This document shows, in pieces, positions 1 to 64,000 of a DNA stretch of 64,000 nucleotides (within the stretch, counting starts at the first letter, position 1; every line of letters starts with the position of its first letter). The stretch comes from Formosa sp. Hel3_A1_48 (GTDB taxonomy: Bacteria > Bacteroidota > Bacteroidia > Flavobacteriales > Flavobacteriaceae), in NCBI RefSeq assembly GCF_001735715.1, contig NZ_CP017259.1:1361501-1425500 (forward strand), in the 5' to 3' direction. The notes under the pieces are model-generated. The model saw only the letters and a list, made by a program, of their open reading frames with translations. It did not search any database and was not told the origin of the DNA. The translations under genes were made by a program, and so were the position numbers.

Positions 1-2
1 AT

Positions 3-1139
3 GAAAGTCTTTTTAGAACTTTGCTGAGTTATGAAGCCAGTAAAAAAATAGTTCAAAAATTTAAATTAAAAAGTTCAATTGATTGGAGAAGTTTAGACAA
101 ATCTAAACTACAATTAAACATTCCCAAAAGACCCAATAGCTATTATAAAGACAAAGGTTGGGTTAGCTGGGGCGATTGGCTTGGATATGAACCTAGAAGG
201 AAAAACAATGCTAATTATTTAAATTATGAAGAGGCCTGTAAATTCGTTAATGGTTTGGGTTTAAAAAGTAATGACGATTGGCTAAAGTATTGCAAAACAG
301 GAAAAATCCCAGTTAATATCCCAAAAGACCCAAGAAAAATTTATGCCAGTAGTGGTTGGGTTGGGCTCGGTGATTGGCTTGGAACAGGAAGAATAGCAGA
401 CCAATTAAAAAAACATCAATACTTATCATTTGAGGAAGCAAGGAAATACGTTCAAAGTCTCAACCTGAAGAATTCAAGACAGTGGGTGGAGCATGTCAAA
501 GAAAAAAACATCAAAAACATTCCAAGAAAGCCAGATCAAACCTACAGTCTCAAAGGGTGGAATGGTTGGAAAGATTTTCTGGGTATAACAAACAATAAAA
601 AATTTGATTCTTTTCATAAAGCACAAGAATGGGCTTTGAAAAATAATATTAAAACAAAAAAGGAGTGGAAAGAAAGTCAATTAAGACCAGATTGTTTTCC
701 TAAAAATCCAGATTACAGTGCGGAGTATAAAAAAGAATGGATTAGTTGGAATAAGTTTCTAAATAAAAAAGATTATTTGGGGTTTATCGAAGCAAAAAAA
801 TTTATAGCCAGTCTAAAATTGAAAAATCAATCTGAATGGCGAAAATATTGTAAGTCTTCTGAATTCCCCTCCTTTATTCCTAAAAACCCAAAGAAAGAAT
901 ATTCCGATCAATGGTTAGGTTTAGGTGACTGGTTAGGAACCGGAAGAGTAGCTGATCAATTAAAGGTTTTTAGAAGTTTTGAAGATGTAAAAAAACTTGT
1001 TAAAAATCTAGGTATTAAAAGCCAAAAAGAATGGTTTCAATATGCAAAATCTGGTGGTAAACCAGAAGATGTTCCATATAAGCCATATAGATATAAAAAG
1101 GAGTGGAAAGGCTGGGCTGATTTCTTGGGTAAGGAGTAA
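3..1139 (+). CDS. Phage-integrase-repeat (INT_rpt) protein, six repeats, 5' end outside the window
   Basis: The reading frame is open to the left edge, so the gene probably begins upstream; the first usable in-window start is a TTG at 21, which lies inside a repeat. The protein is about six tandem copies of a roughly 60-residue unit. Each copy has a [Y/S]xxxxEAxxxV...LxLKxxxxWxxY helix, an xIPxxPxxxY stretch and a GWxxWxDWLG ending. This matches the phage-integrase repeat family (Pfam INT_rpt), found beside or fused to tyrosine recombinases in marine Bacteroidota. No catalytic integrase residues are present. Copies 2 and 5 share the extended ending LGTGR(I/V)ADQLK, so they look like a recent duplication. 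Its function is unknown; DNA binding is a guess from the family context. Confidence 0.7.
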   Translation, partial: ESLFRTLLSYEASKKIVQKFKLKSSIDWRSLDKSKLQLNIPKRPNSYYKDKGWVSWGDWLGYEPRRKNNANYLNYEEACKFVNGLGLKSNDDWLKYCKTGKIPVNIPKDPRKIYASSGWVGLGDWLGTGRIADQLKKHQYLSFEEARKYVQSLNLKNSRQWVEHVKEKNIKNIPRKPDQTYSLKGWNGWKDFLGITNNKKFDSFHKAQEWALKNNIKTKKEWKESQLRPDCFPKNPDYSAEYKKEWISWNKFLNKKDYLGFIEAKKFIASLKLKNQSEWRKYCKSSEFPSFIPKNPKKEYSDQWLGLGDWLGTGRVADQLKVFRSFEDVKKLVKNLGIKSQKEWFQYAKSGGKPEDVPYKPYRYKKEWKGWADFLGKE

Positions 1140-1510
1140 AACTTTATGTCTAGAAAGAACAGAGTGTATAACCCCTACCACCAAAACACCACATTTTAGG
1201 TTTTCAAAAAATTAACCACCTATAAATATAAATATAGCATTAAGTTAGTGTGTGTAAGTGATGAGTCCCCTCCCTACAGAAACCCCACACCAAACTTGCT
1301 GTGATGGGTGTGCCCCCCTTTTTTTTCTATTGTTTTCATCTTTGATTATTCATTTGTATTATGTAAATTTGTGATGCATCAGGAACGCTTTAAGCGTACC
1401 AACCGACTTACTCGAAGCACGGTGGTTTAGAATGCGGGAACTCTCCAAAATTAACGAGTAATCCACATCCTTTCTTGTTGCAATTTATGTCAAACTTAAA
1501 TTGTAAAACA
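1140..1510. other. Intergenic leader with GC-rich patches, a weak terminator-like hairpin and a small palindrome
   Basis: I see no credible gene in these 371 bases. CACACC (1286-1291) can pair with GGTGTG (1307-1312) and is followed by six C and eight T, so it resembles a weak rho-independent terminator for the upstream gene. A short inverted repeat, ACGCTT-T-AAGCGT (1385-1397), sits in a stretch (about 1380-1470) that is clearly more GC-rich than its surroundings and precedes the micro-gene cluster. That stretch could be a structured 5' leader, a small RNA or an operator; nothing in the sequence decides between these. Confidence 0.4.
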
Positions 1511-1648
1511 ATGAAAAAAACAAAACAAATTCAAGTCAAATTCTTCAAAGAAGAATCCATTTTCAATCTTATTGATTTAGAAAGCCTAGAGCTTTATCGT
1601 CAAATGATGGCTGACCGCTATGGCAGTCTAAATGATGAAGAGGAATGA
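1511..1648 (+). CDS. 45-aa micro-protein, first gene of an overlapping cluster
   Basis: ATG at 1511 opens a 45-codon frame ending in TGA at 1646-1648. The product starts MKKTKQIQVKFFKEESIF, is charged, and ends in an acidic tail (NDEEE). Its stop codon overlaps the next start as ATGA, a translational-coupling arrangement repeated along the cluster, and this is the main reason to believe the gene is real. I do not recognise the family. In this position of an integrative element such genes often encode small accessory or regulatory proteins, but no function can be assigned. Confidence 0.5.
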   Translation: MKKTKQIQVKFFKEESIFNLIDLESLELYRQMMADRYGSLNDEEE

Positions 1649-1845
1649 GCGCTAAGCTTAGTGGGGAAGTCATCTTTAAAGTGACATTTGATCAGCATGG
1701 GTTCCCTATTGGTATGTATACTACTGCAGCTATAATTCACATGTGTGCTGAGCAAATACACGCTAGATCTCCTTTTAATAATCCAAACAAGCCGAAGAAG
1801 CTAGATAATTTTAAAGTTGAATTAATTTCAAAAAAAGTAATATGA
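1645..1845 (+). CDS. Hypothetical 66-aa protein of the micro-gene cluster
   Basis: This gene starts at an ATG inside the stop of the preceding 45-aa gene and itself ends in an ATGA overlap with the next. The product has no signal peptide or membrane segment. It looks like a small mixed alpha/beta protein with a basic C-terminal third (NPNKPKKLDNFKVELISKK). I recognise no domain. It is supported mainly by its place in a run of five same-strand, overlapping genes. Confidence 0.55.
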   Translation: MSAKLSGEVIFKVTFDQHGFPIGMYTTAAIIHMCAEQIHARSPFNNPNKPKKLDNFKVELISKKVI

Positions 1846-2132
1846 AAGAAGAAAATAAATATGGGAAACATAAACAACCAATTGAGTGGTATCAAAGCAA
1901 ATTGGTTGAGTATATAAAAAAAAATAATCCTGAAAAGCTAAAGTTCAATCCTACAGTTATAAAGATTCAAAATGATCAATTAACCTTTGGAATGGAAAAA
2001 CACTCCGGGAGGTTAGTAATGAGCCTCAAAACACTTGATGATTTTCATACTGATCAGATGAAAAAAATTTATGCCAGGTTGTGGGGAGATAGTCAGTTAA
2101 TGGAACAATTAATATTAGATGATGAGCAATGA
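1842..2132 (+). CDS. Hypothetical 96-aa protein of the micro-gene cluster
   Basis: The start ATG overlaps the upstream stop by four bases. The product is soluble, strongly charged and probably mostly helical, with a basic N-terminal half (KHKQPIEWYQSKLVEYIKKN) and an acidic C-terminus (LILDDEQ). No catalytic motif is visible and I do not recognise the family. It is the longest member of the cluster and its end overlaps the next gene by 14 bases, which argues for co-translation. Confidence 0.6.
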   Translation: MKEENKYGKHKQPIEWYQSKLVEYIKKNNPEKLKFNPTVIKIQNDQLTFGMEKHSGRLVMSLKTLDDFHTDQMKKIYARLWGDSQLMEQLILDDEQ

Positions 2133-2322
2133 GACTAAAGACATCAGAATAGCCATACCTTGTCCTTGGGGACCTACATTAAGGTTCATAGAGTTAAAGG
2201 ACTGGGTGGACTGTGATGTGCACCAGTGGCTTTCAATGACCCATCTTGTGGTGAGAACTTCTAAAGAAGACTTTAAAAAAGCATATAGATTTAAACTAGA
2301 ACCAATAATTGAAAAAAAATGA
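2119..2322 (+). CDS. Hypothetical 67-aa protein of the micro-gene cluster
   Basis: Two adjacent ATG codons (2119 and 2122) lie inside the end of the 96-aa gene; either could be the start. The protein is soluble, with a Trp-rich middle (WGP, DWVD, HQWLSM) and a basic tail. No domain is recognised. Its stop overlaps the ATG of a 23-codon frame, continuing the overlapping pattern. Confidence 0.5.
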   Translation: MMSNETKDIRIAIPCPWGPTLRFIELKDWVDCDVHQWLSMTHLVVRTSKEDFKKAYRFKLEPIIEKK

Positions 2323-2390
2323 AATATAATCCTATTACTACACAGCTTTTTACAGAAAAAGGGGAGCTGATAAAAGAGCTTTATTTATAA
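2319..2390 (+). CDS. Possible 23-aa micro-protein closing the cluster
   Basis: An ATG overlapping the upstream TGA as ATGA starts a 23-codon frame reading MKYNPITTQLFTEKGELIKE and three more residues, with TAA at 2388-2390. It is too short for any homology argument. It is listed because the overlap repeats the coupling seen at the three previous junctions. It could equally be a chance frame. Confidence 0.3.
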   Translation: MKYNPITTQLFTEKGELIKELYL

Positions 2391-2416
2391 GATCCCATTC
2401 TTTTTTTAATTAATTT

Positions 2417-3661
2417 TTAATCCTGCTTTGTCTTTTTAATTGCTAATCCTATTGCTTTTGCTAAAAGTGGCGGTACTGCATTTCCAATTTGAACCATTTG
2501 TTTCCCTTTAGCACCTTTAAATATAAAATCATCAGGGAAAGATTGTAATCTTGCCATTTCCCTTACTGTTATTACTCTTGGTTCAATAGGATGGATATTT
2601 ACACCTCCGTGATTTTCTTTTATTGTACAACTTGCCTCATTCCAAGGACATTTTTTCCAAGAATCAGAGTAATTATCATAAAGGCTTTTTCCCTCTGCAA
2701 CTAAAGCTAATCTTTCTTTCATATCATCACTATGTTTTGTTCTAACGTGATTAAATTCTTTTTTATCTTTAAGTTTTATTAAATCTTCAATAGCTTCTTT
2801 TGTTGTGATGTAAGAACCTGATTCAAGGAGAGGAGAAGGGTGATGATTTTTTTCCCCTATTCTATTTGCTATAAAAATAATTCGTTCTCTTTTTTGAGGA
2901 ACATAATAATCTGCTGAATTTAAAATAGTTACATTAACATCATAGCCAAGTTTTTTTATATCGTTTTTTATTTTATCCTCAACTTTTCCTTTCAACATTG
3001 AACGTAGCCCTTTAACATTTTCAGCAACAATAAATTCTGGTTGTAATTCTTCAATTATTTCGAGCATATCTTTGTAAAGAGAATTTCTCTCATCTTCCAC
3101 AATTCTACTTCCAGACATACTAAAACCTTGACAAGGAAAACCACCAGAAAGAACAGTTAAGGATTTGCCTTTGAGTTGTTTTTTTATGGTATTTATAAAT
3201 TTGTCTTTTATTTCTCTTTTTGTAATATCTCCTTCAATTAAAGGATGGTTAAAGTTGTGTCGGTAAGTCATGCCAGCTTCTTTAAACCAATCTAAGCCAC
3301 ATACTTGATTAAATCCTGCTAACTCAAAACCTTTAGCCATCCCTCCAGCACCACAAAATAAATCTGCTGAAGTAAAAATACTTTTTTGAGGGGAATCCCA
3401 CTCATCTGAGATATCCATCCAATTTATCAAATCAGTTTTTGTTGATTTGGGTTTTTTCCACTCTAATTCTCTTTCAGGTTCTTTATCATAAATAGATGAT
3501 TTAAGAAAATCTTCTAATTCAGTTTCTGATATGCGGTGTACACCTCCAATTTTGTTTGATTTTAATTTACCAGAGTGAATATATCTTCTCACTGATTTTT
3601 GAGAAACATTTAATTCATTTGCTACATCTTTAATTCTAAGCATTTGATTATTTATACCCAT
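2417..3661 (-). CDS. DNA (cytosine-5-)-methyltransferase with N-terminal excisionase-like HTH
   Basis: This protein transfers a methyl group from S-adenosylmethionine to C5 of cytosine in a specific DNA site. The motifs appear in canonical order: motif I DLFCGAGG (100-107), catalytic loop GGFPCQGFS with Cys177 (motif IV), AENVKG (motif VI, about 214-219), QKRER (motif VIII, 256-260), a target-recognition region, the RLQSFP motif IX and IGNAVPP (motif X). Residues 7-52 form an extra MerR/excisionase-like helix-turn-helix (IKDVANELNVSQKSVRRYI). It is the last gene of a three-gene minus-strand cassette after two nuclease-like genes. The HTH together with three tandem 10-bp repeats touching its start codon suggests that it regulates its own expression; that part is inference. 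Confidence 0.92.
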   Translation of the reverse strand: MGINNQMLRIKDVANELNVSQKSVRRYIHSGKLKSNKIGGVHRISETELEDFLKSSIYDKEPERELEWKKPKSTKTDLINWMDISDEWDSPQKSIFTSADLFCGAGGMAKGFELAGFNQVCGLDWFKEAGMTYRHNFNHPLIEGDITKREIKDKFINTIKKQLKGKSLTVLSGGFPCQGFSMSGSRIVEDERNSLYKDMLEIIEELQPEFIVAENVKGLRSMLKGKVEDKIKNDIKKLGYDVNVTILNSADYYVPQKRERIIFIANRIGEKNHHPSPLLESGSYITTKEAIEDLIKLKDKKEFNHVRTKHSDDMKERLALVAEGKSLYDNYSDSWKKCPWNEASCTIKENHGGVNIHPIEPRVITVREMARLQSFPDDFIFKGAKGKQMVQIGNAVPPLLAKAIGLAIKKTKQD

Positions 3662-3690
3662 ATTTGTCTCTATTTGTCTCTATTTGTCCA
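3661..3690. promoter_or_regulatory. Three tandem 10-bp iterons (TATTTGTCTC) at the methyltransferase start
   Basis: The sequence TATTTGTCTC is repeated twice exactly and a third time as TATTTGTCCA, directly abutting the methyltransferase ATG. The 10-bp period puts each copy on the same face of the helix, as expected for an operator bound by a small HTH protein. The HTH domain fused to the methyltransferase is the obvious candidate ligand. The repeats replace the usual space for a ribosome-binding site. Confidence 0.5.
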
Positions 3691-3703
3691 AATTTAAAAA
3701 TTC

Positions 3704-4357
3704 TCAATTGATTTTAAAACTAAATTCTTTGTTTTCATTCTCAAGAATGTAAATACATTTTGAAATTACTGTTTCATATCTAACGAAATCTACCCCAAGA
3801 CGAAGCTTTTCTACAAAAGCATCGTATGCTTTTTCCTTTAATTTCCAGTGGCATCTGAGGTAAATACTTCGTTCTTGATTGTGAAATGAGTGATGTACAA
3901 TAAATAATCTATTTTGAATCTTATATCTTATACCTTTACTTTGATTCTCATAATAAAAATTAATAATTTTTTTTTCATTATTTGTATTAAAATTTTTTCT
4001 CATAGATTTTGGAACAACTGTTCCCTTAATGTCAAATCTCAAACCATTATTATTGTAGAACACAATATCCCAATCTTGATCTTTTGGATTGGGGTTTGCC
4101 TTAACATTAAATGATTTACAAAATAAATATTCATCTATTCTTGAACATTGCCATATAAACCACCTTCTTCTTAAATAAATTTTTTCATTTTCATTCAAAC
4201 CGCAAATTACTTTTTCTAGTTGACCTATAGTATAACAAGCAAACATATTGATTTTTGAATCAGTTTTGTTATTTTGAATACGGCCCCAGTATAAAGGAAT
4301 ACTTTTTATTAAGTTTTGTAATTCTTTGCCAATTCTAATGTACTCGCTTTCATCCAT
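3704..4357 (-). CDS. Putative PD-(D/E)xK nuclease, restriction-modification accessory or subunit
   Basis: This 217-aa soluble protein lies between a nuclease-like gene and the methyltransferase. Its start is one base past the stop of the upstream gene, so the two are almost certainly co-translated. In the middle, DQDWDIVFYNNNGLRFDIKG (about residues 93-112) has an Asp, a hydrophobic strand and a D-x-K end (DIK), which resembles a PD-(D/E)xK nuclease core. An Arg/Trp-rich stretch precedes it (YLRRRWFIWQ). I do not recognise a named family. It could be a second restriction subunit, a nickase or a specificity factor. Confidence 0.5.
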   Translation of the reverse strand: MDESEYIRIGKELQNLIKSIPLYWGRIQNNKTDSKINMFACYTIGQLEKVICGLNENEKIYLRRRWFIWQCSRIDEYLFCKSFNVKANPNPKDQDWDIVFYNNNGLRFDIKGTVVPKSMRKNFNTNNEKKIINFYYENQSKGIRYKIQNRLFIVHHSFHNQERSIYLRCHWKLKEKAYDAFVEKLRLGVDFVRYETVISKCIYILENENKEFSFKIN

Positions 4358-4358
4358 A

Positions 4359-5786
4359 CTATTTTAAATTCAACAAACTCCAAAAATTAAATCTGAATTT
4401 TAATGAATTTCTTGCAGAATGTACTTGAAACTCACCCAATGAAATACTTTTTGTATTACCATACTTTATTGTAACGCTGCTTTTCTCTGTGAAATCGTTT
4501 GAAAAATCAATTAAGTTTGGTTCAAAATTTATATTTTCTAGCTCTTTTTTAGTAATTAATTTTGAAGAAATATCTTTTTCATTAAGATATAATGACCACA
4601 ATAAATAGTCGCATTCATTTAGAAACCTTACATATTCTTTTAATAAAAGAACTAATTTGTTTTTGTCTTTAACTAAAATTCTGAATTTTTCCTCATTCAT
4701 TTCTCCTTCATACCAACCTTTATGAGCAAAGTGTAAATCAAATGTTTTTGGAGAAGGTTGCCCAATTTCAGGAGGGCAAACTTTGTAAGATTTAGATTTA
4801 TTTGTTTTTAAAGATAGGGTATTGTCCTTTTCTAAATAAAAATCAATTCCGCTTTTACTATTTCCACCTCTTTTTCTTTTCTCTGTTCCAGAATATTTTA
4901 CAGGTTTTAGTGGAAATAAAGTTATTTTATTATTGGTATAATGTTTCTCAAATATTGATAAAATTGACTTATCAGAATTATTTACAAGTCTATCACTATT
5001 TATACCAGGGTCGAGTTTGAAAATATTGCATATTGCTAATTCTGCTGTATCACCTAATATTGAGTTATTTATTACTTTTTCTATTTTTAGTAATTCAGGG
5101 AAATTATCTCTGTGAAGTCTAATCTTATAGCCACTTCTATTTGTGTGAAGTTGTAATTCCATTACTGTTTTCCCTTTATACTTTACAGTATTAGACTCAT
5201 TCCATGCTTGAGTAGTTGGTTTTGTAAAAGTAAAATCTTTAGCATCAAATGTTAAATCTGGTAAATCATCTCTTTTAATTATTTCGTAACTAAAACTTTT
5301 ATTTTTGCGATAAAACCAACAGTTATAATCACTTACCAAAGCATAGTCTATTACGATTGGCATAATTTCAGAAATATTTTCTAAGCAAAATTCTTTAAAG
5401 TTATTTCTGTTTATTTTTTCTTGATGTAAGTGCCCAAAAAAATGATTAAATGTCAAGTCCCCTGCTTGTCCAACAACTTTTGGGGCAAACATTTTTCCAT
5501 TTCCCATAAATGTTTTTATAGAAAATGTTTCTTTATTTTCTAGAAGAAAACTGTGAGGACATCTTGTAATAAATTCAGAAGTGAATTCTTTCGTTTTGTA
5601 TAACGACTTTAAAGGGTTGCTTTTACTTTTAAATATTTCCTTAATAATATTTGATTTTAAGAAAGAGGATAGTAATTTTTTATCAACTCTAGTATTTGAT
5701 ATATTATTTTCTAAATTATATTCATAACAAATAGCATATTGGAAAGTCATTCCAAAGGTTTCAGTATTTATTAAGTTTTTTTTCAA
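4359..5786 (-). CDS. Putative type II restriction endonuclease
   Basis: This 475-aa protein is first in the minus-strand cassette that ends with the C5 methyltransferase. The start is a TTG at 5786, with an in-frame stop just upstream. An ATG at 5750 (residue 13) is possible but would remove the TFGM stretch. The central GNSKSGIDFYLEKDNTLSLK, followed by TNKSKSYK, has the D-(x)n-xxK spacing of a PD-(D/E)xK core, with Ser where Glu or Asp often stands. The sequence around residues 110-150 (KVVGQAGDLTFNHFFGHLHQ) is also distinctive. Position next to a methyltransferase is the strongest evidence of function. Its cleavage site and named family are unknown. Confidence 0.6.
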   Translation of the reverse strand: MKKNLINTETFGMTFQYAICYEYNLENNISNTRVDKKLLSSFLKSNIIKEIFKSKSNPLKSLYKTKEFTSEFITRCPHSFLLENKETFSIKTFMGNGKMFAPKVVGQAGDLTFNHFFGHLHQEKINRNNFKEFCLENISEIMPIVIDYALVSDYNCWFYRKNKSFSYEIIKRDDLPDLTFDAKDFTFTKPTTQAWNESNTVKYKGKTVMELQLHTNRSGYKIRLHRDNFPELLKIEKVINNSILGDTAELAICNIFKLDPGINSDRLVNNSDKSILSIFEKHYTNNKITLFPLKPVKYSGTEKRKRGGNSKSGIDFYLEKDNTLSLKTNKSKSYKVCPPEIGQPSPKTFDLHFAHKGWYEGEMNEEKFRILVKDKNKLVLLLKEYVRFLNECDYLLWSLYLNEKDISSKLITKKELENINFEPNLIDFSNDFTEKSSVTIKYGNTKSISLGEFQVHSARNSLKFRFNFWSLLNLK

Positions 5787-5841
5787 GGCATAAGTTTTTT
5801 AGAATATAATTTTAGTTGATCACAAATTTTTAAAAAATTAT

Positions 5842-6918
5842 TTAATATGCAATATAATTATATTTAGGCATATCCTCTTCTTTCAGTTCAGCTATTTCTA
5901 ATCCTCTTAAGTAGGTTAGGGATACATTAATAGAAGAATGCCCCATAGCTTTCTGTAGCTTGGTTATTGATCCAGTTCTTTTAAAGATTTCTATAGCCCC
6001 AGAGTGTCTAAAAGAGTAGAGTGTTTGTCCTTGTTTAAGAACCTTAGTTTGTTTCTTGTATCTGCTCCATAGCGTTTTAAAATAATCTGGGTTCCTACTA
6101 TTCTGCTCCCCAGTAAAGATATTATCATCTAAACCTTTTGGATGTAAGTAGGGTTTAATAAAACTTGGCACTGGTACAATCCTGTTTCTACCTGACTTAT
6201 TTCTAAACCCAGAAAGTGTAATATAACTTAAGTCACTAGAGAAATCTCCCCAAGTCAATTCCCTTATTTCCCTATGAGGTCTTAGTAAACAACCATAGGT
6301 CAATAAACAACACAAATGAAGGTGTTTATTAAAAGCTTTTATATCCTCTAATACAGTAGCAATATCATCAAAGGGTTTGTGCAAAACAGCCTTGGATTTC
6401 TTACTTTTTATCCCAGTCATTGGATTGCCCTCCATTCCTAAGGATACAGCCTCATTTAGAAGCACGTTTAGATGTCTTTTAAGGGTGTTGTGAGAAACTC
6501 CAGAGCAATACCTTGAAAGAATATTTTTAAGCCCTATAACAGAGAGTTTTGAAGAGTCTATTTCTTGCTTTAAACAGTCAAAACTAAACTGTAACATAGC
6601 CTTGTATTTCTTGGAGTAATCACCAGCTAGTTTTGAATCCAATGCTTGTTTGATATAATCAATGTCTGAGAGTTTACCAATCACAACATTTGTGGATCTG
6701 TAGGATAGTAAAACACCACCGTTTAAAAGATAGCTGTATATCTCAGCAGCTAGAACTTTAGCAATAGATAATCTTTGGTCAAGGGGATAGGAATTAGGAT
6801 CTGTGCTTGAGTTGATTCTCTTGCCATTATAAAGTCTGTATCTCTTACCATTGATGTAAAAGGATACAAATACTTTGTTTAAAGAATCAGTGTGAACTTT
6901 AGGAAATTGTAGTGTCAT
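5842..6918 (-). CDS. Tyrosine recombinase / site-specific integrase
   Basis: The 358-aa protein has an N-terminal Arm/SAM-like core-binding region (about 80-175) and a C-terminal catalytic domain. Visible active-site elements are Arg213 in LLRPHREIREL, YSFRHSG with Arg304 and His305, GHSS with His327, and the nucleophile Tyr336 in SLTYLRG. The first His of the usual HxxR motif is Tyr301, a frequent variant in Bacteroidota. The gene begins about 50 bp from the tRNA-Asn copy, the normal place for the integrase of a tRNA-targeting element. Its last 27 residues or so are almost identical to a pseudogene fragment at 25.8 kb. Confidence 0.93.
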   Translation of the reverse strand: MTLQFPKVHTDSLNKVFVSFYINGKRYRLYNGKRINSSTDPNSYPLDQRLSIAKVLAAEIYSYLLNGGVLLSYRSTNVVIGKLSDIDYIKQALDSKLAGDYSKKYKAMLQFSFDCLKQEIDSSKLSVIGLKNILSRYCSGVSHNTLKRHLNVLLNEAVSLGMEGNPMTGIKSKKSKAVLHKPFDDIATVLEDIKAFNKHLHLCCLLTYGCLLRPHREIRELTWGDFSSDLSYITLSGFRNKSGRNRIVPVPSFIKPYLHPKGLDDNIFTGEQNSRNPDYFKTLWSRYKKQTKVLKQGQTLYSFRHSGAIEIFKRTGSITKLQKAMGHSSINVSLTYLRGLEIAELKEEDMPKYNYIAY

Positions 6919-6966
6919 TTGACAGTGCTTAGACAGTTAAACTTAATTTTCTGTATAAGGCACTGG

Positions 6967-7040
6967 TAATCAATAGCTCAGTTGGTTAGAGCATCTGACT
7001 GTTAATCAGAGGGTCCTTGGTTCGAGCCCAAGAGGAGGAG
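6967..7040 (+). tRNA. tRNA-Asn(GTT)-like sequence with unpaired acceptor stem; probable attR copy
   Basis: D-arm, anticodon arm (TCTGA-CTGTTAA-TCAGA, anticodon GTT) and T-arm (CTTGG-TTCGAGC-CCAAG) are perfect from 6974 on. The 3' acceptor strand is AGGAGGA (7033-7039) with discriminator G. The 5' acceptor strand should read TCCTCCT, but it is TAATCAA, and only three of seven positions pair. The sequence is therefore probably not a working tRNA but the duplicated att half left by insertion of the element. The intact gene should lie at the element's left end. Confidence 0.75.
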
Positions 7041-7046
7041 CAACAC

Positions 7047-7082
7047 AACCCACTAAGTACTTGGTATTCAGTGGGTTACTTA
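7047..7082 (+). terminator. Rho-independent terminator downstream of the tRNA-Asn copy
   Basis: AACCCAC (7047-7053) and GTGGGTT (7071-7077) form a perfect 7-bp stem with a 17-nt loop, followed shortly by a T-rich run. It is placed as a native tRNA terminator would be, which supports 7044 onward being the original chromosomal flank. Confidence 0.6.
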
Positions 7083-7227
7083 TTTTTAGGACATTTCTTA
7101 TCCCATATTTTATCCCAAAAATTTCAGCTAAGGGCCAAAAAAATACACCCCCCTATTGATTTAAAGATCGTTTTCTGTTTTGAGGGTTGGCTGTGGAATG
7201 GATATGTTATCAAATTATTACAGCCAT

Positions 7228-8463
7228 TTATTTAGAAAAATAGTTTCTACAATAGGCTTCATCAAAAATGGGGTAATTTAAGCGCCTTGCCTTGGCTAAG
7301 TAAATATCCAGTATAGCTCTCTTTTTGCCAGAATTATGATAATCTAAAATACTAATGAATAGCTCAATGAAATCTCTACAGCTATTTCTAAACAGCGCTT
7401 CATTTTTAAGTTTAATTAGTTTCTTACTGATATTTGCACCAGATTTTAATTTTACAATAGCATCTCGTAATTCAAACAAACTGTAGTGGTACTCTTGATA
7501 GTAGGGTTTTGAAATTTTATAGTGTGCCGTGGATTCTTGAACAAATTTTAATAATTGTACCTCACCAGCTAGAATGCAAGCAAATAGAAATTCATATAGA
7601 TAATCAATTTTATTTTTCTTTTTCGCAATTTTTTTTATGAACTTTTGTGTGTAGATTTCTTTATGTTTAAGGTTCTTTTTCAAAATTTCAACTCCCTTAT
7701 ATCGGCCATATAAAATTGGATGAATCTGTTTTATGTTTAGAGCTGATGTAACGAGTCTTACGGGTTGATTATTTAAAAATTTACGAAGCTCCATAATACA
7801 AGCTGTAAAAAGTGTTTGCTCTTTGTTAGTTGTTTTATTAGCTAAATTTTTACAATAAGTGCCATAATTACCATTCAAGCTTGAAATATCTACAAAGGAA
7901 TTAAAAATAGTTGGCGTAAAATATTTTGTCGATATGAACTCTTGAATTGGTGTTTCCATCTGCTTAAATACAGGGCCCACACAATTTCCTAAATATAGTA
8001 TTTCTGAATAATTATAACGCTTTGGATCTAGTAAAGGAGAATTAAAAACTAATTTTAAAATTTCAACATTTTTTGCCACAGTCAGGCCACCAATAAGTGT
8101 GATTAACAATTCCAAACAACTTTCAGGACTTATAAACTCATCATTCATTAATTCCAATGCATATTTAGGATCAATCACTATACTATTGTAAATCTTTTGA
8201 TGAATGTCCCAGTTTTTCTTTTGAGGATAGGCCGCACAAAAATCTACATAAGAGCTATAACCAACATATATGGAAAGGGTGTTCAACGTACGACTGTTTG
8301 GCTTTGTACCCTTTACAACTCCATAAAATCTCCTTAGTGTATTATAACTTAGGTCAATTCCTGAGTCTATTAATATCATATTGGATAACCGCACACAATC
8401 TCCACGGTTTTTAATTTTAAAACCACATTTTTGAGAGACATTATTTTTAAGCTGGTAAAGCAT
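7228..8463 (-). CDS. 411-aa protein with putative N-terminal DNA-binding domain and helical C-terminal region
   Basis: The first 75 or so residues contain a pattern that recurs in uncharacterised Bacteroidota proteins: LSYNTLRRFYGVVKGTKPNS, then TLNTLSIYVGYSSYVDF. It looks like a small helical, possibly DNA-binding, domain. The remaining 330 residues are helical and TPR-like in character, without signal peptide or membrane segments, so the protein is cytoplasmic. It is transcribed away from the lipoprotein-caspase-papain-channel cluster. A pair of 11-bp direct repeats lies 15-35 bp upstream of its ATG. A role as regulator of that cluster is inferred from the layout, not from a recognised family. 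Confidence 0.6.
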   Translation of the reverse strand: MLYQLKNNVSQKCGFKIKNRGDCVRLSNMILIDSGIDLSYNTLRRFYGVVKGTKPNSRTLNTLSIYVGYSSYVDFCAAYPQKKNWDIHQKIYNSIVIDPKYALELMNDEFISPESCLELLITLIGGLTVAKNVEILKLVFNSPLLDPKRYNYSEILYLGNCVGPVFKQMETPIQEFISTKYFTPTIFNSFVDISSLNGNYGTYCKNLANKTTNKEQTLFTACIMELRKFLNNQPVRLVTSALNIKQIHPILYGRYKGVEILKKNLKHKEIYTQKFIKKIAKKKNKIDYLYEFLFACILAGEVQLLKFVQESTAHYKISKPYYQEYHYSLFELRDAIVKLKSGANISKKLIKLKNEALFRNSCRDFIELFISILDYHNSGKKRAILDIYLAKARRLNYPIFDEAYCRNYFSK

Positions 8464-8477
8464 AAACTTTTATTAAA

Positions 8478-8498
8478 TGTACTAAATTTGTACTAAAT
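8478..8498. promoter_or_regulatory. 11-bp-spaced direct repeat TGTACTAAAT, candidate operator
   Basis: TGTACTAAAT occurs at 8478-8487 and again at 8489-8498, separated by one T, so the copies sit on the same helix face. It overlaps a -7-like TACATTTA of the leftward 411-aa gene and lies upstream of the rightward -7 box at 8516. A related repeat with the same spacing is found upstream of the giant surface-protein gene at 15215. Confidence 0.5.
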
Positions 8499-8515
8499 TA
8501 GTAGATTATTTTATT

Positions 8516-8523
8516 TAAGTTTG
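8516..8523 (+). promoter_or_regulatory. -7 promoter box TAAGTTTG for the caspase cluster
   Basis: TAAGTTTG matches the Bacteroidota -7 consensus TAnnTTTG exactly and lies 24 bp before the first ATG of the cluster. A TTG at 8488-8490 could be the -33 element, but its 25-bp spacing is longer than the usual 17-23. A poor -33 would fit a promoter that needs an activator bound at the adjacent direct repeats. Confidence 0.45.
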
Positions 8524-8546
8524 ATATTCTACCAATTTATACCTAG

Positions 8547-8672
8547 ATGAGAACATTACTAGCACTCTCTGTTATATTAATCTTCGCTTGTAGTAATCAT
8601 GATGACAGCAAATCACCAGCTCAATCATTTTTAGAGATACATTTCATATATTTGAAGTATAAGCCAATTTAA
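8547..8672 (+). CDS. 41-aa lipoprotein-like peptide upstream of the caspase gene
   Basis: ATG at 8547 starts a 41-codon frame. It begins with a lipoprotein signal (MRTLLALSVILIFACSNHDD: basic start, hydrophobic core, lipobox IFAC with Cys15), then an Asp/Ser-rich tether. It stops two bases before the caspase ATG, so translation is likely coupled. The part after the tether is short and hydrophobic. The peptide may be a genuine small lipoprotein or the 5' stub of a longer lipoprotein gene truncated by an old rearrangement. Confidence 0.5.
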   Translation: MRTLLALSVILIFACSNHDDSKSPAQSFLEIHFIYLKYKPI

Positions 8673-8674
8673 TT

Positions 8675-11236
8675 ATGAAAAATATTTTCATTTTATTTTT
8701 TTCAATTGCACACTTTTTCTTGTTAAGTCAAGAAAAAGAAAAAAGACTTGCATTGGTCATGGGGAATGCCAATTATGAAAAAGGGGAGTTAAACAATCCT
8801 GTAAACGATGCAAGACTCATAGCCTCTACATTAGACTCTCTTGAATTTGATGTCATATTAAAAGAAAATTTGGCAACACGAAGAGATATGACAAATGCAA
8901 TAAGAGAATTTGGAGCAAAAAGAGAAAATTATGATGTGGCTTTTGTTTATTACGCTGGGCATGGAATTCAAATTGACGACGAAAACTTTCTACTTCCAAC
9001 AAAAGAAAATTTTTTTTCTGAAGAAGATGTTCTTGATTATGCAGTTAGTGTAGAAAAAATTATGAGAATTCTAAAATCTAAGGATAATCAGGTTAACATC
9101 CTTATTCTAGATGCATGTAGAGACAATCCTTTTGAATCCAGCTGGAATAATACACGCTCATTGAACGGCAGAGGACTTGCTAAAATACAGCCCCCAACAG
9201 GTTCTCTTATAGCATTTTCAACAGACTCTGGACAAACTGCTCCCGACGGGAACGGGGATAACAGTATTTATACTTCAAGTTTATCTAGAAATATGAAAAT
9301 CGATGACATTTCTATTGACCAAGTTTTCAGGAATGTTAGAGCTGAGGTTTTAGATCAAACAAATGGACAACAAAGACCTTTAGAATCAACTCAACTCGTT
9401 GGAAAATCTTTTATTCTAAAAAAAACGTTCTCATTGTATGATTCAACAATTGAAGAAATAATTAATTTTTGTAACACTAAAAAACAAAGTGGAGGACTAG
9501 AAGAAGTCATCGAGATTCTTAACACATCTGCAAATTTTTATAGATTACAAAAAAAATATAAGGAAGAAATTTATTTAAGAGAAAAACTAATTAATGATTA
9601 TGTCTTTAGTCCTCTCTCAGCTGAGGCTCCTAAATATTTCTCCCTTGAAATTAGGAACTTGAGTAGTACGGATATAACCTACGAAAAGTTTAAAGAATCG
9701 TTCCAAATTGAGGAATATAATTTATTTATCAATAATCTAAAACTGCTGTTGAGTAATGACAAAATAGAATATGAACCTTACATTGACAAATCCTATTACA
9801 TTTCACTTTACAATGCTTTTTTGACATCTTTTAATATTGTTGATAACAACCTTTTTTCATTAGAAGAATTGTTAACTTTTCCAAAAATTGATTTTGATAT
9901 GAAATTCTTGGACAGTGGATTATCAAATTTTTGGTTTTTAAAAAAAGAACATTTTGATTGGAGAACTAATCCTTGCTCTGAAAATTTTTTTTTAGTTGAT
10001 GATTTCGATGATTTAAACAGCATACTTGTGGAAGAATCGAGATCTTTAATTTCAAAATTTGACAGCAATTTTTATATAGATATCAATGAAAAAAATAAAG
10101 AATTAGTAAACTTTACTAAAAAACAATATCCCGATATCAAAGTTGAAGTTGATCGAATGAAAGCTGACCATATTGTGTATGTAAATACTAAAAACTCTAA
10201 GGAGTTACTAGAAGAGCTTAATGAAACATTTAGGGACTATAATGATTTTTTTAAAGAGCCTAGTTTTGATTATAATCGATATATTGATTTAACTTCATTT
10301 GGATATTTCATTTTAGCCTTAGAAACTCAAATTTCAAGAGGAGTATTCTACTCTACGCTTAACGAAGATGATTTATCTCATTACATTTCGTTGTATATAA
10401 ATTCAAGAAAATATGTTGAATTATTGCTGGATAAGTTTAGTGAAATTTCATTTGAACAAAAAACAAAAATTGAGAACTATAATAACTTTGTTGTTAAATC
10501 GAAGTTCAGGCCTAATTTTTTCGTTCAAGAGACGAATTATTTGTTACCAACTGATGATTTTGAAAAATTTCAAAAAAGGAAAGAGACTATTTCTGAGGCA
10601 TATAGATGGAGAATTTCATCATGTGACAATTTTCTTTATTTAAAAAGTGAAATAAAGAAAAAAAATTATACAATTCTGGAAGACAAAGAATTGTTTAGCA
10701 ATTGGAGTTTATTTGGTCATGAGTTATTGTACAAACTTTACAATGGCTATCTTAAAAACAGCGATTTTTTTAGCACATCTGACAGTGCGTTTAAACAAAA
10801 GTTACTTGACTACGAGAGAGAATATAAACTGAATTACATAAATAGAGTTTGGGTTATAAATTACCTCAAACTTATTAGAGGGGCTTCATTAAAGAACAAT
10901 GGTGAAATCTTTTGGAGTTATGAGCTGTTGACTTCTTTGAAACTAATGGAGAATTTAATAACAACAAAATTTGGTGCCAAAGATGATATTTTGTTTTTAA
11001 GATATGTTAATTTACACATAAAATTAATCATTTCTTCCGCATCAAACTTTTGCTACAATCCCTTTGAGTTGAGTGAAGACTTAAAGTCTATTGAAGAAGA
11101 GAACAGAAACAGTCAAAACTTTTTATTAAATGCTTATTTAGACGATCTTTACAAGTATTTTTATCAAGATTCGCCGTACCATAAAAATCTTTTAAACCAT
11201 TTTCAAGAAAAAGAAATATCAGATTTGTTCAAATAA
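8675..11236 (+). CDS. Exported caspase-like cysteine protease (peptidase C14) with long C-terminal region
   Basis: The 853-aa protein has a signal peptide (residues 1-19) followed by a complete caspase-fold domain (about 23-250). The catalytic dyad is visible: His96 in VYYAGHG and Cys148 in ILDACRD. The strand beginning RLALVMGNANY and the loop with SFSTDSGQTA-like sequence (AFSTDSGQTAPDG) are typical of bacterial C14 proteins, which cleave after basic or acidic residues. Residues 260-853 are a helical region I do not recognise, rich in Phe, Tyr, Asp and Lys, without membrane segments. It is followed after 23 bp by the papain-like gene and then the channel gene. Export to the periplasm is unusual compared with cytoplasmic caspases of known defence systems. 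Confidence 0.85.
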   Translation: MKNIFILFFSIAHFFLLSQEKEKRLALVMGNANYEKGELNNPVNDARLIASTLDSLEFDVILKENLATRRDMTNAIREFGAKRENYDVAFVYYAGHGIQIDDENFLLPTKENFFSEEDVLDYAVSVEKIMRILKSKDNQVNILILDACRDNPFESSWNNTRSLNGRGLAKIQPPTGSLIAFSTDSGQTAPDGNGDNSIYTSSLSRNMKIDDISIDQVFRNVRAEVLDQTNGQQRPLESTQLVGKSFILKKTFSLYDSTIEEIINFCNTKKQSGGLEEVIEILNTSANFYRLQKKYKEEIYLREKLINDYVFSPLSAEAPKYFSLEIRNLSSTDITYEKFKESFQIEEYNLFINNLKLLLSNDKIEYEPYIDKSYYISLYNAFLTSFNIVDNNLFSLEELLTFPKIDFDMKFLDSGLSNFWFLKKEHFDWRTNPCSENFFLVDDFDDLNSILVEESRSLISKFDSNFYIDINEKNKELVNFTKKQYPDIKVEVDRMKADHIVYVNTKNSKELLEELNETFRDYNDFFKEPSFDYNRYIDLTSFGYFILALETQISRGVFYSTLNEDDLSHYISLYINSRKYVELLLDKFSEISFEQKTKIENYNNFVVKSKFRPNFFVQETNYLLPTDDFEKFQKRKETISEAYRWRISSCDNFLYLKSEIKKKNYTILEDKELFSNWSLFGHELLYKLYNGYLKNSDFFSTSDSAFKQKLLDYEREYKLNYINRVWVINYLKLIRGASLKNNGEIFWSYELLTSLKLMENLITTKFGAKDDILFLRYVNLHIKLIISSASNFCYNPFELSEDLKSIEEENRNSQNFLLNAYLDDLYKYFYQDSPYHKNLLNHFQEKEISDLFK

Positions 11237-11259
11237 TAATTTATAAAGTTAATCAAAAT

Positions 11260-12534
11260 ATGATTGCTATTAATACAATAAAAAAGAATCTATTTGTGCT
11301 TCTATTTGTATCAACACAAGCCTTTAGTCAAGGTTTGATACTATGCAATACAGAAAAAAAAGCTATGTATCCAAAGGTACCTGCTGGATGGTTAGTAGTT
11401 TGCGACACTCTACCCTCATCTCATAGCCTTGAAAAATTTGTTCCCCCAGTAATAGAACAAAATGGTGATACGTCTGTAGGTTTTGCTTCTTTATATTATG
11501 CTTTATCCACAATGTATAATATAAAGTTTGGAATTACGGATTATAATGAGAAATATGCGCACTCTTTTGACCCTTATTTTATTTATTTATTTCAAAATAA
11601 TGTTAAAGAAAACGGATACAATGGATTGTTTATGTCTTCAGTTCTCGACAATTTATCTGAGGTCGGAGCTAAGAAGCTATTCTACCCACCATATACAGAT
11701 AGCAGCGCTAAAATCGATCCAATTCAAATTAAAAATGCTTTAAGTTACACTACGCCTTATAGTATAAACAAATGGTATTATTATGAAACAAAAAACACGC
11801 CCAGAAACAGTTTAATAAACATTATCAAAAAAAACTTATGCAATAACACTCCAATAATAACGGGTTTTGAATTTGTTAATTCAATGATTTCGTATTCCTC
11901 AGGGAATTTATCCGGAGTAAAAAGTGATGGGTTATGGAGTCCTGATCATTACACTAATGGGGTTGAAGGACATGCTCTTTGCGTGGTTGGTTACAACGAC
12001 AACAAATTTGGTGGTGCATTTCGAATTGTCAATAGTTGGGGAAAAAATTATGGTGATAATGGATATATGTGGCTAAAATATGATGACTTTGCAATGTCTA
12101 TTAAAGAAGTTTTTTTTCTTGAGTTAAATCAAAATATTAAGGATTTGACCCCAGCAGTTATAGAAACAAAAAGCTACAAAAGATTCAGCTTTAAAAACGA
12201 TGTAAACGACTACAACACTTACGAAGGTCAATACCTTTTGAACGGAGTTAATGGTTACGGTATTTTGAGTAATAATGAAGAAAATAGTTATTATATTGGC
12301 AAATTTGATAATGCTAAAATGACTGGCTTTTTTCTTATCTTAGATAATGATGGTATTTCTTCAGCCAATGCTGTAGATGGTAATCTTCAAAGTTTAGATA
12401 AACTTGGTTTTGCAAGTGATGAAAGTATAACTGAAACACAATTTGAAGCCAAAAAATATTTTAAGAAACTTGGAGATAGATTATCAATTAGAAAAGCTAA
12501 TTCAAGTAGAAATTCATCAAAATCAAAAAAATGA
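11260..12534 (+). CDS. Exported papain-fold (C1A) protein lacking the catalytic cysteine
   Basis: The 424-aa protein has a signal peptide (about 1-24) and a papain-like domain (about 58-290). The oxyanion-hole Gln67 is present in PPVIEQNGDTS. The catalytic His238 stands in GHALCVVGY and Asn258 in IVNSWGKNYGDNGY. In the segment that should read QGxCGSCWAF the sequence is QNGDTSVGFAS: the nucleophile position is Val73 and the following Trp is Gly. It is therefore predicted to be a catalytically dead binding protein. The C-terminal part (about 310-380) has MORN-like YEGQY...GVNGYG strands. Its stop overlaps the start of the channel gene by four bases, indicating tight co-expression. Confidence 0.78.
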   Translation: MIAINTIKKNLFVLLFVSTQAFSQGLILCNTEKKAMYPKVPAGWLVVCDTLPSSHSLEKFVPPVIEQNGDTSVGFASLYYALSTMYNIKFGITDYNEKYAHSFDPYFIYLFQNNVKENGYNGLFMSSVLDNLSEVGAKKLFYPPYTDSSAKIDPIQIKNALSYTTPYSINKWYYYETKNTPRNSLINIIKKNLCNNTPIITGFEFVNSMISYSSGNLSGVKSDGLWSPDHYTNGVEGHALCVVGYNDNKFGGAFRIVNSWGKNYGDNGYMWLKYDDFAMSIKEVFFLELNQNIKDLTPAVIETKSYKRFSFKNDVNDYNTYEGQYLLNGVNGYGILSNNEENSYYIGKFDNAKMTGFFLILDNDGISSANAVDGNLQSLDKLGFASDESITETQFEAKKYFKKLGDRLSIRKANSSRNSSKSKK

Positions 12535-13604
12535 TTAGAGTATTATTTTTTCTTTTGGCTTCATCGTTTATCTACGCACAGGATATTGATTATAAGTATT
12601 TCGGTAAGCCATATTACCCAGAAGAGTATTTAGGCAAGGGCGATAGTCTAAAATGGCCAATTATTTTTGATATTTCAATTGATATTAAAGATATAAAAGG
12701 GCTAGATGAAAAGAAAGATTATTTTTTTAGCAAATTGGTTGTAAGCTCCTTTTCAGAGTACAACGCACAATACACAACCAAAGCAGGAGTTACCATTGAT
12801 CTTTTGCCTGAGGAGTTTTTTGGATTACATACAAAAGAAAACAGTTTTACAACCAATATAGAGTCACAACCAAATTACTACCAAAAAGAAAATTACGACT
12901 ATTTATTTTACGATAACTTTATTTTAAAAAGTGTTTCTCTTGTAGAAGCACCATTTGATCACAATTGGAATTTGACTAATTTTCCATTTGACACTCAAAA
13001 ACTAAGGTTAAAATTTATAACCAAAGTTGACACTTCAATAATTAGGCTTAGACCCAGTCACGTTTTCAAAAGTACATTCAACAAGTCTATGGAGAACTTA
13101 AAGGAAGGTTTTAATGTTGAATCTATTGAATACAACTACTCCTATAACGTTGATGAGAGTGATCTCATAAAAATATCACCTAAAGTTACAAGAGGACTAG
13201 TAACAGAAACTTTTGAAGTCATTTTAAATTTAGACCGACAAGGCTCTTGGATTTTTTTAAAGCTTTTCATGGGTGGAATTTTATCATTTTTTATATCATG
13301 TATGATATTTCTAATTCCAAAATATAAGGAATTAGAATCTAAAGTCTCACTTGGAGTTGGTGCAATTTTTGGCGCAATAGGTAACCGTTACTTTGTTGAT
13401 TCGAGTCTGGAAAATGTGCAAATATTTACAAAAGCAGATGCGGTAAGCAACCTCATTATTTTTATGGTTATTTTTAATATTTTAGTCATGATATTACAAA
13501 ATAGCAAATATGAATTTTTGTCATTTTTTCAATCCACATGGAATAGTCTAGTGTATTCTGTTTATGCGTTTACAATTTTACTATTTACAATTCTTTTGTG
13601 GTAA
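12531..13604 (+). CDS. Prokaryotic pentameric ligand-gated ion channel (Cys-loop receptor family)
   Basis: The 357-aa protein has a signal peptide (MIRVLFFLLASSFIYA), a beta-rich extracellular domain (about 20-238) and four membrane helices at about 241-263 (M1), 272-290 (M2), 304-323 (M3) and 336-357 (M4). The signature of the family loop is WNLTNFPFDTQKLRLKF (146-162), with the FPFD core and no flanking cysteines, as in bacterial homologues. The M2 stretch with GAIFGAIGNRYFVD is like that of bacterial members of the family. In the inner membrane its sensor domain would face the periplasm, where the neighbouring caspase and pseudo-papain should be. Ligand and ion selectivity cannot be read from sequence. 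Confidence 0.8.
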   Translation: MIRVLFFLLASSFIYAQDIDYKYFGKPYYPEEYLGKGDSLKWPIIFDISIDIKDIKGLDEKKDYFFSKLVVSSFSEYNAQYTTKAGVTIDLLPEEFFGLHTKENSFTTNIESQPNYYQKENYDYLFYDNFILKSVSLVEAPFDHNWNLTNFPFDTQKLRLKFITKVDTSIIRLRPSHVFKSTFNKSMENLKEGFNVESIEYNYSYNVDESDLIKISPKVTRGLVTETFEVILNLDRQGSWIFLKLFMGGILSFFISCMIFLIPKYKELESKVSLGVGAIFGAIGNRYFVDSSLENVQIFTKADAVSNLIIFMVIFNILVMILQNSKYEFLSFFQSTWNSLVYSVYAFTILLFTILLW

Positions 13605-15029
13605 TTAATCAGCATTAAATAAAAAGTATTTACCTCTGTCGGTAATAATAAATTTATTTTTTTCCTGTGTGGTTAAGCTTTGTTTTTTTATTAAGTCATC
13701 TGGAATTTTTATAATATAAAGATCCTTGTTTTGAAATACTTTTATTTGATTAATAGATGAAGATTTCAATTTTGAATCAGCAATTTTCTTAAAATTATTA
13801 AAAACTAAATCATCATACGACAAGCCAAGTTTCTCGAGTGTATTATTATAATCTGATATGTTCTTTTTTGAAGTTTTTGATATGTTCAACTTGCTTATTA
13901 TACTTCCTTTTTTTGCTATTTTATTGATTTTTTTTGATGATTTTTCATCAATAATCATATTTATGACGTCCATGTCAACCAATATTTCTGGTTCCAGTTT
14001 CCAATCATATTTTTTTAGATTTTCAAGAAATTCATTTCTAGATTTAAAATCAGGCAATAGTAAAAACTCAGCAACCATGGCGTTCTGTGTTGCCAGTTGG
14101 TATTTTGAGTCTAAAAGTTGAGCATTTTTAAACTGTTTCAAAGAATAGCTAAACATATCCTTTGGGTCTTCGTTAAACTTGCTAGATCTAGTTTTGTTGA
14201 CCTCCAACCTTGTTGTTTGATCTAAGCTTACAGGAAACAAAAGGCTATTTATAGGAGAATTAGAAATCGAAACTCCATATTGTAAGTAGGTCAAACCTAA
14301 GTTGTTATATATTTCTCTTGAATTGAAATTATTTCTTAAAATAAACTCATAACAGTATTTCGCAAGCTCATAATTTTTGCCAATCAATAAAATGTTTCCA
14401 ATTTCAAATATTGAAGCGAGATCATTTGCAATATCAATTTTAGAATCAATTATCTCAAGCCTTTCATTGAAAGTTGGATAGCCTGGAATTTCTTTTCTAA
14501 TATTATAGGCCTCATACACAGCTTCTATTGTTTGTTTTGCATATTCCAAAGTATTATATCCAGAAATCATCCCATAAAACCCCGCAAAAAGATCTGCCTG
14601 ACTCTCTGATAACTTTCTTTGGTTTTTTGAATAAATTGGACTGTTATCATCAATGAATTCTCCAATAGAACTTGAATATCCAAGACTTGTGTTGGTCATC
14701 CATGAATGATTTAAATAGTGATGTGCCAATTCATGAGCCAATATGTAAGCAATTTTATCATCAAAATTTTTATCATAACAAAATAGCTCTATTAATTCTA
14801 TTTCAATTGTAACAGTGCTATCGCTAAGATAAACGCCATTATTTTTTTCAAGTGAAAACTCAAGAGAAGGGGGGTAGATGCTTTTATTTCCAATTCCCTC
14901 AATTAAATTATCAAATATTTTTTCGACTCTAGTTTCACAGTTTTGCCCATAGGCAAGAACAGAAAATAAAGTTAAGGCTAGTTTTAACAATCTCTTTTTG
15001 ATAAAATCAAAAGGATTTTTTCTTTCCAT
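13605..15029 (-). CDS. Exported M48-like zinc metalloprotease with helical repeat tail
   Basis: A hydrophobic N-terminal segment (about 12-28) ending AYG-Q suggests export. The zinc-binding motif is HELAHH (His99, Glu100, His103) and the third ligand is Glu142 in SESQADLFAG, the arrangement of M48-type peptidases. Residues 205-330 contain TPR-like helices (AKYCYEFILRNN, IYNNLGLTYLQYG). The C-terminal 150 residues are Lys/Ser-rich and unassigned. The gene is convergent with the ion-channel gene with no bases between the two stop codons, and divergent from the giant surface protein. No terminator separates it from the channel gene, so antisense overlap of transcripts is likely. Confidence 0.8.
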   Translation of the reverse strand: MERKNPFDFIKKRLLKLALTLFSVLAYGQNCETRVEKIFDNLIEGIGNKSIYPPSLEFSLEKNNGVYLSDSTVTIEIELIELFCYDKNFDDKIAYILAHELAHHYLNHSWMTNTSLGYSSSIGEFIDDNSPIYSKNQRKLSESQADLFAGFYGMISGYNTLEYAKQTIEAVYEAYNIRKEIPGYPTFNERLEIIDSKIDIANDLASIFEIGNILLIGKNYELAKYCYEFILRNNFNSREIYNNLGLTYLQYGVSISNSPINSLLFPVSLDQTTRLEVNKTRSSKFNEDPKDMFSYSLKQFKNAQLLDSKYQLATQNAMVAEFLLLPDFKSRNEFLENLKKYDWKLEPEILVDMDVINMIIDEKSSKKINKIAKKGSIISKLNISKTSKKNISDYNNTLEKLGLSYDDLVFNNFKKIADSKLKSSSINQIKVFQNKDLYIIKIPDDLIKKQSLTTQEKNKFIITDRGKYFLFNAD

Positions 15030-15214
15030 AACAATTTAATTTCTGTAAATATACAAATAAGCAAAATAAGGCAAATTTCAATAATTTACCATGAGCTTAA
15101 ATAACATTCTAAAAAGCTTCAACTTAATATTTTTTCAAGGAATTTAACCCCTTTATTAGTGTTTTAAATATTCCTTATTTTGAATATATTACAATGACTA
15201 TGTGTTTTGCAAAT

Positions 15215-15232
15215 ATGTACCATAAATGTACC
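15215..15232. promoter_or_regulatory. 11-bp-spaced direct repeat ATGTACC upstream of the giant gene
   Basis: ATGTACC occurs at 15215-15221 and 15226-15232. The TGTAC cores are exactly 11 bp apart, as in the repeat at 8478. It lies 44 bp before the giant gene's ATG, upstream of a -7-like TATATTG at 15253-15259, and in the divergent intergenic region shared with the metalloprotease gene. A shared regulator is inferred. Confidence 0.42.
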
Positions 15233-15275
15233 GATTTAATTTTTTTTTGTTTTATATTGCATAAAAATTAATCCA

Positions 15276-18200
15276 ATGAAAAACTTCTTTTCCTTTACGC
15301 TTTTGTTCTTGATGTCTTCGAACATCTTTTTTTCACAAAATATATCAATTGCAGCAGACAATACTATATTAAACGAAGGTTCTACATTAACATTGACTGC
15401 GTCTCTTGATGCTGTGTCAACAGAAAAAATTTTCTTACCAATTTCTACTTCTGGATCAGCTACAGTGGACATTGATTATGCCATAGACTTCCCTGCGCTG
15501 GGAGATGAAACGCTAATTGCCAATTTTATTAACAGCTATGAATATTTTGACATATTACAAGACGGGCGTTATGTGCTTTTGAACAATAATGATTTGTTAG
15601 TTTATGATTCTTCAACTGGCTCATCTGAAAATATAGTATTATCTAGGAATTATGAAAATATTCAACTTAAAGGTAATACAATTTACACAAGGTATAATCA
15701 AAACTCTATCTATGAAATTGATATTACAGACTTATCTTCTGTAATAGAAACAGAAATAGCAACTCTCCCCGCCAACAATTTCATGGATAAAGAGTTTAGT
15801 ATTGAAGGAGATAATATACTGTACAATACTTTTGACAGCGAAAATAGTATTTATAAATTATATAAAAAGTCAGGGAATGATGAACCTGAACTAATTCACA
15901 CTTTTTCAGATACTGGCTACATGTGGGGTTTACAGCCAATACTTTTAAATGATAGAGTTTTCATGATTCAGACTTACAACAATGTTTATGAACTTGTTGA
16001 TGATAATTTTGTTTTGCAGCCTCAAATGGTTAATCAAAATGGTGAAGGATTAGACCTTGAACAAGGTAAGTATAACACCCATAACGGCAGGTTTTATGCT
16101 AAGGCAATTGTCAACGGCACAGGCGGCTATCATGTTCATGAAATTGATTTGGAAACCGGTATTGGATCTAAGTTAGATTATGAGCTGTCTTCAGAAATTG
16201 TTGCAATTAAAGATTTTTCCTTCTTATCAAATGGCAACTTAGTTTTGTCAAATTATATAAATGCAAATCCGGAATATGGAATATATTCATATCAACTTAA
16301 TCTGGCAATAAAAATTGCAGCAGGAGACACCACAGGTACGATTACTTTTACAGCCACTGATGATGAAAGTGATGAAGATGATGAGACGATAATTATAACA
16401 CCAGGGACTCCAACAAACGGTACATTAAGTGATAGTTCAGATATTGTAGCCACTATAGTAGACAACGACGATGCTGCTGTAGTGACATTTGTATTGTCCT
16501 CAGAAACTCTTGCTGAAGATGCAACATCATCAATTACTTTAACAGCAACGGCTACACCAGTATCAGGTGTTGATGTTACGATTCCGTACACCCTTTCTGG
16601 GACAGCAACAAATGATGAGGACTACAGCGTTAGTGACCCAGAGATTGTTATCCCTGCAGGTTCAGAGTCTGCCAGTATTACAATAAGTGCAATAAATGAT
16701 ACTGATGTTGAGGTTATTGAGACGATAGTTTTTGAGCTAGGAGCTCTTACCAATGGGACTACAGATACAACAGACATTACACTAAACTTAGAAAGTGAAG
16801 ACGACCCAGAGGTATCTTCAATAGTAGCTGCTCCAACATCATTTGTAGAGGGGACTTCAACTACAGTGACAGCAACAATTAGTACTGCAGCGTCAAGGGA
16901 TCTTGATATTCCACTAACGCTAAGCGGTACAGCCGTAAGTGAGCTAGACTACACAACAACCTTTGCCTCCCAAGGCCAAGAAACTAAAGTTTATGACTCA
17001 GGCGGTGAGAATTCTAATGATAATTTTGGAGATTTCAGAGTACTTTCCGATGGTAGATATGGGTTTGTAAACGGGAACAATCTTAGGATATACGATCCAG
17101 AGACTGAAGATTTGGAATACATAAATTTAGACAGAGGTTATAATGAAACACAATTTTCAGAGACAGAGAATACTTTTTACGGAACAAACAATCAACAAAT
17201 TTGGAAAATAAACATACTAGAAGACAACTCTACTGTAGAGACATCGCACTTAGATTATACTGGCTATAATCTTGAGGGTGGATTTTCTTTACACGGGGAC
17301 AAGCTTTATTATATTTTAGAGTCGAGCGGACTTCGTTCTGGTTATATAAAAGACGGAGCTAACGACCCGGTTTTAATGTTTGAGTCCAATGAGTGTTGTT
17401 ATTCACCAATCTTAGTAGGAGACAGATTGATTAATTTCCGCTGGGAAAGATGGAGTGAAGTTGTTAATGGAAATTACCAAGGAGAAAATTATTTGAGCAC
17501 CGTTGATGGTGAAGCAGTAAGTATAAACTCAATTTCTGTATATCCCTCTACATCAGTAGTTTATAATGACGATTTGTATATAAGTTTAGCTTTGACAGGC
17601 CAAGGTCAACGAATTTATAAACTAGATATTGATAACAATGATTTAATTACCGTGGCTTACACCCCAGGGGATGACATTGTCTCAGGCAACAACTTCTCTC
17701 ATTTTGATTTTGATTCAATGGGTAATTTGTTGGTTTATTCTCAAGATAATTCAAATGGCAATAGGTCAGTTTATTCGTATCAATTTGCGCCTTCAATAAA
17801 AATTGCAGCAGGAGACACCACAGGTACGATTACTTTTACAGCCACTGATGATGAAAGTGATGAAGATGATGAGACGATAATTATAACACCAGGGACTCCA
17901 ACAAACGGTACATTAAGTGATAGTTCAGATATTGTAGCCACTATAGAAGACAACGACGATGCTGCTGTAGTGACATTTGCATTATCTTCAGAAACTCTTG
18001 CTGAAGATGCAACATCATCAATTACTTTAACAGCAACGGCTACACCAGTATCAGGGGTTGATGTTACGATTCCGTACACCCTTTCTGGGACAGCAACAAA
18101 TGATGAGGACTACAGCGTTAGTGACCCAGAGATTGTTATCCCTGCAGGTTCAGAGTCTGCCAGTATTACAATAAGTGCAATAAATGATACTGATGTTGAG

Positions 18201-21200
18201 GTTATTGAGACGATAGTTTTTGAGCTAGGAGCTCTTACCAATGGGACTACAGATACAACAGACATTACACTAAACTTAGAAAGTGAAGATGAGCCAATCT
18301 CATCACTAACTGCTACTAACCCTGACATGAACGAAGGCGAATCAACTTCTATTACTCTAGAAATTGACGAACCTACTTCAAGGGATGTAATTGTTCCTCT
18401 TCAATTATCAGGTTCTGCAACATTTAATATTGATTACACCACAGCATTTGAAACCCAAGGTGAAGAGACATTCCTAATGAATGTAAATAATAATTACAAT
18501 AATATGGTAGTTTTAAGCGATGGGAGAGTAGTCTTTTTAGATTCTTCGCAAGTTTATGTATACGATATAGCAACACAAACTCAACAGCAATATCAATTAG
18601 ATAATTATGCGAATTATATCAATATTTCAGGGGACACAATATATTTGAAAAGAAACGACAGAATTTCCAAATTCAATATTGATCAGTTTAATTTTTCAGA
18701 CGACGGAACCAATCAAATAGAAACAATACTAATCGCTGGATCTGATTTATTAGGATCAAATGATTCTTTTCAGGGTAATAATATTGTTGCTGAGGGAGAC
18801 ACTGTGCTTTATCAAATTTATGATTGGCCTAATGGGTATAAAATTTATAAAAAACAATCTGATAATGATGCTGAACTAATATATGAAGGGGATCAATATG
18901 CTCAAAATTTACTTTTGTTTAATGGAAGAACATATAGTTTTAATAATTCTGGGGTAAGAGAAATTTATAACAATAGTTATACAAATTATATTAATTATGA
19001 AGACATTAATTTTTACCAAATTATTCCTTACAACAACCAGGTTTATGCTTTAGTTGAAGATAATTCTGAAAACGAAAGACAAGTTGTAAAACTTGATATT
19101 GAAAATGACATTGTAAATTCAATTGGCAGCCAAGGCAGCGTAGAATTAATGCCGTACGTCCTAGGTGAAAACCATGATTTTATCTACAGATTTGGATTTG
19201 ACAATTTCGACAACTTAATATTGCTTAACAGAACATTTGAAAATGACAATTATACTTATGGCTTATTTTCATATCAATTATTTCCAGAGATTTTAATTAG
19301 CGCTGGACAAACATCAGGAACATTTACTTTTGAGTCCATTGATGACAATTCGTTTGAGGATGATGAGACAATTATTGTCACACCAGGTGAAATACAGAAT
19401 GCTTCATTTACAAATCAAGACCCCTTGACCCTAAGTATTATTGACGACGATAACCCCCCATTAATTACTTTTGAGTTATCGTCAGACTCTATAGTTGAAA
19501 ATTCTGAATTTAGTGTAAATTTAACAGCTACCGCAGACGTTCAATCAGGAGTAGAAATTACTATTCCATTAATAATGTCAGGAACTGCAGATTTAGATGA
19601 ATATGAGCTAAGTTCGGAGTCAATAGTAATACCACCAAATGCAACTTCTGCTAACATTACCATAAGTACCTTTGGTTTTGATGACGATGAAGTTGAAATT
19701 GCAGAGTCTATAATTTTTACTTTCGGGGAAATTTCAAATGCTGTAACAGAAACACCATCAATATCTTTATCATTATTAAGTGAAGATGATCCAACTATTA
19801 ATGATGTACAAGTTTTACAGACCGAACTAATTGAAGGGGAGTCTACAGAGGTCACAGTTACTTTGAGTGCCCCGTCATCAAATGATGTTTATCTTCCACT
19901 AGTATTAGGCGGTAGTGCAACAAATGAGATTGATTATACTACTGGATTTGAAGCTGAAGGGGAAGAAACTTTAATAGGCCAACTAACCAACAACGATTTT
20001 AATACTTATGGAATTTTAGAAGACGGAAGGCATGTCTTTTTGAACGGCAATCAAATAAGAGTTATGTCTGCCGATGCAACCACAGAAAGCCAAGCGAATT
20101 TAGACTCTTATTATTCATATATGGTTATTGAGGGAAATACAATATACGTTGCTAATAACGATAGAATTGCCACAGTTGATATTACGGATATATCTTCTAG
20201 CCAAGCGGTTGTTAATCAGGTTGTTCCTCTAAGTAACGATCAAGGCTTCTCAGTTCACAGTAGTTTTGATGTTGAAAATGGTAAAATTGTTTATGAGGTT
20301 TATGTTAATTCATTAGGTACTAGACAGATTTGGCTACTTGAAAGTTTAGAAGAAAACCCTATTTTACTTGCATCGTCTTTGAATTGTTGCTTTAGGCCAG
20401 TTCTAGTTGATGGGAATGTTTACAGAGTAGATTCATGGCGATATCGACAGTTATTTAGTGATGGAGAACAATCCTCCGATATTAATTACAGTGGAGGTGG
20501 TATTGACACGAACAGAGATATAGTTGTAAAAGACGGTATTTTGTATGGGTTCGACAGCTCTCAATCTGGTGATGTAATAGTGAGGCTTGATTTACAAGCA
20601 GGTGATGGAACTGTTTCACAGGCGTTTGATGTTGATATTTCTGAAGATATAAATAACACAAGGTCTTTTGGTTTTAGTCCAGATGGAAATATTGTTTTGG
20701 TTAATGGTGTTATTGAAAACAATGAGGTAATTACTCAATTAAATTCATACCTGCAATCAATACAAATAAAAATTAATGCTGGAGCAATTTCGGGCTCTAT
20801 AACTGTTGATACTTTTGATGACGACTCCTATGAGTTTGATGAAACAATTAGTATTGCCTATGGAACTCCAGCCAATGTTAACATTGGTTCAATAGACGTT
20901 CCAAACATTACAATATTAGATAATGATACACCACCAACAGTAGCATTTGAGCTTTCAAATGAAACTATTGTAGAAGGTGCCTCTGAATCAGTTACATTAA
21001 CCGCAACTTTATCTGAAGTCTCGGGTTATGATGTTACTGTACCGTTTACAATGTCAGGGACAGCTGGCGCTGATGAATATGCGGTTTCATCTTTATCAAT
21101 TTTTATACCTGCCGGTAACGAATCTGGAGCTGTAGAGGTTTCAACCACTGAATTTGATGACGAAGAGGTTGAAATATTAGAGACAATAATATTTAATATT

Positions 21201-24200
21201 GCTGAAATTACGAATGGGACTTCAGAAATAACAGAGGCTATTTTAAAATTAGAAAGTGATGACGATCCAAACTTAATTTCTGTTGTTGCTGAGCCTTTGG
21301 AATTTGCTGAGCACGAATCCTCTATAATCACAGCAACAATAGATCAAGCTGCATCTCGAGATGTAATTATACCATTATCATTCTCTGGAACGGCAACAAA
21401 TGAGATTGATTATACTACTGGATTTGAAGCTGAAGGGGAAGAATCTTTAATAGGGCAACTAACCAACAGCGATTTCAACAAATATGGAATTTTAGAAGAC
21501 GGAAGACATGTCTTTTTGAACAGCAATCAAATAAGAGTTATGTCTGCCGATGCAACCACAGAAAGCCAAGCTGATTTAGGGTCTTCGTATTATTTCATGG
21601 AAATTGAAGGAAATAATATCTATTTGAGTAATAATGATAGGATTGCAATTGCTGATATAACAGATATTTCTTCTAGTCAAGTGACCGTTGAAGAAATTGT
21701 TTCTTTGGATAACCTTAGCGGCAATGGTTATAGTTTTCATGTTGAAAATGGTAAAATTGTTTATGGTGTTAGTGTTAATTCTTCTGGTACAAGACAGGTA
21801 TGGCTACTTGAAAGCTTAGAAGAAGACCCTATTTTACTTGGATCATCTTTAGAATGTTGTTATAGACCAGTGTTAATTAATGGTAATATTTATAGATTAG
21901 AGTCATGGGGTTATAGACAACTTATTGATGGAGATGATGGTATTTACATAAGTTACAATGGGGGCAACATAAATAGAGATAGAAAAACAATTGTTAAAGA
22001 TAATATTCTTTATGGTTTTTCTAATGACGGTGATATTGTAAAGGTTGACTTGGAGGCAGGTGATGGAACTGTTTCACAGGCGTTTGATATTGATATTTCT
22101 GAGGATATTAATAACACAAGATCTTTTGGTTTTAGTCCAGATGGAAATATCGTTTTAGTTAATGAAGTCTTTGAGAATAGTCAAACAACTACTCAATTAA
22201 ATTCATACCTGCAATCTACGCTGATTAAAATCTCGGCTGGACAGTTAACCGGTGAAATTTTAATTCAAGGTGTTGAAGATGATTTAAACGCACCAGGTGA
22301 GGAGTCAGATGAGACCATTGAAGTTTCTATAATTTCTTCACAAAACGCAAGTATGGGTGAATCCAATACAATTGAGGATTTCACTTTAACAATTCTAAAC
22401 AACGAAATTGATTTAGTACTCGACGATCTTGCTTTCGATGAATTTTTTCCAGCTTTAACAAATAGCTCAGTAGCTTGGGGTGATTTTGACCGAGATGGTG
22501 ACCAAGATATGGCTGTTATGGGACAAAGTTTCTTTTTTGGCGTAATAACTAGGGTTTATAAAAACGATAATGGTGTTTTTTCTGAAGCTAATGTTGGAGC
22601 TTTTGCTCCTACCTATGAGGGAGATTTAATGTGGGTAGATTACAATAAGGATGGTTACATTGATTTAGTAGTTTCTGGATTAGACCCAAATAACGATCCA
22701 TCTACAATTATATATGAAAATATTAATGGACAGACATTCACTCCTAGTTTAGATTTGACATTGCCTGATCTATTTTCAACTTCAATGGACTCTGGTGATT
22801 TGGATAATGATGGTGATATTGACTTTGTAATCAATGGAATTGACACAAATAATGCATGGAAAAAATTCATCTACAAAAGAGATGGTAACCAACTGATTCT
22901 TGAAGAGGATTACCAAGGTCAGTTTGGCGGGGAAACAGGAATCCCAGATGGTGTTTTTAGAATTGCTGATAATCAATTAGATGGTGACTTGGATATCTTT
23001 ATTTTAGGCGAAACAGACTCAAGAGTCAAAACTAACACATACATTGATGAAAATAATGAATATTATGACGTGGGTATGAACAGTCTTGAAGGCGCCTCAA
23101 TGTCAACATTTGGTAACTATGTATACTTCATGGGTCAAGATTTTGATGAGTCAATGAGGTTTTACAGAAAATCATTAATTAATGGAGATACTCAAAATAT
23201 TTCAGGGATAGAAGGATTGAAAAATGGGGATATTGCTATTGGTGATTATAACAATGATGGTTTTGAGGATTTAGTAATAACAGGTGAAAATTCTTCTGCA
23301 TCTGCAGTGACAAAACTTTATGATGGAAAACCTAATAACACTTTTGTTGAAAATACAGAAATTGAACTTGTCGGGTTATTAAATTCAACTGCAAAATGGG
23401 TAGATTATGACACAGATGGAGATCTTGACTTATTCCTCAACGGTTCAAATGATTTTGGAGAATTCTCTTTACTTTATAAAACCAATCTTTTAAACAAAAC
23501 TAACTCACCTTCTGATTTGATTGAAAACTTATCATTTGAAAACTTAGGCAACGGTAAGGTAAGGTTATCTTGGGATGAACCAAATGATGATTTCTCTGAT
23601 AATTTAGGATATGTTTTAAGACTCGGAACGACTGAATTAGGCTCAGAGCTTTCAAATACTGAGAGTAATCTTGATACAGGACAAAGGTTAATTACAAAGT
23701 CCACACAGATAAACTCAAACAGTTTTGAGATTTCCTTAGATCCTGGAAATTATTTTTGGTCAGTTCAGTCAGTTGATAGTGGTTTAAAAGGAAGTGCTTT
23801 TTCAGAAGAATCTACTTTCCAATTAACTTATGAGTGGAAATTATTAAACCAAGGAGGGATAATAGACAGATCAATCAGTTCAGTAGATGACCCAATAGTA
23901 AAACTTACTGATATTGATGGGGATAACGACATGGATTTAGTTTATGGGTCACGAGCCTCAGGCTCTGATATTCAAATCTTCAGACTCGGAAAAAGTAATT
24001 TCGAGTATTTCGACAATGTTAATGATGCTAGAGGAATTACAGATATTGAATTTTTGGATATTAATAATGATTTAGTTTTAGACATTATAGTTAATACTTG
24101 GAATAGTCCCCAAAGTAACTTTTTAAGATTATATAATTCCAACTCGCAAGGTGGGTTTAATTCTGTTTTTAGTGCCCCTGGTCTCTATCAAGCAAAGATT

Positions 24201-25673
24201 GAATTAATAGATATTAATAATGATGGTACTCAGGAAATCGTTCATGCCGGAAGAACATCTGATGCTGCTAATTCACAGCTTAAGATTTTCGTTTTTGAAC
24301 AAGACGGTAGCTCATTAAGTGACCAAGCGAATGATATATCAAACCAACTTGCATCGGGCGTCAGACAAGGAGCTTTTGGATTTGGGGATATTGACCAAGA
24401 TGAAGATATCGATTTTGGAATTACAGGCCTGAGTAACTTTGGAGCACGAAGTGAAGTCTTTATGAACGAAACCATTTTTACTGAAACGGTAGCTCCAATA
24501 TATACATTAAATCAAAATATTGACTTTACCCCTGCTTATGAAAGCACATTGGATTTTGTCGATTTTGATGCAGATGGAGACTTAGACATTTTACTAACTG
24601 GTCTTGGGCCTGCACCGTTGTTTAAAGTTTTTGCAAATAATGGATTAAGTGGTGATGATCTTGATTTTATTGAAGTTGATAATACAGGCTTATTACCCAT
24701 ACGATCTGCAAATCTTGATTATGGAGATTACAACGCAGATGGATATTTAGATATTTTGTATACCGGGACAGTATCTGGAATTGGAGAAGTAACAAAACTA
24801 GTTGAGTTTGACCCTGTCTCTAATTCATATGTAGAAAGTGATTTCGATTTATCGGATATTGTTAATGCATCAATAGCATTTGGTGATATTGATGGTGATG
24901 ATGATCTAGATTTTACAGTAGCTGGTGAAAGTATCTCAGATAATAACTCAGTTATTAAAACGTACTTAAATGTTCGAAACGAATCTGCCGACGTAATATC
25001 AGGATCTACTGGATCGAGATTAGTTTCTTCAATGAGTCAAAATAATAACAATTTTGTTGTAAATGAAAGGCCAACAACCCCTGCTGGTATGACAAATGAA
25101 TATTTAGGAGTTGACCCAGAAACAGGATATAATAAAGTTAGATTTACATGGAGTCCCTCTTCAGATGATCATACAAATCAATCTGGTTTAAGTTATGCCC
25201 TAAAAGTAGGAACAAGTGAAGGTGGAGATGATATTATGAAGGTGAAAGCTCTTAGTAACGGTTACAGATTAATTGCTGGTCGAGGCAACGTAGAACAAAA
25301 CAACGAATGGCAATTAAATTTACCTACAGGAGATTACTATTGGTCAGTACAAGCTATTGATGCGTCTTTTAGCGGGTCTTATTTCTCTGACACAGTATCT
25401 TTCAATACTACTAGCTTATCAACAATTAGCCAAGAAGAAAATTTCTTAAATATTACAGTTTATCCAAACCCCGTTAAAGATGGACTTGTATACATCAAAG
25501 CTGATCTTTATGATTCGCTAGATGTTCAACTTTTTGATATTCAAGGAAGATTAGTAATTGATCAGCAAGTAAACAATAATAATATAGACGTTAGTGATTT
25601 AAGTGGTGGAGTGTATATGCTTAAAATTAAATCTCAGAATAAATCAAAAACTGTAAAATTAATTATACAATAA
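15276..25673 (+). CDS. Giant T9SS-secreted surface protein: Calx-beta/propeller modules, FG-GAP and Fn3 domains
   Basis: This is a 3465-aa protein with a signal peptide (1-20). Residues about 21-2390 form five modules of about 490 residues. Each begins as a Calx-beta fold (EGxSTxVTxxL...SGTAxxxxDYTT), is interrupted by some 270 residues of WD/kelch-like blades (LEDGRHVFLNxxQI, repeated), and resumes as IKIxAGxTTGTITF...DDETI. In modules 1-4 an uninterrupted Calx-beta domain follows. Residues about 2391-2730 and 2860-3240 carry FG-GAP/VCBS calcium-binding repeats (DxDxDGDxD), each followed by a fibronectin-III-like domain. The last 75 residues are a type A T9SS sorting domain (YPNPVKDG ... GGVYMLKI). 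It is probably a cell-surface adhesin or ligand-binding protein. Confidence 0.88.
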   Translation: MKNFFSFTLLFLMSSNIFFSQNISIAADNTILNEGSTLTLTASLDAVSTEKIFLPISTSGSATVDIDYAIDFPALGDETLIANFINSYEYFDILQDGRYVLLNNNDLLVYDSSTGSSENIVLSRNYENIQLKGNTIYTRYNQNSIYEIDITDLSSVIETEIATLPANNFMDKEFSIEGDNILYNTFDSENSIYKLYKKSGNDEPELIHTFSDTGYMWGLQPILLNDRVFMIQTYNNVYELVDDNFVLQPQMVNQNGEGLDLEQGKYNTHNGRFYAKAIVNGTGGYHVHEIDLETGIGSKLDYELSSEIVAIKDFSFLSNGNLVLSNYINANPEYGIYSYQLNLAIKIAAGDTTGTITFTATDDESDEDDETIIITPGTPTNGTLSDSSDIVATIVDNDDAAVVTFVLSSETLAEDATSSITLTATATPVSGVDVTIPYTLSGTATNDEDYSVSDPEIVIPAGSESASITISAINDTDVEVIETIVFELGALTNGTTDTTDITLNLESEDDPEVSSIVAAPTSFVEGTSTTVTATISTAASRDLDIPLTLSGTAVSELDYTTTFASQGQETKVYDSGGENSNDNFGDFRVLSDGRYGFVNGNNLRIYDPETEDLEYINLDRGYNETQFSETENTFYGTNNQQIWKINILEDNSTVETSHLDYTGYNLEGGFSLHGDKLYYILESSGLRSGYIKDGANDPVLMFESNECCYSPILVGDRLINFRWERWSEVVNGNYQGENYLSTVDGEAVSINSISVYPSTSVVYNDDLYISLALTGQGQRIYKLDIDNNDLITVAYTPGDDIVSGNNFSHFDFDSMGNLLVYSQDNSNGNRSVYSYQFAPSIKIAAGDTTGTITFTATDDESDEDDETIIITPGTPTNGTLSDSSDIVATIEDNDDAAVVTFALSSETLAEDATSSITLTATATPVSGVDVTIPYTLSGTATNDEDYSVSDPEIVIPAGSESASITISAINDTDVEVIETIVFELGALTNGTTDTTDITLNLESEDEPISSLTATNPDMNEGESTSITLEIDEPTSRDVIVPLQLSGSATFNIDYTTAFETQGEETFLMNVNNNYNNMVVLSDGRVVFLDSSQVYVYDIATQTQQQYQLDNYANYINISGDTIYLKRNDRISKFNIDQFNFSDDGTNQIETILIAGSDLLGSNDSFQGNNIVAEGDTVLYQIYDWPNGYKIYKKQSDNDAELIYEGDQYAQNLLLFNGRTYSFNNSGVREIYNNSYTNYINYEDINFYQIIPYNNQVYALVEDNSENERQVVKLDIENDIVNSIGSQGSVELMPYVLGENHDFIYRFGFDNFDNLILLNRTFENDNYTYGLFSYQLFPEILISAGQTSGTFTFESIDDNSFEDDETIIVTPGEIQNASFTNQDPLTLSIIDDDNPPLITFELSSDSIVENSEFSVNLTATADVQSGVEITIPLIMSGTADLDEYELSSESIVIPPNATSANITISTFGFDDDEVEIAESIIFTFGEISNAVTETPSISLSLLSEDDPTINDVQVLQTELIEGESTEVTVTLSAPSSNDVYLPLVLGGSATNEIDYTTGFEAEGEETLIGQLTNNDFNTYGILEDGRHVFLNGNQIRVMSADATTESQANLDSYYSYMVIEGNTIYVANNDRIATVDITDISSSQAVVNQVVPLSNDQGFSVHSSFDVENGKIVYEVYVNSLGTRQIWLLESLEENPILLASSLNCCFRPVLVDGNVYRVDSWRYRQLFSDGEQSSDINYSGGGIDTNRDIVVKDGILYGFDSSQSGDVIVRLDLQAGDGTVSQAFDVDISEDINNTRSFGFSPDGNIVLVNGVIENNEVITQLNSYLQSIQIKINAGAISGSITVDTFDDDSYEFDETISIAYGTPANVNIGSIDVPNITILDNDTPPTVAFELSNETIVEGASESVTLTATLSEVSGYDVTVPFTMSGTAGADEYAVSSLSIFIPAGNESGAVEVSTTEFDDEEVEILETIIFNIAEITNGTSEITEAILKLESDDDPNLISVVAEPLEFAEHESSIITATIDQAASRDVIIPLSFSGTATNEIDYTTGFEAEGEESLIGQLTNSDFNKYGILEDGRHVFLNSNQIRVMSADATTESQADLGSSYYFMEIEGNNIYLSNNDRIAIADITDISSSQVTVEEIVSLDNLSGNGYSFHVENGKIVYGVSVNSSGTRQVWLLESLEEDPILLGSSLECCYRPVLINGNIYRLESWGYRQLIDGDDGIYISYNGGNINRDRKTIVKDNILYGFSNDGDIVKVDLEAGDGTVSQAFDIDISEDINNTRSFGFSPDGNIVLVNEVFENSQTTTQLNSYLQSTLIKISAGQLTGEILIQGVEDDLNAPGEESDETIEVSIISSQNASMGESNTIEDFTLTILNNEIDLVLDDLAFDEFFPALTNSSVAWGDFDRDGDQDMAVMGQSFFFGVITRVYKNDNGVFSEANVGAFAPTYEGDLMWVDYNKDGYIDLVVSGLDPNNDPSTIIYENINGQTFTPSLDLTLPDLFSTSMDSGDLDNDGDIDFVINGIDTNNAWKKFIYKRDGNQLILEEDYQGQFGGETGIPDGVFRIADNQLDGDLDIFILGETDSRVKTNTYIDENNEYYDVGMNSLEGASMSTFGNYVYFMGQDFDESMRFYRKSLINGDTQNISGIEGLKNGDIAIGDYNNDGFEDLVITGENSSASAVTKLYDGKPNNTFVENTEIELVGLLNSTAKWVDYDTDGDLDLFLNGSNDFGEFSLLYKTNLLNKTNSPSDLIENLSFENLGNGKVRLSWDEPNDDFSDNLGYVLRLGTTELGSELSNTESNLDTGQRLITKSTQINSNSFEISLDPGNYFWSVQSVDSGLKGSAFSEESTFQLTYEWKLLNQGGIIDRSISSVDDPIVKLTDIDGDNDMDLVYGSRASGSDIQIFRLGKSNFEYFDNVNDARGITDIEFLDINNDLVLDIIVNTWNSPQSNFLRLYNSNSQGGFNSVFSAPGLYQAKIELIDINNDGTQEIVHAGRTSDAANSQLKIFVFEQDGSSLSDQANDISNQLASGVRQGAFGFGDIDQDEDIDFGITGLSNFGARSEVFMNETIFTETVAPIYTLNQNIDFTPAYESTLDFVDFDADGDLDILLTGLGPAPLFKVFANNGLSGDDLDFIEVDNTGLLPIRSANLDYGDYNADGYLDILYTGTVSGIGEVTKLVEFDPVSNSYVESDFDLSDIVNASIAFGDIDGDDDLDFTVAGESISDNNSVIKTYLNVRNESADVISGSTGSRLVSSMSQNNNNFVVNERPTTPAGMTNEYLGVDPETGYNKVRFTWSPSSDDHTNQSGLSYALKVGTSEGGDDIMKVKALSNGYRLIAGRGNVEQNNEWQLNLPTGDYYWSVQAIDASFSGSYFSDTVSFNTTSLSTISQEENFLNITVYPNPVKDGLVYIKADLYDSLDVQLFDIQGRLVIDQQVNNNNIDVSDLSGGVYMLKIKSQNKSKTVKLIIQ
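16307..16801 (+). repeat. Near-identical 495-bp intragenic repeat, copy 1
   Basis: These bases match 17795-18289 at a constant 1488-bp offset with only a few substitutions. They encode the end of a propeller-bearing Calx-beta domain plus the following plain Calx-beta domain. The identity is far above that of the other modules, so the copy is recent or maintained by gene conversion. Confidence 0.9.
17795..18289 (+). repeat. Near-identical 495-bp intragenic repeat, copy 2
   Basis: This is the partner of 16307-16801. Visible differences are GTAGACAACG versus GAAGACAACG, GTATTGTCCT versus GCATTATCTT, and TCAGGTGTTG versus TCAGGGGTTG. Confidence 0.9.
19921..20095 (+). repeat. Second intragenic repeat family, copy 1
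   Basis: About 175 bp match 21397-21571 at a 1476-bp offset with roughly a dozen differences. They encode the strand DYTTGFEAEGEE and the first propeller blade of modules 4 and 5. A further matching patch lies near 20601-20700 and 22059-22160. Confidence 0.85.
21397..21571 (+). repeat. Second intragenic repeat family, copy 2
   Basis: This is the partner of 19921-20095. It shows that modules 4 and 5 share a more recent ancestor with each other than with modules 1-3. Confidence 0.85.
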
Positions 25674-25697
25674 TGATTTATAAAATCTAAATGTTTA

Positions 25698-25738
25698 AAA
25701 ACCGTTACAATGTTAAAGTGTAGCGGTTTTTTTATTTT
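25698..25738 (+). terminator. Rho-independent terminator of the giant gene
   Basis: AAAACCGTTACA (25698-25709) pairs with TGTAGCGGTTTT (25719-25730) in a 12-bp stem with one T-G wobble, followed by a T-rich run. It lies 25 bp after the stop codon. Confidence 0.85.
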
Positions 25739-25781
25739 TAATATTATATTGTAAAAAAAGCAAATCGTTTAAAAAGATATT

Positions 25782-25872
25782 TTAAGAAACCATAGGCATA
25801 TCTTCTTCTTTTAGTTCAGCTATTTCTAAACCTCCTAAGTAGGTTAGAGATACATTTATAGATGAATGCCCA
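25782..25872 (-). pseudogene. C-terminal remnant of a second integrase
   Basis: On the minus strand this stretch encodes HSSINVSLTYLGGLEIAELK followed by EEDMP, then diverges and stops (MVS). It matches the last part of the intact integrase at 5842-6918 with one substitution (R to G), including the active-site His and Tyr. Everything upstream of the GHSS motif is missing. The fragment marks where a related element once ended and was partly deleted, and it sits just after the giant gene's terminator. Confidence 0.88.
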
Positions 25873-25907
25873 AGGTGGGTATCTTTTTTCTAATTCCTAA
25901 CCAATGA

Positions 25908-25938
25908 TTGCAAATCAAAATTTAAAAATCTATATTTG
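25908..25938 (+). promoter_or_regulatory. Bacteroidota promoter TTG-N20-TATATTTG
   Basis: A -33 TTG (25908-25910) and a perfect -7 TATATTTG (25931-25938) are 20 bp apart, 25 bp before the ATG of the NTF2-like lipoprotein gene. Confidence 0.65.
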
Positions 25939-25963
25939 AAATATTAACTTTAAAACCTAACTA

Positions 25964-26497
25964 ATGAAGAAATTATGTATAACTTTTTTGTCAATTGCTT
26001 TTTTGGCGAGCTGCGCTAATCAAACCACTAATGAGGCTGTGCCTTCATCTGAAGATACAGCAGTATTTAACCAACATGTTGAAAATTGGAAAACAGCCAT
26101 AAGTGGCTTTAGCTCGGAAGAACCAGAAAAAGTAATGCGTATTTTTGCGGATTCCTTAAAATGGAATAATCCAGAAGCTCTGATGAATGTTAATAAGACC
26201 AAATCAGATCTAACAGCAGCAGTTAATTTTTATATTGGGACTTTCGATAATATCAAGTTTACTGACGACGTCTACTATGGAGGGAGTCTTTATTCTTCTG
26301 AAAAAACAGAAGCTTCACCCGACGGCATGAGAGTCTATGGTAATTGGTCTTTTACTGATCCAGTTTCTGGTGCCGAAGTAGCTTACAAATGGATGGGTGT
26401 TGTTCGTTTTAATTCGGATGGAAAAATTTATGAATTTGCAGACTGGTTTGATGTGAGTAGTATACCTAGCCAAATAGATGGCAGCTATAAACGTTAA
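25964..26497 (+). CDS. SnoaL/NTF2-like lipoprotein
   Basis: The 177-aa protein has a lipoprotein signal with Cys17 in FLASCANQ. The mature part looks like a SnoaL/NTF2-like cone fold: an N-terminal helix (HVENWKTAISGF), the FADSLKWNNPEA strand, a YxGxF middle and a terminal VVRFNSDGKIYEFADWFD hairpin. The family includes enzymes and binding proteins, and no catalytic set is evident here. It has its own promoter (25908-25938) and a strong terminator after it, so it is a single-gene unit. It is the first apparently host gene to the right of the integrase remnant. Confidence 0.75.
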   Translation: MKKLCITFLSIAFLASCANQTTNEAVPSSEDTAVFNQHVENWKTAISGFSSEEPEKVMRIFADSLKWNNPEALMNVNKTKSDLTAAVNFYIGTFDNIKFTDDVYYGGSLYSSEKTEASPDGMRVYGNWSFTDPVSGAEVAYKWMGVVRFNSDGKIYEFADWFDVSSIPSQIDGSYKR

Positions 26498-26532
26498 ATT
26501 TAATTTAAGGAGCGCTGCTAAATCCTGATATT

Positions 26533-26565
26533 AACCCACTATATATTGGTGGGTTTTTTATTTTG
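26533..26565 (+). terminator. Rho-independent terminator
   Basis: AACCCAC (26533-26539) and GTGGGTT (26549-26555) form a 7-bp stem with a 9-nt loop, followed by TTTTATTTT. It ends the NTF2-like lipoprotein transcript. Confidence 0.85.
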
Positions 26566-26751
26566 CTTGATTATTAGCTTTGCCGAAAGCTTTTCTTCAC
26601 CCAACTCTTTCCAAATTTCGAGGAGCAAACTACTTTAGCTTAGCATTATTGCTATATTTCTGAACTACTTTGGGCAAAGAGCATATTGCTTGGATGTAAA
26701 AATTGTAATAAAAATCAATATATTTGTAGTCAAACCAAAACAACCAATTTA

Positions 26752-27312
26752 ATGAAAAAGCAATTTTTACTTACCCTATTCTTCGCTGCTATAATTCAAG
26801 TTAACGCCCAATCAAATCAGCGAACAGACCGTGTTTCATTACTAACAGTAGGAGTCAATGCAATTGACAATTCGAACAAAGGAGTAATTCCAAATGATTT
26901 TAATCAAATTGATTTTAGTTCGCCACTATTCTTACAGTTCGAACGTAGGCTTGAGCGCAATTGGTCATTAGCCCTTAGCTTGTCTACAAATAAATTGGAT
27001 TCAGAAATTTCCGATCAAGATGGAAGCTACAATGCTGTTGATCTTTCTGCCAATTATTTTATCGACAAATATCTTTTTAAAAACACAAATATTGATCTTT
27101 ATTTAGGAGTTGGGTTTGGAATACATATTATTGATGAAGCTAGTTCAGAAACACTCAACTTAATAGGTGGAACACGCTATTGGTTTTCAAATCGACTAGG
27201 ACTTAGCTTGCAACTCATCTCCAAAGTTGGGGAATTTAATGACACCGCAGTAACCGATGTTGGCAACCACCATCAGTTTAGTGCGGGCTTAGTTTTCAAT
27301 CTAACTCCTTAA
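26752..27312 (+). CDS. Small outer-membrane beta-barrel protein
   Basis: The start is placed at ATG 26752 because it opens a clean signal peptide (MKKQFLLTLFFAAIIQVNAQ) and follows a -7 box TATATTTG at 26719-26726; a longer in-frame extension upstream would bury the signal. The mature protein, about 166 residues, alternates amphipathic strands (FLQFERRLERNWSLALSLS, YLGVGFGIHII, LSLQLISKVGEF) and ends HHQFSAGLVFNLTP. This is the pattern of an eight-stranded OmpA/OmpW-like barrel. Its specific role is unknown. Confidence 0.72.
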   Translation: MKKQFLLTLFFAAIIQVNAQSNQRTDRVSLLTVGVNAIDNSNKGVIPNDFNQIDFSSPLFLQFERRLERNWSLALSLSTNKLDSEISDQDGSYNAVDLSANYFIDKYLFKNTNIDLYLGVGFGIHIIDEASSETLNLIGGTRYWFSNRLGLSLQLISKVGEFNDTAVTDVGNHHQFSAGLVFNLTP

Positions 27313-27395
27313 GTACAGTACTCCGTTTTTGTAAATGAAAAATCATCATGGTTTTTCATTGTGGGGAAATCTATTTTTCAAACATTTTAACACAT

Positions 27396-27422
27396 AAAAA
27401 GCCCGCCATTGGCGGGCTTTTG
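27396..27422. terminator. Bidirectional terminator
   Basis: GCCCGCC and GGCGGGC form a GC-rich 7-bp stem with a 3-nt loop, flanked by five A and four T. It lies between the convergent barrel gene and the second NTF2-like lipoprotein gene and can serve both strands. Confidence 0.9.
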
Positions 27423-27443
27423 AATACCTAGTTCATTAGTCAA

Positions 27444-27854
27444 TTAAAGCGCCCAGATCTTTGCCACGCGTCCTTGATCATCGACTTGAAAGACTTCTAC
27501 ACCATCAAAACTTTCACCTGTTTTTGTAGTGAGTTTTAAATAGCAGGTGATGTAGTTGCCGTGCTCTGTAATGTCTACCAGTTCTTGGACAAGCTCTGTT
27601 TCTGTACAGAATCCAAAGATGATTTCATTGATCTCTTCCGCACCTGTTGCCTCCAAATTTAACCCAGGGGCGACCATGTGGTAGTCCTCTGTTGTGGGGA
27701 CTTTAGACCATCCTTCGTATCCATTTTGCCATTCGAAGTTGAGTTTATACGTTTTTATGGCTTCAGCAGTAGCTGAAAGAGGTTTAGCTTCTTGACCAGA
27801 ATTCTGACAAGATGCAAATGAAATGACGGCCAATAAGAATAAGATTTTTTTCAT
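27444..27854 (-). CDS. Small NTF2-like lipoprotein
   Basis: The 136-aa protein has a lipoprotein signal (MKKILFLLAVISFASCQN, Cys16). The mature domain starts with a helix rich in aromatic and charged residues (YKLNFEWQNGYEGW) and ends YITCYLKLTTKTGESFDG, then VEVFQVDDQGRVAKIW, the terminal hairpin typical of SnoaL/NTF2-like folds. It resembles the lipoprotein at 25964 in design but not closely in sequence. Its ligand is unknown. Confidence 0.68.
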   Translation of the reverse strand: MKKILFLLAVISFASCQNSGQEAKPLSATAEAIKTYKLNFEWQNGYEGWSKVPTTEDYHMVAPGLNLEATGAEEINEIIFGFCTETELVQELVDITEHGNYITCYLKLTTKTGESFDGVEVFQVDDQGRVAKIWAL

Positions 27855-27895
27855 GTTTAAATTAATTTTATTTTAAAAGTAATAAAAATACAGTT

Positions 27896-28120
27896 CTAAA
27901 ACGATTTTTTTTTAAGAATTGCTTTTGCTTCAGTATACATCCAAACGCCGGTGTAAGCTATAGCCATAAACAAAAGGCTATAAATAATTAAAGCTAGAAG
28001 ATTTTCCTTTGTGAATAAAAGTCCGGAAACGGATTTTGTTTCATAGTTTATAAGTCCTAAAACAACGGCTGTAAAGAACGAAAGGCCAAAGATAGATATG
28101 TGTGTTTTTCTACTCATCAA
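27896..28120 (-). CDS. Small two-helix membrane protein
   Basis: The 74-aa product has two hydrophobic helices (about 9-27 and 42-62) and a basic C-terminus (AILKKKSF). There are two adjacent ATG start options. It lies 41 bp upstream of the NTF2-like lipoprotein gene on the same strand and may share its transcript. No family is recognised. Confidence 0.55.
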   Translation of the reverse strand: MMSRKTHISIFGLSFFTAVVLGLINYETKSVSGLLFTKENLLALIIYSLLFMAIAYTGVWMYTEAKAILKKKSF

Positions 28121-28214
28121 TATAAACTTACAACTTTTATTTCAATTTACAATACTTCTTAGGGTGGTATTAGTTTAATTAATCGTAATATTGCAATTGA
28201 ATAATTTTATAATT

Positions 28215-28544
28215 ATGGGCACTGCAAAAACAGAAATATTTTCGGATCAACATAACCAAATTGCGCGCTTTTCAAAGGCTCTTGGGCATCCTGCACGTGT
28301 GGCTATTTTGGAGTATTTATTCAAAATAAATAGCTGTATCTGCGGCGATTTGGTCTTGGAAATAGGATTAGCACAAGCTACAATATCACAACACCTAAAG
28401 GAGCTAAAATCGCTCGATTTGATCCAAGGTACTGTAGCGGGCACAAGTGTTTGCTATTGTATCCATGCTGAAAATTGGGCCAAAATGAAACAAACTCTTT
28501 CAGAATTTTTGAACCAAGATTTGACCCCTCAAAATTGTTGTTAA
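28215..28544 (+). CDS. arsR: ArsR/SmtB-family metalloregulator of the arsenic operon
   Basis: From ATG 28215 the product has 109 residues; a TTG 24 bases upstream would add an unlikely tail. The winged-helix fold is clear: FSKALGHPARVAILEYL, then GLAQATISQHLKELKSLDLI as recognition helix and wing. Candidate As(III) ligands are Cys41 and Cys43 in SCICGDLV, plus Cys80, Cys82 and the terminal Cys pair. It heads an operon with an arsenate reductase and an ACR3 pump. The AT-rich leader contains the palindrome ATTGCAAT (28190-28197), a possible part of its own operator. Release on As(III) binding is the family mechanism. Confidence 0.88.
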   Translation: MGTAKTEIFSDQHNQIARFSKALGHPARVAILEYLFKINSCICGDLVLEIGLAQATISQHLKELKSLDLIQGTVAGTSVCYCIHAENWAKMKQTLSEFLNQDLTPQNCC

Positions 28545-28586
28545 AGCTCTCGAAATAACATTGAAATATAGCACAAAACATCCAAA

Positions 28587-29201
28587 ATGCTTTTAAAAAA
28601 AATAGAACATCAAATTAGTGATCTAGATGAAACATCAGTTTCCACAGCACGCAAGAACACCCTTCAGCTACTGATCAATTACATCCAATCCAAAGTCGAT
28701 TCAAAACAGGTCATTTGCCTGAATTTTATCTGTACCCACAATTCGCGCCGCAGTCACCTATCACAAGCATGGGCACAGGCGTTGGCGTATTATTTTAACA
28801 TTAAAAATGTGTTTTGTTATTCTGGAGGTACAGAAACCACTGCACTTTTTCCCATGGCAGCCAAAACTTTGGAAAACACAGGGTTTGATATACAAACTAT
28901 AACTGACGGGAGTAATCCAATTTATGCTATTAAATATTCGGACAATGAACATCCCATTATAGGCTATTCCAAAAAATTTGACAATAAGTTTAATCCTAAG
29001 TCAGATTTTGCGGCTATTTTGACTTGTTCATCTGCAGATCAAGACTGTCCTTTTATCGCTGGTGCAGAAGTGCGTATCCCCATTACTTTCGAGGACCCAA
29101 AAGCGTTTGATCATACTCCACAGCAGACAAAAAAATACCAAGAAAGAAGTTTACAAATTGCGACAGATCTAAAATACGTTTTTTCAAAAATTAAATTATA
29201 A
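28587..29201 (+). CDS. arsC: Low-molecular-weight phosphatase-type arsenate reductase
   Basis: The 204-aa protein carries the C-x5-R phosphatase loop CTHNSRRS (Cys49 to Arg55) after the strand VICLNFI. A second conserved region reads AILTCSSADQDCPFIAGAE, and EDPKAFDHTP follows with the general-acid Asp region. This is the layout of the LMW-PTP-like arsenate reductases and low-Mr phosphatases of Bacteroidota. It starts 42 bp after arsR and three bases before the pump gene. It should convert arsenate to arsenite, which the next product exports. Confidence 0.82.
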   Translation: MLLKKIEHQISDLDETSVSTARKNTLQLLINYIQSKVDSKQVICLNFICTHNSRRSHLSQAWAQALAYYFNIKNVFCYSGGTETTALFPMAAKTLENTGFDIQTITDGSNPIYAIKYSDNEHPIIGYSKKFDNKFNPKSDFAAILTCSSADQDCPFIAGAEVRIPITFEDPKAFDHTPQQTKKYQERSLQIATDLKYVFSKIKL

Positions 29202-29204
29202 ATC

Positions 29205-30251
29205 ATGGCTGCAAAAAAATTAAGTTTTTTAGACAAAAACCTTACGCTTTGGATTTTCATGGCAATGGGTATTGGCGTAAGTTTGGGTTATTTTATACCA
29301 AATGCCCCGGAGATCATAAATAGCATGAGCAAAGGGACCACCAACCTGCCTATTGCAATAGGTTTAATTCTTATGATGTATCCACCCCTTGCCAAAGTGA
29401 ATTATGCCCTTTTACCAAAAGTTTTTAAAAACACCAAAATTTTATCCATCTCTCTTATTTTGAATTGGGTTATTGGTCCAATTCTTATGTTTGTACTGGC
29501 CATTACTTTTTTGAAGGACTACCCAGAGTACATGGTTGGCTTAATTCTTATTGGTTTGGCACGTTGTATTGCAATGGTTTTGGTTTGGAACGACTTAGCG
29601 GAGGGCAATGCTGAATACGGAGCAGCATTAGTGGCACTCAATAGTGTATTTCAGGTGTTCGCTTATAGTTTTTATGCATGGATTTTTATCACACTTCTTC
29701 CGCCCTATTTTGGCTTTGAAGGTGCTATTGTTGAAATATCTATTGCTTTGGTTGCAGAAAGTGTATTAATTTATTTGGGGATCCCTTTTTTATTGGGGAT
29801 TTTTAGTCGTTTAATTTTAATTAAACTTAAAGGGGAGCTTTGGTACACTCAAACGTTTATACCAAAGATTTCACCCATGACACTCATTGCTCTTTTATTT
29901 ACAATTGTAGTGATGTTTTCGCTGAAAGGAGAGCTTATAGTTGAAATTCCAATGGATGTATTGGTCATTGCAGTTCCATTGCTTATCTATTTTGCCCTAA
30001 TGTTTATCATTGGCTTCTTTTTTACTAAAGCAATGGGGGCTAATTATGATAAGACCGCTTCTGTAGCATTTACAGCAGCCGGGAATAATTTTGAATTGGC
30101 TATTGCTGTAGCCATTGGTGTTTTTGGGCTTAGTTCAGGTCAAGCCTTTGCGGGGGTCATTGGGCCACTTGTAGAAGTTCCAGCGCTTATTTTATTGGTG
30201 CGTGTGTCCTTTTGGTTGAGAAAAAAATATTTCAGCTCAGTTCAACACTAG
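29205..30251 (+). CDS. arsB: ACR3-family arsenite efflux transporter
   Basis: The 348-aa polytopic inner-membrane protein has about ten helices. ACR3 hallmarks include the loop [34 protein letters not shown] with the conserved Cys (about residue 122), and the terminal repeat [20 protein letters not shown], which is a key transport segment. It follows the arsenate reductase with a three-base gap, making an arsR-arsC-acr3 operon. It overlaps the convergent CDGSH gene by four bases at the stop. Confidence 0.92.
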
Positions 30252-30430
30252 TTTTTATGCGCTCCGTCGCAAAATGGGGCCTCTAATGTTTTACCGCAAT
30301 TACATAACGAAAATCGATTTCTTGTGGTTATAGTTTTGCCCTCTGCATCCAAAAGAGTTACTTGCTTGGCATTAGTGACGACGACTTTTCCAGTAGCTGT
30401 TATTTGGATGGTTGGTTTGTTGTTATCCAT
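30248..30430 (-). CDS. CDGSH-type iron-sulfur protein
   Basis: The 60-aa protein ends with [19 protein letters not shown]: the Cys-x-Cys, the CDG Cys and the following His are the four ligands of a CDGSH [2Fe-2S] cluster. The N-terminal half ([19 protein letters not shown]) resembles the short beta segment of bacterial single-domain members. These proteins act in redox or iron-sulfur handling. It is convergent with, and slightly overlaps, the arsenite pump gene; no functional tie is implied. Confidence 0.85.
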
Positions 30431-30492
30431 GTTTGATTTTTTATAAAGTTAGTATTTTTTTAAAAATTACGATGAAATTCAGATAAAATAAA

Positions 30493-30500
30493 TAGATTTG
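30493..30500 (+). promoter_or_regulatory. -7 promoter box TAGATTTG for tRNA-Pro
   Basis: This is an exact TAnnTTTG match 12 bp upstream of the mature tRNA 5' end. No clear -33 TTG is present at normal spacing. Confidence 0.55.
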
Positions 30501-30512
30501 CTTCACAAAAAA

Positions 30513-30587
30513 CGGGATGTGGCGCAGTCCGGTTAGCGTACACGGCTGGGGGTCGTGTGGTCGCAGGTTCAAATCCTGTCATCCCGA
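30513..30587 (+). tRNA. tRNA-Pro(GGG)
   Basis: The acceptor stem CGGGATG pairs perfectly with CATCCCG (30580-30586). The D-arm is GCGCAGTCCGGTTAGCGTAC. The anticodon stem CACGG/TCGTG encloses CTGGGGG, giving anticodon GGG for CCC/CCU proline codons. The T-arm is CAGGTTCAAATCCTG. A discriminator A follows and CCA is not encoded. A strong terminator comes directly after. Confidence 0.95.
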
Positions 30588-30593
30588 CAAATT

Positions 30594-30642
30594 AAAACAA
30601 AGACTTACGAAGAAAATATAGTTTCAAGTAAGTCTTTGTTTT
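30594..30642 (+). terminator. Terminator of tRNA-Pro (15-bp perfect stem)
   Basis: AAAACAAAGACTTAC (30594-30608) and GTAAGTCTTTGTTTT (30628-30642) form a perfect 15-bp stem with a T-rich 3' arm. The remaining 236 bases up to the HxlR gene are AT-rich and contain no credible gene. Confidence 0.85.
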
Positions 30643-30878
30643 ATTAAAATCAATTAGGTCTTTGAGACAGTGGTAATTTTTTTTAAAAAAATGCAAAAAG
30701 AGAAGTTAGTATAGCCATCATTGCAAAAATAAGCCCCAAGTTTTTTTAAAAAGTCAATTAGTCCAATAAGTGGATTTTTATGATAATTTGAGTAAAATCG
30801 TGCATTATTTATTAATTTATCGTTAAATTATATTGAATATTTTGTTTTATTCTTAAATTTGTGCTTTATATCAGTGTT

Positions 30879-31316
30879 ATGAAAATAAATAGGTCAAATT
30901 GCCCTCTTGCTAGCGCACTCGACATTGTAGGCGACAAATGGTCCCTATTGGTTATTAGAGATTTGTTTTTAGGGAAAAAGACATTTACAGAGTTTTTAAA
31001 ATCCCCTGAAAAGATAGCGACTAATATCTTGGCAAATCGCTTAGAAACGTTATCAAAAAAAGGGTTGCTTAAATACACTAAGCTTCCCAATGATCAAAAA
31101 ACAAAAATTTATTACTTAACCGACAAAGGGATTGATATGTATCCAATCATCTACGAAATGATAAATTGGAGCAGTAGAAATATCAATATGGAATTTGGCC
31201 ACACAGGGAAAGTTCTAATCAATCATTTTGAGAATACCCAGCAAGAAATAGTAATTGCGGATGCCCAATCGGCATACCGATCTGAGCGCCTCGATATACT
31301 AGCACACTCTAGTTAA
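30879..31316 (+). CDS. HxlR-family transcriptional regulator
   Basis: The start is set at ATG 30879 rather than the GTG at 30861, because family members begin a few residues before the conserved Cys. The 145-aa product reads NRSNCPLASALDIVGDKWSL, then LVIRDL, then the winged-helix part ILANRLETLSKKGLLKYTKL and YYLTDKGIDMYPII, all hallmarks of HxlR (MarR-like) regulators. The N-terminal Cys is often redox- or electrophile-sensing. No target gene is obvious; the next gene downstream is dsbD, also a thiol-related function. Confidence 0.88.
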   Translation: MKINRSNCPLASALDIVGDKWSLLVIRDLFLGKKTFTEFLKSPEKIATNILANRLETLSKKGLLKYTKLPNDQKTKIYYLTDKGIDMYPIIYEMINWSSRNINMEFGHTGKVLINHFENTQQEIVIADAQSAYRSERLDILAHSS

Positions 31317-31420
31317 AGCAGTTCTTTATTTAATTTGAAATTTTATCATTTTATTCTTAATAACCACCATTGTGGCTAATTGTTTTTTTGGTACTTTGTC
31401 AACAAATAAACTGTTGTAAA

Positions 31421-33448
31421 ATGAAATATCATTTTAGTCTAATTCTTTTTTTTGTACTGTCTCACTCATTTGCGCAAATAATAAATCCTGTTCAATGGGA
31501 ATTGAGTGTTGAACCCGTTTCTCCAAAAGAATTTGATCTCATATTTACAGCAAATATCGACGAAAATTGGGCAATATATGCCCAAGAGGTTGAGGAAGGA
31601 GGGCCATTGCCAACTGTGTTCACATTTGAAGAATCTTCAAGTTTTGAGCGTATTGGATTAACAAGTGAAGATGCAACAAACAAGGTCACCAAGTATGATG
31701 CTGTTTTTGAAATGGTGGTTTCCAAATTTTATAATCAAGCTCAGTTTCGACAGCGTGTAAGAGTATTTGGATCAGAATTTACCCTTTCGGGGAATATTGA
31801 TTATATGACTTGCGATGACACGCGCTGTACCTATAAACCTGATAACCCATTTGCTTTTGACTATAAGCCAAACCAAGGCTTATTGGTATCAGAACAGTCA
31901 GTAATAAAGCCAAAAAACATTACAGAAAACGCCAACGACATTCTATATGGGTTAATGCCAAAAGACATTTTAATATCCCAAGTCCCATGTTCTTCTAATG
32001 GCGATGTAATTGTTCAAGACACTGCCAAGATAAATTCATTATGGCGGATATTCGGTCTTGGGTTTTTGGGTGGGTTATTAGCTTTGCTGACCCCTTGTGT
32101 GTTTCCAATGATCCCTTTAACGGTCAGTTTTTTCACCAAAAAAGCAGCTGACGAATCTGCTAAATCCGGTTTAATAAAAGCTGTTTTATATGGGGTTTTT
32201 ATAGTCCTAGTTTATCTAATTCTAAGCGCTCCTTTTCATCTTCTGGACTCTGTAAATCCTGATATATTGAATGAAATTTCTACCAATGTTTGGCTCAATA
32301 TTATTTTCTTTGCCATTTTTGTATTTTTTGCCTTTTCATTTTTTGGCTATTACGAACTTACGTTGCCGGCAAGTTGGACCTCTGTAACGAGTAAAGGGGA
32401 AGGTTTTGGCGGAATTTTAGGGGTCTTTTTCATGGCGCTCACACTTTCAATTGTGTCATTCTCATGTACAGGCCCTATCCTTGGATCTCTTTTGGCAGGC
32501 TCACTTTCCTCTGATGGAGGCGCCTGGCAATTGACTGCCGGTATGGGTGGGTTTGGCCTTGCTTTAGGTCTACCTTTTGCTTTGTTTGCGACATTCCCAA
32601 ACATGCTCAGAGCACTACCAAAATCGGGAGGGTGGCTCAACACTACAAAAGTTATTTTGGGCTTCCTAGAGCTTGCGTTGGCATTCAAATTTTTATCCAA
32701 TGCTGACCTTGTTGAGCATTGGGGGATTTTAAAAATTGAAGTCTTCCTGAGCATCTGGATTATTGTATTTTTTGGCTTAGCTCTTTATGTTATTGGAAAA
32801 ATAAAATTCCCACACGATAGCCCACTGCAAAAAATATCTTTTTTTAGATTAAGTTCAGGCGTGCTAGTTTTTGCATTTGTTGTGTATTTGGCATCTGGCT
32901 TTAGAGTCAACGAATCTACAAAAACATTCACCCCACTTACACTGCTTAGCGGTTTGGCACCACCTGTTGGGTACAGCTTCCTCTACCCCAACGATTGCCC
33001 AAATAACTTCAACTGCTTCAAGGATTTGAAAGAGGGCGTAGCATATGCCCAGAAAGTCAACAAGCCCATTCTTTTGGATTTTACCGGCTATGCTTGTGTC
33101 AACTGCCGCAAAATGGAGGAGCATATTTGGCCAAAATCTAGTATTAAACCTTATTTTGAAGAGGATTATGTTTTGATTTCTCTTTACGTTGATGACAAAA
33201 AAGAATTGCCTGAAAATCAAAAACTAACGGTAAAGCGGCAAGATGGTGGCGCCCGTACTCTCGAAAATTATGGCCACAAATGGGCACATTTTCAAACTGA
33301 ATTTTTCCAATCCAATTCACAGCCTTTTTATGTGTTGATGAGTCCTGATGCTAAAACAGTTTTGACACCACCAGTTGGTTACACTCCAGACGAGCAAGAA
33401 TATGAATTATTTTTGAACTGTGGCTTAGAGGCACTAAACATGCCATAA
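31421..33448 (+). CDS. dsbD: Thiol:disulfide interchange protein DsbD
   Basis: The start at ATG 31421 gives a clean signal peptide (MKYHFSLILFFVLSHSFAQ) and 675 residues. The N-terminal periplasmic domain contains the redox pair in MTCDDTRCTY. The membrane domain of about eight helices has the two buried Cys in LLTPCVFPMIPLT and FSCTGPILGSLLAG. The C-terminal thioredoxin-like domain has CVNC in LLDFTGYACVNCRKMEEHIW. This three-domain plan moves electrons from cytoplasmic thioredoxin to periplasmic proteins, for example in cytochrome c maturation or disulfide isomerisation. Confidence 0.93.
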   Translation: MKYHFSLILFFVLSHSFAQIINPVQWELSVEPVSPKEFDLIFTANIDENWAIYAQEVEEGGPLPTVFTFEESSSFERIGLTSEDATNKVTKYDAVFEMVVSKFYNQAQFRQRVRVFGSEFTLSGNIDYMTCDDTRCTYKPDNPFAFDYKPNQGLLVSEQSVIKPKNITENANDILYGLMPKDILISQVPCSSNGDVIVQDTAKINSLWRIFGLGFLGGLLALLTPCVFPMIPLTVSFFTKKAADESAKSGLIKAVLYGVFIVLVYLILSAPFHLLDSVNPDILNEISTNVWLNIIFFAIFVFFAFSFFGYYELTLPASWTSVTSKGEGFGGILGVFFMALTLSIVSFSCTGPILGSLLAGSLSSDGGAWQLTAGMGGFGLALGLPFALFATFPNMLRALPKSGGWLNTTKVILGFLELALAFKFLSNADLVEHWGILKIEVFLSIWIIVFFGLALYVIGKIKFPHDSPLQKISFFRLSSGVLVFAFVVYLASGFRVNESTKTFTPLTLLSGLAPPVGYSFLYPNDCPNNFNCFKDLKEGVAYAQKVNKPILLDFTGYACVNCRKMEEHIWPKSSIKPYFEEDYVLISLYVDDKKELPENQKLTVKRQDGGARTLENYGHKWAHFQTEFFQSNSQPFYVLMSPDAKTVLTPPVGYTPDEQEYELFLNCGLEALNMP

Positions 33449-33513
33449 CTATTTTATATTCAGCAACAAATAGCTGAAATATTTTAGTATTTTTGGTAAA
33501 ATTAACATAAACA

Positions 33514-34101
33514 ATGCTCGATAGTTTTTTGAAGTTTTTTGAACTGGGATTGTACCACATTATCAGTTTCAGTAGCTATGACCATATTTTGTTCGTAGCC
33601 TTACTTACCCTTCCCTATGTATTCAAAGACTGGAAACGGCTTTTGATCTTGATTTCAATGTTTACTTTGGGGCACACACTGAGTTTACTTCTAGGAGTTT
33701 ACGATATCATCAACCTAAATGTCAATGTTACCGAGTGGCTTATTCCACTTACTATATTTTTTGCAGCAGTTTTTAATATATTCACTTCCGGAAAGCCAAC
33801 AGACAAAAGGTCTTTTTTAATGCTTGGAGTTGTGCTTTTTTTTGGACTCATCCACGGTCTCGGTTTTGCCAATGCTTTTCAAGGCTTGGTCAGCACCACT
33901 GAGAGTACATTTTTATCCATTATTGAGTTTGCAGTGGGAATAGAAATTGGACAACTGATTATTGTTTTTTGTGTCTTATTTATCAGTTTTATTTTTCAAA
34001 ATATCTTTCGCTTTTCGACTAGAGATTGGGTTATGGTGATTTCATCTGTTATCTTAGGGCTTATGTTGCCCCTAATAATAAAAAGCCCATTGTTTTCATA
34101 A
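33514..34101 (+). CDS. HupE/UreJ-like membrane protein
   Basis: The 195-aa protein has about six membrane helices. It carries the family's His-rich signatures: GLYHIISFSSYDHILFV, TLGHTLSL and FFGLIHGLGFANAF, which could coordinate a metal. HupE/UreJ proteins are proposed nickel or cobalt permeases, but this short type is poorly characterised. A -7 box TATTTTTG at 33488-33495 lies just upstream. The dCMP deaminase gene follows after 18 bp, so the two are probably co-transcribed. Confidence 0.75.
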   Translation: MLDSFLKFFELGLYHIISFSSYDHILFVALLTLPYVFKDWKRLLILISMFTLGHTLSLLLGVYDIINLNVNVTEWLIPLTIFFAAVFNIFTSGKPTDKRSFLMLGVVLFFGLIHGLGFANAFQGLVSTTESTFLSIIEFAVGIEIGQLIIVFCVLFISFIFQNIFRFSTRDWVMVISSVILGLMLPLIIKSPLFS

Positions 34102-34119
34102 AATAGACCTCCGCCTCTT

Positions 34120-34539
34120 ATGGATAAAAAACAATTAAAATATGACAAAGCCTATTTGAGAATGGCCAAGGAATGGGCAAAACTTTCCTATTGTCAACGC
34201 AAACAAGTCGGCGCTATAATTGTAAAAGACCGAATGATAATTTCTGATGGTTATAACGGAACTCCTACAGGGTTTGAAAATTTTTGCGAAGACGAAGAAG
34301 GCTATACAAAGTGGTATGTACTTCACGCTGAGGCTAATGCCATTTTAAAAGTTGCCGCATCTACTCAGTCGTGTAAAGGGGCAACACTCTATATCACGCT
34401 CTCACCATGCCAAAGTTGTAGCAAACTGATTCATCAAGCGGGAATTGTTCGCGTGGTGTACAGCAAAGCTTACAAAGATTTGTCTGGGGTTGAGTTTTTG
34501 GAAAAAGCAGGTATAGAAGTAGCTCATATTCAACCATAA
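34120..34539 (+). CDS. dCMP deaminase (ComEB-like)
   Basis: The 139-aa protein is a zinc-dependent cytidine-deaminase-fold enzyme. Zinc ligands are His69 in LHAEAN, with catalytic Glu71, and Cys97/Cys100 in SPCQSC. The N-terminal KQVGAIIVKDRMIISDGYNG and the insertion GFENFCEDEEGYTKW are typical of deoxycytidylate deaminases, which turn dCMP into dUMP for thymidylate synthesis. It belongs functionally with nrdA, nrdB and dgt found elsewhere in the window. Confidence 0.9.
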   Translation: MDKKQLKYDKAYLRMAKEWAKLSYCQRKQVGAIIVKDRMIISDGYNGTPTGFENFCEDEEGYTKWYVLHAEANAILKVAASTQSCKGATLYITLSPCQSCSKLIHQAGIVRVVYSKAYKDLSGVEFLEKAGIEVAHIQP

Positions 34540-34547
34540 TTACAAAC

Positions 34548-34745
34548 TTACTTTTTAGTCAAGCGGTCAATTTTTCGCACAACCCTAATAAGCGTAGCAA
34601 TCAAAATAGCACAGCCAGCAGAAAGACTAGTAACCACTGCGGTATAACTGTCGTTAACTAAGGGCGCTTCAAAATCTATTTTGGTGGCATTAAAAATTAA
34701 TACAATTAATGCAATTCCTGAGATAATGTACGTTGTAATTTTCAT
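34548..34745 (-). CDS. Small two-helix membrane protein downstream of marC
   Basis: The 65-aa product has two hydrophobic helices (about 5-20 and 36-55) and a basic end (RVVRKIDRLTKK). It begins three bases after the MarC-family gene on the same strand, so it is probably co-translated with it. No family is recognised. Confidence 0.55.
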   Translation of the reverse strand: MKITTYIISGIALIVLIFNATKIDFEAPLVNDSYTAVVTSLSAGCAILIATLIRVVRKIDRLTKK

Positions 34746-34748
34746 GGC

Positions 34749-35327
34749 TTAAAGCAAGAATTTAATGTTAGAAGTGAATAATTTAACAGCTATAGCAAGT
34801 AAGATAACACCAAATATTTTTCGCGTAATGTTAATTCCATTTTGACCAATTAGACGTTCAATTTTGGCGGATGTTTTCAAGACAATAAAAATTAGAAGAA
34901 CATTTATAACAACGGCCAAAATAATATTCTCAGTGTGGAACTCAGAACGGAGGGACAACAAGGTTGTCAAGCTCCCTGGGCCAGCAATTAATGGAAATGC
35001 AAGCGGAAACACAGTCGCATTTAGAGATGAGCCTTCTTCTTGTTTGTAAAGGGTTATTCCAAGGATCATTTCTAAAGCAATGAACAATAGAATGAATGCG
35101 CCAGCAACAGCAAAAGAATGCACATCAATTCCAACCAATTTTAGGATGCTCTCTCCAATAAACAGAAAAATAATCATTATAACACCGGCAATTACTGAAG
35201 CTTTTTCACTTTGAATATGCCCAGCTTTTTTTCTTAAATCAATAATGATAGGGATGTTGCCTACAATATCAATAACCGCAAAAAGCACCATAAAGGCTGT
35301 GAAGATTTCTTTAATATTAAAGTTCAT
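34749..35327 (-). CDS. MarC-family integral membrane protein
   Basis: The start is placed at the ATG beginning MNFNIKEIFTAFMVLF (35327) because earlier in-frame ATGs add a short unconserved tail. The 192-aa product has six helices with the family patterns FAVIDIVGNIPIIIDL, AGAFILLFIALEMILGI, and FPLAFPLIAGPGSLTTLLSL. MarC-type (UPF0056) proteins are inner-membrane proteins of unknown transport function; the old multiple-antibiotic-resistance link is not established. A small membrane-protein gene follows directly. Confidence 0.88.
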   Translation of the reverse strand: MNFNIKEIFTAFMVLFAVIDIVGNIPIIIDLRKKAGHIQSEKASVIAGVIMIIFLFIGESILKLVGIDVHSFAVAGAFILLFIALEMILGITLYKQEEGSSLNATVFPLAFPLIAGPGSLTTLLSLRSEFHTENIILAVVINVLLIFIVLKTSAKIERLIGQNGINITRKIFGVILLAIAVKLFTSNIKFLL

Positions 35328-35422
35328 AAACATAAATTTTAACGCCACAAAGGTCTTGTTTTTTTTTAAAAGGCATTGAAAAAGCCGTTAATTTTTTAGC
35401 ATTTATTTTAGCGTATAATTTT

Positions 35423-35430
35423 TATCTTCG
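35423..35430 (+). promoter_or_regulatory. -7-like box TATCTTCG four bases from the DUF3109 start codon
   Basis: TATCTTCG differs from TAnnTTTG at one position and ends four bases before the ATG at 35435. Transcription starting five to six bases downstream would give a leaderless mRNA. Confidence 0.4.
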
Positions 35431-35434
35431 CAAC

Positions 35435-36007
35435 ATGTTTCAACTAGGCAAAACAATAATTTCAGAACAGATTTTAGACGCTGATTTTGCATGTAATCTG
35501 TCCGCTTGTAAGGGTGCTTGTTGCGTGGATGGTGACGCTGGGGCACCACTAGAACACAACGAGACTGAAAAGCTGAAGGCAATTTATCCAAAAATCAAAT
35601 CCTATCTGCGTCCACAAGGCATTGAAGCCATTGAACGGCAAGGCACTTTTGTTACCAATGAAGAAGGGGAGTTTGAGACCCCTTTAGTTGATGGTGCTGA
35701 TTGCGCCTATGTCATTTTTGACGAAAAGCAAACGGCTTTGTGTGGCATTGAAGAAGCTTATAACCAAGGAGATATTGATTGGAAAAAACCAGTTTCTTGC
35801 CATTTGTACCCCGTACGCGTAAAAGATTACAGCGAGTTTTCCGCAGTTAATTATCACAAATGGCAAATTTGTGATGATGCCTGTGCTTTAGGAAAGGAAC
35901 TGCAAATACCAATTTACAAATTTGTAAAAGAGGCACTCATTCGAAAATTTGGAGAACAATGGTATACAGCCTTAGAAAAAATTGCTAAGGACCGATCTGT
36001 CCAATAG
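35435..36007 (+). CDS. DUF3109-family cysteine-rich protein
   Basis: The 190-aa cytoplasmic protein has a Cys-rich core: CNLSACKGACC near residues 20-30, then GADCAYVIFD, ALCGIEEAY, SCHLYPVRV and ICDDACALG. This is the pattern of the DUF3109/YkgJ-like group, thought to bind zinc or an iron-sulfur cluster. It is widely conserved in Bacteroidota, but its function is unknown to me. A -7-like box lies almost directly on its start codon. Confidence 0.85.
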   Translation: MFQLGKTIISEQILDADFACNLSACKGACCVDGDAGAPLEHNETEKLKAIYPKIKSYLRPQGIEAIERQGTFVTNEEGEFETPLVDGADCAYVIFDEKQTALCGIEEAYNQGDIDWKKPVSCHLYPVRVKDYSEFSAVNYHKWQICDDACALGKELQIPIYKFVKEALIRKFGEQWYTALEKIAKDRSVQ

Positions 36008-36291
36008 AGTTTTCAATTAAGCAGTACTCTTAGGTTTTAAAAAAAACGACAAAATCAAATTTATTTTTTTGTTTTATCCCTTTAATTTCTTTACGAGAGA
36101 GGCAGAGTGTAACTTGCTAATAATCAGCAAAATAACTCTTTGTTTGTTTTTTAAATTTGTAAGAAAAAGCCTACTTGTTGTTAAAAACTTAAGGACAATG
36201 TTTATAAAAATGACTTTTATTTGAAGCAACAATTTTAAATCTTTGTTAGGCGCTATAATGCCAATTCACGTAATAGTAAATTTAACTTAAC

Positions 36292-37272
36292 ATGCCACAA
36301 GTAGAACCAATTCTAAAAGAAAACAAAGACCGATTTGTGATTTTTCCAATTCAACACCACGATATTTGGGAATGGTATAAAAAGTCAGAGGCCAGTTTTT
36401 GGACTGCAGAAGAGATCGATTTACATCAAGATCTCACTGATTGGACAGAAAAACTTACAGATGACGAACGTTATTTTATAAAACATATTTTAGCATTTTT
36501 TGCTGCTAGTGATGGTATTGTTAACGAGAATTTGGCTGAAAACTTTGTCAACGAAGTCCAGTATAGCGAAGCGAAATTCTTTTACGGATTCCAAATCATG
36601 ATGGAGAACATCCATAGTGAAACGTATTCACTTTTGATTGATACTTACGTGAAAGACGAGGCGGAAAAAGATAAATTGTTTAATGCTATTGAAAACTTCC
36701 CTGCCATCAAGAAGAAGGCTGACTGGGCTCTGAAATGGATTGAGTCGCCAAGCTTCGCAGAACGATTAATTGCATTTGCAGCCGTAGAGGGCATATTTTT
36801 CTCAGGGGCTTTTTGTTCTATATTTTGGCTCAAAAAGCGAGGCCTCATGCCCGGGCTCACCTTTTCTAACGAATTGATTTCTAGAGATGAAGGGGTTCAT
36901 GCCGATTTTGCAGTACACCTGCACAACAAGCACCTCATCAACAAAGTGCCAAAGGAACGCATCAGAGAAATTATCGTAGACGCCCTGAACATAGAGCGCG
37001 AATTTATTACGGAGTCGCTACCAGCAAGTTTGATTGGGATGAACTCCAAGCTTATGTCACAATATTTAGAATTTGTTGCAGATCGACTGCTTTTAGAGTT
37101 GAACTGTGAAAAAGAATATAATACCTCAAATCCATTTGATTTTATGGACATGATTTCACTTCAAGGGAAAACGAATTTCTTTGAAAAGCGTGTTTCAGAG
37201 TATCAAAAAGCAGGTGTACTCAACAAAGAAGAAGAGGACACCAACAAATACAGCTTCGACACAGATTTCTAA
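36292..37272 (+). CDS. nrdB: Ribonucleoside-diphosphate reductase beta subunit (class I)
   Basis: The 326-aa protein is the radical-bearing R2 subunit, pairing with the alpha subunit encoded next. Diiron ligands visible are Asp74 ([10 protein letters not shown]), Glu105 and His108 in [10 protein letters not shown], and later Glu and His residues in [11 protein letters not shown] and [10 protein letters not shown]. The radical Tyr112 is present at the canonical E-xx-H-xxx-Y spacing, so this is a tyrosyl-radical type. nrdA starts 167 bp downstream. The 284 bp upstream hold no gene and no recognised NrdR box. Confidence 0.95.
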
Positions 37273-37439
37273 TCTGTTCATTTGAACATCGGAGCACCAT
37301 CAATAATGTGTGTGGGGTAGGGTTTTAAATCCTATCAAATTTATATAACCAACTGTGTTTTTGTGTAAATCAAAAACAATAGAATAACCAACTAACCGCT
37401 TTTTTCGACCAAAGAAAAGCCAACTAACGAAAAAGAATT

Positions 37440-39914
37440 ATGTACGTATTAAAAAGAGACGGAAGAAAAGAAGAAATAATGTTTGATAAAATCACGGCAC
37501 GCATTAGGAAGTTGTGCTATGGCTTGAATGAACTTGTTGATCCGTTGAAAGTTGCTATGCGTGTTATTGATGGCCTGTATGATGGGGTAACCACAAGTGA
37601 GCTGGATAATCTAGCCGCTGAAATTGCAGCAACCATGACCACTGCTCACCCCGATTATGCCCGCCTAGCAGCACGTATTTCTGTATCCAATTTACATAAA
37701 AGTACCAAAAAGACATTTAGTGAAGTCATGCACGATTTGTATACCTACGTTAACCCACGCACAGGCAAAGACGCTCCGTTGCTTTCTGATGAGGTATATG
37801 ATGTCATCATGAAAAACAAAGAAAAGCTTGACTCAACAATCATTTATAACAGAGATTTTGGGTACGATTATTTTGGCTTTAAAACACTTGAGCGTTCATA
37901 TTTACTTAAGCTTAATGGAAAAATCGCTGAACGGCCACAACACATGTTGATGCGTGTTTCTATTGGGATACACCTCAACGATCTTGATTCGGCTATTGAG
38001 ACCTACACCTTGATGTCCAAAAAGTATTTTACTCATGCAACACCAACACTGTTCAATTCCGGTACCCCAAAACCACAGATGTCCTCATGTTTTCTACTCA
38101 CCATGAAAGACGACAGCATCGACGGAATCTATGACACCTTAAAGCAAACTGCCAAAATATCACAGTCTGCAGGGGGAATTGGTTTGGCAATGCACAATAT
38201 TCGTGCCACGGGGAGTTACATCGCAGGCACTAATGGAACCAGTAACGGCATTGTTCCAATGCTACGTGTCTATAATGATACCGCTCGTTATGTTGATCAA
38301 GGCGGAGGAAAACGAAAAGGGAGTTTTGCCGTGTACTTGGAGCCATGGCATGCTGATATTTTTGATTTCTTGGATTTAAAGAAAAACCACGGGAAGGAAG
38401 AAATGCGTGCCCGGGACTTGTTTTATGCCATGTGGATTCCAGATTTGTTCATGAAGCGTGTCCAAGAAGATGGCGAATGGACACTGATGTGCCCAAATGA
38501 GTGTCCAGGACTTCCAGACACTCATAGTGAAGCGTTTGAGGCCTTGTACACCAAATATGAACAAGAGGGGAAAGGAAGAAAAACCATAAAAGCTCGAGAG
38601 TTGTGGGAGAAAATCACAGAATCCCAAATAGAAACGGGGACACCATACATGCTCTACAAAGATGCAGCGAACAGAAAGTCTAACCAACAAAATTTAGGCA
38701 CCATACGCTCATCCAACTTGTGTACAGAAATTATAGAGTACACCTCTCCAGACGAAGTAGCAGTTTGTAATTTGGCTTCAATAGCTTTGCCAATGTTTAT
38801 TAAAGATGGTGCTTTTGACCACAAAGAACTGTTTAGAATTACAAAACGGGTAACCCGTAACCTCAACAAGGTGATTGATCGAAATTATTACCCAGTAATC
38901 GAAGCTCAAAATTCGAACTTTAGACACCGTCCCATCGGATTAGGGGTTCAAGGGTTGGCCGACACGTTCATCAAATTGCGTTTGCCTTTTACAAGTGATG
39001 AAGCCAAAAAGTTGAATCAAGATATTTTTGAAACCATTTATTTTGCAGCCGTTACAGCTTCCATGGAAGAGGCTAAAGCTGAAGGACCTTACGAAACATA
39101 CAAAGGATCTCCAATAAGTAAAGGAGAGTTTCAATACAACCTTTGGGGTCTTAAAGATGAAGAACTAAGCGGTATGTGGGACTGGACTAAACTTAGAAAA
39201 CAAGTTCTTAAAAATGGAGTGCGCAATTCCTTACTTGTTGCGCCAATGCCAACAGCCAGTACATCACAAATTTTGGGTAACAACGAGTGTTTTGAGCCTT
39301 ATACGTCCAATATTTACACGCGTCGTGTACTTTCAGGAGAGTTTATTGTAGTCAACAAACACCTGCTTGAAGACCTTGTTCAACTCGGGCTTTGGAATGA
39401 AGGATTAAAACAAGAAATTATGCGCGCCAACGGATCTATTCAGCACGTTGATGTTATTCCTCAAGACATAAAAGACTTGTATAAAACTGTTTGGGAATTG
39501 AGTATGAAAGATATAATTGATATGTCCAGACAACGCGGATACTTCATCGATCAATCTCAGTCTTTGAATTTGTTTATGGAAGGTGCGACGATGGCTAAAT
39601 TGACATCCATGCATTTTTATGCTTGGAAAAGCGGACTTAAGACTGGAATGTATTACTTAAGAACGAAAAGTGCTGTTGACGCGATTAAGTTTACTTTGGA
39701 CACCAAAAAACAAGAACAACCAAAAGCAGAATTACAGGCCGAAACCCAAGTGCTTGAAAAGAAAAAAGAGAAGGCAGTCAAAACAGCAGAAAAATTCTCT
39801 AAACAAGCATCAATGGATGCAGATGTAGAGCCAATGTCGGCAGAAGAGATGAAGGCCCTAATAGAGCAAGCTAAAGCTTCTGAAGGAGACGATTGCTTGA
39901 TGTGTGGATCTTAG
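37440..39914 (+). CDS. nrdA: Ribonucleoside-diphosphate reductase alpha subunit (class I)
   Basis: The 824-aa catalytic subunit begins with an ATP-cone ([20 protein letters not shown]), the allosteric activity site. The barrel contains the substrate redox Cys in [20 protein letters not shown], the active-site loop SNLCTEI followed by VAVCNLASI, and the [20 protein letters not shown] phosphate-binding motif. The C-terminal CLMCGS (Cys819, Cys822) is the shuttle pair re-reduced by thioredoxin. A Lys/Glu-rich linker precedes it. It reduces ribonucleotides to deoxyribonucleotides together with NrdB. Confidence 0.96.
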
Positions 39915-39933
39915 ACCAATTACATACAATGAT

Positions 39934-39967
39934 AAAAAAAACCTCGCCAAACATGGCGTGGTTTTTT
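39934..39967. terminator. Terminator between nrdA and the phosphate transporter
   Basis: AAAACCTCGCC and GGCGTGGTTTT pair with one T-T mismatch around a 6-nt loop, flanked by A and T runs. It can end both convergent transcripts. Confidence 0.82.
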
Positions 39968-39986
39968 GTTGATTATAACTTCTAAA

Positions 39987-42257
39987 CTAACCAGCGCTAT
40001 TTTGATGGGCTTTTTGGTACTCTTCAAATAGACTGGCAGACGCATTCATCAAATCTTTTGTTTCCAAAAGTAAACTAAAGTAAAGTGTTGTATTTTTTGG
40101 GCTGGATTCCTCGTTGCGTGTTCGTTCAATTTGAGAAGAAATATTGGATTTAAGTGCATTTTCAACTTCTATTTTTTTAGCCCTAATCGATTCTATTTCT
40201 TCAAATGTTTTGTTTTTGAAAATTTCTTCAGCATCTTTAAACAAGACGTCAATAGTGTGGCTAATATCGCTTAATTCCTTGATTTGGTTAAATTTGAGTT
40301 TTTTGTGATTATTATTCACGTGTTTATGGCTCATTTTAGTGATGAAATCTAAAGATTGTGTCATGTCCTGAAGCGATGCTAAAATTTGGATGTAAAAATT
40401 ACTTGCACTTACACTAGCTTCGTCAAGACTCTTAATAAAATAGAATATATCATCTCTTAACGCCTCGATTTCATCAGAAAGTTTGACAATTTGTTTTTTG
40501 TTTTTCTTAAGGTTATTTAAATCTTGCTGGGCTAGTGCATAAATAGTAGAATTATAAATTTTCCCACCACGGCTTAACACTTTTGCAATCGTATTTGCAC
40601 TTTCATTAATAACGCCTTGTATAGATCGTCGTTCGGATTTTTTAAATGTACTTCTGTTTTCTGTTTTCTGTTTTCTTTTGTAGCGTAAAGAGCTGTTGAT
40701 TAAGAGTCCAAAAGCTGTGAATAATAAAACAGGGAACATGAGCTGAACATTAAGGTTCATTAAGTAAGCGACCAATCCAGATGCTGTAAAAGCAACAATT
40801 GCCGTAAAAAACCAACCAGCGATTACATTCAGGACGCCTGCTACTCTATATACTGCACTTTCTGCACCCCAAGCCCGATCTGCAAGTGAAGTCCCCATAG
40901 CAACCATAAAAGTTACATAGGTAGTCGATAGGGGCAATTTCATTGAAGTTGCAATCGAGATAAGAACACTAGCAACCATCAAATTAACCGCTGCACGAAC
41001 CATATCAAACGCAGGACGATCTTGTGCTGGAATTTGTGCCAATCCAATACTTGATTGATCGAATTGTTGGTTTATTTTAGTTTTAAAATTTTTTGGAAAG
41101 GACTTATTTATAGCTTCAGTTCCACTAGTGGTTAATCGGACAATTAATCTGGAAAGTAGATTAGGTTTGAATCTTTCTTTTGTAGCACTTTGACTAGAGA
41201 GGTCAATAGAGGTCTGAACAACACTTTTGGATTTTGATGAAAACCATAGGGTGAGAACCATAATTAGTCCTGCGCCCATCAGCAACCAGTTATTGGTTGG
41301 GACTTTGGTGGCTAAAACATCCATGGGGAATACAGATGCACTAAGGCCTGAAGTCGACCATTCTATATATGAGTTATAGGCCGCTACTGGTACGCCAATA
41401 AAGTTGACTAAATCATTTCCAGCAAAGGCAAGTGCTAGCGCAAAGGTTCCAACAACTATAATGAGTCTGTAGATGTTAACTTTTGCTAAGCCAATTAGAG
41501 CATAAGATAAAGCAAACCAAAAAATGGAACTGACAATTACAATCCAGCTTACATGGGTTTCTAAGAAATTTTTTATGGTGATTCCGCCCAAAAGTTTAAA
41601 GGATTCATCTGCGTATGAGGTGCCTTTAAGACCTTTCATAAAAATAAAATAAGTAATAGCAGTAAGCGCAATACCGCTAAAAATTGCGCCAACCCAACTT
41701 GGTTTTTCTTCAAATCTAAATGAAATTAATACTCTAGAAATCCATTGAACAATAGCGCCAACGGTAAAAGCCACAATTACCGATAAAATGATTCCAAAAA
41801 TAATTTGTGATGCTTTGGAAGTATTAATATAGTTAACGAGTTGATTCAAATCGCCTCCGTTGGAAAATATTTTTAGCGCAGCCATGGCAACTGCAGCACC
41901 CAAGAGTTCAAAAACAATAGATACTGTTGTGGAGGTTGGTAAACCAAGCGTGTTGAAGAAATCTAAAAGCAAAATATCCGTAATCATGACGGCCATAAAG
42001 ATGATCATGATTTCATTGAACATAAACTCACCAGGATTAAAAATTCCTTTCCGCGCTACTTCCATCATCCCACTCGAAAATATGGCACCAACAGCAACCC
42101 CAATACTGGCCACAATCATAATAGTTCTGAATGAAATCGCTTTAGAACCAATAGCAGAGTTCAAAAAATTTACCGCATCATTACTCACACCAACAATTAA
42201 ATCTGCAATAGCCAAAAAAGCTAAGGCAATGAGCATGTACAGATATATGTTCTCCAT
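39987..42257 (-). CDS. PiT-family inorganic phosphate transporter with PhoU-like cytoplasmic tail
   Basis: The 756-aa protein carries the two PHO4 signatures in inverted repeats: GVSNDAVNFLNSAIGSKAIS near the start and FAGNDLVNFIGVPVAAYNSY in the middle, with GLPTSTT and KLPLSTTYV motifs. It has about twelve membrane helices up to residue 530. Residues about 545-756 are soluble, charged and coiled-coil-like, and resemble a PhoU-type helical domain fused to the permease. It probably imports phosphate with Na+ or H+. A pair of ATGTTA repeats spaced 11 bp lies about 50 bp upstream. Confidence 0.88.
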   Translation of the reverse strand: MENIYLYMLIALAFLAIADLIVGVSNDAVNFLNSAIGSKAISFRTIMIVASIGVAVGAIFSSGMMEVARKGIFNPGEFMFNEIMIIFMAVMITDILLLDFFNTLGLPTSTTVSIVFELLGAAVAMAALKIFSNGGDLNQLVNYINTSKASQIIFGIILSVIVAFTVGAIVQWISRVLISFRFEEKPSWVGAIFSGIALTAITYFIFMKGLKGTSYADESFKLLGGITIKNFLETHVSWIVIVSSIFWFALSYALIGLAKVNIYRLIIVVGTFALALAFAGNDLVNFIGVPVAAYNSYIEWSTSGLSASVFPMDVLATKVPTNNWLLMGAGLIMVLTLWFSSKSKSVVQTSIDLSSQSATKERFKPNLLSRLIVRLTTSGTEAINKSFPKNFKTKINQQFDQSSIGLAQIPAQDRPAFDMVRAAVNLMVASVLISIATSMKLPLSTTYVTFMVAMGTSLADRAWGAESAVYRVAGVLNVIAGWFFTAIVAFTASGLVAYLMNLNVQLMFPVLLFTAFGLLINSSLRYKRKQKTENRSTFKKSERRSIQGVINESANTIAKVLSRGGKIYNSTIYALAQQDLNNLKKNKKQIVKLSDEIEALRDDIFYFIKSLDEASVSASNFYIQILASLQDMTQSLDFITKMSHKHVNNNHKKLKFNQIKELSDISHTIDVLFKDAEEIFKNKTFEEIESIRAKKIEVENALKSNISSQIERTRNEESSPKNTTLYFSLLLETKDLMNASASLFEEYQKAHQNSAG

Positions 42258-42307
42258 ATGACTACATCTTTATAGTGCCACAAATATCATTTAATATTAT
42301 TATTCTA

Positions 42308-42324
42308 ATGTTAATTGAATGTTA
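42308..42324. promoter_or_regulatory. Direct repeat ATGTTA-N5-ATGTTA upstream of the phosphate transporter
   Basis: Two ATGTTA hexamers start 11 bp apart (42308 and 42319), the geometry used by OmpR/PhoB-type regulators. They lie about 50-70 bp before the transporter start, in the divergent region shared with the MORN-type gene. Confidence 0.35.
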
Positions 42325-42437
42325 TCTATACACACACAAAAAACCTTATTTTGCTGTTTTAATCTGATAAAAAGTAAAAACAGCATAAATTTTTTATAAT
42401 AACATAAAATGTTGACAATCAATTACTTATATGTTTA

Positions 42438-42454
42438 ATGTTAAATTAATGTAA
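42438..42454. promoter_or_regulatory. Direct repeat ATGTTA-N5-ATGTAA upstream of the MORN-type gene
   Basis: ATGTTA (42438) and ATGTAA (42449) are again 11 bp apart, about 70 bp before the ATG of the MORN-type gene. They resemble the repeat on the transporter side of the same intergenic region. Confidence 0.32.
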
Positions 42455-42521
42455 ACAAATAGTTGATTTATTGTAAAAATTTGTATAATATTGTTTTATA
42501 ATAACCCTAAAACCATACATT

Positions 42522-42881
42522 ATGAAACGATATATTTTGATTTTATTCGCATCAATGGGTCTTTTATCATTTTCTCAAAATGCTATTAATCCAACTTTTG
42601 AAGCCCAAGGCGATTTGATTCAAGCCACGTATTTTCACGAAAATGGCTCTATTCAGCAACAAGGGTTTTTTACAAAGCAAGGCGTTTTGGAAGGTCTTTG
42701 GACAAGTTATGATTTTCAAGGCAATAAATTATCCCAAGGGTATTATTCTGATGGCCTAAAAACAGGGCAGTGGTTGTTTTGGACTGAAAATGTACTTAAG
42801 GAAGTTGATTTTTTAGATTCCAAAATTGTAAATGTTAACGAGTGGCGTCAAAAATCAGATATTGCATTTAATATAAAATAA
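42522..42881 (+). CDS. Exported MORN-repeat protein
   Basis: The 119-aa protein has a signal peptide (MKRYILILFASMGLLSFSQ) and about three MORN-like strands: YFHENGSIQQQGFF, LEGLWTSYDFQGNKLSQGYY and KTGQWLFWTENVLKEVDF. Such YwqK-like repeats form an elongated beta-sheet, often in the periplasm or on the cell surface, with unclear function. It is divergent from the phosphate transporter and ends at a strong terminator. Confidence 0.75.
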   Translation: MKRYILILFASMGLLSFSQNAINPTFEAQGDLIQATYFHENGSIQQQGFFTKQGVLEGLWTSYDFQGNKLSQGYYSDGLKTGQWLFWTENVLKEVDFLDSKIVNVNEWRQKSDIAFNIK

Positions 42882-42912
42882 AAAAAGCTCCCACAATAGG
42901 GAGCTTTTTTGA
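42881..42912. terminator. Bidirectional terminator
   Basis: AAAAAAGCTCCC (42881-42892) and GGGAGCTTTTTT (42899-42910) form a perfect 12-bp stem with a 6-nt loop. It separates the convergent MORN-type gene and the TonB-dependent receptor gene. Confidence 0.92.
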
Positions 42913-42918
42913 TGTCAC

Positions 42919-45750
42919 TTAAAAACTGTAACTATATCCAATTGAAAATTCTGTTCCAGGATTTAATTGGGTAAAAATTTGATCAGAAGCATTAAATGAC
43001 TCATAGACGCTTTTGCGCTTACTGTTCAAAATATTAGAAACTTTAACATCTATTGTTGATTTCTTTTCTGGGCCAAATTTCTTATTTAAAGTGAAATTTA
43101 GACTGTTAAATGGCACAGTGTAAACATCAGGGACAATTCCTGTTCCAACAACTTCTAATGTTTTTCCTTGAACATTAAAGAATAGCCCAGTTTGTAGCCC
43201 GATTTCAGAATCAGTATAATTTAAACCTGTGTTGATTAAATATGGGGATTGTCCTTGTAATTCTCTTTTATTTTCAACACGCTCTCCATCCCTTGCAGCA
43301 TTAACCCTACGGTTAAATTCATCTTCGAACATTGTTAGACTAGAATCAATGTAGGAAGCATTAACATTAAATTTTAGTTTTTCTAAACTATTGGCAATAA
43401 AACCTAATGATTTTCTAAATTCAAATTCTAGACCAACAACAGATGCATTCCCTAAATTTCTTGGTGTTAATTGATCTGGTGCAGATTCATAAAATGTTAA
43501 TTCTATAGGATCGGTGAAATCTTTATAAAATACACTAAATGCAATCATTTCACTATTTTGTCCAAAAAATTCAGCTCTAGCATCAAAATTATTGATGTAA
43601 GAAGGGTCTAAATTAATATTCCCAATGAAAAGACGATTGGTAATAGGGTCAAAAATTTGACTTTTCGAAGCCTCTTTAAATGAAGGTCTTGCAGTTGTTC
43701 GCGAATACGACATCCTTAAGTTTATATTATCGCTCAAACCATAAATTAGATTAGCTGATGGGAAAAAATCCAATTTGTCTATAATTTTTTCATCCTTAAA
43801 AACTTCAGTTCCAGCTTGATTTTGCCCACTATAAATCGATGAAAAAAGCTCCGTTCGCAAACCCACAACCGCTTTAAGTTTTTCTGTGACTCCGAACTCG
43901 TTGGAAACATAGGCCGCACTCACATTTTGTATGGCATCAAACGCATTGGATTTTTCAAAAAGATCACCAAAAACAAGATGAGTACCTTGGTCTGTTTCCG
44001 GAATCCAAATATTCCCTTCAGATAATAGATTGTCTGAGTTACCATTTTGAACTTGAAGTGTTCCGCTTTTAGTAAAAGTATAATCATCAATGAAAAAATC
44101 ACGTTGTTTTATGGTTTGGCTTACACCAAATTTAAGTTTTGCAGGGCGCTCTTTAAAGCTGTACTTTCTTACGACATCTAGCTTCCCAACAACATTAAGT
44201 TCTTCTAAATTTCTCCAAATTCTAATAGGATAACTCGCAGCACTTGGGCTTATAAAGAACTCCCCATTATCGCTTTGTTGAAGAGGCGTTATTCTATGAT
44301 CTTTGTCGTATACCCTTGAAAGAGATGGTGATAATTTCCAGTTCAATTTCCACTCGCCTTCAGAAAATGAATGCTGTCCCCCAAATAGTATATTTGTGAT
44401 TGACCGCTGTGTGTAAAGCAAAGCATCTTTTTTAATGGGCTCAAAACCACTTCCTCCACCTGCTTGGGCAATTTCTTGATTGTAGAGTCCTGCTGTGCTT
44501 TCACCATTTTGTATGTGTAAAAAGTTAAGCTTATATTTTGCTAGTTCACGCTTGTACACAATTCCTGCAAGCGTACTTAACAATATATTGCTTTTACCTT
44601 CAATACCGTTTGATCGTCTGGTTCCCAAAAGTTCGGTAATAGAAGTATTGTTTTCATCCTTAATAAACGTCCCATCAATACGATCGTCATAAAATTGTGT
44701 CTGGTTTTTGTAGGATAATGAAAATTGATATCCCAATTTATTTTCCCCAACATCATATTGATTTCCAGCGGTAAATCCAAAATCGAAATTCGCTCCACTG
44801 TTGCTTTGTTTTGCTGATAACTCTTTATTGAATTTATCTGTCATATTGGTCAAAATAGAACTATTTTCGAATGTACCAGGAATGGATTGATTTCTATTGA
44901 TAGGTAGGTTTCTCATTCCATTGTCATATCCTAAAAAATCTGTTTTACTCCCCGTATAGCTTAAATAATCATCTCTGAAGTGCATGTTAGGGTTATAACC
45001 TGTCCCAATAGATATTGAATAATTTGCTTTAGTTGGGAAATCTTTAGTCACTATGTCTATCACTCCTCCAGTAAAATCTGCAGCATATTCTGCTGCTGCA
45101 GATTTAACGACTATAATATTATCCAATATACTTGTCGGGAATATATCCATTTGAACGGTATTTCGGTCTGGATCTAATCCAGGAATATCAACACCATTTA
45201 AAATTGATTTTGTGTAGCGATCACCAAGTCCTCGTACATAAACATATTTTCCACCTTGAATAGATACGCCAGGAACGTTCTTTACGGCATTAGCGATATT
45301 GCTAGCTCCACTACTTTTTATCCCTTGAGCAGATAAGCCATCAAGAAGTGTAATGGAATTTTTTTGTAGATCTAACACTGCAGATTCTGTATTTTTTCTT
45401 ACAGTAGTAGTAATCACAACTGTCTCAAGCGAATTGGTATTAAGCGTAACGTCTACAATAACATCATCACTGGCCACAATATTCACATCAGAAATTTCAA
45501 TAGTTTGATAACCAATATATGAAAAGACAACTGTATAATTTCCTGGTTCAACGTCGATGGTATATTTACCATCAAAATCGGATGTCGTTCCTTTTGTTGT
45601 ATTTTTAATTAGAACGTTAGCGAAAGCCATTGGTTCATTGAATTCACCGTCCATTACGGTACCAGAGATTTTACCTGTTTGTGCAACAACATGCAATGCA
45701 GTTAAAATAGTTAGCGAAAATAATAAAAGAAATTTATTTAAATTTTTCAT
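42919..45750 (-). CDS. TonB-dependent outer-membrane receptor with CarboxypepD-like N-terminal domain
   Basis: The 943-aa protein has a signal peptide (about 1-23). A carboxypeptidase-regulatory-like beta-sandwich follows (GKISGTVMDGEFNEPMAFAN to about 110), then a plug domain (GVDIPGLDPDRNTVQMDIFP, and TGGVIDIVTKDF) and a 22-strand-type barrel ending in an aromatic residue (FSIGYSYSF). Such receptors import substrates with TonB energy. The co-directional upstream gene encodes a surface lipoprotein that may present the substrate. The substrate is not evident; proximity to a PiT transporter makes phosphate-linked regulation possible but unproven. Confidence 0.92.
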   Translation of the reverse strand: MKNLNKFLLLFSLTILTALHVVAQTGKISGTVMDGEFNEPMAFANVLIKNTTKGTTSDFDGKYTIDVEPGNYTVVFSYIGYQTIEISDVNIVASDDVIVDVTLNTNSLETVVITTTVRKNTESAVLDLQKNSITLLDGLSAQGIKSSGASNIANAVKNVPGVSIQGGKYVYVRGLGDRYTKSILNGVDIPGLDPDRNTVQMDIFPTSILDNIIVVKSAAAEYAADFTGGVIDIVTKDFPTKANYSISIGTGYNPNMHFRDDYLSYTGSKTDFLGYDNGMRNLPINRNQSIPGTFENSSILTNMTDKFNKELSAKQSNSGANFDFGFTAGNQYDVGENKLGYQFSLSYKNQTQFYDDRIDGTFIKDENNTSITELLGTRRSNGIEGKSNILLSTLAGIVYKRELAKYKLNFLHIQNGESTAGLYNQEIAQAGGGSGFEPIKKDALLYTQRSITNILFGGQHSFSEGEWKLNWKLSPSLSRVYDKDHRITPLQQSDNGEFFISPSAASYPIRIWRNLEELNVVGKLDVVRKYSFKERPAKLKFGVSQTIKQRDFFIDDYTFTKSGTLQVQNGNSDNLLSEGNIWIPETDQGTHLVFGDLFEKSNAFDAIQNVSAAYVSNEFGVTEKLKAVVGLRTELFSSIYSGQNQAGTEVFKDEKIIDKLDFFPSANLIYGLSDNINLRMSYSRTTARPSFKEASKSQIFDPITNRLFIGNINLDPSYINNFDARAEFFGQNSEMIAFSVFYKDFTDPIELTFYESAPDQLTPRNLGNASVVGLEFEFRKSLGFIANSLEKLKFNVNASYIDSSLTMFEDEFNRRVNAARDGERVENKRELQGQSPYLINTGLNYTDSEIGLQTGLFFNVQGKTLEVVGTGIVPDVYTVPFNSLNFTLNKKFGPEKKSTIDVKVSNILNSKRKSVYESFNASDQIFTQLNPGTEFSIGYSYSF

Positions 45751-45770
45751 AGGATATATATATTACAAAA

Positions 45771-45800
45771 CAATCGTTCGCAAAGATATGCGAACGATTG
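45771..45800. promoter_or_regulatory. Perfect 12-bp inverted repeat between lipoprotein and TonB-receptor genes
   Basis: CAATCGTTCGCA (45771-45782) and TGCGAACGATTG (45789-45800) form a 12-bp stem with a 6-nt loop. On the coding (minus) strand it is followed by TTTTGTAAT, too weak for a full terminator. It may act as an attenuator or as an mRNA-processing/stability element that makes the lipoprotein more abundant than the receptor. Confidence 0.6.
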
Positions 45801-45831
45801 CTTAAAAACTAATTCAATTTCTGGATTCAGT

Positions 45832-47064
45832 TTAGTAACCTAAACCAGCTTTTGCATTTGAATATGTCCAGCCAAAAGCACTAGTATCAGCGCCAACAGA
45901 ACCTTGGGCAGTTACAGCGGTGGCATTGTCACCAAATCCAGTTACAGAAACATTCTCTGCCTTGTTCACAAAGATTGAAGTAACATCAGTAACTCCAGAA
46001 GGCAAAATAATTTCCCATGTTCCAAAAGTTAATGTACCTGCATTGTAGCTTTCTGCAACAGCATCGTTGTCTAATTCAACATCTTTTCCTACAGGAAATC
46101 CACTTGCAAAAACATTATTAGTAGCTCCTGTTGCTGCTTTTCTATAATCAGCATACTCTCCGTTTTCAGTAACACTATTACCAAAAATTGAAGCATTTTG
46201 AAGTATAAACGAACCAGCTGCAGTTCCTTCAGGTCCATCCACTTCAAAAGCGTGATCTGATACATCACCTAAATGTACAACAACATTGTCTATGGTTCCA
46301 GAGTAAGCTTGATCAATATCTATGGCATCATCACCTTGTGCCCAAACTAATAAGTTTGAAGCATTAACAGTTCCTCCGAAGAATTCAACACCATCGTCAA
46401 CATTAGCGACAACTTCTATGTGATCAATTTCAGTTCCAGATCCAACACCACCAAGAGTTAAGCCATTAATTTCATTTCCTTCACCAATTAAAGCTCCACC
46501 GTGTCGTATAGAAATATATTTCATAACTCCTGAATTATCTGTAGCATTAGATCCTCCATAAAGACCCCATGTGTCTTCAGCAGGAATCCCTTCTATTTGA
46601 AGATCAGTCACATCGCCAGAGAAAGAACAAGGTGCATTTCCTAATACAATTAATCCGCCCCAAAGACCTCTATCATTTTGGTCTAGGTTAGTACCCATGG
46701 TTTGTCCAATTGTTATGTTGTCAGAAGCAGAAGTCATAATAATTGGCTCAGAAGCTGTTCCTTCTGCCATTAATTTTCCACCACGAGCAACTACTAATGC
46801 AGAAGCTAAAGATCCTGTACCTGAGCTACCTTTAACAATAGTTCCAGCTTCAATTGTAAGTGTCGCACCATCTTGTACAACAACTTTTTGATTTAATTGG
46901 TAAATGTTGTCATTTGACCATGTGGTATTAGAAGTAATTGAACCTGTTACAGAAACCACATTAACCTGGGGTGTAGTTGTTCCACCGTTGTTATCATCAT
47001 CAGATGAACAACTAAATAAAGCTATTGTTGCAAGAACAGAAAAAGCTAAAATTGATTTTTTCAT
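45832..47064 (-). CDS. Surface lipoprotein with beta-helix-like repeats, partner of the TonB receptor
   Basis: The 410-aa protein has a lipoprotein signal (Cys19 in ALFSCSSDDDN). The SSDDD after the Cys matches the acidic signal that sends Bacteroidota lipoproteins to the cell surface. The mature part has repeated short strands (TWSNDNIYQLNQKVVVQDGA, TLTIEAGTIVKGSSG, GGVGSGTEIDHIEVVANVDD) like a right-handed parallel beta-helix. It precedes the TonB receptor gene on the same strand. I infer a surface substrate-binding role; the ligand is unknown. Confidence 0.78.
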   Translation of the reverse strand: MKKSILAFSVLATIALFSCSSDDDNNGGTTTPQVNVVSVTGSITSNTTWSNDNIYQLNQKVVVQDGATLTIEAGTIVKGSSGTGSLASALVVARGGKLMAEGTASEPIIMTSASDNITIGQTMGTNLDQNDRGLWGGLIVLGNAPCSFSGDVTDLQIEGIPAEDTWGLYGGSNATDNSGVMKYISIRHGGALIGEGNEINGLTLGGVGSGTEIDHIEVVANVDDGVEFFGGTVNASNLLVWAQGDDAIDIDQAYSGTIDNVVVHLGDVSDHAFEVDGPEGTAAGSFILQNASIFGNSVTENGEYADYRKAATGATNNVFASGFPVGKDVELDNDAVAESYNAGTLTFGTWEIILPSGVTDVTSIFVNKAENVSVTGFGDNATAVTAQGSVGADTSAFGWTYSNAKAGLGY

Positions 47065-47214
47065 TTTTAAATATTTATATAATTAAGTTTATGCAAATTA
47101 AACTCAAACACACAAAAGTTTTGTTAATTCTAATTTACATTAGCATTATGGTTGTGTTATGTAAATTATCAAATAATACAAAAAAGGAAATATTAACTTA
47201 ACATTGAAAATCAT

Positions 47215-47221
47215 TATCTTG
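47215..47221 (+). promoter_or_regulatory. -7-like box TATCTTG five bases from the dgt start codon
   Basis: TATCTTG is one base shorter than TAnnTTTG and ends five bases before ATG 47227. If used, the mRNA would start at or very near the start codon. Confidence 0.35.
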
Positions 47222-47226
47222 CACCT

Positions 47227-48579
47227 ATGAGTAAGACCATGAATTGGGAGCAATTATTATCCCTCAAACGACAAGGCGACACCAACAAGCGCTTACGTAA
47301 AGAGCAAGACGAAACCCGGCTTGGATTTGATGTAGATTACGATCGTATTATTTTTTCTACAGAATTTAGAAGTCTGCAAGATAAGACTCAGGTTATTCCC
47401 CTTTCTTCAACGGACTTTGTTCATACTCGTCTTACCCACAGCTTGGAGGTGAGTGTTGTAGCACGGTCTTTAGGGCGAAAAGTAGGTGAAATAATTTTAG
47501 AAAAACATCCTGCTTTAAAAGAAATCCATGGCTATAAACCCAACGATTTTGGCTCTATTGTTGCTGCTGCTGCTTTGGCTCACGATATAGGAAACCCTCC
47601 TTTCGGGCACTCAGGCGAAAAAGCAATTGGCCATTTTTTTAAAAATGGTCCTGGGCGGAGTTTTAAATCAGCACTTACAGACAAACAATACCAAGATCTA
47701 TGTGATTTTGAAGGTAATGCCAATGGCTTTCAAATCTTGACACAAGATTTGAAAGGGCGCCCAGGTGGTTTACGCTTGAGCTATGCGACTCTAGGCGCTT
47801 TTACAAAATATCCAAAAGCTTCGCTGCCCAAAAAACCAACCCCACATATTGCCTCTAAGAAATATGGATTTTTTCAAAGCGAAGAAACCATATTTTTGGA
47901 AGTTGCAAAAGAACTAGGACTTCTAAAAATAAACTCTGATGACCATCAATTTGGCAGACACCCGCTAACGTTTTTGGTTGAAGCCGCGGACGATATTTGC
48001 TATACCATTATTGATTTTGAAGATGGAATTAATTTAGGTCTTATTGAAGAGGAATTTGCACTAGAATATTTAATTAACTTAGTCAGAGACACCATTCAAA
48101 CCAAAAAATACAATGCCCTTCCAACAACACAAGCAAGAGTTAGTTATTTGAGAGCATTGGCTATTGGGACTCTTATTGACGATGTTGTTGCTATTTTTAT
48201 AAAAAATGAAACCGCAATTTTAAATGGGACTTTTGATGTTTCACTTTTGGAAAAAAGTAAATACCAAGCCCAAATTAATGACATTATAAAATTGAGTATC
48301 GATAGAATTTATAATGCACAAGAAGTTATTGACAAAGAAATATCCGGTTTTGAAATTATCAATGAATTACTTTCACGTTACACAACAGCAGTGAATAATT
48401 TTCATGAAACCAAAGCCAGCAGTTACGACAAACTTTTAATCAAATTGCTTCCTAAAGACATGGAACTTCAGCATCAGAATTTATACAATCGTTTGATGGG
48501 GGTATGTTCTGTAGTGGCATCATACTCAGATAGTAATGCGGTATTGACCTACAAGAAATTAAAAGGGCTGAGCTTTTAG
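47227..48579 (+). CDS. dgt: Deoxyguanosinetriphosphate triphosphohydrolase
   Basis: The 450-aa HD-domain enzyme hydrolyses dGTP to deoxyguanosine and triphosphate. The metal-binding residues are visible: His71 in RLTHSLEVS, His119-Asp120 in ALAHDIGNPPFGHSGE, and the later Asp in EAADDICYTIIDFEDG. The N-terminal RTEFRSLQDKTQV-like segment (FSTEFRSLQDKTQVIP) is typical of the dGTPase family. Its stop overlaps the stop of the convergent dxs gene by four bases. Confidence 0.93.
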   Translation: MSKTMNWEQLLSLKRQGDTNKRLRKEQDETRLGFDVDYDRIIFSTEFRSLQDKTQVIPLSSTDFVHTRLTHSLEVSVVARSLGRKVGEIILEKHPALKEIHGYKPNDFGSIVAAAALAHDIGNPPFGHSGEKAIGHFFKNGPGRSFKSALTDKQYQDLCDFEGNANGFQILTQDLKGRPGGLRLSYATLGAFTKYPKASLPKKPTPHIASKKYGFFQSEETIFLEVAKELGLLKINSDDHQFGRHPLTFLVEAADDICYTIIDFEDGINLGLIEEEFALEYLINLVRDTIQTKKYNALPTTQARVSYLRALAIGTLIDDVVAIFIKNETAILNGTFDVSLLEKSKYQAQINDIIKLSIDRIYNAQEVIDKEISGFEIINELLSRYTTAVNNFHETKASSYDKLLIKLLPKDMELQHQNLYNRLMGVCSVVASYSDSNAVLTYKKLKGLSF

Positions 48580-50327
48580 AATTCTATAAAAAATTCTCTT
48601 AGTCCATTGACATCCAATCCTAGTTGTTGCTGTAACTCATCCGTAGTACCGTGCTCAATAAATGCATCTGGTACTCCTTTTATTTTGATCTTGTTTGTGT
48701 ATCCGTTTTCTGCAGCAAATTCTAAAACTGCACTTCCAAATCCGCCAACAGTTGTTCCATTTTCTACAGTGATAATGGTGGTGTAGGCTTCAAAAATTTG
48801 GTTCAGTAAAGCATCATCTAGGGGTTTTACAAACCGCATGTCATAATGAGCAATCGGTAAACCTTTTATTGCTTTATGAACATTATTGGCCATGGCGCCT
48901 ATACTTAAAACGGCTGTATTTTTACCTGTTTTTAACTGAACGCCCTTTCCAATGGGGATAGATTCAAAGTCTTTTTTCCAATCCAAAAGTGTTCCGCGTC
49001 CTCTTGGATATCGAATAGCGATAGGATTTTTCAGCCCCATTTGCGCAGTGTACATGATGTTACGCAATTCAATTTCATTTCTCGGCGCTACTACAATAAG
49101 ATTTGGGACGCATCTTAAATAGGCGATATCAAATACGCCGTGGTGTGTAGCACCGTCTTGCCCAACAAGCCCTGCCCGGTCTAAACAAAATATTACGGGT
49201 AAATTTTGTAATGCGACATCATGAATGACTTGATCATAGGCCCGCTGTAAAAAGGTGGAGTAAATTGCGCAAAAAGGAATTAGTCCTTGTGTAGCCATTC
49301 CAGCAGCCAAGGTTACGGCATGTTGTTCTGCTATTCCCACATCAAATGCTCGATTTGGGAATGCTTCCATCAAAAATTTTATAGAGCTTCCAGTAGGCAT
49401 AGCAGGGGTAATACCGATGATATTTTCATTTTTTTCGGCCAATTCTACTAGTGTTTTTCCGAATACATCTTGAAATTTATCAGGTTCTTTAATGTGCTTT
49501 GAAGGAAGTAAATCACCTGTTTTGGCATTAAATTTTCCCGGGGCATGATAAGTGACTTGATGTTCTTCGGCTTGTTTTAGCCCTTTGCCTTTTGTTGTAA
49601 TCACGTGCAAAAATTTAGGCCCTTCAATCGTTTTTAGGCGTTCTAATTCTAACACTAAAGCATCAAGATTGTGCCCGTCAATAGGGCCAGAGTATTCAAA
49701 ATTTAGCGCTTCAAAAATATTATCTTCTTTTTGTTTTCCTTTTTTGACGTTTGTCAAATACTGCTTAAGTGCCCCCACGCTTGGATCAATACCAATCGCA
49801 TTATCATTTAAAATAACCAATAAATTAGCATTAGTGACTCCTGCATGATTTAGCCCCTCGAAAGCCATTCCACTTGCTATAGAAGCATCACCAATAACAG
49901 CGATGTGGTGTTTTTGAAGCCCTTTGAGCTGACTTGCTATAGCCATACCCAGCGCTGCAGATATAGATGTAGAGGCATGCCCTGTGCCAAAGGCATCAAA
50001 AGTACTCTCACTGCGTTTAGGGAAGCCACTGAGCCCGCCCAATTGCCGATTGGTTTCAAATTTTTCTTTTCTTCCTGTTAAGATTTTGTGTCCATAAGCC
50101 TGATGACCAACATCCCAAATCAGTAAATCATTTGGTGTATTGAAGACGTAATGCAATGCTATGGTGAGCTCAACAACTCCCAAGCTTGCTCCCAAATGGC
50201 CCTCTTTGCTGGCGACAATTTCGATAATCATTTCGCGCAATTCTTGAGCAACAGAATTCAATGATTCTGCATCAAGATTGCGTAAATCTTTTGGATGTTG
50301 AATATGTTTAATTATTTTTTTTTGCAC
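48576..50327 (-). CDS. dxs: 1-deoxy-D-xylulose-5-phosphate synthase
   Basis: The enzyme condenses pyruvate and glyceraldehyde-3-phosphate with thiamine diphosphate in the first step of the MEP isoprenoid pathway. Motifs: LIWDVGHQAYGHKILTGR, GTGHASTSISAALGMA, the thiamine-binding GDASIASGMAFEGLNHAG ending in ILNDN, and the pyrimidine-domain FDVGIAEQHAVTLAAGMA. No ATG is available near the N-terminus. I choose GTG 50327 because a -7 box (TATTTTTG, 50339-50332) would lie inside the coding region if GTG 50342 were used. The polyprenyl synthase at 59375 acts downstream in isoprenoid synthesis. Confidence 0.92.
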   Translation of the reverse strand: MQKKIIKHIQHPKDLRNLDAESLNSVAQELREMIIEIVASKEGHLGASLGVVELTIALHYVFNTPNDLLIWDVGHQAYGHKILTGRKEKFETNRQLGGLSGFPKRSESTFDAFGTGHASTSISAALGMAIASQLKGLQKHHIAVIGDASIASGMAFEGLNHAGVTNANLLVILNDNAIGIDPSVGALKQYLTNVKKGKQKEDNIFEALNFEYSGPIDGHNLDALVLELERLKTIEGPKFLHVITTKGKGLKQAEEHQVTYHAPGKFNAKTGDLLPSKHIKEPDKFQDVFGKTLVELAEKNENIIGITPAMPTGSSIKFLMEAFPNRAFDVGIAEQHAVTLAAGMATQGLIPFCAIYSTFLQRAYDQVIHDVALQNLPVIFCLDRAGLVGQDGATHHGVFDIAYLRCVPNLIVVAPRNEIELRNIMYTAQMGLKNPIAIRYPRGRGTLLDWKKDFESIPIGKGVQLKTGKNTAVLSIGAMANNVHKAIKGLPIAHYDMRFVKPLDDALLNQIFEAYTTIITVENGTTVGGFGSAVLEFAAENGYTNKIKIKGVPDAFIEHGTTDELQQQLGLDVNGLREFFIEF

Positions 50328-50331
50328 AATA

Positions 50332-50361
50332 CAAAAATACACGTTTGAAATCGTATTTTTG
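50332..50361. promoter_or_regulatory. Back-to-back -7 boxes for dxs and tadA
   Basis: TATTTTTG occurs on the minus strand at 50339-50332 and on the plus strand at 50354-50361. Each matches TAnnTTTG and ends four bases before the chosen start codon of dxs (GTG 50327) or tadA (ATG 50366). Both transcripts would be leaderless or nearly so. Confidence 0.5.
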
Positions 50362-50365
50362 GTAT

Positions 50366-50815
50366 ATGAATATAGAATTTGATGATGCGTATTTTATGAA
50401 AAAGGCATTGGTTGAAGCCCATTTGGCTTTTGATCAAGGTGAGGTCCCTGTAGGCGCTGTGGTCGTTGTGGACCAACAAATTATTGCTAGGGCACATAAT
50501 TTGACAGAGCTGTTAAATGATGTTACCGCTCACGCCGAAATGCAAGCTGTTACTGCTGCTTCCAATTATTTAGGAGGGAAATTTTTACACGATTGTACAT
50601 TATATGTCACCTTAGAACCCTGCCAAATGTGTGCTGGGGCATTGTATTGGAGTCAAATTTCCAGAGTCGTATTTGGTGCAAAGGATCAAGAGCGGGGGTT
50701 CTTAACGATGGGATCCACATTACACCCAAAAACAAAAATTCAAGGCGGTGTGTTAGCAGACGAGTCTTCAGAATTGTTGAAGCGCTTTTTTATTGAGAAA
50801 AGGAATTTGAATTAG
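50366..50815 (+). CDS. tadA: tRNA-specific adenosine deaminase TadA
   Basis: From ATG 50366 the product has 149 residues; an earlier in-frame start would overlap the promoter box. Zinc site: His56 and catalytic Glu58 in THAE-type AHAEMQAV, with Cys86 and Cys89 in LEPCQMCAGAL. The N-terminal FDQGEVPVGAVVV and the C-terminal GAKDQERGF are characteristic of TadA, which converts the wobble A34 of tRNA-Arg(ACG) to inosine. It is convergent with the next small membrane-protein gene, with no gap between stops. Confidence 0.88.
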   Translation: MNIEFDDAYFMKKALVEAHLAFDQGEVPVGAVVVVDQQIIARAHNLTELLNDVTAHAEMQAVTAASNYLGGKFLHDCTLYVTLEPCQMCAGALYWSQISRVVFGAKDQERGFLTMGSTLHPKTKIQGGVLADESSELLKRFFIEKRNLN

Positions 50816-51091
50816 TTACTCCTTCTTATTGTTGTAGGCCCTCATTTTCTCGATATTTTCTTTATTGAGCATATAATCAGAAGCCTTTTTGTCTTTCCAG
50901 CGGTAATATGAAAATAAAGGGAATACAAGCACAAAAAGTCCAACGATTCCAAATCCAATAAGTTTTTCCGAAATTGCAATTTCGTTGGCTTTCTTCAATG
51001 CATCTGTAGTATCAGAATCGGGAATTGCAAACCCCAAAAAAATACTTCCTACAGAGGCTATAAAAAGAATCCAAATTAAATACTTCATCAA
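50816..51091 (-). CDS. Small two-helix membrane protein downstream of aspS
   Basis: The 91-aa product has hydrophobic helices at about 4-24 and 46-64, followed by a basic soluble tail (YRWKDKKASDYMLNKENIEK). It begins nine bases after aspS on the same strand and is probably co-transcribed. The family is not recognised. Confidence 0.6.
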   Translation of the reverse strand: MMKYLIWILFIASVGSIFLGFAIPDSDTTDALKKANEIAISEKLIGFGIVGLFVLVFPLFSYYRWKDKKASDYMLNKENIEKMRAYNNKKE

Positions 51092-51100
51092 TGTAGTGGA

Positions 51101-52846
51101 TTATTTAGTTTTTAACCCTAATTCATCCAACTGATCATTTGCAATTGGCGCTGGGGCATCAATCATGACATCTCTTCCCGAATTATTTTTCGGGAATGCA
51201 ATAAAGTCGCGAATCGTTTCTTGACCGCCTAAAATAGCAACCAGTCGATCTAGCCCAAAGGCAATGCCACCATGAGGTGGGGCACCATACTCGAATGCAT
51301 TCATCAAGAAGCCAAATTGTGCTTTGGCTTCTTCTTCTGTAAATCCAAGGTGATTAAACATCAAAGCTTGTGTTTCTTTATCGTGAATTCGGATTGATCC
51401 ACCTCCGATTTCATTTCCATTCAGAACCAAATCATATGCATTGGCTTTCACAGCTCCAGGGTCTGTATCTAATAATTTGATATCTTCTGGTTTAGGTGCT
51501 GTAAACGGATGATGCATTGCATGATAGCGTTGTGTATCTTCATCCCACTCCAGAAGTGGAAAATCGGTAACCCAAAGTGGAGCAAATTCTTTTGGATTTC
51601 TTAAACCTAGTCGTTCTGCTAACTCCATGCGTAGAGCGCTTAACTGTGCGCGTACTTTACTAGTTTGTCCAGAGAGTACACATATTAAGTCGCCAGAATT
51701 AGCCCCTGTTTTTTCTGCCCAATTGGCCAAATCATTTTGGTCATAAAATTTATCGACAGAAGATTTATAAGTACCGTCTTCATTGCAACGTACATAAACC
51801 ATTCCCAAAGCGCCAATTTGTGGACGTTTTACCCAATCAATAAGTTTATCAATTTCTTTTCTTGAATAGGAATTTCCCCCTGGAATTGCAATCCCTACAA
51901 CGAGATCTGCTGTGTTAAATACCTTAAAATCTTTGTGCTGAGCTACGTCATTAAGTTCGCCAAACTCCATACCAAAACGAATATCAGGCTTGTCGTTTCC
52001 ATAACGTTTCATCGCCTCATCAAAGGTCATTCTTGGAAATTCTGATAATTCAACTCCGTTTATTTCTTTGATCAAGTGCTTTGTTAAGCCTTCGAAAGTA
52101 TTTAAAATGTCTTCTTGTTCCACAAAAGTCATTTCACAGTCGATTTGTGTAAATTCTGGTTGACGATCGGCACGTAAATCCTCGTCTCTAAAACATTTAA
52201 CGATTTGGAAATATTTATCCATGCCGCCTACCATCAACAACTGTTTAAAGGTTTGTGGCGATTGGGGGAGGGCATAAAACTGTCCTTCATTCATACGGCT
52301 TGGAACCACAAAATCACGTGCTCCCTCAGGTGTAGATTTGATTAGGTAAGGCGTTTCAACTTCAATAAATTCAATAGACGACAAGTAGTTTCTTACTTCT
52401 TGAGCAACTTTGTGTCTGAAAATCAAATTGTTTTTAACAGGGTTTCGGCGAATGTCTAAATAACGGTATTTCATGCGCAACTCTTCCCCGCCGTCGGTAT
52501 CATCTTCAATTGTAAAGGGCGGGACCTTTGCGCTGTTGAGAAGAGTTAATGACTCAACTAAAATTTCAATATCGCCAGTATCAATATTTGGGTTTTTAGA
52601 GGCTCTTTCAATAACAGTTCCAGAAACTTGAACTACAAATTCTCGGCCTAAATTTCTGGCTGATTTCATTAATTCTTTGTCGGTACGATCCGCATCAAAA
52701 ACAAGCTGAGTGATGCCATAGCGATCCCTTAAGTCGACCCATGCTACAAACCCTTTGTCTCTAAATTTTTGGACCCATCCTGAGAGAGTTACTTTTTGAT
52801 TTATGTGCGATGCTCTTAATTCACCGCAATGATGCGTTCTGTACAT
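51101..52846 (-). CDS. aspS: Aspartyl-tRNA synthetase
   Basis: The 581-aa class II synthetase begins with the OB-fold anticodon-binding domain ([20 protein letters not shown]). Motif 1 lies around [20 protein letters not shown], motif 2 is [18 protein letters not shown], and motif 3 is [15 protein letters not shown]. Between motifs 2 and 3 is the bacterial GAD insertion. It charges tRNA-Asp with aspartate for translation. The length is normal for bacterial AspRS. Confidence 0.97.
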
Positions 52847-52898
52847 TTTATTTTGTTAATAGCGCAAATTTAAGATTATTAAAATAAAAACACCACAT

Positions 52899-55800
52899 CT
52901 ATGCAGCAACATTCACACCTTTAGTTTTTATTTTATTTATTAAATAATATAATATAGGAACCACAACAAGAGTTAAAAACGTCGCAAATGAAAGCCCGTA
53001 AATAATTGCCCAACCCATTGGCCCCCAAAAAGCAACATTTTCGCCCCCGATATAAAAGTTTGGATTTAGTTCTGTAATCAAGGTTTTAAAATTTATGTTG
53101 ATTCCTAAAGCAAGGGGTAAAAGGCCAAGGATAGTTGTCATTGCGGTAAGTAAAACCGGTCTAAGCCTTGTTTTCCCTCCCTCAACAATGCACTCTAGTA
53201 GCTGTGATGAGGTCAGTTGTTCTGCACCATCTAAATTCAACGTTTTTCGCTTTCTGTCAATGATTAAATTGATGTAGTCAATAAGAACAATGGCATTGTT
53301 GACAACAATTCCTGCAAGAGAAATGATACCTATCATGGTCATCAAAATCACAAAATCCATTCTAAAAATAAGTAACCCAAATAGAACTCCTATTAAACTT
53401 AGGAATACGGAAATGGAAATAATTATTGGTGTTGTTGCCGAGTTGAATTGCCCCACAAGAATAAGGAAAATCAATAAAACCGCAATAAGTAGAGCTTTGC
53501 TGAGAAAAGCCATTTCTTTTGCTTGTTTTTCCTGTTCCCCCGTAAAGTTAATTTCTAGACCTTTGGGAATCTCAAAATCGTTGAGTAAAGCTCTAATTTT
53601 ATCGTTTACATCTGTTGGATTGTATCCATTTAAAACATTGGAATAAACGGTTACTACGCGGTCAAGATCAATGCGTTTAACAGCACTAAAGCTGCTGTTG
53701 TTTTGTGTTGTTGCTACAGCTGAAATAGGGACTTGTTTTATTCGCCCACTTCCCTGATCTCTGAATGTAATTTTCTGATTCAACAGTGCATTTCTATTGT
53801 ATCTATACTCTTCTTTCAAACGGATATTAATGGGATAATCGTCTGTAAAATCTTTGAACGTTGAAATTTCTTTTCCATATAGTGCTGTTCTCAAATTATT
53901 ACCAATAAGCCCTGTTGAAACCCCTAGTCTTCTCGCTTTTTGGCGGTCCACATTTACTAGGAGCTCTGGTTTTCCTTGATCAATATCCAGTTTAAGTTCT
54001 TCGATGCCTGGGATATTTGCGGTATTAATGAATGATTTAAGTTGATTGGCAGTTTTAAGAATGAGCGTATAATCATCACCTTTAATTTCTAGATTGACAG
54101 GCGATCCTGTAGGTGGGCCATCTGCAGGTTTATCCACAACTATACTCACGCCAGGGTAGCCTTTAATAACATTGCGAATATCGTTTAGCACTTGTTCTGA
54201 GCTAACGCCTAATCTGTCTTGAAATTTTACAAAATCAACCGTAATTCGTGCTTTGTTTGGGGTATTACCTCCCGTCTGTCCTTTGCTAGGGTCTGCTGTG
54301 CCCTCTCCAACTTGTCCTATTATAGAAGTTACTAGAAAGTTTTCGCCATCAATTTCATATTTTTTTAAATGGGTTTCAATATCTTTTTCAATTCGCAAGG
54401 AAAGGGTGTTGGTTTCTTCAATATCAGTTCCTATTGGGTATTCGACGAAAACAAAGACTTGTTTCGCTTCTGTATTTGGAAAGAATAAGACTTTTGGTGG
54501 GAAAAAATACATCAATCCAGCCGCTGTAAAAAGCAACATAAACGAGCCAAAAACTATGCTGTAAGGGTTTTTACCCCTCAGTGCAAAGGCTAAGAACTTT
54601 TCGTAAATGCCCTCTAGTTTATTGATGAGCGTCACTTTATTCTCTTTCTTTACAACTTTCATATAGAGTGAAATCAGCATAGGGTTTATGACCAAGGCTA
54701 CAAACAAGGATGAACTCAATACGATAATAAGTGTGATAGGAAGCCATTGCATGAACTTTCCAATAATACCGTCCCACATGATCAAAGGTAAAAATGCGGC
54801 AAGGGTAGTTGCTGTTGAAGCAATTATAGGCCAAGCAACTTCACCAACCCCTTGTTTTGCAGCTTGGATTTTAGGCATACCTTCATCCATTAGTCTGTAT
54901 ACATTTTCGACAACTACAATACCATTATCAACTAACATCCCTAGTGCAATAACTAGAGAAAACAAGACCATTGTGTTCAGTGTTACACCTAAAAAATTCA
55001 GAATAATAAATGATAAAAACATCGACAAAGGAATGGCAATTCCGACAAATAGTGCATTTCTAAATCCTAGAAAGAAGTATAGAACAGTCACCACTAATAT
55101 GACACCCAAAATAATACTGTTTTCCAAATCGGCCACCATCGTTCTCGTGTCGTTGGATTGGTCATTGGTCTTAGAAATGATTAGACTTTCAGGGAAAACA
55201 GAGGATTTTGCTTTGGCGATAATTTCATCAATTTTGGCTGAGGCTTTTAACAAGTTTTGGCCACTTCTTTTTTTCACGTCTAGCATAACCACGGGCTGTG
55301 TGTATTCACGAGCATAGCTTTGTTTTTCTTGCTCTTTAAACTCAACATCTGCAATGTCCCTGAGAAATACAATTTGACCATTTTCATGTTTAACAACAAT
55401 ATCTTTGATGGCTAAAGGGTCTTTAAACTCACCTGTAACACGCACATTTCTCCGTATTCCATTTTCAAGAATATCTCCACTTGATATGCTTTGGTTTTCA
55501 AATACTATGGCGTTCTCAATGTCATTAAAACTGATTTTCGAAGCTTGCATTTTATATAAATCAATAGCAACCTCTAGTTCCTTTTCCTGAACCCCTCTGA
55601 TATCAACCCCTGAAATTTCTGTTAGCTCTTCGATTTCGTCTTCAAGATATTCAGCATAATCCTTTAACTGATCCATTGAAAAGTCTCCAGAAAGGTTGAT
55701 GTTCATAATGGGCATTTGCTCATTAAAGTTTGTTTCTGTAATGCTTGGTTCAGCGGGCAAATCTTTTGGAAAGTCTTTGTCAGCCATAGCAATATCTACC

Positions 55801-56153
55801 TTATTTTTAACCTTTTGAAGTGCATCGGAGGGGCTAATATCAAAATTGAACTCAACATTGATACTAGAAAATCCTTGAATCGATGTAGATGTAATTTTAT
55901 CCACTCCAGTGATGGCATTTATTTCTTTTTCCAGCCGTTTGGTAATCAACTTTTCTACATCTAAAGCAGAATTTCCAGGATAGGGTGTCGCTACGTAAAT
56001 CTGAGGGACGATAATTTCCGGGTAGTTTTCTCTAGGCATACTGGTATACGATAGAAAACCACCAAGAAGAACAATAAAGGTAATAACCGCTACGGTCGAT
56101 TTATTTGAAATTGACCAAGAGGATAACTTAAATTCTTTGTTTTTTTTACTCAT
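52899..56153 (-). CDS. RND-family efflux transporter, inner-membrane component
   Basis: The 1084-aa protein has the RND plan: one helix, a large periplasmic loop, five helices, then the same again. Visible signatures are RENYPEIIVPQIYVATPYPG near the start, ALGMLVDNGIVVVENVYRLM (TM4 with a proton-relay Asp) and GIVVNNAIVLIDYINLIIDR in the second half. The first loop has GVDKITSTSIQGFSSINVEF, as in hydrophobe/amphiphile exporters. It is last in the operon after the membrane-fusion and TolC-like genes, completing a tripartite pump. The substrate is unknown. Confidence 0.93.
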   Translation of the reverse strand: MSKKNKEFKLSSWSISNKSTVAVITFIVLLGGFLSYTSMPRENYPEIIVPQIYVATPYPGNSALDVEKLITKRLEKEINAITGVDKITSTSIQGFSSINVEFNFDISPSDALQKVKNKVDIAMADKDFPKDLPAEPSITETNFNEQMPIMNINLSGDFSMDQLKDYAEYLEDEIEELTEISGVDIRGVQEKELEVAIDLYKMQASKISFNDIENAIVFENQSISSGDILENGIRRNVRVTGEFKDPLAIKDIVVKHENGQIVFLRDIADVEFKEQEKQSYAREYTQPVVMLDVKKRSGQNLLKASAKIDEIIAKAKSSVFPESLIISKTNDQSNDTRTMVADLENSIILGVILVVTVLYFFLGFRNALFVGIAIPLSMFLSFIILNFLGVTLNTMVLFSLVIALGMLVDNGIVVVENVYRLMDEGMPKIQAAKQGVGEVAWPIIASTATTLAAFLPLIMWDGIIGKFMQWLPITLIIVLSSSLFVALVINPMLISLYMKVVKKENKVTLINKLEGIYEKFLAFALRGKNPYSIVFGSFMLLFTAAGLMYFFPPKVLFFPNTEAKQVFVFVEYPIGTDIEETNTLSLRIEKDIETHLKKYEIDGENFLVTSIIGQVGEGTADPSKGQTGGNTPNKARITVDFVKFQDRLGVSSEQVLNDIRNVIKGYPGVSIVVDKPADGPPTGSPVNLEIKGDDYTLILKTANQLKSFINTANIPGIEELKLDIDQGKPELLVNVDRQKARRLGVSTGLIGNNLRTALYGKEISTFKDFTDDYPINIRLKEEYRYNRNALLNQKITFRDQGSGRIKQVPISAVATTQNNSSFSAVKRIDLDRVVTVYSNVLNGYNPTDVNDKIRALLNDFEIPKGLEINFTGEQEKQAKEMAFLSKALLIAVLLIFLILVGQFNSATTPIIISISVFLSLIGVLFGLLIFRMDFVILMTMIGIISLAGIVVNNAIVLIDYINLIIDRKRKTLNLDGAEQLTSSQLLECIVEGGKTRLRPVLLTAMTTILGLLPLALGININFKTLITELNPNFYIGGENVAFWGPMGWAIIYGLSFATFLTLVVVPILYYLINKIKTKGVNVAA

Positions 56154-56160
56154 GGCTCGA

Positions 56161-57291
56161 TTATTCTGCTAAAATTACATTTTCATTAGCTTTGACTAAG
56201 CGAAAACCTTTATCTACAATCAAAATATTTTCTGTTAAACCCTCTTCAATGAAAGACTCATTATCATAGTTCAATGTAGTATTGATGTATGTTTTCTCAA
56301 CCATAAATGTATTGCCTTGCTTTTGGAGCGTGTAGACGAATTTTTTATCTAAACGATCTTTTTGAATTAATTTGGTTGGGATTACAATTCCACTGTTTTG
56401 AAAATCATTAATACGGACATTGGCTAGCAAATTAGCCTTAAGTTCATTATTGGGGTTGTTGATATTCATACGGACTTTAAAACTTCTGTTGTTTGGATTT
56501 ATAAAATTCCCAACCTGGTCAATTTTGGCTTTTACTTTTTTTCCGATTGAGGGGAAGAAAAGTTCAACTTCAGTATTTTTACGTACTGTTTTTAGGTACG
56601 ACTCGGTAACGTCACTTTCCACATGTACCTTGCTTAAATTTACCAAGCGCACTGCGGGCAGTTGTGGGTTAGCAATCCCACCTTCTTTAATAAAAATTTC
56701 ATCTATAATTCCTGAAAATGGGGCTGTCACTTTTAGTTTTTTGGCTTGCTCTCTCAAGCTGTTCAAGTTGTTTTCTAAGCCTTCTTTTTTGGCCTTAGTT
56801 TGAAGAAACTGAAGTTCACTTCCAATATTTTGATCCCACAAACGTTTCTGGCGTTCAAAAGTTGTTCTTGCTAAATCCAGTTGCGTTTGCAATTCAGTTA
56901 TTGAGCTTTCAATTATTGAACTATCAATTTGTGCTAAATTTTGTCCTTTTGAGACTTGTTGCCCTTCTTTAACAAAAATCGAGGTGATAGTACCACTGCG
57001 TTCTGGGTACAATTCAACACTTTGCTCCGCTTCAACAGTACCTTGAACCTCAATATAATGACGGAACAATTTATTTTCTGCTTGAACTGCTGTGACAACA
57101 TTCAGACGTTTGGTTGTATCTAGTTTTGAAATGTTAGATTCTACGGAATTGAGAATAGAGCTTAAGCTGTCGATTTGATCTATAAGAGTCGCTTTTTGAA
57201 CTTTTAGCTCTAAAAGTGTTGCGGATTGTTTTTTTGAGTTCCCACAAGAGGCAGCCAATAAAAAACATAACAAAATACTTATCTTTTTCAT
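56161..57291 (-). CDS. RND efflux membrane-fusion (periplasmic adaptor) lipoprotein
   Basis: The 376-aa protein has a lipoprotein signal (Cys16 in LAASCGNSKKQ) and a coiled-coil N-terminal stretch (LKVQKATLIDQIDSLSSILN). The lipoyl half-motifs are GTITSIFVKEGQQVSKGQNL and VTAPFSGIIDEIFIKEGG, flanking a helical hairpin of about 65 residues. The beta-barrel and membrane-proximal domains follow. It links the RND pump to the outer-membrane channel. The RND gene starts seven bases downstream. Confidence 0.92.
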   Translation of the reverse strand: MKKISILLCFLLAASCGNSKKQSATLLELKVQKATLIDQIDSLSSILNSVESNISKLDTTKRLNVVTAVQAENKLFRHYIEVQGTVEAEQSVELYPERSGTITSIFVKEGQQVSKGQNLAQIDSSIIESSITELQTQLDLARTTFERQKRLWDQNIGSELQFLQTKAKKEGLENNLNSLREQAKKLKVTAPFSGIIDEIFIKEGGIANPQLPAVRLVNLSKVHVESDVTESYLKTVRKNTEVELFFPSIGKKVKAKIDQVGNFINPNNRSFKVRMNINNPNNELKANLLANVRINDFQNSGIVIPTKLIQKDRLDKKFVYTLQKQGNTFMVEKTYINTTLNYDNESFIEEGLTENILIVDKGFRLVKANENVILAE

Positions 57292-57301
57292 GAATATTTT
57301 T

Positions 57302-58642
57302 TCAATTTATTTGATTAGGGTTTAATAAAACATCCAAAGCTATGTGTTTGTTTAGTACATAAAGCATGGCTTGGATATATTGTTGCTGGGCGGTGTATAA
57401 TTGAGCTTGTGCCTGACTCAATTCAAAACTACTGGCAAGACCTTCAAAGAATTTTATTTGATTTTTTTGCTCTATCCTTTTGGCGAGATCTAGCCCTTGT
57501 TTCTTATTCACCAAGTCTTGTTTAGCAAAGGTCAAATCGTTCTTAGCGCTTTTAATTTTAACGAGAATCTGCTGTCTTAAATTGTTGAGGTCACGTTCGG
57601 ATTTTTCTAGATTTATTTTTGCTTTTTGTGTTAAAGCCGAACGTCCTAAAGAACTGAATAATGGGATAGACATATTTAATCCAAACACAGATGCTCCGAA
57701 CCATTTTTGAGATTGATCTAAAAAATCAAAGTTATTGCTGTTACCAGAATAAGTACCATTAACAAAAGCATTAATAGTTGGTAAAGCTTTACTTTTTTCG
57801 AGCTTTAAGAGGAGTTCTTTAGATTTTAAATCATTTCGGGCAATTTGGAAATCAATTGTATTTTCTACACTATTTTTGGCTATAGTTGTGTTTTTAATTT
57901 CAGAAAGAGCTATTAAATCCTCCATACTATCAGTCAACACTACAGTTGCGTTAGTGTCCACTCCAATTGTTAGATTGAACATAGCATAGGCTAAATCTTT
58001 CAACGTAAGATTGTAGTTTTTAGCACTGATGAGCCCAGATCTTGTGAGTTGTAATTGTTCTATATTTTCTTTCTCCGTCATGCCATTCTCGTACACTTTT
58101 TCAAGGTCCTCTATATTCTTTTCAATTACAGTGATGTTTGCATTTAGAATTTTAATATTTTCTTCTGTTAGCAGAATGTTGCCGTATGAATTAGTGACCG
58201 CTATTCTTAATTCAGTATAGGTTTTTTCTTGTGCATTTTTAGAAATCTCTAAATAGACTTTTGCAGCCTGAAGGCCTACTAAATAAGAGCCGTCGAATAT
58301 TTTTTGACTTATGGTCAATGTTCCGTTCATGCTTTGCTTTGTTCCAAATGCCACTTCCGTAAATTCTCCTACATTACCTCCAAAAAATTCTGCTGGGATT
58401 AATGAGATTTGTTGTTGTATCCAATTATTGTAGGAAATATTAGCATTTATTTGAGGAAGACCGGTCGAGGTTGTTTGCCACTTTTGCAGTTGCGCTAACC
58501 GCACATCGCTTGTGCTATTTTGCGCTGTGTTGTTGTACAAAAGCGCATGTTCTACGGCTTCCTCCAAGGAAAACGCTAAAACAGGATAATCTTGAGCGAA
58601 AACTGTAAACGAGAGCATTATCAAGTAGATTAGTTTATGCAT
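57302..58642 (-). CDS. TolC-family outer-membrane efflux channel
   Basis: The 446-aa protein has a signal peptide (about 1-16) and two repeats of the outer-membrane-efflux domain. These start at SLEEAVEHALLYNNTAQNS and SVENTIDFQIARNDLKSKEL, with long heptad-rich helices such as LEKSERDLNNLRQQILVKIK. It should trimerise into an outer-membrane channel for the adjacent pump. The gene start overlaps the tetR stop by eight bases and the adaptor gene follows after 10 bp, so the four genes form one operon. Confidence 0.9.
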   Translation of the reverse strand: MHKLIYLIMLSFTVFAQDYPVLAFSLEEAVEHALLYNNTAQNSTSDVRLAQLQKWQTTSTGLPQINANISYNNWIQQQISLIPAEFFGGNVGEFTEVAFGTKQSMNGTLTISQKIFDGSYLVGLQAAKVYLEISKNAQEKTYTELRIAVTNSYGNILLTEENIKILNANITVIEKNIEDLEKVYENGMTEKENIEQLQLTRSGLISAKNYNLTLKDLAYAMFNLTIGVDTNATVVLTDSMEDLIALSEIKNTTIAKNSVENTIDFQIARNDLKSKELLLKLEKSKALPTINAFVNGTYSGNSNNFDFLDQSQKWFGASVFGLNMSIPLFSSLGRSALTQKAKINLEKSERDLNNLRQQILVKIKSAKNDLTFAKQDLVNKKQGLDLAKRIEQKNQIKFFEGLASSFELSQAQAQLYTAQQQYIQAMLYVLNKHIALDVLLNPNQIN

Positions 58643-59249
58643 TTTGGGTTTTATTTTGTTTAATGTATTTATTGAGAAGACCTAATCCTTTTTCTGTGAC
58701 TATTGCTCTAAGATGATATTCCAAATAGCTTTCCATAAGATAATTTTTATCAAACATATCTTCTGAAAAAACACTTTGGTCACGAATCCCCGACATCCCC
58801 ACAAAGTAAACTCTGGAAATAAAAGCGGTGTCTATTATTGGCCTAAACAACTCTAATTCTACTCCTTTTATTAGGCTGTTTTCAACAGAGGAATGCATTT
58901 TCTCGAACTTTTTAATTTCTAATTGCTCAAAAACTTTTGGATAGTATTTTTTTAATTGAAATTGTGCTGAACCTCGTTCGTTTCTAAGATAGTCCATCAC
59001 AAACATTTTTATTTGATACAATTCTTCAATGGGGTTTATGGCTGATTTATTAATTTTTTCAATCTCCTGATAAATGTATTCTAGCACTGAAAATGTCACA
59101 GCCCTGACGAGCTCGGTTTTGTTGGAAAAGTTGGCATAAATCGTTTTTTTGGAAATGCCCATAGCCGAGGCAATGTCATCCATCGTTACATTTTTGAACC
59201 CCAAGGACAAAAACAATTCTTCAGATTTAGAAATAATTTCTTTTTTCAT
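58635..59249 (-). CDS. TetR/AcrR-family regulator of the efflux operon
   Basis: The start is fixed at ATG 59249 because a perfect promoter (59262-59291) lies just upstream and would be inside a longer reading frame. The 204-aa product begins with the TetR HTH: KSEELFLSLGFKNVTMDDIA, then GISKKTIYANFSNKTELVRA. The C-terminal ligand-binding half is diverse, as usual. It is the first gene of the efflux operon, so repression of its own promoter, relieved by a pump substrate, is the expected regulation. Confidence 0.9.
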   Translation of the reverse strand: MKKEIISKSEELFLSLGFKNVTMDDIASAMGISKKTIYANFSNKTELVRAVTFSVLEYIYQEIEKINKSAINPIEELYQIKMFVMDYLRNERGSAQFQLKKYYPKVFEQLEIKKFEKMHSSVENSLIKGVELELFRPIIDTAFISRVYFVGMSGIRDQSVFSEDMFDKNYLMESYLEYHLRAIVTEKGLGLLNKYIKQNKTQNA

Positions 59250-59261
59250 ATTAAGCGGATG

Positions 59262-59291
59262 CAAATATAATACAGAAAACTTGAAAAACAA
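59262..59291 (-). promoter_or_regulatory. Promoter of the tetR-efflux operon (TTG-N19-TATATTTG)
   Basis: On the minus strand a -33 TTG (59291-59289) and a perfect -7 TATATTTG (59269-59262) are 19 bp apart, 12 bp before the tetR ATG. This is one of the best matches to the Bacteroidota promoter consensus in the window. Confidence 0.75.
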
Positions 59292-59361
59292 TAAAAGTTT
59301 CCAGAGTTTACATTTTTTTAACATTTGTTGATTTTCAAGTGTATTGTAAAGCTAAATCTGC

Positions 59362-59369
59362 TATTTTTG
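59362..59369 (+). promoter_or_regulatory. -7 box TATTTTTG five bases from the polyprenyl synthase ATG
   Basis: This is an exact TAnnTTTG match ending at 59369, with ATG at 59375. A TTG at 59344-59346 gives a short 15-bp spacing. It implies a leaderless transcript. Confidence 0.5.
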
Positions 59370-59374
59370 TTTTG

Positions 59375-60349
59375 ATGAAATCTATCAAACAGTATCAAGA
59401 ACAATTTGTCGCTTATTTAGAGCACTATAACCGTATCCGATCACCTCGGAATTTATACGATCCGGTTCAGTATATTCTAAAATTAGGAGGAAAGCGTTTA
59501 CGACCAACTTTAACATTGATGACGGCAGACTGTTTTGAAGGAGATGTTTCTGCTTCCTTAGATGCAGCTTTAGCCATTGAAATCTTCCATAACTTTTCAC
59601 TTATACACGATGATATTATGGACAATGCCCCTTTGCGCAGAGGCCAACAAACCGTTCATGAAAAGTGGGGCTTGAACACAGGAATACTTTCTGGAGATGC
59701 GATGCTCATCATGGCTTATCAGCTTTTTGAATCGTACAACGCAGAGCAATTTCAGCAGTTGACGACTTTGTTCAGCAAAACAGCGCTGCAGGTTTGTGAG
59801 GGGCAGCAATACGATGTTGATTTTGAAACACGTTATGATGTAACGATTCCTGAGTATACAAAAATGATTGAATATAAAACTGCCGTTTTGGTAGCCGCAG
59901 CGATGCAAATGGGCGCTATAGTAGCCAAAGCATCTGAGGAGTCTCAGAAAAAGTGCTACGCATTTGGCAGAAATTTAGGGATAGCATTTCAGCTTCAAGA
60001 CGATTACCTTGATGCATTTGGGGATCCAGAAACATTTGGCAAACAAGTAGGGGGTGATATAATAGAAAACAAAAAGACCTATCTCGTTCTCAAGGTTATG
60101 GAACTTGGATCAAATCAAAATAAAGCAAAATTACAAGCGCTTTACCAAAACGCATCTATTGATTCAGATCAAAAGATAGCTAAGGTCCTACAGATTTTTA
60201 GCGAAAGTGGAGCTGCAGAAGCAACAAAACAAGCCATAGAAAGTTACACTCAAATAGCTTTTGATGATCTGGAGTCTTTAGACATAAAGCCAGAAAATAA
60301 AGAATTACTTCGTAGTTTCGGAGCTCAATTGATGACAAGAACGTCTTAA
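59375..60349 (+). CDS. Polyprenyl (farnesyl/geranylgeranyl-type) diphosphate synthase
   Basis: The start is set at ATG 59375; an upstream in-frame TTG would place the promoter box within the gene. The 324-aa enzyme has LGGKRLRPTLTLMTADCF, the first Asp-rich motif in SLIHDDIMDNAPLRRGQQTV, and the second in FQLQDDYLDAFGDPETFGKQ followed by GGDIIENKKTYL. It condenses isopentenyl diphosphate units supplied by the MEP pathway, where dxs is the first enzyme. Product chain length is not certain from sequence; the first motif has the short DDxxD form, as in bacterial C15/C20 synthases. Confidence 0.9.
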   Translation: MKSIKQYQEQFVAYLEHYNRIRSPRNLYDPVQYILKLGGKRLRPTLTLMTADCFEGDVSASLDAALAIEIFHNFSLIHDDIMDNAPLRRGQQTVHEKWGLNTGILSGDAMLIMAYQLFESYNAEQFQQLTTLFSKTALQVCEGQQYDVDFETRYDVTIPEYTKMIEYKTAVLVAAAMQMGAIVAKASEESQKKCYAFGRNLGIAFQLQDDYLDAFGDPETFGKQVGGDIIENKKTYLVLKVMELGSNQNKAKLQALYQNASIDSDQKIAKVLQIFSESGAAEATKQAIESYTQIAFDDLESLDIKPENKELLRSFGAQLMTRTS

Positions 60350-60410
60350 AACCTTTAAATTCGTACACATATTAAAATTAAAAAACACTATGTGATTTTC
60401 ACAAAAGTTG

Positions 60411-60418
60411 TATTTTTG
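60411..60418 (+). promoter_or_regulatory. -7 box TATTTTTG upstream of sucA
   Basis: This is an exact TAnnTTTG match 48 bp before the sucA ATG, so this gene, unlike its neighbour, should have a normal 5' leader of about 40 nt. Confidence 0.45.
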
Positions 60419-60466
60419 ATGATAGAATTTAATTGTACTATTTTCTAAGAAAACGCACACTATCAA

Positions 60467-63241
60467 ATGGATAAGTATTCCTTTTTAAACGCTGCTCACA
60501 CTGTATATTTTGCCGATTTGTATGAACAATACCAGCAAGACCCGGACAGCGTTGAGCCCAGCTGGAGAGCTTTTTTTCAAGGGTACGATTTTGGTGCTGA
60601 AAATTATGGACTTAATGGTGAAGTGGTTGAAGGGGTAAGCACTCAAGTGCCAGAGCATGTTCAAAAAGAATTTCAGGTGGTCAAATTGATTGACTCCTAC
60701 CGCACTAGAGGGCATTTGTTTACTAAGACCAATCCGGTTCGAGAACGAAGAAAATACGCGCCATCTCTTGAAATTGAAAATTTTGGACTAAACCAAAACG
60801 ACCTTAGTACAACATTCAATGCAGGCGAAATATTAGGGATTGGTCCACAAACGTTATTCAAAATTCGAACGCATTTAGAAGCCATTTACTGTGATTCTAT
60901 TGGAATAGAATACATGTACATTCGTCAACCTGATGAAATCCAATGGATTCAAAACCGACTAAATCAAAACGACAATCACGGACAATTTTCTGTTGAGGAG
61001 AAAAAACACATCTTAAAAAAACTCAATGAAGCTGTTTCGTTTGAGCATTTTTTACATACCAAATATGTAGGGCAAAAACGGTTTTCTCTTGAGGGGAATG
61101 AATCGCTTATACCTGCATTAGATGCGTTAATTGAAAAAGCAGCATCTTATGGGGTTAAAGAATTTGTAATGGGTATGGCTCACCGAGGGCGCTTAAGTAC
61201 ATTAACTAACATATTTGGAAAATCTGCTAAAGATATTTTCAGTGAATTTGATGGTAAGGATTATGAAGAGGAAGTCTTTGATGGCGATGTGAAATACCAT
61301 CTTGGTTGGACAAGTGACCGTCTAACCGACAACGGAAACCGGATCAATTTAAGTATAGCCCCTAACCCTTCACATCTTGAAACTGTAGGAGCTGTTGTCG
61401 AAGGGATTACGCGAGCTAAACAAGACCAATACTACAAAGACGATTTTAGTAAAGTTTTACCAATAGTAGTTCATGGCGACGCTGCCATTGCAGGTCAGGG
61501 GTTAATATATGAGGTGGTTCAAATGGCTAAACTAGACGGCTATAAAACAAACGGTACTATTCATATTGTTGTAAACAATCAAATTGGATTCACAACCAAT
61601 TATTTAGATGCTCGATCGAGCACCTATTGTACCGATGTAGGTAAAGTTACACTCTCTCCTGTATTGCATGTGAATGCCGATGACGTGGAAGCTGTTGTTC
61701 ATGCAATTCGTTTTGCTTTAGACTTTCGAATGGAGTTCAAAAGAGATGTTTTTATCGATTTACTTGGGTACAGGAAATACGGGCACAACGAAGGGGACGA
61801 GCCGCGCTTTACTCAACCAAAATTATATAAAGCAATCTCAAAACACCAAAACCCCAGAGCTATATATGCAGACAAATTGATTGCTGAAGGGATTATCGAC
61901 CAGGCATACATAAAGCTGCTTGAACAAAACTACAAAGCTAGCCTAGAATCTGAACTCCAAGATTCCAGAAAAGAAGATAAAACAGTCATTACCCCTTTTA
62001 TGCAAGACGCTTGGACATCTTTTTCAAGAGCGCGCGCAGACCGCATGTTAGAGAACGTTGACACCACTTATCCAAAAGAAAAACTTGCCGAAATTGCAAA
62101 AGTCATATCCACTTTGCCAAGCGATAAAAAGTTTATTCGTAAAATAGAACGTTTGGTTCAGTCCCGTCAAACAATGTTTGATCAAAATAAATTAGATTGG
62201 GCTATGGCAGAGCATTTAGCTTATGGCTCTTTACTACAAGAGGGTTACGATGTTCGGATTTCTGGTCAGGATGTTGAACGTGGAACATTTTCACACCGTC
62301 ATGCAGTAGTTAAAGTAGAAGATAGTGAAGAAGAAGTAGTCTTGCTAAATAATATATCTTCCGAACAAGGGGAGTTTCATGTTTACAACTCCTTATTGTC
62401 TGAGTATGGTGTATTAGGATTTGATTATGGCTACGCCATGGCGAGCCCTAATACCTTAGGTATTTGGGAAGCGCAATTTGGTGATTTCAGCAATGGTGCT
62501 CAGATTATGATCGATCAATACATCTCTTGTGGCGAAGACAAATGGAAAACACCAAATGGCATTGTTATGCTGTTGCCTCATGGATATGAAGGACAGGGCG
62601 CTGAGCATTCTTCGGGGCGTATGGAACGCTATTTACAACTTTGCGCCAAAGACAATATGTTTGTAGCAGATTGTACCACACCCGCTAATATGTTTCACCT
62701 TTTGAGACGACAATTGAAAGCAGATTACAGAAAACCATTGGTAGTGTTTACCCCTAAAAGTTTGTTGAGACACCCAAAAGTCATCTCATCAGTAGACGAA
62801 TTTGCATCGGGAGGTTTTCAACCGTTAATTGATGATAAAACTGCACAAGCATCAAAAATTGAAACCTTAGTTTTTGTCACAGGTAAATTCTATTATGACT
62901 TAATCGAAAGACAAGAACAATTAAGTAGAGATGATATTGCGTTTGTACGCATCGAACAATTATTCCCGCTACCTGAAGCAGAAATTGAAGCAGTTCTTTC
63001 AAAATACGCTAAAGCAACAGATGTTGTTTGGGCTCAAGAAGAACCTAGAAATATGGGTGCTTATGCACACATGTTGATGCATATCGCACAAGCTAAACAT
63101 TGGCGTGTTGCATCTAGAAGGAGTTATAGTGCACCTGCAGCAGGGAGTGCTACACGGTCGAAAAAGAGACACCAAGAAATTATTGATTTTGTTTTTGACC
63201 AAACAAAAGATAATCAAAGAAAAAAGACGAAAAAAAAATAG
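60467..63241 (+). CDS. sucA: 2-oxoglutarate dehydrogenase E1 component
   Basis: The 924-aa thiamine-diphosphate enzyme decarboxylates 2-oxoglutarate in the TCA cycle. It begins with the conserved N-terminal segment SFLNAAHTVYFADLYEQYQQ, then DPDSVEPSWRAFF, that docks to E2. Later motifs are FVMGMAHRGRLSTLTNIFGK, SLAPNPSHLE-like SIAPNPSHLETV, HGDAAIAGQGLIYE and the transketolase-like half with GTFSHRHAV and PHGYEGQGAEHSSGRMER. E2 starts two bases after the stop, giving a sucAB operon. Confidence 0.97.
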   Translation: MDKYSFLNAAHTVYFADLYEQYQQDPDSVEPSWRAFFQGYDFGAENYGLNGEVVEGVSTQVPEHVQKEFQVVKLIDSYRTRGHLFTKTNPVRERRKYAPSLEIENFGLNQNDLSTTFNAGEILGIGPQTLFKIRTHLEAIYCDSIGIEYMYIRQPDEIQWIQNRLNQNDNHGQFSVEEKKHILKKLNEAVSFEHFLHTKYVGQKRFSLEGNESLIPALDALIEKAASYGVKEFVMGMAHRGRLSTLTNIFGKSAKDIFSEFDGKDYEEEVFDGDVKYHLGWTSDRLTDNGNRINLSIAPNPSHLETVGAVVEGITRAKQDQYYKDDFSKVLPIVVHGDAAIAGQGLIYEVVQMAKLDGYKTNGTIHIVVNNQIGFTTNYLDARSSTYCTDVGKVTLSPVLHVNADDVEAVVHAIRFALDFRMEFKRDVFIDLLGYRKYGHNEGDEPRFTQPKLYKAISKHQNPRAIYADKLIAEGIIDQAYIKLLEQNYKASLESELQDSRKEDKTVITPFMQDAWTSFSRARADRMLENVDTTYPKEKLAEIAKVISTLPSDKKFIRKIERLVQSRQTMFDQNKLDWAMAEHLAYGSLLQEGYDVRISGQDVERGTFSHRHAVVKVEDSEEEVVLLNNISSEQGEFHVYNSLLSEYGVLGFDYGYAMASPNTLGIWEAQFGDFSNGAQIMIDQYISCGEDKWKTPNGIVMLLPHGYEGQGAEHSSGRMERYLQLCAKDNMFVADCTTPANMFHLLRRQLKADYRKPLVVFTPKSLLRHPKVISSVDEFASGGFQPLIDDKTAQASKIETLVFVTGKFYYDLIERQEQLSRDDIAFVRIEQLFPLPEAEIEAVLSKYAKATDVVWAQEEPRNMGAYAHMLMHIAQAKHWRVASRRSYSAPAAGSATRSKKRHQEIIDFVFDQTKDNQRKKTKKK

Positions 63242-63242
63242 C

Positions 63243-64000
63243 ATGATTTTAGAAATGAAAGTGCCTTCGCCAGGCGAATCTATAACAGAGGTTGAAATTG
63301 CAGAGTGGCTAGTACAAGACGGCGATTATGTTGAAAAAGATCAAGCCATTGCAGAAGTGGACAGTGATAAAGCTACACTTGAGCTTCCAGCAGAGGAGAG
63401 CGGAACCATTACCCTGAAAGCGGAAGAGGGTGATGCTGTCGAAGTAGGTGCTGTTGTTTGTTTGATTGATACTAGCGCCTCAAAACCAGAAGGGATTCAG
63501 CCTGAGGTAAAAGAACCGTCTGCACCAGTTGCTGCTGCACCTGTGCCAGTAAATACCTCAAATACCACATATGCAAGTGGGGCCGCTAGCCCTGCTGCAA
63601 AGAAAATTTTGGCTGAGAAAGGAATTGATACTTCTGCAATTTTAGGGACTGGAAAAGATGGACGAATCACTAAAGAAGATGCTGTAAATGCAGTACCATC
63701 TATGGGTCAAAAAGTAGACGTAGATGGTCGTGGTGTTAAGCGATCCAAACTATCTATGCTGCGCAGAAAAGTTGCCGAACGATTAGTTTCAGCAAAAAAC
63801 GAAACCGCCATGCTTACAACTTTTAACGAGGTTGATATGTCTCCAATCTTTGAGCTTAGAAAACAATACAAAGAAACGTTTAAAGAAAAACATGGTGTTG
63901 GTCTTGGCTTTATGAGTTTCTTTACTCTTGCAGTTGTTCGCGCCCTTAAGCTTTTCCCAGCTGTAAATTCAATGATTGATGGCAAAGAAATGATTTCTTA
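63243..64000 (+). CDS. sucB: Dihydrolipoamide succinyltransferase E2, truncated by the window edge
   Basis: ATG 63243 opens a frame of 252 codons with no stop before the window ends. The lipoyl domain is MKVPSPGESITEVEIAEW followed by EVDSDKATLELP, with the lipoylated Lys in DSDKA. After a Pro/Ala-rich linker comes the E3-binding domain (ASPAAKKILAEKGIDTSAIL, then GTGKDGRITKEDAV). The catalytic domain begins at KRSKLSMLRRKVAERLVSAK; its active-site HxxxD lies beyond the edge. It transfers the succinyl group from E1 to CoA. It follows sucA by one base, so the two are co-expressed. Confidence 0.95.
   Translation, partial: MILEMKVPSPGESITEVEIAEWLVQDGDYVEKDQAIAEVDSDKATLELPAEESGTITLKAEEGDAVEVGAVVCLIDTSASKPEGIQPEVKEPSAPVAAAPVPVNTSNTTYASGAASPAAKKILAEKGIDTSAILGTGKDGRITKEDAVNAVPSMGQKVDVDGRGVKRSKLSMLRRKVAERLVSAKNETAMLTTFNEVDMSPIFELRKQYKETFKEKHGVGLGFMSFFTLAVVRALKLFPAVNSMIDGKEMIS

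Follow-up and report, generated by a model that had tools for sequence, protein, structure and literature searches.

Prokaryotic caspase homologues (metacaspases and orthocaspases; Pfam C14) carry a C14 domain with a His-Cys dyad. According to the part of the published survey available to us, many lie in predicted operons, 23 with other proteolysis domains (PMC3501461). That part names neither a papain partner ('papain' has 0 occurrences) nor a pentameric channel, whereas the locus described here encodes both, next to a caspase homologue with the same dyad. Bacterial pentameric ligand-gated ion channels such as GLIC, DeCLIC and sTeLIC combine a sensor domain with four helices. Their reported gene neighbours include ligand-binding proteins, Cache domains and a Na+/H+ symporter, and chemotaxis-type roles have been proposed from the ligand-binding-protein neighbourhoods (Tasneem et al., PMC549065). 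The words protease and caspase have 0 occurrences in the available text of that paper, whereas the channel studied here has protease neighbours.

The locus belongs to Formosa sp. Hel3_A1_48. All coordinates refer to the window, the whole stretch of 64,000 nucleotides that was analysed. One compact plus-strand operon encodes a caspase-like protease (8675–11236, 853 aa), a papain-like partner (11260–12534, 424 aa) and an ion channel of the neurotransmitter-receptor type (12531–13604, 357 aa). The two protease-type genes are 23 bp apart on one strand, and the papain homologue's stop overlaps the channel's start by 4 bp (AATGATT), again on the same strand. An open frame for a 41-aa lipoprotein-like peptide (8547–8672, plus strand; LIFAC-S close to the N-terminus) ends 2 bp before the caspase gene. 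It matched no Pfam family at E ≤ 1 and may not be a gene. A further 83 bp upstream begins a divergently transcribed, regulator-like gene (7228–8463, minus strand, 411 aa), whose product matched nothing in Pfam or NCBIfam. The stretch between the two (8464–8546) contains two adjacent copies of TGTACTAAATT at 8478–8499, and the orthologous stretch of a sibling genome (G268) keeps one; it is a possible control region. ORF calls bear out the coordinates and the gaps (2 bp, 23 bp and the 4-bp overlap) of an earlier sequence-only reading, and its export-type N-termini hold when judged by eye.

The same reading had proposed a caspase fold with an intact His96/Cys148 dyad, and the C14 assignment is clear (PF00656, E = 6.1e-37; 128 bits against a Pfam cut-off of 21.4). 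All 30 aligned C14 domains, counting the window's own, have His96 (codon 8960–8962) and Cys148 (codon 9116–9118). Of solved structures, the MALT1 paracaspase comes closest in both sequence and fold (∼ 29% identity over ∼ 130 residues). MALT1 is a cytoplasmic signalling protease of animals, whereas the window protein is bacterial and apparently exported. Its structure model is confident for residues ∼ 21–150 only; the C-terminal ∼ 600 aa are mostly helical by prediction. Searched across 298 genomes, the C-terminal 609 residues matched one other, over 65 residues. This part is nearly unique, and sets the protein apart from other prokaryotic caspase homologues.

The second gene product has a papain (C1) fold by sequence (PF00112, E = 1.9e-9; 38.4 bits against a Pfam cut-off of 20.7) and also appears exported. 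In a 100-row alignment the columns of His238 and Asn258 are invariant, and the nucleophile column holds Cys in 98 rows, Thr in one and, in the window, Ser72 (codon 11473–11475). The suspicion that the nucleophile had been altered is therefore confirmed, 98 of 99 aligned relatives having Cys; since Ser72 aligns in the nucleophile column, the residue has been substituted and not deleted. Of the catalytic Cys-His-Asn set, His and Asn are kept and Cys is replaced, so we file the protein as a papain-fold homologue rather than as a cysteine peptidase. Ser72 could be catalytic after all. The C-terminal part looks MORN-like by eye, without Pfam support, and a Pfam search did not match DUF4384.

The sequence-only reading had staked its proposal on the channel fold, and profile and fold searches both find it. 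The protein has a signal-like N-terminus, a β-rich sensor domain, a P152-F153-D154 motif of the Pro-loop type, invariant in all six channel rows, and four membrane helices from about residue 240. In Pfam it gave only a sub-threshold match to an unrelated family, and TIGR00860 matched weakly (E = 0.0034). Searched against the PDB, however, the channel family profile found 113 sequences at E ≤ 1, and all 60 matches listed are pentameric channels (best E = 8.3e-6), GLIC, DeCLIC and sTeLIC matching by profile and by fold. The structure model is of low confidence (pLDDT 57.6) and shows the expected topology; all 50 Foldseek matches listed for it are pentameric ligand-gated ion channels. M2 starts with E-S-K, versus P-A-R in GluCl. 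By analogy with GLIC, E-S-K at this point suggests cation selectivity, and the window channel, with a Glu at about position -2' of M2, is probably cation-selective.

The caspase-papain pairing recurs. Among the best 80 of 447 relatives of a starting papain alignment, 52 of 79 papain-relative loci have a C14 gene no more than 400 bp away on the papain gene's strand. This sample is similarity-ranked and partly redundant, its top mostly Polaribacter, Lutibacter and near relatives, and it grew from an alignment in which pair-bearing loci had already supplied seven of the ten rows from other genomes. The pairs occur in both orders, in Bacteroidota, Chlorobiota and Verrucomicrobiota, with C14 upstream of C1, as in the window, in 21 loci. 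As background, 40 of 946 other genes of these loci lie within that distance of a C14 gene. A less biased sample of the family showed the pairing in 7 of 20 neighbourhoods (20 fetched of 28 other genomes with papain matches); it shares at least two loci with the first (L119 and L129 with L046 and L044). As the profiles for C14, C1 and channel derive from loci of this analysis, remote members may escape them. Like the window's pair, the other pairs have adjacent C14 and C1 genes on one strand. Their papains, however, keep the Cys, and those scanned carry DUF4384, whereas the window has Ser72, no DUF4384 match and an additional channel. Because the C-terminal parts of both proteins differ, the window pair may not belong to one functional unit with the widespread pairs. 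With Ser72 and no DUF4384 match, it works like them at most by analogy.

The channel does not share this recurrence. Where the sequence-only reading had joined C14, C1 and channel into one set, the link between the first two stands, and conservation of the trio does not: none of the six close and none of the 17 remote channel relatives examined lies near a C14 or C1 gene, although several of these neighbourhoods ended at contig ends (L255, L261, L267, L268; L013, L014). The channel is absent from all ten sibling genomes, which are partly incomplete (73–99%); genome contigs searched with the channel alone yielded nothing. As to mobile carriage, plasmids gave one match to the channel, at 22% identity. 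Among the genomes examined, the channel is joined to a C14-C1 pair in one only.

We tentatively favour, somewhat short of calling it probable, the reading that the operon is a periplasmic protease module built on the recurrent C14-C1 pair, to which the window's lineage would have added the channel. The tight spacing and the stop-start overlap, the recurrence of the pair, the intact caspase dyad, the loss of the papain Cys here and the identity of the channel all lead to it. The caspase would be the working enzyme. The papain homologue may have turned from enzyme into regulator, adaptor or substrate. The channel would pass cations, its sensor domain lying in the periplasm, and the protease pair would tune its opening, either through cleavage of the sensor domain or through production or removal of a ligand, such that an envelope signal would change the membrane potential. 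This coupling of channel and proteases is inferred from one operon. The control of channel opening and the depolarisation or death that the sequence-only reading had envisaged are conjectural as well. In its boldest form, a periplasmic caspase under the direction of the altered papain homologue would cut the sensor domain or make the ligand and so convert proteolysis directly into membrane depolarisation; we consider this unlikely.

The strongest competitor is that the exported C14-C1 pair is functional and the channel an unrelated passenger: genes would gather at this site, and compaction of the 2-Mb genome would have produced the overlap by accident. The setting lends this some weight. The cluster adjoins a tRNA-Asn integration site: a 70-bp tRNA-Asn repeat (6974–7043, plus strand), outside the operon, bounds a 12.7-kb integrative element on the right, and an identical copy lies in the intact tRNA-Asn 12.7 kb upstream, beyond the window. 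This neighbouring element carries restriction-type genes and a tyrosine recombinase (integrase; 5842–6918, minus strand; PF00589, E = 3.4e-8). The right-hand 70-bp repeat separates the cluster from the element, and we therefore rejected the idea that the cluster is part of it. In the sibling G268 the same flank and the regulator carry different genes. The regulator, which the sequence-only reading had counted into the cluster, could not be tied to it and was rejected as a system member, its sibling orthologue (76%) facing unrelated genes. Since the site collects foreign cargo, the adjacency of caspase, papain homologue and channel may be due to chance, and the scattered channel relatives and the siblings without a channel fit a passenger as well. 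Against it, the 4-bp same-strand overlap with the papain stop, downstream of a 23-bp gap, favours a single transcript. A passenger channel is a real possibility, if a less than even one, and we hold it just behind the protease module.

Two further gene types bear on the neighbourhood. The exported M48-like metalloprotease (13605–15029, minus strand, 474 aa) is convergent with the channel gene, with 0 bp between them. It has HELAH from residue 99 (HExxH) and a later ESQAD; its M48 score (18.3) is below the Pfam cut-off (20.3). G268 has a 49% match with an internal stop, among unrelated genes. The protein is a possible partner of the operon, to which nothing found ties it. Across the 80 papain loci there were 13 Ion_trans matches, of which 11 immediately follow the C14 gene. 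This first hinted at a pair that can be combined with channels of any kind, an idea rejected for the 273-aa Ion_trans type: 112 of 120 family genomes have it, including the window's own (position 325 kb), and its adjacency to C14 therefore looks incidental. In 9 of the 11 loci fetched for a 240-aa type, its neighbour is an Obg-type GTPase gene (so named by eye); in two related genomes (L037, L039) it forms part of a C1-M48-channel-CHASE2 run. This run resembles the window's cluster in bringing a channel gene together with genes for exported C1 and M48-type proteins; it differs in that the channel is of the voltage-gated (Ion_trans) superfamily and that no C14 gene was found. The run probably reflects one evolutionary event and is suggestive only.

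Two other readings fare worse than the protease module and the passenger channel. As a nutritional or sensory set, the exported proteins would handle extracellular peptides and the channel would sense one of the products, for example an amino acid. Marine flavobacteria live on polymers and protein. The chemotaxis-type roles proposed by Tasneem et al. would suit such a channel. We nevertheless think this improbable, as we recognised no gene of the cluster as one for a transporter or a ligand-binding protein, and a lost papain nucleophile fits simple digestion poorly. Least likely is a role in conflict or phage defence, with infection triggering the caspase and the channel depolarising the cell, and we regard a defence role as unsupported: the PADLOC caspase profile matches (E = 9.5e-16) and restriction-type genes and an integrase lie next door, but the papain homologue and the channel have no PADLOC match at E ≤ 1, leaving the caspase without a recognised defence partner, the products look exported whereas the described caspase defences that we know of act inside the cell, and viral contigs gave no channel or caspase relative. 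They did give 11 distant papain-type matches.

In our searches the open-licence literature, outside which most subscription papers lie, described neither the C14-C1 pair nor a channel of this type linked with it. The pair looks like a widespread bacterial protease unit and offers an entry point to what exported bacterial caspase homologues do. The window is the only case found in this comparison of a pentameric channel in a C14-C1 operon, and it makes a link between proteases and a channel in bacteria directly testable within one 5-kb stretch.

The window covers positions 1361501–1425500 of a genome consisting of one contig (2.0 Mb). On its plus strand, an operon-like run at 8547–13604 encodes, in order, a lipoprotein-like peptide (41 aa, 8547–8672), a C14 caspase (8675–11236), a C1 papain homologue (11260–12534) and a channel (12531–13604), with 2 bp and 23 bp separating the first three and a 4-bp stop–start overlap joining the last two. 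A regulator-like gene (7228–8463, minus strand) lies upstream and divergent, and an M48-like gene (13605–15029, minus strand) is convergent at the end of the run. These reading frames and spacings match those described in the sequence-only reading. Directly beyond the cluster, 15276–25673 (plus strand) encodes a protein of 3465 aa that carries long internal repeats and a type IX secretion sorting domain.

The caspase matches Pfam C14 with E = 6.1e-37. Its dyad is intact, as had been proposed: His96 and Cys148 are kept in 30/30 aligned C14 domains (the window's and 29 of 72 matches; the rest were the window's own, short, redundant, or had stops or unknown residues). Ten PDB sequences match at E ≤ 0.001, all MALT1, which also ranks first in a fold search with the structure model. 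The model is confident for residues ∼ 21–150 and further on low-confidence and mostly helical; the C-terminal 609 residues have a match in 1 of 298 other genomes, spanning 65 residues. The papain homologue has the C1 fold (E = 1.9e-9) and indeed lacks the Cys nucleophile: Ser72 occupies a column that is Cys in 98 and Thr in one of 100 aligned rows (79 named-genome loci, 20 family loci and the window, a few genomes being present twice). The catalytic His and Asn are kept in 100/100 rows.

Adjacent C14 and C1 genes, two members of the proposed trio, recur. Papain relatives occur in 28 of 298 other genomes of the family sample, and a C14 gene with an exported-looking N-terminus lies immediately downstream in 7 of the 20 neighbourhoods fetched (L040–L046). 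Partial domain scans of two of these seven pairs confirmed C14 in both (L040, L041), with C1 and DUF4384 also in L040; in three other neighbourhoods (L037–L039), M48-type genes take the place of C14. Named genome contigs yielded 447 papain relatives, the best 80 of which were fetched. In 52 of these 80 loci the papain gene has a C14 gene on its own strand no more than 400 bp away (31 downstream, 21 upstream); of 946 other genes in these loci, the pair's flanks included, 40 are as close to a C14 gene. Six more have C14 within 5 kb, five are cut by a contig end, one yielded no papain reading frame, and no C14 gene was found in 16. By record title the 52 loci include Flavobacteriaceae, Saprospiraceae, Microscilla, Emticicia, Bacteroidales, Prevotella, Chlorobiota, Pelagicoccus and Opitutales (the last two placed in Verrucomicrobiota); Ignavibacteria are among the six. 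Architectures differ, the caspase carrying WD40-type, Ig-type or MORN repeats in the cases scanned. At locus L098 (25–2388) a caspase with ten MORN repeats adjoins a C1-DUF4384 gene; the C-terminal part of the window's papain homologue is MORN-like by eye. In three Ignavibacteria-type loci (L126, 7812–13589; L127; L130, 7863–16915), a CHASE2 gene and an exported-looking protein of 313–320 aa precede C1, with C14 further downstream, possibly a larger envelope-sensing set.

That the channel exists as a gene is established. Searched as a single sequence, it gave a weak LIC-type match and nothing relevant in the PDB. A six-row profile of the channel family matched 113 PDB sequences at E ≤ 1, and every one of the 60 listed is a pentameric channel, with GluCl the best (8.3e-6). 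The structure model (mean pLDDT 57.6) has a beta-rich domain and four membrane helices, and the 50 Foldseek matches listed all belong to this family, bearing out the predicted fold. A domain scan gave Neur_chan_LBD (E = 1.3e-7) for one remote Bacteroidia relative and no match for one close relative. M2 starts with E-S-K, where GluCl has P-A-R, which suggests cation selectivity by analogy with GLIC. At loci L011, L012 and L014 the channel relatives are extended at the N-terminus, ahead of the sensor domain, by a segment that looks TPR-like by eye.

A conserved trio was not found. Channel relatives occur in 7 of 298 other genomes of the family sample (two of them weak) and 17 of 294 of the class sample; C14 or C1 genes were near them in 0/6 family neighbourhoods fetched (one a weak, contig-cut match) and 0/17 class stretches, and the channel was found in 0/10 sibling genomes. 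A single operon is the basis for any functional link between channel and proteases, and a C14–C1 pair with a passenger channel is nearly as likely as a coupled module. A different protease set with a channel, of another superfamily, occurs on one strand at L037 (2399–8840) and L039 (2421–8905): C1 papain, small protein, M48 with Sel1 repeats, Ion_trans channel, CHASE2 (these two genes overlapping) and small protein.

No description of either the C14–C1 pair or the trio came up in the literature searched. The portion seen of Tasneem et al. (PMC549065) gives binding proteins, Cache domains and a Na+/H+ symporter as neighbours of bacterial channel genes; the words protease and caspase occur 0 times. 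Metacaspase operons include 23 with proteolysis domains in the part seen of PMC3501461, where papain has 0 occurrences; PMC8195603 treats caspase and effector systems, with no C14–C1 kind of pair in the part seen, and the terms looked for do not occur in PMC4795631.

The cluster begins 185 bp past the right one of two 70-bp tRNA-Asn repeats, which flank a 12.7-kb stretch holding an integrase, a restriction-type gene and, by eye, a cytosine-methyltransferase-like gene. At 2417–5786 (minus strand) within this integrative element, the methyltransferase-like gene adjoins a gene that matches a type II restriction profile (E = 2.1e-20). Six siblings fetched have the same tRNA after an rseP-type gene (by eye); their contigs break off within ∼ 2.4 kb, which fits a variable site. 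The window's tail recurs in sibling G268, where it leads into a regulator orthologue (76%); the genes further on differ from the window's, and close by lie more copies of the tail, integrase remnants and a 3′ fragment of a tRNA. From these comparisons we read the tRNA-Asn site as exchanging cargo. Fragments of the tRNA-Asn 3′ end with the ∼ 190 bp that follow lie at 3150–3258, 5821–5999, 10332–10431 and 17126–17290 of L236 (G268, contig C12), 3482–3521 of L203 and 6974–7235 of the window. They punctuate the G268 locus and divide its gene groups, one copy entering the regulator orthologue just as the window's copy enters the regulator, and look like scars of successive site-specific insertions at an accretion hotspot. 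On G268 contig C11 (L280/L281) are two partial relatives of the M48-like protein, one with an internal stop, beside MoxR-, VWA-type and other genes (by eye). In genus g95 (L011, 4630–8235; L012, 5309–8913) an rseP-type gene is followed, two genes on, by a channel relative. In the window, too, the cluster comes after an rseP-type gene and tRNA-Asn, although with the integrative element between; the likeness would reflect either shared ancestry of place or chance.

A nutritional or sensory set is an unlikely reading of the cluster, and a role in defence the least likely. The observation on the cluster is sound, and tentatively we favour a coupled envelope module, in which caspase, papain homologue and channel may belong together.
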